A stretch of DNA of 25,140 bases from a virus. Where the stretch lies: the IMG/VR virus record IMGVR_UViG_3300037189_004798, positions 1 to 25,140 of that record; one strand, given 5' to 3'. Each line of letters begins with the position of its first letter. The first letter of the stretch is position 1. Positions 1-25,140 of this stretch are shown here, one piece after another. The translations under genes were made by a program, and so were the position numbers. The notes beneath the pieces are model-generated. The model ran no database searches. It saw only the letters and a list, made by a program, of their open reading frames with translations, and was not told the origin of the DNA.

Positions 1-369
1 CGTGGCTCCTGTAGCCCCTGCCGGGCCGGTTGCCCCTTGCGGCCCGGTCGGGCCTGTGATATTGTCAATAACGGCCCATGTGCCGGAAGCCTTTTGATAC
101 AAGTCTCCGTTTGTTGTGCGCAAATAAATATCTCCATCCACGCCCAGCCCGCCTGTGGGAACGGCTGTCCCGCTGTACCACATTGTACCGCTGCCTCCGC
201 CGCCGCCGCCCCAATATTGCAGGGAGTTCCACGCCGCCGCCCCTGTGCCAACTTTGAATTTTCGCGCATCGGTCTCCAGTCCGACTTCGCCTTCTGCCAG
301 TACCGGATTAGTGGCTGTCCATTGTGCAGCCGTGCCGCGCCTCAGTTTTATGGTTATGTAATTGCTCAT
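1..369 (-). CDS. Tail fibre / receptor-binding protein, N-terminal part (runs off left edge)
   Basis: The reading frame starts at ATG 369 and stays open to the left edge, so only about 123 residues are seen. Residues 1-50 read MSNYITIKLRRGTAAQW, then NPVLAEGEVGLETD and a lysine/glycine-rich stretch ending AAWNSL, the pattern of the Mtd N-terminal type domain found at the start of many phage fibres. A glycine run (GGGGGG) follows, then a segment rich in Gly, Asp and Tyr ending TWAVIDNI, then collagen-like Gly-X-Y repeats (GPTGPQGATGPAGATGAT) still continuing at the edge. Collagen-like repeats typically trimerise fibre shafts. The start overlaps the stop of the upstream gene by four bases (ATGA), so it is probably the last visible gene of the portal unit. 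The receptor-binding end lies outside the window. Confidence 0.85.
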   Translation of the reverse strand, partial: MSNYITIKLRRGTAAQWTATNPVLAEGEVGLETDARKFKVGTGAAAWNSLQYWGGGGGGSGTMWYSGTAVPTGGLGVDGDIYLRTTNGDLYQKASGTWAVIDNITGPTGPQGATGPAGATGAT

Positions 370-917
370 GAAACACCTCCGTCAATAGTCAGAGAGTAGG
401 TTGAATTGTAATAGCCGCCGTCAATAATCAAGATGTCTTGGTCAATGTTGGGAAAAGCGTAGTCGTTACTCGGCACTTGGCAGAAATCCCGGTTCACCGG
501 AACTCCAACATCAATCCGAACCGTATAGCCCGCGACAATATCGCCATGTGCGTCCATGAATGGTATCGCATCGTCGTTGACCTGGAAGTTAACACGGCTG
601 TTCCTGTAGACATACTGCAATGTGGCAATCAGGTCATCCATGATTTGCATTGTGTCGCTCAGCACTTCCATTTGGTTTGTGCTGTCCTCAAATTGCCTAT
701 CCATTACAGACAGCACAAATGAGTAGGTCTTCTCCTTGTCATTGGCAGACGAATCATACATCATGGTTGTGGTGTCCGGGATGCACCACACAAGCGGATA
801 ATTGTCTTTGCTGCCATCGGCCACGAGGTCATATTCAGGGCCAAAAGCAACATAGCGCACCATCTTATGATTTTCCGCCGCCCGCCGTATTGCTGCTATG
901 ATCTGATTTAGCGTCAT
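366..917 (-). CDS. Putative head-tail joining or tail completion protein
   Basis: A 183-residue acidic, soluble protein with no signal peptide or membrane segment. I recognise no catalytic motif. Its place after portal and a second joining protein, and before the fibre, is where neck and tail completion proteins are usually coded. Its composition (short helical start, then beta-rich middle with YTVRIDVGVPVNRDFCQ) would suit the small alpha/beta tail terminator fold. It begins at ATG 917, 44 bases after the previous stop, in a gap containing a run of eight A on the coding strand, and ends with ATGA overlap into the fibre gene. The exact role (completion, terminator, connector) is inference from position. 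Confidence 0.6.
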   Translation of the reverse strand: MTLNQIIAAIRRAAENHKMVRYVAFGPEYDLVADGSKDNYPLVWCIPDTTTMMYDSSANDKEKTYSFVLSVMDRQFEDSTNQMEVLSDTMQIMDDLIATLQYVYRNSRVNFQVNDDAIPFMDAHGDIVAGYTVRIDVGVPVNRDFCQVPSNDYAFPNIDQDILIIDGGYYNSTYSLTIDGGVS

Positions 918-961
918 TTAGGAACTTCCGTAATTTCTCCTCGTTTTTTTTCCGCCACGCC

Positions 962-1468
962 TTACTTTTCGAAATAGAAGCCGAGGGTTTGTCCGAATTT
1001 GTTTGGTTTGTCGATTGCATCGGGGTCAGGGTTTTGCCACTTAGGGTACTTTTCAGGGAAAGTGCACAGATACTTATTCATGCGCTCGATGAAGTGGTCG
1101 CGTTTTTGCGCGTATCGCTGTTCAATAAGCACCATTTCTTCCCTGCTGATTGAGGTCATGTTTTCGCCATCGCGCTTCATGATGGATTTGTTCGTGAATT
1201 TGAAGGTCAGCGGAAGTACTGCCTCGTACAGCACAGAGTATTTTAGAATTGGCTTAATGTAGTCATTAAGTAGGGTTGTGTTATCCGCGCTCAGAGAGGA
1301 CGGAAACTGCGAATACAGCTCATTGTACAGGTCGCTCCCGATCGTATCGCGCAAGGTAACTTCCTGCGCCTCCTGAAGGCTCATCTGAATGAGCTTCGGG
1401 TCGAGATTGTCCTGTACCGGCGTGTTTTCTTTGATGTATGCCGTGTCGATGAAATATTTGAAACTCAT
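962..1468 (-). CDS. Putative head-tail connector (DUF6712-like)
   Basis: A 168-residue protein that looks mostly helical. It opens MSFKYFIDTAYIKENTPVQDN and has the pattern LIQMSLQEAQEVTLRDTIGS, then LYNELYSQF, then a helix with LNDYIKPILKYSVLYEAVLPLTFK. This resembles the DUF6712-type proteins that follow the portal in Bacteroidota phages and are thought to be head-tail connectors. The start ATG overlaps the portal stop (ATGA), so translation is probably coupled. The family assignment is from memory of the sequence pattern and the function is inferred from gene order. Confidence 0.6.
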   Translation of the reverse strand: MSFKYFIDTAYIKENTPVQDNLDPKLIQMSLQEAQEVTLRDTIGSDLYNELYSQFPSSLSADNTTLLNDYIKPILKYSVLYEAVLPLTFKFTNKSIMKRDGENMTSISREEMVLIEQRYAQKRDHFIERMNKYLCTFPEKYPKWQNPDPDAIDKPNKFGQTLGFYFEK

Positions 1469-3228
1469 CCTATGCGCCTCCTGTAAAGTTTAGAATTCCA
1501 GACGTGCCTGCATTGGGGAACATGGGTCGTTGTACCCGCAATGGTTCGCCATCCGCCGCGCCGTTTCCATACATCGTAACCAAGTTCCGCGCTCATTGCA
1601 TCAATTTCTTCGCGTGTGTACAGTTTTTTCTCACCGATTAGAAACCGGCAAAATTCCCGGCTTCCATCAATCAGCGGTGGGCCTCCTACATCGGGGTTGA
1701 CTCCGTATTGGTAAAGGACAAAAATCTCTGTATCGACACCGCCGGATTCCGCGATGGATTGCGCCCCGCTGTCTGTGATTTTGATTTGGTTTTTATCCCA
1801 TGTCACGAAGCCCTTGTCCTGCATTGTCTTTATCACCTTCGTTGCCTCATCTTTGGTGACCCGTGCGCCCTTGGCGATTTCTTCCAGGCTGGCCTTGGGG
1901 TTATCGCGGATCACCGCAACAATTCGCAGTTCCGGATTGGTGAGTTCGGCAAAGAGTTCCGGTAGTTCTTCGTATTCGGATTCGTTCCGGCCATACTTGG
2001 CGAACACCGCTTTGTCGCCTTCGTCATCCCATCCGAATGGGTTAACCGCGCTCATGGTGGTTGCCACTTCCTGAGTAGCGTATCCGAGCGATTCGCGGGT
2101 TTCGTTCCGGTCAATAATCCCGGCTGTGAACAGCTGTACGGTGTCCTGTGCAGCGGGTTCTGCGAGTACCGTACCGATTTTGCCTTCATATCCCATTGCC
2201 TGAAACATCCGCGTAAAAATCCGCTCCATCTGTTCCCGTTTGGGTGCTACATACGCTCGGTCGAAGACCTCATAAGCCTGTGTGAGTTCATTGCGCCCGC
2301 CTAACTGCCCTTCCACACGAACACCGAACAGCATGGGAGAGGTTACCCTGTGGGCATAGAAGATGTTATCGCGCACGGTTTCAGACAGCTGCAAATATTG
2401 CTTGTCGAAGTCACCCGGCATCAAATCCACAACCTGCAATGGGTCTTCCCCTTTCTCCATCCAAGAGATTAGAACGCCATTGGCATTCTCTGTGCCTGTG
2501 GTGTTCGCCTTGAATTTCCGGTCGAATTCAGCCTTTATGTCCTCGGTTGGTTCGCCCTTAAAAATCTGGATGATTTTCCCAAGGGAAAAGCCATTGGTGA
2601 TGTTGTTGTAATGGAAATCCGCAATCTTGGTATCAATTTCAATGTAAGTCCGAGCAGGATACCAATCCGGCAGAGGATACACCCCTTCCCCAGCCCGGTA
2701 TTGCTTGAACCACAGCACTTGAGTGCCGCCCGATTCTTCAGGATTAAATGCCGGAAACTCTAATTTGTCCGTACGCCTGTCCTGCCAATCCTCTGAATAC
2801 CATACCTTCGAGGCATCGGCATTGACCCGGCACTTGTCGAATGGCAGGTGATAGAATGCCACAACCCGCGTTCCGGGAACATTCCAAACGGCCTGAATCG
2901 CATAACCGCCGAAATTCTCCAAGTCCATTGCACACTTAAATCGCAGATCGTGCCAGCTTTCGTAAGGATTAGCGTAATTCAGCGCATTGGCCGCCCCTGC
3001 CTGTGCCGATGTATTTCCGGTCAGGGTAACTGTGGTATCCTTTCCCGCGATGAATTGCGCCTTCTGAGTTACGATGGCATTATGGAGCGATGATGAATTA
3101 TACAGGTCAAGTAAGACCTTTGGGAAATCGTTCTTTTGCCCGTATTCGTACCACTCCTGCCCCCTTGCTTCTTTGAACTTTGGCGGTGGTGCGGCTGCAA
3201 AATTTATCCTCTGAAATTCTACCTTCAT
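1465..3228 (-). CDS. Portal protein with C-terminal winged-helix-like and Cys/His domains
   Basis: 587 residues, long for a portal. The first 420 residues follow the portal pattern: an N-terminal segment with GQEWYEYGQKNDFP, then LHNAIVTQKAQFIAGKD, a middle wing region, and a helix with RVTSPMLFGVRVEGQLGGRNE and YEVFDRAYVAPKREQMERIF, which would be the pore-lining stem. The portal forms the dodecameric ring through which DNA is packaged and to which the tail is joined. Residues about 421-497 look like a winged helix (EEIAKGARVTKDEATKVIKTM, then a KGFVTWDKN wing). Residues about 498-587 carry FCRFLI, LYTREEIDAMS, DVWKRRGGW and CRHVW, a motif set I associate with minor head protein or portal C-termini in other phages. 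The start overlaps the upstream stop (ATGA). Confidence 0.9.
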   Translation of the reverse strand: MKVEFQRINFAAAPPPKFKEARGQEWYEYGQKNDFPKVLLDLYNSSSLHNAIVTQKAQFIAGKDTTVTLTGNTSAQAGAANALNYANPYESWHDLRFKCAMDLENFGGYAIQAVWNVPGTRVVAFYHLPFDKCRVNADASKVWYSEDWQDRRTDKLEFPAFNPEESGGTQVLWFKQYRAGEGVYPLPDWYPARTYIEIDTKIADFHYNNITNGFSLGKIIQIFKGEPTEDIKAEFDRKFKANTTGTENANGVLISWMEKGEDPLQVVDLMPGDFDKQYLQLSETVRDNIFYAHRVTSPMLFGVRVEGQLGGRNELTQAYEVFDRAYVAPKREQMERIFTRMFQAMGYEGKIGTVLAEPAAQDTVQLFTAGIIDRNETRESLGYATQEVATTMSAVNPFGWDDEGDKAVFAKYGRNESEYEELPELFAELTNPELRIVAVIRDNPKASLEEIAKGARVTKDEATKVIKTMQDKGFVTWDKNQIKITDSGAQSIAESGGVDTEIFVLYQYGVNPDVGGPPLIDGSREFCRFLIGEKKLYTREEIDAMSAELGYDVWKRRGGWRTIAGTTTHVPQCRHVWNSKLYRRRIG

Positions 3229-3539
3229 TTGACTTTCATGATGCCCGTTTCCACAACCTCATTGGCGTTGGCAGGGTTGGTGTTGGAACTGCTCGACTGA
3301 GCGTAGATTGTGTATTCGTATTCGCCCTTGACCCATGCGCTGCTCTGCGCCGTGGTGATGGCGAACTGATTGTATCGGCTCGGAAACGATGACAGGTCAG
3401 TCACCAATAGGTTGTAGGTTGTTGACCGCTCTTCCCTGTTGTTAATGGACAGCAGAAAGTAGTAAGGCGGATTTAGCGTTACCTTTTCCGTGGCCGTGAC
3501 CAACAGGGTTGAAGTCTGCGATGTATCGACGATGAGCAT
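3225..3539 (-). CDS. Small virion protein, first gene of the portal unit
   Basis: A 104-residue protein that appears all-beta: alternating hydrophobic strands (STLLVTATEKVTLN, YYFLLSINN, TYNLLVTDLSS) and a C-terminal segment with GEYEYTIYAQSSSSNTNPANA followed by VVETGIMKVK. This pattern recurs in small structural proteins of Bacteroidota phages and suggests an immunoglobulin-like or decoration-type fold, but I cannot name it. It is the first gene behind a late-type promoter element whose last base lies four bases before the ATG, and it overlaps the portal start (ATGA). Head fibre, decoration or neck roles are all possible. Confidence 0.6.
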   Translation of the reverse strand: MLIVDTSQTSTLLVTATEKVTLNPPYYFLLSINNREERSTTYNLLVTDLSSFPSRYNQFAITTAQSSAWVKGEYEYTIYAQSSSSNTNPANANEVVETGIMKVK

Positions 3540-3543
3540 CTAC

Positions 3544-3576
3544 CTATAATGTATCGGATAGAATTTTGTACTTACT
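3544..3576 (-). promoter_or_regulatory. Late-type promoter P1 (TACATTATAG with AGTAAG 17 bases upstream)
   Basis: On the minus strand TACATTATAG (3553 to 3544) sits four bases before ATG 3539, with AGTAAG (3576 to 3571) 17 bases further upstream. The same 10-mer, at the same distance from a start codon, occurs at 9249-9258 and 15085-15094. The upstream hexamer overlaps a plus-strand TACTTTTG box. The repeated motif is observed; promoter function is inferred. Confidence 0.65.
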
Positions 3577-3580
3577 TTTG
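3573..3580 (+). promoter_or_regulatory. Host-type -7 box TACTTTTG before the chaperone-terminase operon
   Basis: TACTTTTG matches the Bacteroidota consensus TAnnTTTG and ends three bases before ATG 3584, which would give a leaderless or nearly leaderless mRNA. No TTG element is present at the usual 19-21 base distance, so the match is one-sided. It interlocks with divergent promoter P1 on the other strand. Confidence 0.5.
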
Positions 3581-3583
3581 TGT

Positions 3584-4183
3584 ATGGATTACCCGAAATC
3601 GTGGAAGGCGGTCAGTCTATCGCAGTTATACGAATTGGATTTGCTCCGGCAGCGAACCGACCTTGATGCCGAGGAAACCATGAACCAGATGCTGTCTGTG
3701 CTGTCGGGGCAGCCGATTGAGGAAATCGAAAAGTTGCCTCATACCGAGCGGATTGCGGATTATCAGCGCATGACATGGCTGGCCGAATACCCAGCTCGCA
3801 AGCCAAAACGGATGCGGTTCAAGGCAGGCGGGAAATGGTATCGGATAGTTGATAACCCAGCCGCGATTTCAGCGGGTGAGTATGCGACACTTCAGGTCAT
3901 CGCGCAGGACGGGAACTTCATCAAGAACCTGAATCAGATACTGGCCTGTCTGATGGTGGAGCAGCAGCGCAAATGGTGTCGGTGGGTGGACGTGCGTTAC
4001 GATAAGACTGCTTCTGCTGAGCAATTCCACAAGAAGGCCGAACTGGTCAGCGGTCTATCGGTGGCACAGGTCTACCCCTACGCGCTTTTTTTTTCGACTC
4101 TCTTGCCCGAATTGCTGCAAACTTCTCTGGACTTTTTCCGGACGCAGGAGAAGAAACTGAGGAAACAGGCAATGACTGGTTGA
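3584..4183 (+). CDS. Tail assembly chaperone, zero-frame product (gpG-like)
   Basis: A 199-residue protein starting MDYPKSWKAVSLSQLYELD. An in-frame TTG at 3566 lies within or before the promoter box, so ATG 3584 is preferred. The pattern is that of tail assembly chaperones in Bacteroidota siphophages: a short N-terminal module, MLSVLSGQPIEEIEKLP, a basic beta hairpin (FKAGGKWYRIVDN), then GEYATLQVIAQDGNFIKNLNQILACLMV. Such chaperones keep the tape measure soluble and guide tail tube polymerisation. The gene contains nine T at 4086-4094; slipping back one base there leads into an open frame that continues to 4374, as in lambda G/GT. The operon continues into terminase. A chaperone is expected between tail tube and tape measure genes, so this location is unusual. 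Confidence 0.7.
   Translation: MDYPKSWKAVSLSQLYELDLLRQRTDLDAEETMNQMLSVLSGQPIEEIEKLPHTERIADYQRMTWLAEYPARKPKRMRFKAGGKWYRIVDNPAAISAGEYATLQVIAQDGNFIKNLNQILACLMVEQQRKWCRWVDVRYDKTASAEQFHKKAELVSGLSVAQVYPYALFFSTLLPELLQTSLDFFRTQEKKLRKQAMTG
4086..4094 (+). promoter_or_regulatory. Programmed -1 frameshift site (nine T)
   Basis: Zero-frame codons here are CTT TTT TTT TCG. A -1 slip on T TTT TTT (4087-4093) gives TTT TTT and then TTC GAC TCT, entering a frame free of stops up to the TGA ending at 4374. Position near the end of a chaperone gene and the open -1 frame beyond fit the tail assembly chaperone frameshift. A homopolymer sequencing error would give a similar picture. Confidence 0.7.
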
Positions 4184-4374
4184 ATATTTTTTACGAAATG
4201 GCAGGCCGGGACTTGACAAAAATGGATGCAATCATGGCCATGCCCCTGATGGAATTTTTCAACTACATGGCCATGCTCAAGACTATCCGCAAGAACCAGG
4301 CTGAGCGATTGAGCAAGGCCAGCAAGGCAGGGTTTGAGGCCTATATTTCCACGCTCGTTTCCGAAATCCTATGA
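4093..4374 (+). CDS. Tail assembly chaperone, -1 frameshift extension (gpT-like)
   Basis: In the -1 frame after the T run the sequence reads FDSLARIAANFSGLF, then an acidic linker (DAGEETEETGND), then WLNIFYEMAGRDLTKMDAIM, then PLMEFFNYMAML and a basic C-terminus; 93 codons before the stop. The pattern of a short helix with GDLTKMDxI followed by a FFNYxAxL motif is typical of the T part of chaperones, which contacts the tape measure. Used alone, this segment could begin only at TTG 4180 or ATG 4198, without a recognisable start signal, so expression as a fusion of about 263 residues is the better reading. Its stop overlaps the terminase start (ATGA at 4371-4374). Confidence 0.7.
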   Translation, partial: FDSLARIAANFSGLFPDAGEETEETGNDWLNIFYEMAGRDLTKMDAIMAMPLMEFFNYMAMLKTIRKNQAERLSKASKAGFEAYISTLVSEIL

Positions 4375-5555
4375 AAATCACCTACCAGCGTCCGCCCCTT
4401 GCACCGTATCAAATCGCCATCCTTGACAGCCCGGCCCGGTACACGGTTACAGCGGCCAGCACGAAGGCAGGTAAGACAGCCTCTCACATTGTATGGCTAT
4501 TCGAGCAGGCCATTCAGGGCAAGAAAGGGCAGTCGTTTTGGTGGGTCGCTCCGGTCTACGGTCAGGCTGAAATTGCGTTCCGGCGATTCAAGCAGCAATG
4601 TTCGCAGAAACTATTTGAGGCCAATGAATCCAAGTTACGCCTTACGCTCCCATCCGGCGCAATGATTGAATTTAAGAGCGCGGAAAAGCCCGACAACCTG
4701 TACGGCGATGACGTGTACGCTGCTGTATTCGATGAGTTCACCCGCGCCCGGGAAGAGGCCTGGTTCGCGCTGCGCTCTACCCTCACCAAGACCCGTGGAA
4801 AGTGCAAGCTAATCGGGAACGTAAAAGGGAAAAAGAATTGGGGCTATCGGCTGGCAGAACGCGCCCGGCAGGGTGAGGACAATTACGAGTTTCACAAAAT
4901 CACGGCGTGGGATGCGGTGGCCGCTGGCATCCTCGATAAGGAGGAAGTCGAGCAGGCGGAGCGCGACCTACCCGCGCACGTGTTTCGGGAATTATACCTT
5001 GCCGAACCTGCCGATGATGATTCAAACCCCTTCGGCCTTGACCATATCCGATCCTGTATTGAACCACTTGCGGATGGGCCGGTGGAATGGTACGGCATTG
5101 ACCTTGCAAAGTACCGTGACTGGACGGCCATTGTCGGGCTGAACAAAGACAAAAAGGTTTGCCTGTTTGAGCGGTTCAGGCTGGACTGGAAGGCAACCCG
5201 TGACAGCGTGGCACGGGTTGTGGGAAAGATTCCCGCTGTGATTGACAGCACCGGCGTAGGCGATCCGATAGTGGAAGACTTGCAGCGCGTATGCCCGCGC
5301 ATTCAGGGGTTTAAGTACACGGCAATTCCCAAACAACAAATCATGGAAGACCTCGCAGTGGCAATTCATGGCCGTGAGGTTGTGTTCCCGGATGGGCCTA
5401 TTGTGGATGAGTTGATGAACTTTGAATGGACACACCGCCGGACAGGGATCAGCTATAACGCCCCGGAGGGCCTACACGATGACTGCGTGAATGCGCTTGC
5501 CTTGGCTCTCCATTGCTCACGTGTTAATAAGAAAGGCTTATTTTTGTTGACATGA
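4371..5555 (+). CDS. terL: Terminase large subunit (TerL)
   Basis: A 394-residue packaging motor and nuclease of usual to short length. The ATPase half has a Walker A variant ASTKAGKT at residues 29-36 and a Walker B VYAAVFDEF with Asp121 and Glu122. The RNase H-like nuclease half has GIDLAKYRDW (Asp244, Asp250), VIDSTGVGD (Asp292) and the C-terminal HDD (370-371) expected to bind metal. TerL docks on the portal, pumps DNA into the prohead and cuts the concatemer. It is translated by ATGA overlap from the chaperone extension and in turn overlaps the next gene by ATGA. The gene next to it is not an obvious small subunit; a better small-terminase candidate lies at 17793-18152. Confidence 0.93.
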   Translation: MKITYQRPPLAPYQIAILDSPARYTVTAASTKAGKTASHIVWLFEQAIQGKKGQSFWWVAPVYGQAEIAFRRFKQQCSQKLFEANESKLRLTLPSGAMIEFKSAEKPDNLYGDDVYAAVFDEFTRAREEAWFALRSTLTKTRGKCKLIGNVKGKKNWGYRLAERARQGEDNYEFHKITAWDAVAAGILDKEEVEQAERDLPAHVFRELYLAEPADDDSNPFGLDHIRSCIEPLADGPVEWYGIDLAKYRDWTAIVGLNKDKKVCLFERFRLDWKATRDSVARVVGKIPAVIDSTGVGDPIVEDLQRVCPRIQGFKYTAIPKQQIMEDLAVAIHGREVVFPDGPIVDELMNFEWTHRRTGISYNAPEGLHDDCVNALALALHCSRVNKKGLFLLT

Positions 5556-6037
5556 CCTGCGCGGAAATCCTCTCCATCGAGCAATGGCCAGAACAGGTCT
5601 GCAAGAAGTTCAGCCCCCATTGGCAGGATTTGCAGCAGGAGCTGTTTCTATTGATTGCCACCGACCTGAAAGAGAAGGCGGAAAAGGCCATCGCCGCCGG
5701 TTACTTTGAATTCTTCTACATCCGGTGTGCGCGGAACTTATCCGGCTCAGGCGGGCGCATCGGTCGCATCAACCAGGGGGGAGAGGCACTTGGCGAATAC
5801 GAAGACGAAGAACAGGACATCGAATTGAGGCTATGGGTGGAAGAAGACACCGAGCAGCGGTTGCAGGCCATTGAGAGAGTGCAGGCCAGGCAGTCTTGGT
5901 ACGAGCGCAAATTGTGCGAATTGTACCTGTCAGGCATGAGCGGGCGAAAAATCCACCGATTCACCAAAATCAGCAAGAACGAGGTCAGCAGGGTCATTCG
6001 GGAATTCCGGGCGCAATGCGTTTCGGAGTATCTGTAA
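5552..6037 (+). CDS. Sigma-factor-like helix-turn-helix protein
   Basis: 161 residues. Residues about 18-70 (FSPHWQDLQQELFLLIATDL, then YFEFFYIRCARNL) resemble sigma-70 region 2, where the typical form is DDLxQExFLxL followed by a helix ending in FxYxxARN. An acidic linker (YEDEEQDIELRLWVEEDTEQ) follows. Residues about 118-152 (YERKLCELYLSGMSGRKIHR, then FTKISKNEVSRVIREFR) look like the region 4 helix-turn-helix. It could direct host RNA polymerase to the three TACATTATAG promoters found at virion genes; alternatively it could be a small-terminase-like DNA-binding partner, because it overlaps TerL (ATGA). What is seen is a two-part helical protein with a C-terminal helix-turn-helix; the sigma role is inference. 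Confidence 0.55.
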   Translation: MTCAEILSIEQWPEQVCKKFSPHWQDLQQELFLLIATDLKEKAEKAIAAGYFEFFYIRCARNLSGSGGRIGRINQGGEALGEYEDEEQDIELRLWVEEDTEQRLQAIERVQARQSWYERKLCELYLSGMSGRKIHRFTKISKNEVSRVIREFRAQCVSEYL

Positions 6038-6045
6038 AAGCAAAA

Positions 6046-6067
6046 AGGCCGCCCCGAAGGACGGCCT
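6046..6067. terminator. Hairpin terminator between convergent genes
   Basis: The arms AGGCCG (6046-6051) and CGGCCT (6062-6067), with inner CC/GG pairs, form a hairpin between the stop of the plus-strand sigma-like gene (6037) and the stop of the minus-strand tail tube gene (6100). On the minus strand it is followed by TTTTTG, a proper U-tract; on the plus strand the following CTCTT is weak. It probably ends the tail tube transcript efficiently and the terminase transcript partly. Confidence 0.7.
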
Positions 6068-6099
6068 CTTGCACCAAATGACAAAACACCGATGCGAAT

Positions 6100-6615
6100 T
6101 TAGCTAATTGAAAGCGAAGTTAGGACGGCGTTTTGCACAATCTGAGGCTGTTCTTTTTCCGCGTGTGTAAACGTCAGGTCAAAGCCGGTCATGTCACCGA
6201 GGGAAACACCGGTCATGGAGCTTCCTGCCGTCATGTCCATACCGCGCTGCAATCCCATCGCCCAGTACTGATTTTCATTCGTCTTCACGATGGCAACCAA
6301 TCGGGCAACCGAGAGCAGTTTCACCTCATTGCGCTTGGCGGTGGACAGCTTGCGCAGCTTGATGTTCAGCTCGGTTGAATTGAACACCGTGCCATTCTCT
6401 ACCGATGGGGTGATGGTGTTTGTGAAGGATGCGGTGTCCTTCGGCAATTCGTACTTAAAAAACGCCTTGCCGCCTGTGAGAGTCAGCGCGGTGATTTCGC
6501 CGCTGGCTGAAGTGTAAGAGGATACGGCTTCGTATTCTACGAGCCATATTTTATCTACGCCCCCGACTGCGTCCTTGCAGTCGTGGCTGAATCCGGTGGT
6601 GAGTATGCAGCTCAT
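6100..6615 (-). CDS. Major tail tube protein (probable)
   Basis: A 171-residue, beta-rich protein beginning MSCILTTGFSHDCKDAVGGVD. It carries the pattern I recall from Bacteroidota phage tail tube candidates: EYEAVSSYTSASGEITALTL, then KAFFKYELPKDTASFTNT, LSTAKRNEVKLLSVARLVAI, QYWAMGLQRGMDMTAGSSMT and a final GFDLTFTHAEKEQP strand. These would polymerise around the tape measure into the tube. It is the last gene of the capsid unit, behind a strong terminator and with no promoter box of its own that I can find, so it may depend on read-through. Another small structural role cannot be excluded from sequence alone. Confidence 0.6.
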   Translation of the reverse strand: MSCILTTGFSHDCKDAVGGVDKIWLVEYEAVSSYTSASGEITALTLTGGKAFFKYELPKDTASFTNTITPSVENGTVFNSTELNIKLRKLSTAKRNEVKLLSVARLVAIVKTNENQYWAMGLQRGMDMTAGSSMTGVSLGDMTGFDLTFTHAEKEQPQIVQNAVLTSLSIS

Positions 6616-6632
6616 GTCTTTTTCTTAGGGTT

Positions 6633-6661
6633 AAAAAAAAGGGCGGGCTATTTACCCGCCC
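6633..6661 (-). terminator. Rho-independent terminator after the major capsid gene
   Basis: On the minus strand GGGCGGG (6661 to 6655), a seven-base loop TAAATAG and CCCGCCC (6647 to 6641) form a perfect GC-rich stem followed by eight T (6640 to 6633). It starts 23 bases after the capsid stop and lies just upstream of the tail tube start. Confidence 0.92.
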
Positions 6662-6684
6662 CTTCGGTTAATGTTTCCTGTCAA

Positions 6685-7650
6685 TTACAGGCTGAAGTAC
6701 ACGATTTGAGTTGGGAAAGCGACCTGAACACCGTACTTGAATTCAGCGTTGAAAATCACGTTCTTTTTCACCGGATCATTGATGAATTCAAACTGCTCTT
6801 CTTCGCCTACGAGGTCAGTACCGATGTAGTAATTCGCCCAGTAGCTGAAGTGGATTTTGTCCGTGCCGTTCAAGCCGGGCAGACCGTACACTTTTGTGCC
6901 TGTGATAGGCTCGATGCACATGAACTGTTCGCCGGTCTCAGGGTTGTAATGGTAGTTGTTGGCTGCAATCAGGTGCTGCTTGTACAACAGGAAAGTGTCC
7001 ACGCCCATGGCGAAGAAACGGTCTTCGCGGGAAAGGATGGCCTTGCCGTCTGTGCTGGCCTGTGCCTGGTTCACCATCTTCAGCACCGCGTCATCAATGT
7101 TGGAAGTTGTCAAGCTGGTGAGCTTTGTCCATCCGCCGCCGGTGGTCGGGTTGCCTTCGATAGGATCGCCTGCGCCACCGAATCCGAGAGCGGTCAAGAT
7201 GGTGTTAAACCCGTCGAATTGGTTACCGGCAACGGTTCCTGCCCAGATGTCGGACTCAAGTTCGTTGGCGATTTTCTGAATTTTCTCGTTTCCGATTTGC
7301 TCTGCAAACGGAAGTTCATTGTCACCGCGTGAACCAGCGGCCATCTGAGTCTGCATCCACTTCACCTTCAGAGCCTTCGGGCATAGGGTCTCATAAACCT
7401 GAATGTCCCCTACGGTCAGAGGGCGCTTTGAAAAGGCGGTTGAACCGGAGCTGGTAGGTTCGCAACCATTAGCCTGGAAGAAGATGGTGCTGTCGAGGAT
7501 GTTCAGGTTGTCCGAGGTCTTGATGCCTGGGATAACCTGCCCCGCACCTTGCAGCATACTTGCGGTGGGAGAGCCAAAGAGGGCTTTGTACAGGAGTGGA
7601 AGGCGGTCTTCTTTCCCGTAATTGTCGAGGTCTGTAACTACGAATGCCAT
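6685..7650 (-). CDS. Major capsid protein
   Basis: 321 residues, of usual size for a HK97-fold shell protein without its own scaffold. It starts MAFVVTDLDNYGKEDRLPLL. Recognisable stretches include ALKVKWMQTQMAAGSRGDNE, the long helix FAEQIGNEKIQKIANELESD followed by IWAGTVAGNQFDGFNTIL (spine helix region), YKQHLIAANNYHYNPETGEQ and a C-terminal strand set ending GVQVAFPTQIVYFSL. The order protease/scaffold, then capsid two bases later, is the standard head module order. It is followed at once by a strong terminator, which would favour high, separate expression of the head unit. Confidence 0.88.
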   Translation of the reverse strand: MAFVVTDLDNYGKEDRLPLLYKALFGSPTASMLQGAGQVIPGIKTSDNLNILDSTIFFQANGCEPTSSGSTAFSKRPLTVGDIQVYETLCPKALKVKWMQTQMAAGSRGDNELPFAEQIGNEKIQKIANELESDIWAGTVAGNQFDGFNTILTALGFGGAGDPIEGNPTTGGGWTKLTSLTTSNIDDAVLKMVNQAQASTDGKAILSREDRFFAMGVDTFLLYKQHLIAANNYHYNPETGEQFMCIEPITGTKVYGLPGLNGTDKIHFSYWANYYIGTDLVGEEEQFEFINDPVKKNVIFNAEFKYGVQVAFPTQIVYFSL

Positions 7651-7652
7651 GT

Positions 7653-9245
7653 TTATTGTGCGTTTTTAATTTTCTTGATTGCGGCTGCGAACTTCTCCAA
7701 TTGCTCATCGCGGCGCGCAGCTTCGCCCCGAAGGCCATTTACTTTCTTCACCGGATCAGCGGCAGGTATAACAGAAAACTGCTCAATCACTTCTACCGTC
7801 TTGGCCTGTGCATTGGTCAGTCGCTCAATGGCGGCTGTCAACTTTTCTATTGCGGTCTGCTGTTCAGCGAACTTGGCAGAATACTCTTCGCGGATCGCGG
7901 CGAATTGGTCAACTGCCAGTTCTTCAGCGGGTTCTTCGTCATTGGCCTTCTCCACGATTTCGGTCACGATGCCGCCTTCGGTGGTAACGAGGTAGCCTTC
8001 GGCTGTTTCGTGTGTGCCGTCCGGAGCGGGTACGAACTCACCTTCTGGTGTCTGTACTTCCAACACCGCGCCTACACCGAGCATTGCGATTTCATCGCCC
8101 GGAAAACGGATAACCGTGCCATCCACGAGTGTGGACTCTGCGAACTTTACTGGGGTTTCTTCCTCTACGGAAAAGCCCAGCAGCTTCTTGATTTCGTTCA
8201 ATTTATTGATTGCGCTCATTTCTGATAATGTTTCGAATTTGAGATTGTCGCACTTTGCGAGAATGGCCGCAATAGCCGACATGGTTTCCTCTTCGGCCTG
8301 AGCTGGCTTGTCCGTAAAATACCCCTCAATGGAAAAGCCCCTGAACTTGCCGTCTTTCACATCCTGCCACACTTGGTTGTTCTCCACGTAATAGGTCAAA
8401 AACCAACTGCCATCGGCTGCGTCTGCCCATGCCTTCGGGGGTGCAATGCCCCTCGATTCGTCTGTAACCCAGCTTTCCATCAGGTACACACCGCCCACCG
8501 GGTTGGCGTGTTCAGCGTTGACGGCATTGTACTTATTCTGCAAGGCCCACAGCTTGACGGCCTTGCGGATGGTCTCCTTGGAAAACTTCACATAGTAGGT
8601 GCTGCCATCCTCTGCCCGGCGCATGATGGGCTTTTCAGCAATCATGGCAGGCCCGGTAATCAATCGCCGTTCTTCCGATTCGATTGAAAACGCCATGCGG
8701 TCTTTCTCGATTTGGTTCAGCGTGGATTCGGTCCACCGCAACATTTCTTCACCGCCCCACAATAGGTAGCTGATAGTACCGCAGGCCTCATCGTCATCAG
8801 GGTTGTAGTATTCTTTGGCACGGCTGAGATACGAATAAGTGCGCTTCACGGTTTCTTCGCTGAGTGCTTCGCCGGATGCAATCTGTTGTGCGCGAACTTT
8901 GCCGACCTGTGTGGCGCATCGGTTATTGATGGCCTCGTTTAATCGGATGCCGCGCTCCGCATTATCGCGGGCTGCTTGTGGATAGTCGGAAAATGAAGAC
9001 AGCTTTTCCTTGTCCTCCCAATAGCTGTAACAGATGGCCGCTGCCTGCTCCTGCTCTTTGCCTTCGCCAATCAGCACAGGAATACACCGGCTGATAAATT
9101 CTTGCTCGGTCTCGCCCGATGTCGGCTCAACGAATTGTTCCGCGCTGAAAAAATGAAAGTCTTCCTCTATCGCGGGTGACTGAACGAGGCTGACCTGTGT
9201 CAGGCCGTCTCCATCTTCGATTTCTAAGTAATAGACGTTGTCCAC
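7653..9245 (-). CDS. Capsid maturation protease (XkdF-like) fused to scaffold
   Basis: 530 residues. Residues 1-30 (YYLEIEDGDGLTQVSLVQSP) and 187-310 resemble the XkdF-like serine protease family: NAEHAN with candidate catalytic His246 and FRGFSIEGYF with candidate Ser305. Residues about 45-185 form an apparent insertion of two modules, one with FISRCIPVLIGEGKEQEQAA, one with YPQAARDNAERGIRLNEAIN and SYLSRAKEYYNPDDDEACGT. From about 320 the protein becomes Glu/Ala-rich with a predicted coiled coil (EYSAKFAEQQTAIEKLTAAI), as expected for a scaffold removed during maturation. The start is GTG 9245, three bases after the TACATTATAG element. Methionines near residues 322 and 343 could give separate scaffold, but I see no firm signal. 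Confidence 0.83.
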   Translation of the reverse strand: MDNVYYLEIEDGDGLTQVSLVQSPAIEEDFHFFSAEQFVEPTSGETEQEFISRCIPVLIGEGKEQEQAAAICYSYWEDKEKLSSFSDYPQAARDNAERGIRLNEAINNRCATQVGKVRAQQIASGEALSEETVKRTYSYLSRAKEYYNPDDDEACGTISYLLWGGEEMLRWTESTLNQIEKDRMAFSIESEERRLITGPAMIAEKPIMRRAEDGSTYYVKFSKETIRKAVKLWALQNKYNAVNAEHANPVGGVYLMESWVTDESRGIAPPKAWADAADGSWFLTYYVENNQVWQDVKDGKFRGFSIEGYFTDKPAQAEEETMSAIAAILAKCDNLKFETLSEMSAINKLNEIKKLLGFSVEEETPVKFAESTLVDGTVIRFPGDEIAMLGVGAVLEVQTPEGEFVPAPDGTHETAEGYLVTTEGGIVTEIVEKANDEEPAEELAVDQFAAIREEYSAKFAEQQTAIEKLTAAIERLTNAQAKTVEVIEQFSVIPAADPVKKVNGLRGEAARRDEQLEKFAAAIKKIKNAQ

Positions 9246-9248
9246 TAT

Positions 9249-9280
9249 CTATAATGTACGGAAGGGCTATCTGTCCTTAT
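9249..9280 (-). promoter_or_regulatory. Late-type promoter P2 (TACATTATAG with ATAAGG 16 bases upstream)
   Basis: On the minus strand TACATTATAG (9258 to 9249) ends three bases before GTG 9245, and ATAAGG (9280 to 9275) lies 16 bases upstream, inside the end of the preceding gene. The hexamer is identical to that of P3. This would start a separate head transcript (protease, capsid). Confidence 0.65.
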
Positions 9281-9866
9281 TTTGGCTCAGAATCTGGAAT
9301 GAGGTCGCAATTTGCTGGCCCATGGCCTGTCCGAGATATTCGCTGAATTCGTCGAAGGTCTGTTGGTTGATGATCTTTGAAAAGAACTGGTTTCCGACCG
9401 TTCCCTTGCGGTTGATTTTCCGTGCCACGGCATACGCGAAACTCTGCCTTCGCTGTGTCTCTGTCTTGCCCCATTCGCTACCTAAGACAATGCCCTTTTG
9501 CCGAACCCAGCCCGTGCTTCCGCCAAGGGCTGCGTATAGTGTGGGGATTGATTGACCCGGCTTTTGGCCTTGGTCTACCGCGTCATAATAATCATTCGCA
9601 TTAATTGCTCCCATTACCTCATTACCCATCTTCCGAGTCCGCGCTGCGTCGAGAGATTGGAAGAGACTCATGCTGGCCCGGCCTGAGGTCGGATTGCGCG
9701 GTAACTTTGAATTCAGCAGGCTTTGCTTTAATCGCTCGGTGGTGTACTCAGTCCATCCGTGAACCAGGTCGGACAGCAGGTCTCCGGATAGGGTCGGCTG
9801 CTCTACATGGCCGCGCCCTAATCGATTCAGATACCGCCGCTGAAGGTCTGTGAGTTTTCCGTTCAT
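9267..9866 (-). CDS. Virion-associated protein of unknown role, downstream of tape measure
   Basis: 199 residues, basic, soluble. It begins MNGKLTDLQRRYLNRLGRGH and later has RASMSLFQSLDAARTRKMGN, DYYDAVDQGQKPGQSIPTL and a C-terminal segment with FAYAVARKINRKGTVGNQFF, followed by FDEFSEYLGQAMGQQI. The second half is weakly reminiscent of small joining or minor tail proteins, but I do not recognise a family. It overlaps the tape measure stop by four bases (ATGA), so it belongs to the tail unit. Its last codons carry the upstream hexamer of promoter P2. Confidence 0.55.
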   Translation of the reverse strand: MNGKLTDLQRRYLNRLGRGHVEQPTLSGDLLSDLVHGWTEYTTERLKQSLLNSKLPRNPTSGRASMSLFQSLDAARTRKMGNEVMGAINANDYYDAVDQGQKPGQSIPTLYAALGGSTGWVRQKGIVLGSEWGKTETQRRQSFAYAVARKINRKGTVGNQFFSKIINQQTFDEFSEYLGQAMGQQIATSFQILSQNKDR

Positions 9867-11512
9867 ATGACCGATGCCCCCCGGAGCATATTTACGCGCC
9901 GCTGTGTGCCGGTTATATCGCCCTCTGTAACGTAGATTTTATTGCTCCATTGCCCGGCCATCTGTGAACCGCCGCCAAGGGTGGATGATGCCGGAAGGGA
10001 TGGCCGCTGGATGCCACCGCCTGCCGGTGTAGGAGCCTGAATGCCGCCGCCCCTGTTGCCGCCCTTGACAATCTGAACCGCCCGCGCTGAATTGGTGATG
10101 ATTACAGCCGCGATTGCCGCGAACTTTGCCAAACCGGCAAGGCCACCCGTTGCCGCGTTGGTAGTGTCTAACGGTGACTGAGAATTTCGCAAGGCCGCCC
10201 CGATTGCCGCGCCGCTGTCAGCCGCAATCTGAGCCAATGCAAAGGCTTTCTGTGCCGCGCTGCCCTGCTCAAATAGTGAGGCCAATGCACCGAGGCTCTG
10301 AGAGGTTGCCGCCTCTATCGTGCGCCGGTGTTCAAAGGCTACCTGATCGGCTTGCTTCTGCCGTTTCACGCGTTCCTCAGCCACCTTGGCCCGTCCGTCC
10401 TCGAATGCCTTGTAAGTTGCTGCCTGTTCATCCAATAGGGCTTTTTCGGCTGCCGCCTCTTCCGCCTTACGCTCTTTGTATGCCGCCGCCTCGGCCGCCC
10501 ATCGTGCCTCCAGTTCAGCGGTGCGCTGTGCTTCGCGTGCCGAATTATCCGCGTCGATTTTGCGCTGCTGTTCTTCCTTTTTACGCTCTGCATCCGCCTG
10601 ACGTTTTTCAAGATTGGCCTGCCGCCTTTCCTCTGCTTCTTCCTGCTGCCTTAATTGTTGCTCAAGCTTCATTTTCTCAAGCTTCAGCCCTACGTCTAAG
10701 GCAGCATTCATAAATGCCACCGATTCATCAGAACCTTTAACTGCCAGTCTGCGCTGCTCCAAGTAGTATTTTTCCAAGTTCTCAAGACGTTTAATCTGGA
10801 ATTCTTCTTCGGTCTTGACCTGACCTGACAAACGCTGCCTGAGTAACTGAATTTCATCCGCTATATCGCCCTGAATTGTTTCCTGTATGGACTCATTCAA
10901 ACTCTGATACGCTTCTTCACTCCTCTCAATTGTCTTGCGAAGTTTTTCGCCTTCCTCTTTCGCCTTCGCCGCGCTGCGAACAAACATATACAGGGTGGCC
11001 GCTACGGCTGCAATAGCCGCACCGATGCCCGTTGCCATGAATGCCCCGGCCATTGTTGAAAACGCCGGTATGACCTGCGTCATAATCGCCGTGCGAATGC
11101 CTACGAGCATGAATTGCATATCCTTCAGCCCCGCAATACCCTGAGCGAATGCCATTGCGCCTTGAATTCGCACCATCGCTTTTTGCAAGTCTTCAGATTC
11201 GCCGCCCAATAAAGCCGCCGCGCCCTGTGCCGCTGCAAACCCATTGGCCATTGTGCCGGTGATATTGGCAATGGCTTGAAATTTATCTGGATGCAGACTT
11301 GCGATGGTGGCGTTCACATCATCCATCCGGTCTTTTAGGTCTGCCACTTTACGCGCCGCCGCTACGGTTCGCGCATCGGTCTCACCGAATGCCTCTGCAA
11401 GGCGCAATGCGTCCTGCTGTGCCTCTCGCAGTTGAGCGCGGAAACTCTTGATTGACTCATCGCCTTTCACCGAGGCTTGCACCTCTACGGGCTGTACTAT
11501 CTTCTTTGCCAT
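9863..11512 (-). CDS. Tail tape measure protein
   Basis: 549 residues with the tape measure layout: an N-terminal helical part (VKGDESIKSFRAQLREAQQD, then coiled coil to about residue 75), a hydrophobic Ala/Gly-rich segment at about 135-185 including ATGIGAAIAAVAATLYMFV, a very long charged coiled coil at about 190-400 rich in Glu, Lys, Arg, Gln and Ala, a second Ala/Gly-rich hydrophobic stretch (KFAAIAAVIITNSARAVQIV), and a Gly/Pro-rich tail. It sets tail length and is probably ejected into the host envelope. At roughly 1.5 angstrom per residue the length suggests a tail near 80 nm. The ATG follows directly on the TAA of the upstream gene. Confidence 0.85.
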   Translation of the reverse strand: MAKKIVQPVEVQASVKGDESIKSFRAQLREAQQDALRLAEAFGETDARTVAAARKVADLKDRMDDVNATIASLHPDKFQAIANITGTMANGFAAAQGAAALLGGESEDLQKAMVRIQGAMAFAQGIAGLKDMQFMLVGIRTAIMTQVIPAFSTMAGAFMATGIGAAIAAVAATLYMFVRSAAKAKEEGEKLRKTIERSEEAYQSLNESIQETIQGDIADEIQLLRQRLSGQVKTEEEFQIKRLENLEKYYLEQRRLAVKGSDESVAFMNAALDVGLKLEKMKLEQQLRQQEEAEERRQANLEKRQADAERKKEEQQRKIDADNSAREAQRTAELEARWAAEAAAYKERKAEEAAAEKALLDEQAATYKAFEDGRAKVAEERVKRQKQADQVAFEHRRTIEAATSQSLGALASLFEQGSAAQKAFALAQIAADSGAAIGAALRNSQSPLDTTNAATGGLAGLAKFAAIAAVIITNSARAVQIVKGGNRGGGIQAPTPAGGGIQRPSLPASSTLGGGSQMAGQWSNKIYVTEGDITGTQRRVNMLRGASVI

Positions 11513-13894
11513 TTATGGTTCTTGAATTAAAAGTATGTTCCAGTCTGCCCCTGTCCATTGGATCGCGGGGCGATATGTATCACCTGCTCCGGGTGTGCCG
11601 ATGTCGGACCGGGTTAAATTGTCCACGCCTTGCAGCCAATCAAGGACCGGCCTGTAACCCTGCCCGCCGCCGCCGTGCGTTGCCCATGCGAACTTGCGCC
11701 CCTGCCCAGGTCCGCCGGTGTACAGGTCCGGCCATCGCTCGTTGTAATCGTCCCTCACGTCGTACCCGCCGCCCGCATCGCCGTTGGAAGGCGTGAACAC
11801 CGCCGCTGTTTTCAGTTTCAGAAACTCGCACCGGGTCAAGTCTTCGCCGCCGGGTACATAGTCGATAATCTTGTTCAGCCGGAAGTATTGCCCATCGAAG
11901 AAATACAGGTCACGGAAGGACCATTTTTGCCAATCCCGCGCCCGCAGGTTCACCATGCAGGTTACGAGCTTGCTGTTTCGGTCCGCAACCTCAGCCAGGT
12001 ATTTGCGCCAATAGCGGTTAACCAGGTTGTTGTTCGTGTAGCTTACACCCGCCGGAAGGTTGATGTAATAGGGCATACCGAAACACAGGTCTTTAGTCGG
12101 GGTGAAGGGGTCATCCAAATGCCCCGCGTGTGGGTAGCCACCGTCTATCTGTTCGCCGTTCAGCCAATAGGTAGGGCTTGCAACCTCATCTGCTAAAATC
12201 CAAGATTCATCCCCCACTTTACCTGACCAGTATAGAATACGCAATTCGCCTTGCGTCTTCCGGTCCGTCTGCATGGCCGCTATCCTGATTTTACCGCCCA
12301 ACCCGGAAATGTACGGCGTGGAGACAAAGGGTATTTCGATCTTCTTTTCTTCCTTGATGAACTCGTTATCCGTGAACACCCGTGCCTCGCCATAAACCCT
12401 GCCCATTGCCTCTGCGTACTCTTTGCTGTCCTCGTCCTGCCCCTGTTTGTAGGTGAACACATACGGGTTGCCCTCAAGTTCCCCCATGGGGGTTATGGTC
12501 ATGGGCTGCGACCGGTCAATCCTTGCCGACAGGTCATGGACCACCGTATCGCGGTAAAATTCATCACGCGGTGCAATGTGCAATTCGTTGCCCCTTCCGG
12601 TTGGTTCGATGTAAAGATTTGCCATGCGGACCATCGTGCGAAGCAATTCGCCCTGTGTCCAGTCCTGTGTCGCAAAGAAGCTGTTAAAGTCCACAGCCTG
12701 CCCGCCTTGCGCGGTAGGAATAACCCGAAAATAACTGCCTGCGTTAATGGTCAGGGTATAGCCGGACGCGATAGTTACCGCGCCGCTGCCCGCTGGGGTT
12801 GCATAGACGTTCAGCGGGCGCACCTCTATGGGTTCACCGAAGGCTGCAAAGATTGTCCCCAGAAACGCGGTGGTCTGCCTGCTTGCTCCGGTTATCGCGT
12901 TATTGAGCATGATGCCGGACGTTGCCACGTCTGCCAGCCTTCCATTCACATAAACGCCAAATTCTACCGTAATGCGCGGATAGGTAATGTCAGACAGGCC
13001 CGTAATTGTTACATCCAGTCCGAGTCCGACCTGATACCGCCCGCCCCATACTCCGGGAACATATTGACCTGTTGACGTGTTGTACAGCCCGCCGGGATCG
13101 GAGCCGCCGCCCGTGCTGTCGTTGTTGAAAACTATTGTAGCTCCTACCGCGTAATTGGCATTGCTGCTGCGCAGCGCGTACACCTTCCGCGCATCAATTT
13201 CATCCTGTGTCAGCCTCAGCCATGCGGGAGCTGGTATAACCCATTCCTTGAATTCATCGGAATTGAAGAAGCTGTCTGCTGAATAGCTGAATCCGGCATC
13301 GCTGAAAATCTTATCAATTACCTGTTTGGCAAAAACGCACGGGGTAAGTTCATTTACGCCCCATACATTGTCGAGGTTCGCGCCCCGGCCCATGTCAATT
13401 AGCGGGTAAACGTACCCGTCTGCCCAGTCATGGGACCAGCTATCCTTAACAATGGTCTTTGTGATTGTGTGGTTAAATTCGGATATGTCCAATTCGTACA
13501 GTTTCCGGTCCCTGATTTTCGCGAACAGGTCCGCCCCTTCGCCGTGAACGCTCACCTCGTATTCAATCTCCCCGCGCCGGGTTACGTTTATGTTCAATAA
13601 CCTCATGTAGCCCCGAACCTGTTCTACCTCATCCACGGTGACCAATGCGGATGCTTTTTTGTTCGGGTTGAAATCCGGCGCGAACTGCGTGCCGGTGTTC
13701 AGCTGCTCCTGATTGATGTCGAAGATATGCCCGAAAATCTTATTGTTGTTCGCCGTGCCGGGTATGCGGTAGGTTTTTGACCAATCGGAAGACCGTGCAT
13801 CCGGTTCGCGGATGTCGGCAATCTCCCTGGTCACCTGCAATGCCTCGTTCTCGGCAATATCCAACTGCCGCCCCTCAATGAACAGCCGCATCAT
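11513..13894 (-). CDS. Large tail tip / hub structural protein
   Basis: 793 residues. It opens MMRLFIEGRQLDIAENEALQ and continues with a segment reading DARSSDWSKTYRIPGTANNN, the pattern of a widespread Bacteroidota phage tail protein whose start contacts the tail end. The middle is beta-rich with Gly/Ser/Thr repeats, and later parts (WTQGELLRTMVRMANLYIEP, then EFYRDTVVHDLSARIDRSQP) resemble baseplate hub or tail-associated proteins. The C-terminus is Gly/Asp/Trp-rich (GGPGQGRKFAWATHGGGG), possibly surface exposed. It overlaps the upstream gene by ATGA. The structural assignment is firm from context and pattern; a Tal or hub function is inference. Confidence 0.72.
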   Translation of the reverse strand: MMRLFIEGRQLDIAENEALQVTREIADIREPDARSSDWSKTYRIPGTANNNKIFGHIFDINQEQLNTGTQFAPDFNPNKKASALVTVDEVEQVRGYMRLLNINVTRRGEIEYEVSVHGEGADLFAKIRDRKLYELDISEFNHTITKTIVKDSWSHDWADGYVYPLIDMGRGANLDNVWGVNELTPCVFAKQVIDKIFSDAGFSYSADSFFNSDEFKEWVIPAPAWLRLTQDEIDARKVYALRSSNANYAVGATIVFNNDSTGGGSDPGGLYNTSTGQYVPGVWGGRYQVGLGLDVTITGLSDITYPRITVEFGVYVNGRLADVATSGIMLNNAITGASRQTTAFLGTIFAAFGEPIEVRPLNVYATPAGSGAVTIASGYTLTINAGSYFRVIPTAQGGQAVDFNSFFATQDWTQGELLRTMVRMANLYIEPTGRGNELHIAPRDEFYRDTVVHDLSARIDRSQPMTITPMGELEGNPYVFTYKQGQDEDSKEYAEAMGRVYGEARVFTDNEFIKEEKKIEIPFVSTPYISGLGGKIRIAAMQTDRKTQGELRILYWSGKVGDESWILADEVASPTYWLNGEQIDGGYPHAGHLDDPFTPTKDLCFGMPYYINLPAGVSYTNNNLVNRYWRKYLAEVADRNSKLVTCMVNLRARDWQKWSFRDLYFFDGQYFRLNKIIDYVPGGEDLTRCEFLKLKTAAVFTPSNGDAGGGYDVRDDYNERWPDLYTGGPGQGRKFAWATHGGGGQGYRPVLDWLQGVDNLTRSDIGTPGAGDTYRPAIQWTGADWNILLIQEP

Positions 13895-15081
13895 AACCTC
13901 TGCCTCCGGTCTTTCAATGCCCGCTGAATGGTGATTGAGTATTGTACCAATCCATCGCGGTTGTACTTCCGCTCAAAGTCAGCGGTGACCATTGTTACCT
14001 TTTCCAGTGCGCTGAAGCTGCCCATGTATGCCACAGGGCTGAATACAAGCTGCTCGATGAATTCGGCCTCTGCGTCCGTCAGGAAGTCCGTATTCAGCAC
14101 CCATTGCTCGGTAAGGGTGGTGTTGTAATTGCTCACGCCGCCCCGGCTGTTGGCGTAGTTGTAGCTGCCCGCCGTGTAGCGGAAGGCATCCTGCTCAAAT
14201 GTCTTGCGCTCTGCATTCAGAGTGCGAACCGTGCGTTTCCGGAAGGTATAAGAATCGAATCCGCCCAGGGTGTTGAGGAAATGAAGGGTAACCGGATCGT
14301 ACTTGGAACACTCCGACCACAAGTTAAACCGCATGGTTTCCGATGCCTTGCCCGCGTATCCGGACGGATAGGCCTGTACTGTGTAGTAAGCCTCATTGCC
14401 CGAAGTAAATCCGATGCTGTTAAAGCTTGTATCGATGCACAGCAGCCGGTCTTTGTAATCCGTATAGGTTCGGTTCTTCGTCACCGTCTGCAATAGTGTT
14501 CCCGCTGCATTGTAGCTCTTGAACTCAACTACCTTATTGACCGTATCCGTGCCGAATAGCGCGGTCAGGCTGTGCTGCTCTGCTGCCTGTACGGAGCGCG
14601 GCCGGACATCGGTGAGGAACTTTGCCCCTGCTGTTCCGCCGCTCGCTGTGAGGTAGTCGGCAGCCGCGAAGGTCGGGAAGTCTTGAATCGGTACGCAGGC
14701 ATCCCAACTGAACTTATTGGCTGTATTGACTACCCCGCTTGCCTCTGTGACGCTCCCTGAGCCGGACTCGTATCCGAACTTCGCCCGCCACGTGGTAATC
14801 CTGTCTTGCGCGACGATTGCCGCCGCTGACGGTGGCTGGAAGTCATTGCCGACATAGCTGCCGATAATCTCGGTGACATCGAATACCGCTTCATTCTGTG
14901 TGCTGCCATAGCGTATGGGTGCTTTGAGTTTTGCGACGATTGAGCCGTTTACCTCGACTTCGCACAGGTAGCGGAAATTAGCCGCTCCGGTGATTGCGTT
15001 ATCGGATTCGCGAACTACGAATGTGAGCGGATTGAACGCGGGTGAGTACTCGGACGGCTGCTGCTCTATTGAATAGGCCAT
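13891..15081 (-). CDS. Distal tail structural protein
   Basis: 396 residues, the first gene of the tail unit. It begins MAYSIEQQPSEYSPAFNPLT, followed by FVVRESDNA and FRYLCEVEVNGSIVAKLKAP, then NEAVFDVTEIIGSYV. This N-terminal module recurs in tail proteins of Bacteroidota phages. The C-terminal half is beta-rich (FDSYTFRKRTVRTLNAERKT) and ends with KYNRDGLVQYSITIQRALKD. It probably makes part of the tail tip with the next gene, which it overlaps by ATGA. It is read before the tape measure, the reverse of the commonest siphophage order. The ATG lies three bases after the TACATTATAG element. Confidence 0.7.
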   Translation of the reverse strand: MAYSIEQQPSEYSPAFNPLTFVVRESDNAITGAANFRYLCEVEVNGSIVAKLKAPIRYGSTQNEAVFDVTEIIGSYVGNDFQPPSAAAIVAQDRITTWRAKFGYESGSGSVTEASGVVNTANKFSWDACVPIQDFPTFAAADYLTASGGTAGAKFLTDVRPRSVQAAEQHSLTALFGTDTVNKVVEFKSYNAAGTLLQTVTKNRTYTDYKDRLLCIDTSFNSIGFTSGNEAYYTVQAYPSGYAGKASETMRFNLWSECSKYDPVTLHFLNTLGGFDSYTFRKRTVRTLNAERKTFEQDAFRYTAGSYNYANSRGGVSNYNTTLTEQWVLNTDFLTDAEAEFIEQLVFSPVAYMGSFSALEKVTMVTADFERKYNRDGLVQYSITIQRALKDRRQRL

Positions 15082-15084
15082 TTC

Positions 15085-15118
15085 CTATAATGTATCGAAA
15101 TCCAAAATGCGCCCTTAT
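15085..15118 (-). promoter_or_regulatory. Late-type promoter P3 (TACATTATAG with ATAAGG 18 bases upstream)
   Basis: On the minus strand TACATTATAG (15094 to 15085) ends three bases before ATG 15081, with ATAAGG (15118 to 15113) 18 bases upstream. It follows a terminator closing the early block and would start the tail transcript. A 20-base palindrome lies two bases upstream of the hexamer. Confidence 0.68.
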
Positions 15119-15120
15119 CG

Positions 15121-15140
15121 TCTTCCTGACATCAGGAAGA
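15121..15140. promoter_or_regulatory. Perfect 20-base palindrome next to late promoter P3
   Basis: TCTTCCTGA and TCAGGAAGA are perfect nine-base inverted arms around a two-base centre. The site abuts the upstream element of P3. It lacks a following T-run in either direction, so it fits an operator or activator site better than a terminator. Confidence 0.5.
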
Positions 15141-15144
15141 TGAT

Positions 15145-15173
15145 AAAAAAAGGCCACCCTGTTACAGATGGCC
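15145..15173 (-). terminator. Rho-independent terminator closing the early block
   Basis: On the minus strand GGCCATCT (15173 to 15166) and GGGTGGCC (15159 to 15152) pair over eight positions with two G-U pairs around a TGTAAC/A loop, followed by seven T (15151 to 15145). It lies 70 bases after the stop of the last early gene and before promoter P3. Confidence 0.82.
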
Positions 15174-15243
15174 CCAGCCCCTTTGTTTCATGCGGCAGAA
15201 AGCACTCATCCGCTCCGCGAATCTCTCGCGGCAGCATTCGGGG

Positions 15244-15558
15244 TTATTCTTCGCGGCTGTACACTTTAGCTTCCTCAATCCATTGCGCGGCCTCATCGGC
15301 TGTTACCTGGAAGATTGTCAGGTCATCGCCTGCAAATGCTTCATCGTGTATAGCCTGGTCAAGTTCGGCCACCGTGAGTTCCATCCCGAATTGTTCTGTG
15401 ATTGATTCCCACGCCTTGAGGTAGCTGAATTTTTCGTACCTGTTGTGAAGGAACAACTGCGGGTCGGTGGACTCGTTCATGCGCAGCTGGCAGTCCGGGC
15501 AATGCTGCCTTAATGCAGCCTGCATTCCCTGAATGATGAAGTGAATCGTGCGGCTCAT
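15244..15558 (-). CDS. Conserved-looking phage protein of unknown function
   Basis: 104 residues, soluble, acidic C-terminal half. It starts MSRTIHFIIQGMQAALRQHC and has one CPDC pair near residue 20, too little for a zinc finger by itself. The rest is probably helical (LKAWESITEQFGMELTVAEL, ADEAAQWIEEAKVYSREE). It is the last gene of the small block that begins at 16480, two bases after the previous stop, and is followed by a terminator. I do not recognise a family. Confidence 0.55.
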   Translation of the reverse strand: MSRTIHFIIQGMQAALRQHCPDCQLRMNESTDPQLFLHNRYEKFSYLKAWESITEQFGMELTVAELDQAIHDEAFAGDDLTIFQVTADEAAQWIEEAKVYSREE

Positions 15559-15560
15559 GA

Positions 15561-15797
15561 TTAGTTTATATTTATGTCATTCAATTTAGTGAAATCTACT
15601 AACTGAACATCGTTTGGGTCAACCCACAGCTTCTTGTCATGCACGGCAAGAATTTGTATTTGATAAGTTTCCCCATTTTGAACTATTTCACAAAGTGCAG
15701 TCCTTATGGCTTGTTTTTTTGGATTACGTTTTGCGACATCGGCAATCCAGTCAAGGCAATTTCGCACAGCCTTTTCAAGTGTATTTGACTTCTTCAT
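15561..15797 (-). CDS. Small protein of unknown function
   Basis: 78 residues, basic N-terminal half (MKKSNTLEKAVRNCLDWIAD, then VAKRNPKKQAIRTALCEIV) followed by a beta-like part (TYQIQILAVHDKKLWVDPND). It is visibly more AT-rich than its neighbours, which may mean later acquisition. It overlaps the upstream stop by four bases (ATGA). No family recognised. Confidence 0.5.
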   Translation of the reverse strand: MKKSNTLEKAVRNCLDWIADVAKRNPKKQAIRTALCEIVQNGETYQIQILAVHDKKLWVDPNDVQLVDFTKLNDININ

Positions 15798-16249
15798 AAC
15801 TTAATCGCAAGCGTCTCCCCTCCCGCTGTGTATGTTGGCAATTCCACTTCTTCGCCGTCAGCGGTGACCGTAGTTGCTCCGAACTTGGTTGACTGTAGGT
15901 AAGCCGCCTTCGCCCGCTCTTCAATCGAGGAAAGGTTCGCCTTCGCAGCCTGCCAGTCTTTCAAGCCTTTGTAATCCCATCGGCCTGCTGCTGCCTTTTT
16001 CTGAACCTCCACGCCGAAATAGTTGAAGGTTTTTTCCGACCATTTCGCCGCCTCTCGCATGGCTTCGTCTTTTACCTGCCCCTTAAGGTCAGCCGCCATT
16101 TTTTCAATCCGGCTAAGGGTAATGTAAGCGGCCAGCGCGTCAATTGCTCCGCTGTCCTGTTGGATGGCGTAATCCGCCATCGCATTGATGATGTGCAGCC
16201 CCCGAGCGAACTCGGTGTGCTGCTGTTCTGTGTTGTGTATCTGTTCCAT
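15794..16249 (-). CDS. Phage protein of unknown function, helical
   Basis: 151 residues, largely helical and charged: HIINAMADYAIQQDSGAIDA, then LSRIEKMAADLKGQVKDEAM and AKANLSSIEERAKAAYLQST, with a short beta-like C-terminal tail (EVELPTYTAGGETLAIKL). The DYKGLKDWQAAK stretch suggests a peptide-binding helix, but no catalytic motif is seen. Its position in an early block suggests a role in takeover or replication support. Function unknown. Confidence 0.55.
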   Translation of the reverse strand: MEQIHNTEQQHTEFARGLHIINAMADYAIQQDSGAIDALAAYITLSRIEKMAADLKGQVKDEAMREAAKWSEKTFNYFGVEVQKKAAAGRWDYKGLKDWQAAKANLSSIEERAKAAYLQSTKFGATTVTADGEEVELPTYTAGGETLAIKL

Positions 16250-16252
16250 TGG

Positions 16253-16480
16253 TTACAGTGCAATAACTTGAATAACATAATCAGAATCGAGATCGTGCCA
16301 TTCGCCGTTGGCGAGGTCTTCAGGACGTTCTCGGTCTGGGCAGTAATTGTCCCACAACTGCAGCAGGTGGTTGCCGCTCATGAAGTCGTAATCGCGATTC
16401 TGAATGTGTTTCTGACAGCCGCGCAGTTTAACGTCGTAACGAGCGTTGGCGGTGATGGTGGTGTGTTGTGCGTTTTGCAT
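16253..16480 (-). CDS. Small early protein of unknown function
   Basis: 75 residues starting MQNAQHTTITANARYDVKLR, with an acidic C-terminal half (YCPDRERPEDLANGEWHDLD) and final strand SDYVIQVIAL. The ATG is only four bases after a near-consensus host promoter, so the message is probably leaderless. It is the first gene of a four-gene block ending at 15244. No family recognised. Confidence 0.6.
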   Translation of the reverse strand: MQNAQHTTITANARYDVKLRGCQKHIQNRDYDFMSGNHLLQLWDNYCPDRERPEDLANGEWHDLDSDYVIQVIAL

Positions 16481-16484
16481 GATT

Positions 16485-16514
16485 CAAAGGTAATATCTTT
16501 CTGAAAACCTGCAA
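16485..16514 (-). promoter_or_regulatory. Bacteroidota-type promoter (TTG, 19 bases, TACCTTTG)
   Basis: On the minus strand TTG (16514 to 16512), a 19-base spacer and TACCTTTG (16492 to 16485) match the Bacteroidota sigma consensus (TTTG or TTG with 19-21 bases to TAnnTTTG). ATG 16480 follows after four bases, so the transcript probably begins at or next to the start codon. Confidence 0.85.
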
Positions 16515-16525
16515 GAACTATTTTC

Positions 16526-16573
16526 GCTAAACAGGCTAAACGCTTACCGAACTACACCAAATATTTACCGAAC
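16526..16573. repeat. Paired direct repeats upstream of the early promoter
   Basis: GCTAAAC occurs at 16526-16532 and 16535-16541, and TTACCGAAC at 16544-16552 and 16565-16573. The second pair is 21 bases apart, two helical turns, and its outer copy overlaps the stop of the glycosyltransferase gene. They lie just upstream of the promoter at 16485-16514 and could bind a regulator. Confidence 0.55.
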
Positions 16574-17593
16574 AGAACTAAGAACGTCATAAAAGAACTG
16601 TACCCGGTCAAGATTTACCTGCGAAAGGTCACCATTGGCGGATAGATACTCCGCATTCGCCGCCCCATTCATCTTGCCTTCGTAAGCCTCATACAGCCGG
16701 GCCTTCCATTCCGAGCGTGTCCGGGCCGTGTAGACTCCCGGCGATGGATGGTTAGCGTAAGGCCCGTAGTCAGACGCGATGACAGGCAGCGAATAGCACC
16801 CGGCCTCTTTCACCTTCAGGTCTGACTTCACCCGATTAAATCCATTGGAAATAATCGGGGCTAAGGCCACATCCATGCGGCTGTAATAAATGCCGTACAT
16901 AGACGGGTGAACTCCGGGGCGCAGCTTCAGCCATTCAGGATGCCCCACCGGCGCAAAGGCATTGCCCACCGCCTGCCATTCGGTGTCTGCCTCATCGTAT
17001 CCGCATAGATTGAATTCGCTGCCGGTCTCCTCGCAGAACTCTCTGACCGCATCGGCAATAATCAGCAGGTCGTATCGGTGCGACCGGCTGCCGACATAGC
17101 CGACCCGGAATCGCTTATCGGGGTGCTTTTCCTGATTCCATTGCAGATCCGTAAGGTTCAGGGCATTGGGAACAATAACTGCATTGCGATTGACCTTGCT
17201 CACCTCTTTTAACAGCCGATCATTCTCGCAGATGACGGCATCCGCCGCGAACATGGCCTTTTGAATCTTCGCAGACAATCCCCGCTTCTCCCATTCAGCA
17301 TGAGCTGGGTTGTATCGATTCATCATCCAATGATCATCCATGTCCACTATGAATGGAACGCCAAGGGTATTGAGGATGTCGATGATTCGTTCCTGTGGCT
17401 CGGCAAGTGTTCCGTTCCAGATAACCAAATCGTACTGGCTCAGGTCGGGAAGCGGCTGGTAATTGCCTTTATCATCGCGGGTTGCCCAAATGTCAACCTC
17501 GGCAAAGTCTCTGATGCGAAGGTCATGCAGGGGCGCATATAGGCGGTGGTAACTTACCCCGCTCATGCCGTTTAATATTCCGAGTATTTTCAA
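16565..17593 (-). CDS. Glycosyltransferase, GT-B fold, GT4-like
   Basis: 342 residues. The N-terminal domain begins MKILGILNGMSGVSYHRLYA and has PFIVDMDDHWMM and ADAVICENDRLLKEVSK; the C-terminal domain has VPNALNL, FRVGYVGSRSHRYDLLI and the donor-binding stretch DVALAPIISNGFNRVKSDLK followed by VKEAGCYSLPVIAS, typical of GT4-family enzymes that use nucleotide sugars. The Lys/Glu pair in that last stretch is the usual phosphate and ribose contact region. The start is TTG 17593, overlapping the previous stop as TTGA; starting at Met9 would remove the first beta strand. The target may be modified phage DNA, a virion protein or a host surface glycan; the neighbouring sugar genes make the first plausible. 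Confidence 0.85.
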   Translation of the reverse strand: MKILGILNGMSGVSYHRLYAPLHDLRIRDFAEVDIWATRDDKGNYQPLPDLSQYDLVIWNGTLAEPQERIIDILNTLGVPFIVDMDDHWMMNRYNPAHAEWEKRGLSAKIQKAMFAADAVICENDRLLKEVSKVNRNAVIVPNALNLTDLQWNQEKHPDKRFRVGYVGSRSHRYDLLIIADAVREFCEETGSEFNLCGYDEADTEWQAVGNAFAPVGHPEWLKLRPGVHPSMYGIYYSRMDVALAPIISNGFNRVKSDLKVKEAGCYSLPVIASDYGPYANHPSPGVYTARTRSEWKARLYEAYEGKMNGAANAEYLSANGDLSQVNLDRVQFFYDVLSSVR

Positions 17594-17796
17594 TTGCTAT
17601 GGAAGTTATAGTGGTGTGTTCCCTCCGTGTCGATGATGCAATGCAGCCTGCCGACTACCTTCAGCCAAGGATATTGAAGTCGGCATATCGCCTCAGCCTG
17701 CATCCAGCTTATTGCCTCGATGTTCTGCCCGGCATACTTTTTCAGCCTGCCGTCCCCCTGGTCAATTGCGGTGAATTCGGTGATGTAGGTCTTCAT
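17590..17796 (-). CDS. Small protein of unknown function
   Basis: 68 residues, starting MKTYITEFTAIDQGDGRLKK, with a central IEAISWMQAEAICRLQYPWL and a terminal His-rich part (THHYNFHSN). Beta-helix-beta appearance, no family recognised. It sits in a chain of four-base overlaps between the small-terminase candidate and the GT4-like gene, so it is almost certainly translated. Confidence 0.55.
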   Translation of the reverse strand: MKTYITEFTAIDQGDGRLKKYAGQNIEAISWMQAEAICRLQYPWLKVVGRLHCIIDTEGTHHYNFHSN

Positions 17797-18152
17797 TCAG
17801 GCGGATTCAGGTTCATTGTAACGTGTACCTCTCCACTCAAGTCCATGTCCACTTGCTCCTTGGGCTTGCCATAGACTCGGCTCAGTAGCGTTTCGATGCT
17901 GTACAGGCTGCCCTTTTCGATGCTGCGCTTGATTGCCGCCGCGATGGTCTTTTCCAATACGGTTGCATTCGTGTTTTCGAAAGCGTCCTTTAGTTCTTCG
18001 ATGGTCATAGCCATCATAACTTGGATACAGTCGTTTATTTCGGCCAGCTTGTAGCCCTGCGCCTTCAGCGTGGAAACGTACTTGCGTGGTCTGCCGTTGG
18101 GGTTTCCTGATTGCCCTTGTTTGAATCGGCTATGCTCTGGAGGTTCTGGCAT
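17793..18152 (-). CDS. Small terminase candidate (GNPNGRP N-terminal motif)
   Basis: 119 residues. It starts MPEPPEHSRFKQGQSGNPNG, followed by RPRK: the FKxGQSGNPxGRP motif (DUF5681-type) seen in phage proteins placed next to terminases. The middle is helical (IQVMMAMTIEELKDAFENTN, then LEKTIAAAIKRSIEKGS), and the end has LLSRVYGKPKEQVDM, a pattern familiar from small terminase subunits that recognise packaging sites. If so, the small subunit is about 12 kb from TerL and on the opposite strand, which is uncommon. It overlaps the next gene by ATGA. A general DNA-binding protein is the alternative. Confidence 0.55.
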   Translation of the reverse strand: MPEPPEHSRFKQGQSGNPNGRPRKYVSTLKAQGYKLAEINDCIQVMMAMTIEELKDAFENTNATVLEKTIAAAIKRSIEKGSLYSIETLLSRVYGKPKEQVDMDLSGEVHVTMNLNPPE

Positions 18153-18164
18153 TGTTTCCCTGTT

Positions 18165-18392
18165 TTATCCCTGCTTTATACCGCATAACGGAAAACAAAA
18201 AGTCTTCACTTCCGTTCCGGCTTTGATTGTTTTTCCGTTGGTCGTGGTTACTTGTTTGGATAGTTTTTCGCGGCGTTGTCCCCACCATCCCATCTTTTCG
18301 CGGTCTGGTTTGTCTTGCGTTGTGTAGCCGATAAACTTGTCGCCGATGTAGTACTCGATAAAATATCCGGTTGTTTGGTATGTTGGTGTCAT
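18165..18392 (-). CDS. Small protein of unknown function
   Basis: 75 residues from ATG 18392: MTPTYQTTGYFIEYYIGDKF, then a central WWGQRREKLSKQVTTTN and a C-terminal VKTFCFPLCGIKQG with two cysteines. A TTG nine bases upstream is in frame but falls inside the -7 box, so it is rejected. The ATG follows the box by six bases. No family recognised; strand-rich, soluble. Confidence 0.55.
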   Translation of the reverse strand: MTPTYQTTGYFIEYYIGDKFIGYTTQDKPDREKMGWWGQRREKLSKQVTTTNGKTIKAGTEVKTFCFPLCGIKQG

Positions 18393-18398
18393 CGTTAG

Positions 18399-18406
18399 CA
18401 AAGATA
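18399..18406 (-). promoter_or_regulatory. Host-type -7 box TATCTTTG
   Basis: On the minus strand TATCTTTG (18406 to 18399) ends six bases before ATG 18392, consistent with a leaderless message for 18165-18392 and the genes after it. No TTG lies at the usual distance upstream; the nearest is about 28 bases away. Confidence 0.55.
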
Positions 18407-19180
18407 TTACTTTTTGCGATTTTTAAAAACCTTCCAATCTACAAAATGATGATACCGGTTGAATCTAATAACCGTCTTTGCATATTGTGGCCACACTTTT
18501 TCAAGCATTTTTGCTTTTAGTAGCTTTTTGCGCGGGTCGTTTCCTTTGTACAACTCATCCTGATTTCCGCCCTTCATTTTGACCGATGTACTAACCTTGT
18601 CGGCCATATAGTAAACGCATGAACTTGTAGTGCCGCCATTGTGCAATAACTGTAAGCACAAATCTACGTCTTCATTGTATTTTAGCCTCCACCTGTAATT
18701 CATATTGCAACGGATAAGCATTGCAGAGTAAACATGGCAGTTGTACTTGAATGGTTTTTTTGGTGGTTTAACAACGAAATTTTGCTCCTCAAAACCTGTT
18801 ATATCAATATTGTCTTTGATTGCTTGCCGTTCAACAAAAAGAAAAGCCTTTACTATTTCGTTTGTACGTTTTTTTTTGCCGTTTACCCAAGTTGTCCACT
18901 TAAAAATATTGTCATCAAAAATCCAATGCCTGTCATAGCCTTTTTTCTTGGCATCTTCCCAACAATAGTTGCGGGCAGGGTAACTACCAAGCTCAAGATT
19001 TGAAAACGGAAGAACAAGTAAACGATGATCCCCTAATGCTTTTGCATATTGCTCGCGTTCTTGAGGTTCAACCGCAATCAAATAATCGATTCCAGCGGAT
19101 TCAAATAGTTTTGCCGTAAGAGGGTTGTATGCCCTTCCTTTGCTGACTATATAGACGGGGTACTGAAGTCTACATGCCAT
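18407..19180 (-). CDS. TET/JBP-associated-type glycosyltransferase (TAGT-like)
   Basis: 257 residues. The N-terminal pattern YPVYIVSKGRAYNPLTAKLF, then YLIAVEPQEREQYAKAL, LLVLPFSNLELGSYPARNY and HWIFDDNIFKW (DDN at 89-91, the metal/nucleotide-sugar site), together with YNEDVDLCLQLLHNGGTT, matches the TET-associated glycosyltransferase family, which adds sugars to hydroxymethylated pyrimidines in phage DNA. No TET/JBP dioxygenase is in the window, so the base substrate is unknown. The gene is visibly AT-rich compared with its neighbours and overlaps the ParB-like gene by 34 bases, starting inside it; both point to later acquisition. The direct neighbour encoding a ParB-like protein fits known hypermodification clusters. 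Family call fairly firm, DNA substrate inferred. Confidence 0.72.
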   Translation of the reverse strand: MACRLQYPVYIVSKGRAYNPLTAKLFESAGIDYLIAVEPQEREQYAKALGDHRLLVLPFSNLELGSYPARNYCWEDAKKKGYDRHWIFDDNIFKWTTWVNGKKKRTNEIVKAFLFVERQAIKDNIDITGFEEQNFVVKPPKKPFKYNCHVYSAMLIRCNMNYRWRLKYNEDVDLCLQLLHNGGTTSSCVYYMADKVSTSVKMKGGNQDELYKGNDPRKKLLKAKMLEKVWPQYAKTVIRFNRYHHFVDWKVFKNRKK

Positions 19181-19710
19181 GCGGTACTGAATTTTTTAAC
19201 CTGCAATGATGAATCACGGCTCAACCAGCTGTCTGCTTCCTCTGGGCCATCAAAGATAAATACAACCCTTTGCAATCCGGAAGCTGTGCCGATTGGGTCA
19301 AATTCTTCGCTCATGTCCAAATCATCTTCGGTCATCGTATTTACTGCGTGGCCAAAAATTGGCAAATCCAAACCCCACGCCTCCAGCTTTTCCGCGTCCC
19401 ATTGATTTGCAAGCATATTCCAATCCCACTCGCCGCCGCTGACGTTATCCTTAATCACAAACTCGGCCTGCTTGTCTTCGGGCCAGTCCACTACCTCAAC
19501 AGGCACTTCCTTCCATCCTGCCACCTGCATTGCCTTGAATCGCATATTGCCGCCGAGGATCACCATATCCGTATTGCAGACAATAGGCCGAATGGTTGCC
19601 ATTTCCGGGAACTCATTCAGTGATTCAACGAGCTTCGCAAACTTATCGTCTTTGATAATTCGCGGGTTGCTCGGATTCAGTTTAACGTCTTTGATTTTGT
19701 AGAGCTGCAT
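19147..19710 (-). CDS. ParB/sulfiredoxin-fold protein (ParB-like nuclease domain)
   Basis: 187 residues. Residues 1-85 form the ParB-type N-terminal domain: VKLNPSNPRIIKDDKFAKLV, then FPEMATIRPIVCNTDMVILG and the GGNMRFKAMQVAGWKEVPV motif, which corresponds to the nucleotide-binding GxRR box of the family. The rest (EFVIKDNVSGGEWDWNMLAN) is the usual extension of phage ParB-like proteins, which sit near terminases, methylases and base-modification genes. No helix-turn-helix of a chromosome-partition ParB is evident, so a partition role is unlikely; it may act as nuclease or as NTP-dependent enzyme in DNA modification. Its start overlaps the HNH gene by 29 bases. Confidence 0.8.
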   Translation of the reverse strand: MQLYKIKDVKLNPSNPRIIKDDKFAKLVESLNEFPEMATIRPIVCNTDMVILGGNMRFKAMQVAGWKEVPVEVVDWPEDKQAEFVIKDNVSGGEWDWNMLANQWDAEKLEAWGLDLPIFGHAVNTMTEDDLDMSEEFDPIGTASGLQRVVFIFDGPEEADSWLSRDSSLQVKKFSTAWHVDFSTPSI

Positions 19711-19945
19711 TAACTATCTCTTTAAGTTTATCTTTCGGCAATACCGTGCCAAAGTCTGCCTCTGTGTGGCAGGGTCGGCAAAGTGCAATTAGGTTATCAG
19801 GTGTATCGCGCAATTTGCTTCCACCCATTCCACGGGGTTGGATGTGGTGAATGTCGGATGCTGCCACGCCGCATACCTCGCAGCCGATGAAATCTGTCTT
19901 TGTCAGTCCGCGCGATTCAAGATATACCATGATGTAGTGTTTCAC
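19682..19945 (-). CDS. HNH endonuclease
   Basis: 87 residues with a complete small HNH domain: CEVC (Cys22, Cys25), DIHHIQPRGMGG with His33/His34 as the metal and catalytic pair, NLIALCRPCHTEADFG with Cys56, Cys59 and His60. Such stand-alone HNH proteins nick DNA; in phages they may help packaging cleavage or behave as homing nucleases. The start is GTG 19945, overlapping the methyltransferase stop (GTGA); ATG 19930 is an alternative that keeps the domain. No free-standing flanking homology is visible that would mark it as a homing insertion. Confidence 0.88.
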   Translation of the reverse strand: MKHYIMVYLESRGLTKTDFIGCEVCGVAASDIHHIQPRGMGGSKLRDTPDNLIALCRPCHTEADFGTVLPKDKLKEIVNAALQNQRR

Positions 19946-20499
19946 TTGCGGATTATGACTTCGATGGAAAATTCACCGTTGTTGTGTTCCTCTGGCCGGT
20001 CGGCATTGGTAGCCGTGTCGATTACCTCAAACGATTCAACCAGCTCTTGATTGACGGCAGCCGACGCAACTACCCCCCACAGGCTGAAGGTGTGAGGCGG
20101 GTCGCATTCGCCGGGAAGGTAAAAATACTTGTGGTCTTGATTCCATCGGCTCGGCAGGGTGCGTTTTCGCTCGTACAAATCCCGATGGGGTACGGATATA
20201 ATCACTACGCCGCCCGGCTTGCAGATGCGCAGCCAGTTCTTGACCGCTGTCACCGGGTCTGACAGGTGTTCCAGGACGTGCGAAGCATACACGTAATCGA
20301 ACTCATTTTCCGGGTAGATTTCCATGAAGGTCGCATCGCAATCGTCCTTATCGTGGTGAACCGCGTCTGGACTGATTGTGTCCAGTCCATCGTGCGTGTC
20401 AATCCTTCCACAGCCGATGTCAATACCCTTGCCGTGAATGTAGGCCTCATAAAAGCCCGATGCAATCCGCCGTGCGTGTGCCTTTCGTGTTTCAGCCAT
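19942..20499 (-). CDS. Class I SAM-dependent methyltransferase
   Basis: 185 residues from ATG 20499. Motif I is GIDIGCG (25-31), followed by acidic HHDKDDCDATF, then motif IV-like FDYVYASHVLEHL and the post-motif KPGGVVIISVPH, the pattern of Methyltransf_11-type enzymes that methylate small molecules or sugars. There is no DPPY or PCQ motif, so it is not a standard DNA base methylase. A longer frame to 20637 is open but lies wholly inside the preceding gene and is rejected. It overlaps that glycosyltransferase-like gene by eight bases; the pairing suggests methylation of a sugar or of a nucleotide modification. Confidence 0.82.
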   Translation of the reverse strand: MAETRKAHARRIASGFYEAYIHGKGIDIGCGRIDTHDGLDTISPDAVHHDKDDCDATFMEIYPENEFDYVYASHVLEHLSDPVTAVKNWLRICKPGGVVIISVPHRDLYERKRTLPSRWNQDHKYFYLPGECDPPHTFSLWGVVASAAVNQELVESFEVIDTATNADRPEEHNNGEFSIEVIIRK

Positions 20500-21238
20500 T
20501 GGTAAGTTTTTCGATGTGATAAACCATATTATCAGCGTTATAAATAACTCCCCAATTTTCGCCCGTGCTGACCACATTCGGACAGTAGGGAGAGAGTTCC
20601 AATGCGCGCGGGTGGTCGAATATTTCTGCGATGGCAAACGGGCTGCTCTGGTTGCCGAAGTGCATTCGGCCTCCGCAAATCATGCGGGCCATTGTCAGGA
20701 AGTCCGGCGTGTCTGCTTTGATTGCATCCGGAACGTGAACTTTGAACGCTTCGTATTCGCTGCCCACTCCGATGAATATCTTCTCCATCGGCAGGTCGTT
20801 CAGCAGTTTCCATTTGTCCGCTCCCCCTGCCGCATTGTTCCTGTACCGCTCCGACAGGTTCACTGTAACATATCCGTTAATCGGTTCGTCAATCGTAAAG
20901 GCAGGGCCGGGCCTTAACTCAGGGTACACCGCCAGAATCCACCGGCGAATGTCATAGGCCGCAAGATTAATGCGAGCCTCACGGAACAGGTCAAGGTCAT
21001 AGTCTACCTCTTCACCTTCCCAGAGCTTGCACCGGATGCCCAGATGTTCCACCAAAGGCATAAGCATGGCGCAGGTTGCCTCGTTCAGCATCACAGAGCC
21101 GCCCGGATGGTGAAGACCTGCCGCGTATTGCGCCGGACGGTTCGGGTTCAGGTACAGGGTATGTTCGCCCGGGATCGCCGCGATGGTCGGCAGGATGTAA
21201 ATGATGTCTCCGGCATTTCCTGAGTGCTTAAATTCCAT
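20492..21238 (-). CDS. Glycosyltransferase-like protein (GT9/heptosyltransferase-like)
   Basis: 248 residues. The start MEFKHSGNAGDIIYILPTIA has the GDxIxxLPxIxA signature of the GT9 heptosyltransferase-type GT-B fold, and the C-terminal half has EKIFIGVGSEYEAFKVHVPD, then LTMARMICGGRMHFGNQSSP followed by FAIAEIF, the donor-site region of that fold. It is shorter than bacterial heptosyltransferases (about 320-350). With the adjacent methyltransferase and the two other glycosyltransferases it probably belongs to a sugar pathway acting on phage DNA or on a glycan. Catalysis is inferred; a sugar-binding pseudoenzyme is possible. Confidence 0.7.
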   Translation of the reverse strand: MEFKHSGNAGDIIYILPTIAAIPGEHTLYLNPNRPAQYAAGLHHPGGSVMLNEATCAMLMPLVEHLGIRCKLWEGEEVDYDLDLFREARINLAAYDIRRWILAVYPELRPGPAFTIDEPINGYVTVNLSERYRNNAAGGADKWKLLNDLPMEKIFIGVGSEYEAFKVHVPDAIKADTPDFLTMARMICGGRMHFGNQSSPFAIAEIFDHPRALELSPYCPNVVSTGENWGVIYNADNMVYHIEKLTNG

Positions 21239-21431
21239 AGTGGTTTTCTAATTGTCTCATTGCATCCACCTTGCACGATGGGCAGGTGGTAAGTTTTCTG
21301 TTCAGGCAGACGAAGGCCAGCCGGTTAATAACCGCGTTTTCATCGCCGGTAAATGTCCATGCCAACGTCCGCTTGTACTGCTGCCACTTCGGCAGGAGTG
21401 CCGCGAATTCCGCCCGCTGCTCTTCGGTCAT
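21228..21431 (-). CDS. Small protein with CPSC motif, unknown function
   Basis: 67 residues from ATG 21431: MTEEQRAEFAALLPKWQQYK, a central FTGDENAVINRLAFVCLNRK and the end TTCPSCKVDAMRQLENHY. The CPxC pair near the end might bind a metal in a dimer. A longer frame to 21542 exists but lies inside the upstream membrane-protein gene; ATG 21431 gives the usual four-base ATGA overlap. No family recognised. Confidence 0.5.
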   Translation of the reverse strand: MTEEQRAEFAALLPKWQQYKRTLAWTFTGDENAVINRLAFVCLNRKLTTCPSCKVDAMRQLENHYGI

Positions 21432-21664
21432 TGGTACAGGGTCTTTGAAAAAAATCTTGCAAGTATGGGTGCAATACCGGCGTAAACCGGATTTACGTGC
21501 AGCAGGGCAAGAGCAAGAATGGAAATCCAAAATGACAGGCACTCCGGGCAGGCAAAAACGAAGTATCCACCGAACACACCGTCGGGACGCTGCTGGTTAT
21601 TCAGCGCAAAAGGCACGGATGCGCCCGCAATGGAAACGAGAATTAGGAAAATGTCAATGCTCAT
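21428..21664 (-). CDS. Small two-segment membrane protein with CPEC motif
   Basis: 78 residues from ATG 21664. Residues 3-20 (IDIFLILVSIAGASVPFAL) and about 43-68 (LSFWISILALALLHVNPVYA) look like membrane helices, separated by a loop with GGYFVFACPECLSFW. The CPxCxxFW pattern recalls small membrane proteins of the DUF1360 kind. The in-frame TTG at 21673 lies in the -7 box and is rejected. A holin role is conceivable from the topology but nothing else supports it; there is no endolysin next to it. Confidence 0.55.
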   Translation of the reverse strand: MSIDIFLILVSIAGASVPFALNNQQRPDGVFGGYFVFACPECLSFWISILALALLHVNPVYAGIAPILARFFSKTLYQ

Positions 21665-21670
21665 GGTTCG

Positions 21671-21678
21671 CAAATTTA
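21671..21678 (-). promoter_or_regulatory. Host-type -7 box TAAATTTG before the accessory operon
   Basis: On the minus strand TAAATTTG (21678 to 21671) matches TAnnTTTG and ends six bases before ATG 21664. A TTG at the normal distance is absent. It would drive the overlapping chain of genes from 21664 down to 18407. Confidence 0.55.
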
Positions 21679-21688
21679 GGTAATATTT

Positions 21689-23008
21689 TCAAAACAGGTT
21701 GATAGGATTTCGCAGCTTGTAACTTGCCAAGCCCGGGACAAAGGTCACGGGAATAACCACGTTTGCCACGCCGTTCCGATTCTTCGCAATCAGCAGTTCC
21801 GCTGCCTCTTCCTGCGTCTTAGTCATCATCTCGCCGCCCTGCTCATAGTAGGCCATGCGGAAAGGAAACAGCACAATGTCTGCATCCTGTTCGATCGCGC
21901 CGGATTCGCGAAGGTCTGACAGCATTGGCCGCTTATCAGCCCGCTTTTCCGATTCGCGGTTTAGCTGGGCCAGCATGATAAAGGTCACCCCGCATTCTTT
22001 CGCAATCTGTTTCGCCGTCTTGGAAATGTGTGCCACCTGCTGCTCCCTGATTTGTTTTGAGTCCGTAGGGGTAACCAGTCCAAGGTAGTCACAGACCACG
22101 CAGGTAATGCCGTGCTTCTGCTTCATGGTCTTCACCCGCGCCCGGATTTTTTCAATCGTGGTATGGGGCGTGTCTTCGAACCAAATTGGCAGGCTGTCGG
22201 CCTCGTCGGTGTAGTTCAGCATTTTTCGCACGTCCTGTTCGGACAGGTTGCCCTTGCGCAACTGGTAGGAAGCAATGCCGGTTTCCCCTGAGATTATCCG
22301 CTGTGCCAGTGCGCTGTTTTCCATCTCCAAGCTGAACATGATACCCTTGCCACCGGCGCGGCAATGGCTTTGAATGAGTGCCACGGCCATAGCTGTTTTA
22401 CCCATGCCCGGCCTACCTGCCAACACCCACAATTCACCGGCTGGCATTCCATTCGTAACCCTGTCCAGCTCCGGCCATCCACTCAGCAGGTTCAGCGGTG
22501 TTTCGCCTGCATTGCTGATGCGCTGAACTTCCTTCGAAACCATCCGGCCAAGCTGTACCGGATCGCGGGAAAGGTTGTTGACAAAAGCGTCAATTTCCGC
22601 CTGTGCCTGGTCAGCCAACTTGAACGGGTCGATGCCTTCGGTCATGGCCTCTCTGTGTAGCTGTGTGCCGAGGTTGGCAATCTTGCGCAGGCCGAACAGC
22701 TGGTACAGAAACTTTATGTGCGTGTCAATGTTGGCTCCGCTGTGAATGCCTGCCGCTATCTGTCCAATGTCTGATGGGGTCGGCAGGTACTTATTTTGCT
22801 TGCAATACCGGGCCACGGTGCTGATGTCGATTTGCATCCGCTCCGTGTACATTTCGCACAAGGCTTTACACAGGTCTCGGTTAATCAGGTCGAAAAAATA
22901 TTCCGGTCGCAATTCGCTGATGAAGTGCTGTTTATTGCCTTCAATCAGGAGTGCGCCTAAGACATTGCGCTCCATGTCTCGGTCTTGTGGTGGTGGTTGT
23001 AGGTTCAT
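21689..23008 (-). CDS. dnaB: Replicative DNA helicase (DnaB family)
   Basis: 439 residues from ATG 23008. Residues 1-100 are the DnaB N-terminal helical domain (ERNVLGALLIEGNKQHFISE, then DISTVARYCKQNKYLPTPSD). The RecA-like C-terminal domain has PLNLLSGWPELDRVTNGMPA, Walker A GRPGMGKT (198-205), ITCVVCDYLGLV as Walker B, IMLAQLNRESEKRADKRPML, and DADIVLFPFRMAYYEQGG. It unwinds phage DNA at the fork as a hexameric ring. The start overlaps the previous gene by ATGA; a longer frame to 23143 lies within that gene and is rejected. It is expected to be loaded by the neighbouring DnaD/DUF6291-like protein. Confidence 0.93.
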   Translation of the reverse strand: MNLQPPPQDRDMERNVLGALLIEGNKQHFISELRPEYFFDLINRDLCKALCEMYTERMQIDISTVARYCKQNKYLPTPSDIGQIAAGIHSGANIDTHIKFLYQLFGLRKIANLGTQLHREAMTEGIDPFKLADQAQAEIDAFVNNLSRDPVQLGRMVSKEVQRISNAGETPLNLLSGWPELDRVTNGMPAGELWVLAGRPGMGKTAMAVALIQSHCRAGGKGIMFSLEMENSALAQRIISGETGIASYQLRKGNLSEQDVRKMLNYTDEADSLPIWFEDTPHTTIEKIRARVKTMKQKHGITCVVCDYLGLVTPTDSKQIREQQVAHISKTAKQIAKECGVTFIMLAQLNRESEKRADKRPMLSDLRESGAIEQDADIVLFPFRMAYYEQGGEMMTKTQEEAAELLIAKNRNGVANVVIPVTFVPGLASYKLRNPINLF

Positions 23009-23616
23009 AGGTCGGTGTCTGCTGTTATAACTCGTGGGTTGTTTTTTAGTTGATTGATTCGGTACTGCTGATTCCATTCTTTTGCTGCCCATGTCCTGAA
23101 CGCCGCTTTCCAATCTTTGCAGGTTTCTTTGCCTACCTTCCATCCCTTTGAAGACATACCATCGACAAACACAGCTGCAAATTCTTTGCTCATTGCACGT
23201 TCAGCGCAATACAATTCAACTTCATCAATCACGGGTGCGACGAACGTAGTTCGTTTTTTCTTTTCATTTTCATTAACACTATCACTATCACTTTCATTAT
23301 CACTATCAGCTTTTTTGGGTTTCTCAAAAAAGGCTTGGGTTTTTTGGCTTTCGTTGGCTTTCTTAGGACGGCCACCGCTTTTACCATTAACCCTCTGCTT
23401 TTCAATGTATTGCTTGTACTTTTCTAAATCGCGCTTTAACGCGGTCTTAATTCCTTCAAACGCCATTGTGATAACGAGGTCATCCGTTTCGGGGTCTTCG
23501 TCATTCACATACGCGAAAATGTGTTTGATTAACCGGCCTGCGTATTCGTCCGGCAGCTTGTCGAAAATACCGCGCTGGTCGCAGTATAGGATAAATGATT
23601 TCTTTCCTTCAGCCAT
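23005..23616 (-). CDS. DUF6291 / DnaD-like replication initiation protein
   Basis: 203 residues from ATG 23616. Residues 1-80 (MAEGKKSFILYCDQRGIFDK, then LPDEYAGRLIKHIFAYVND) fit the DUF6291-type N-terminal domain of phage replisome organisers. A basic stretch (KQRVNGKSGGRPKKANESQK) and a strongly acidic Ser/Asp/Asn/Glu linker follow; the linker is coded by a six-base repeat (23264-23311). The C-terminal part (VELYCAERAMSKEFAAVFVD, then WKVGKETCKDWKAAFRTWAA) is DnaD-like. It probably binds the origin and loads the DnaB-type helicase coded next. Frames open upstream to GTG 23655, but this start lies in the structured leader and no domain needs it. Confidence 0.75.
   Translation of the reverse strand: MAEGKKSFILYCDQRGIFDKLPDEYAGRLIKHIFAYVNDEDPETDDLVITMAFEGIKTALKRDLEKYKQYIEKQRVNGKSGGRPKKANESQKTQAFFEKPKKADSDNESDSDSVNENEKKKRTTFVAPVIDEVELYCAERAMSKEFAAVFVDGMSSKGWKVGKETCKDWKAAFRTWAAKEWNQQYRINQLKNNPRVITADTDL
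23264..23311. repeat. Imperfect six-base tandem repeat (TCACTA/TCATTA)
   Basis: Eight consecutive six-base units: TCATTT, TCATTA, ACACTA, TCACTA, TCACTT, TCATTA, TCACTA, TCAGCT. They code an alternating Ser/Asn-Asp/Glu linker on the minus strand. The period of two codons keeps the frame when copy number changes, so linker length could vary between relatives. Confidence 0.7.
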
Positions 23617-23713
23617 AAAAGCAAAACGCCCCGCCATTTCTCTGCGTGGAACCACCCCGGAAACAAGGGTGCGCAGGTACTCTGACGGAGCGTCTTTTAG
23701 GTTGTGAGTTCAT
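23609..23713 (-). CDS. Possible leader peptide (34 codons) overlapping the next start
   Basis: ATG 23713 opens a 34-codon frame: MNSQPKRRSVRVPAHPCFRG, then GSTQRNGGAFCFYG and TGA at 23611-23609, so it ends eight bases inside the DUF6291-like gene (ATG 23616) in another frame. The peptide is basic at the start and rich in Arg and Gly. It spans the pairing elements of the leader RNA, so its translation would affect folding. A coding role is uncertain; it may only be an open frame within a structured RNA. Confidence 0.35.
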   Translation of the reverse strand: MNSQPKRRSVRVPAHPCFRGGSTQRNGGAFCFYG

Positions 23714-23740
23714 AGTTTCCTTTCACTCGGGGCGGGTTCC
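23627..23740 (-). promoter_or_regulatory. Structured leader with two exclusive pairings
   Basis: On the minus strand GGAACCCGCCCCG (23740 to 23728) can pair with CGGGGTGGTTCC (23659 to 23648) over twelve positions with one G-U pair and one bulged base. Its CGCCCCG part can instead pair perfectly with CGGGGCG (23633 to 23627), which lies ten bases before ATG 23616. The two pairings exclude each other, the design of a leader that switches expression. Pairing is visible; regulation is inferred. Confidence 0.5.
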
Positions 23741-23763
23741 AATCGCCTGTTCCGAACTTGTTA

Positions 23764-23771
23764 CAAATATA
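23764..23771 (-). promoter_or_regulatory. Host-type -7 box TATATTTG before the leader and replication genes
   Basis: On the minus strand TATATTTG (23771 to 23764) lies directly after the stop of the DnaA-like gene. A TTTG 14 bases upstream (23789 to 23786) is closer than the usual 19-21 bases. Transcription from here would give a leader of about 145 bases before ATG 23616, unlike the other boxes in the window. Confidence 0.55.
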
Positions 23772-24230
23772 CTACGCGCCCGCGACAAATCCGAGGTAAG
23801 GCTCAAATAATTTTACGCGCATTTCCGGGTCTTCGGCAGCCGGAACGCGGCCTGTCAGGTTGCCCTCTATCTTCTCCACCAATGCCCGGAAAGACTTGTA
23901 ATGCAGCTCGTTTTCAATGGCCGTCACGCCGTGAATAACCGTGCTGTGATCGCGGCCACCGGCGTATTGGCCGATTTCGCGAAGGCTGGCCATCGTATGT
24001 TTCCGGGCAAAGTAAAAGAACATCTGCCGCGCCCTGGCAAATTGCCTGTGCCTGGCCTTGCTGCTCACTACATCCAATGAGCAGTCCACGGTTTCCGCGA
24101 TACAATGCCAGATTGCGTCTAATTGGTCTGTGAAAATCCGCTCTTCATGGGCGAAGATGCGCGGCCTGTCTGCGATAGGCTCTCTATCGCTATCGGGTTT
24201 ATAAGGCTGAGGTTTGGCGTTTTTGTTCAT
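23772..24230 (-). CDS. DnaA domain IV-like DNA-binding protein
   Basis: 152 residues. The core (VSSKARHRQFARARQMFFYF, then ARKHTMASLREIGQYAGGRD and HSTVIHGVTAIENE) is the C-terminal domain IV of DnaA: the basic helix, the SLxEIG helix and the GGRDHSTV signature (91-98) that contacts DnaA boxes. The AAA+ ATPase domain is absent; the first 30 residues are a polar tail. It may mark the phage origin, compete with host DnaA or regulate early genes. It lies just upstream of the DUF6291-like and DnaB genes, consistent with a replication module. It overlaps the preceding gene by 32 bases. Confidence 0.85.
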   Translation of the reverse strand: MNKNAKPQPYKPDSDREPIADRPRIFAHEERIFTDQLDAIWHCIAETVDCSLDVVSSKARHRQFARARQMFFYFARKHTMASLREIGQYAGGRDHSTVIHGVTAIENELHYKSFRALVEKIEGNLTGRVPAAEDPEMRVKLFEPYLGFVAGA

Positions 24231-24450
24231 CGCGATTGAGTTTGTTCAATACCATCGTGGCGTGGTTGTATTTTTGGTCATCCACCAAGTCCCAGAAATG
24301 CGCTCCCTCTGGGGTGCGCTTCCATTCGAAAGCGCACCAAAGAGATTGAACGTCTGTTTCCTCAGCGAATGGAAAACCATACTCTTTCCTGCGTTGCAAG
24401 GCAAGGTCACGGAAGCGGGCAGGTAGCTTATTGATTTGCATCGCTGGCAT
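24199..24450 (-). CDS. Small protein of unknown function in the recombination block
   Basis: 83 residues (80 if started at ATG 24441): MPAMQINKLPARFRDLALQR, then GFPFAEETDVQSLWCAFEWK and a helical end (NHATMVLNKLNRDEQKRQ). The middle EGAHFWDLVDDQKYN is distinctive, with aromatic and acidic residues, but I do not recognise the family. It overlaps the ERF gene stop and the DnaA-like gene start, so it is in the same operon. Both start choices give overlaps of 14-23 bases and I cannot decide between them. Confidence 0.5.
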   Translation of the reverse strand: MPAMQINKLPARFRDLALQRRKEYGFPFAEETDVQSLWCAFEWKRTPEGAHFWDLVDDQKYNHATMVLNKLNRDEQKRQTSAL

Positions 24451-25030
24451 GTGCTCTTAATCCGAGGCCGGTCACGCGCAATGCTTCGCGCATGGTTTTG
24501 TTGATTTTGAAATCCTTGCCGAGGTGGGCCAGAGCCTTCTTTACCTCCTCTTCACCCTTGCCTTTCACGTGTTCCATAGCCTTCAGCCAGCGGTCGTTGT
24601 TTCTGTCAATCCACGGCTTGGCATCGTCCGGATCATTGCCGGAAGGCGGAGCTGGTCTCGTTGCCGGTGCTGAAGGTGTGGCTGCGTTTGCGTCATCGTC
24701 TTCAGCTTCCAGTGCCAGTAACGATTGTAGCGTGTAGCGGCGATAGTAGGTAATTTCGCTGCCGCGCTGCTGTGGTGTGCCTGTCATTGAAAGCGGAAGG
24801 GACGATTCGCATACGGTCGCGCCCGTTTCAGCATCCACAATTCGGGTAAACACTTCACCTTCTTCAATCGGTTGCAAGACGTAAAGGCCGTGCTTGTGCA
24901 GCACCGGTTTGACCTCACCGAGAATCGTGTTAAGGTCAGCGTAGCGGCTGCGAAAGTGTGGGTTGGTTGCCTCTTTGGCAACTGGTTTGATGGCGGCCAT
25001 AGCGGCGGCCAATTTTGAAATGGTAGTCAT
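24428..25030 (-). CDS. erf: ERF-family single-strand annealing protein
   Basis: 200 residues. The N-terminal domain shows the ERF pattern: ISKLAAAMAAIKPVAKEATN, then PHFRSRYADLNTILGEVKPV and LHKHGLYVLQPI, and later GSEITYYRRYTLQSLLALEA with the acidic EDDD following. ERF proteins anneal complementary single strands and support phage recombination and concatemer formation. After a Pro/Ala-rich linker (TPSAPATRPAPPSGNDPDDA) a small helical tail follows. ATG 25030 comes four bases after the stop of the upstream partial gene. Confidence 0.87.
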   Translation of the reverse strand: MTTISKLAAAMAAIKPVAKEATNPHFRSRYADLNTILGEVKPVLHKHGLYVLQPIEEGEVFTRIVDAETGATVCESSLPLSMTGTPQQRGSEITYYRRYTLQSLLALEAEDDDANAATPSAPATRPAPPSGNDPDDAKPWIDRNNDRWLKAMEHVKGKGEEEVKKALAHLGKDFKINKTMREALRVTGLGLRAHASDANQ

Positions 25031-25034
25031 GGTA

Positions 25035-25140
25035 TCAGTCTTTAGTTAGGTTTTTCTTGGATTGCGGGCCAAGCTCCGCCCGCTCCCCTGCAAGGCGCAG
25101 GGCGTGAGCGGTTCGGATTTGCTGTATGCGAATGAATCTC
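25035..25140 (-). CDS. C-terminal end of a gene cut by the right edge
   Basis: The frame read from 25139 to the TGA at 25037-25035 is open for 34 codons and ends RIQQIRTAHALRLAGERAEL, then GPQSKKNLTKD. The helical, basic character and the four-base spacing to the ERF gene suggest the true end of an upstream gene of the same operon. No start or family can be seen. Confidence 0.5.
   Translation of the reverse strand, partial: RFIRIQQIRTAHALRLAGERAELGPQSKKNLTKD

Follow-up and report, generated by a model that had tools for sequence, protein, structure and literature searches.

Four sites in the 25,140-bp window, the whole stretch of DNA that we analysed and a complete IMG/VR virus contig, carry a two-part element that sequence comparison strongly identifies as a phage-specific promoter. 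We consider it fairly probable that these sites, P1–P4, are late promoters that yield near-leaderless mRNAs and are read by an ECF-like sigma factor of the phage itself, encoded at 5552–6037. The virion genes (portal, S78-type head protease, putative capsid, tape measure and further tail genes) are on the minus strand, and the plus strand carries the terminase and the small sigma-like gene. The P1 unit (366–3539, minus strand) begins with a small protein (3225–3539) and the portal (1465–3228), followed by genes 962–1468 and 366–917. The P2 unit (6100–9245, minus strand) holds the S78-type protease/scaffold gene (7653–9245), the gene at 6685–7650, which its position makes the putative major capsid gene, and 6100–6615; the P3 unit (9267–15081, minus strand) holds 13891–15081, 11513–13894, the tape measure (9863–11512) and 9267–9866. 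Replication genes, encoding a DnaB helicase, an ERF annealing protein and a DnaA domain IV protein, occupy the right end of the window. Relatives of the window portal were found only in Nonlabens and Bacteroides phages, which together with host-type TAnnTTTG boxes point to a host in the Bacteroidota. Terminase relatives sought in bacterial genomes gave none, an Rfam search returned no match, and canonical sigma-70 promoters were counted no more often than in shuffles.

The initial annotation had drawn attention to a 10-mer, TACATTATAG, on the minus strand at 3553–3544, 9258–9249 and 15094–15085. This was borne out: the window holds exactly three copies and no further one with one mismatch allowed, and three matches arose in 0 of 100 dinucleotide shuffles. 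The copies do sit 4, 3 and 3 nt before ATG 3539, GTG 9245 and ATG 15081, which open the first genes of the virion units. The hexamers proposed as the −35 partner, ATAAGG or AGTAAG, are indeed present 16 (P2), 17 (P1) and 18 nt (P3) from the 10-mer, but they are not conserved in relatives. At P2, ATAAGG is the coding end of gene 9267–9866 and becomes ATCGCG or ACCGCG in three relatives (L008–L010); at P3 it becomes ATTGGG in four others (L197, L198, L084 and L200). At P1, AGTAAG shares bases with the reverse complement of TACTTTTG; this divergent box has the host-type TAnnTTTG form (3573–3580, plus strand), is followed by TGT and ATG 3584 and heads the terminase and sigma unit. The relatives, the coding-sequence overlap at P2 and the divergent-box overlap at P1 rule these hexamers out as a −35. 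Scanning viral contigs for ATAAGG-N14–20-TACATTATAG was uninformative, with 115 stretches, many of them in unrelated contigs. Both the sequence and the position of the proposed −35 were wrong, since the conserved part lies 4–6 nt further downstream, and the variable spacing of 16–18 nt is replaced by a fixed 15 nt to a conserved upstream element.

As the alignments define it, the real element is GACA, exactly 15 nt, CATTATAG, 2–5 (mostly 3) nt and the start codon. Orthologous upstream regions from 78 terminase, 34 P3-gene and 80 sigma-gene relatives were aligned on the box. Across eight loci, a scan for [GA]ACA-Nn-CATTA gave 22 matches at n=15 against 0–6 at each other n from 8 to 23; a start codon followed 5–7 nt downstream in 20 of the 22, and shuffles averaged 0.01–0.05 matches with a start per locus. 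When the upstream four bases were left unconstrained in about 75 non-redundant P1–P4 sites, the tetramer was GACA in 58, AACA in 7, TACA in 4 and CGCA in 6, so that NACA stood at exactly the 15-nt position in 69 of 75, across P1–P4. No upstream conservation extended past GACA in the relatives' aligned sites. A weight matrix trained outside the window's clade gave P4, P2, P1 and P3 the four highest scores among about 50,000 window positions (20.2, 19.7, 16.8 and 16.0), with the next position at 12.3. The pattern also matched P1, P4, P2, P3 and one other place in a 32.9-kb relative, where the reversed pattern had no match. These comparisons give good support to the earlier proposal of a shared, phage-specific late promoter distinct from the TAnnTTTG boxes. 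In a distant clade the box is altered to TACTTTT, TACTATT or TACATTTA, and a −35 sought there gave no clear candidate.

The individual sites vary mainly in their upstream tetramer. P1 (3544–3570, minus strand) consists of TACA at 3570–3567, the 15-nt spacer and CATTATAG at 3551–3544, followed by GTAG and ATG 3539; among 20 non-redundant P1 orthologues, 16 have GACA or AACA and 4 have TACA. P2 (9249–9275, minus strand) has GACA at 9275–9272, N15 and CATTATAG at 9256–9249, then ATA and GTG 9245, a start codon that is ATG in several relatives. At P3 (15085–15111, minus strand), CGCA at 15111–15108 precedes N15 and CATTATAG at 15092–15085, with GAA and ATG 15081 following; the weak CGCA belongs to the window's clade, and 13 other orthologues have GACA. 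Just upstream of P3, an intrinsic-terminator-like hairpin (15150–15175, minus strand) splits it from the upstream transcription unit, and an equivalent GGCC...GGCC-T6 hairpin is present in L197–L201.

The fourth copy, P4, had gone unnoticed in the initial annotation and lies inside the head-protease gene (8223–8249, minus strand), with GACA at 8249–8246, N15, CATTATCA at 8230–8223, GAA and ATG 8219. It heads a nested in-frame ORF of 188 aa (MSAINKLNEIKKLL...; 7653–8219, minus strand), whose ATG 8219 is kept in all 25 non-redundant aligned copies. The genes of that alignment were picked by the motif itself, and the test was repeated with genes chosen by homology only: P4 was then present in 26 of 28 unique protease copies, the other two being short, split reading frames. 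Windows of 13 codons around P4 show the highest synonymous constraint of the protease gene, with identical codons in a fraction of 0.93 of same-residue pairs, compared with 0.55 gene-wide and 0.75 at the next best place. Intact copies always encode leucine at P4 by TTA, the codon of some 10% of leucines, and retain CATTA while the preceding residue alternates between Thr (ACA) and Pro (CCA). The codon constraint and the persistence of CATTA across the Thr/Pro switch therefore indicate that the DNA itself, not the protein alone, is under selection. From its position between the protease and capsid genes, the nested ORF probably encodes the capsid scaffold. Nested protease/scaffold genes occur in other phages. 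Compared with a lambda C/Nu3-like arrangement, the gene here has a conserved internal in-frame ATG with its own promoter element, which would give the C-terminal part of the protease as a separate, putative product.

The placement of the boxes bears on where transcripts would start. In most sites CATTATAG lies at about −11 to −4 relative to the start codon, and the TAnnTTTG boxes of the window lie 3–6 nt from theirs. An example of the early class is TACCTTTG (16485–16492, minus strand), 4 nt before ATG 16480 and with TTG about 19 nt upstream. The TAnnTTTG boxes of the distant clade stand exactly 4 nt from the ATG in 16 of 21 near-start cases, with TTTG or TTG some 19–20 nt upstream of them. 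Four members of that clade (L246, L254, L260 and L268) have very uniform early promoters of the form TTTG/TTG-N~19–20-TATATTTG-N4-ATG, a regularity that suggests leaderless early genes. In Flavobacterium johnsoniae, the −7 box precedes the transcription start by 4–5 nt (PMC6847099). Applied to the phages, this distance predicts that promoters of both classes start transcription at or within 1–2 nt of the start codon. The late mRNAs would by implication be leaderless or near-leaderless, a kind of mRNA rare in Bacteroidota hosts, and the initial annotation overlooked this meaning of the 3–4 nt distance. Leaders exceed 10 nt in 87% of cases in F. johnsoniae (PMC6847099), those under 10 nt make up 3.7% in Bacteroides thetaiotaomicron (PMC7366714), and 5.5% of F. 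psychrophilum mRNAs are leaderless (PMC9723704). Leaderless genes are marked by a TA-like signal about 10–12 bp before the start, found in 1 of 37 Bacteroidetes/Chlorobi genomes surveyed (PMC3160421). The placement of CATTATAG at −11 to −4 resembles this signal, in genes of a kind that the same survey found rare in Bacteroidetes/Chlorobi.

We then turn to the protein that may read these sites. The gene at 5552–6037 (plus strand) encodes a candidate phage sigma factor of 161 aa, with two helical domains resembling regions 2 and 4 and a disordered linker. It had no Pfam match and no confident PHROG match, the Sigma70_r2/Sigma70_r4 family profiles left 16 homologues unmatched with only weak HTH matches, and a sequence search of the PDB with the sigma family gave nothing meaningful. 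AlphaFold2 models of the protein and of a homologue about 25% identical (pLDDT 80.2 and 80.3) both consist of two helical domains and a disordered linker, the composition of ECF (group IV) factors, which have no region 1.1 or 3. Foldseek against the PDB placed ECF sigma factors first for both models, with a best E of 0.036 for the window protein and 0.015 for the distant relative. Whole-chain matches reached E values of only 0.015–0.04 with low TM-scores, low because the linker is disordered; the C-terminal domain alone resembles sigma-E region 4 bound to −35 DNA (2h27) with a TM-score of 0.68–0.71 by target. Among BFVD viral models, the best matches (E from 7e-5) were uncharacterised phage proteins, followed by many phage sigma24/ECF proteins. 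The predicted structures thus support an ECF-like sigma by fold; we call it ECF-like and do not file it as an ECF member because the sigma family profiles were unmatched.

The distribution of the gene agrees with that of the boxes. Profile searches found it in all nine of the relatives tested that have boxes near start codons, among them the distant clade with its changed boxes, and in 0 of 7 records whose P3 orthologue is boxless. Presence and absence track phylogeny and amount to one lineage contrast, which is supportive and not proof. The sigma-like gene of the initial annotation accordingly stands at the level of fold and of co-occurrence with the box; that its protein reads these promoters we infer. 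In the window's clade the gene follows terL; the distant clade has it apart from terL, upstream and close to an HNH gene. A further TATTTTTG promoter, immediately ahead of 5552, was considered and rejected: it occurs in the window and L214, is lost in several relatives and falls within the terL coding sequence. The neighbourhood also varies in other ways. An insertion of about 0.6 kb separates terL from the sigma gene in L017 (10558–11191) and L024, and L021 has additional sequence following the sigma gene; such insertions are possibly a mobile gene. In the distant clade, as in L053 and its relatives, terL and the virion genes run collinearly on one strand, a module rearranged relative to the window.

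These observations can be assembled into a model in which sigma assignment, start sites, late timing and the dose effect of P4 are inferred. Host sigma-A holoenzyme would first read the TAnnTTTG promoters, including the divergent one heading the terminase–sigma unit, and the ECF-like sigma of 5552–6037 would then bring host core polymerase to P1–P4. There, the −35-like GACA, the fixed 15-nt spacer and the −10/−7-like CATTATAG would set transcription at or within 1–2 nt of the start codon. P1 would drive the portal unit, P2 the protease–capsid unit, P3 the tail unit and P4 the nested scaffold and the capsid. Transcripts from P4 would add scaffold and capsid without protease, and so raise both relative to the protease. 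Whether leaderless transcription serves a whole lineage of Bacteroidota-type phages throughout, with sigma-A early and an ECF-like sigma late and with a scaffold promoter embedded in the protease gene, seems to us an evenly balanced question.

The main competitor keeps the promoters and changes the reader: an alternative sigma of the host, whether ECF or another, or host sigma-A helped by a phage activator would act at P1–P4, and 5552–6037 would encode, for example, a terminase-linked DNA-binding protein. The place of this gene after terL in the window's clade and its lack of a Pfam sigma match would fit, as would the seven ECF sigma factors of Flavobacterium psychrophilum (PMC9723704) and the TAnnTT partly common to both box types. 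However, the distant-clade copy sits away from terL, and its location therefore does not mark the product as a packaging accessory. In addition, the two predicted structures match ECF sigma factors that have region-2 and region-4 domains, and the gene co-occurs with the boxes. We regard a host-encoded reader as rather unlikely.

A different objection is that CATTATAG is no promoter but an AT-rich or Kozak-like translation-initiation element of the Bacteroidota, which initiate without Shine-Dalgarno signals via the sequence just upstream (PMC6847099), and the box does lie 2–5 nt from start codons. Yet the capsid, tape measure, portal and 11513–13894 genes, all inside units, have no box; boxes are found where units begin, with P3 coming after a terminator and P1 facing a divergent promoter. 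A partner element held strictly 15 nt away is the geometry of promoters and would not be expected for a ribosome signal, and we hold a purely translational role to be very unlikely. Just as hard to credit, if not slightly harder, is an arrangement in which transcription starts upstream from another promoter, giving short leaders, and the box serves as the operator of a repressor or activator. Upstream sequence is unconserved beyond GACA, and a repressor site needs no place within 5 nt of four unrelated starts, one of them intragenic. Chance recurrence, or functionless ancestral duplication of starts, might be entertained for a 10-mer with as few as three copies, but it is refuted by the shuffles, the out-of-clade matrix ranking, the spacer spike and the synonymous constraint at P4, and its probability is negligible.

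Several known systems resemble the phage sigma and promoters preferred here. In T4, the small phage sigma gp55 switches host polymerase to late genes, whose promoters consist of TATAAATA without a −35 and require the sliding clamp. A small phage sigma for late genes is thus the likeness, and the −35-like element here is the difference. ECF promoters are bipartite, their two elements strictly spaced at about 15 nt, and transcription starts 5–6 nt after the −10 hexamer. ECF sigmas such as E. coli sigma-E (PDB 1or7/2h27) are alike in the predicted two-domain fold and the bipartite promoter geometry; the differences are that the protein here has no sequence-profile match to sigma families and that the box is unlike known ECF motifs. 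The closest precedent is phiEco32 and Salmonella phage 7-11, whose phage-encoded sigma, a distant relative of the sigma-A family, reads short AT-rich boxes, TAATGTATA or TGATGT-TATA, before structural genes, with host promoters used early (PMC4331800). The passages on these promoters describe no fixed-spacing upstream partner (PMC4331800), whereas here the element is GACA-N15-CATTATAG. The hosts also differ, the boxes here are no more than 5 nt from starts, with one of them intragenic, and the P1–P4 consensus does not match the TAATGTATA or TGATGT core. Sigma-A promoters of the Bacteroidota have the form TTTG / TAnnTTTG (PMC6847099, PMC7366714). Their downstream box is placed as in P1–P4 with respect to the predicted start, and a TA..TT core is common to them and the window's clade. 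In place of TAnnTTTG at −7 and TTTG near −33, P1–P4 have CATTATAG or CATTATCA with GACA, TACA or CGCA, so that TTTG is missing both from the −7 box and from around −33, and GACA stands at 15 nt instead.

In the literature searched, largely outside the subscription journals, no late promoter class defined for phages of the Bacteroidota was found. If the reading is true, four sites and one 161-aa protein would constitute the first early–late switch model for these phages, and a compact orthogonal promoter–sigma pair for a phylum whose promoters fail with standard tools. Should the mRNAs be leaderless, the phages would use in bulk an initiation mode rare in their hosts, within a phylum whose ribosomes already disregard Shine-Dalgarno signals.

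Other features of these genomes were observed along the way. The portal of the window (1465–3228, minus strand) has a C-terminal MarR-type winged helix-turn-helix at residues 429–476 (Pfam E 2e-6), which is unusual in a portal. The 152-aa protein at 23772–24230 (minus strand), near the DnaB helicase and ERF genes, is mostly DnaA domain IV (Bac_DnaA_C, E 4e-20) and is a possible phage origin-binding protein. A cluster at 16565–20637 (minus strand) contains a weak glycosyltransferase match and DUF5681, ParB-N, HNH and methyltransferase genes, and gene 16565–17593 still adjoins terL in the distant clade. Among the relatives, L260 carries a tRNA-Gly gene, and in L056 a tRNA-Ile gene (12545–12625; anticodon tat) shortly precedes a late-type box (about 12749) that heads a gene unit.
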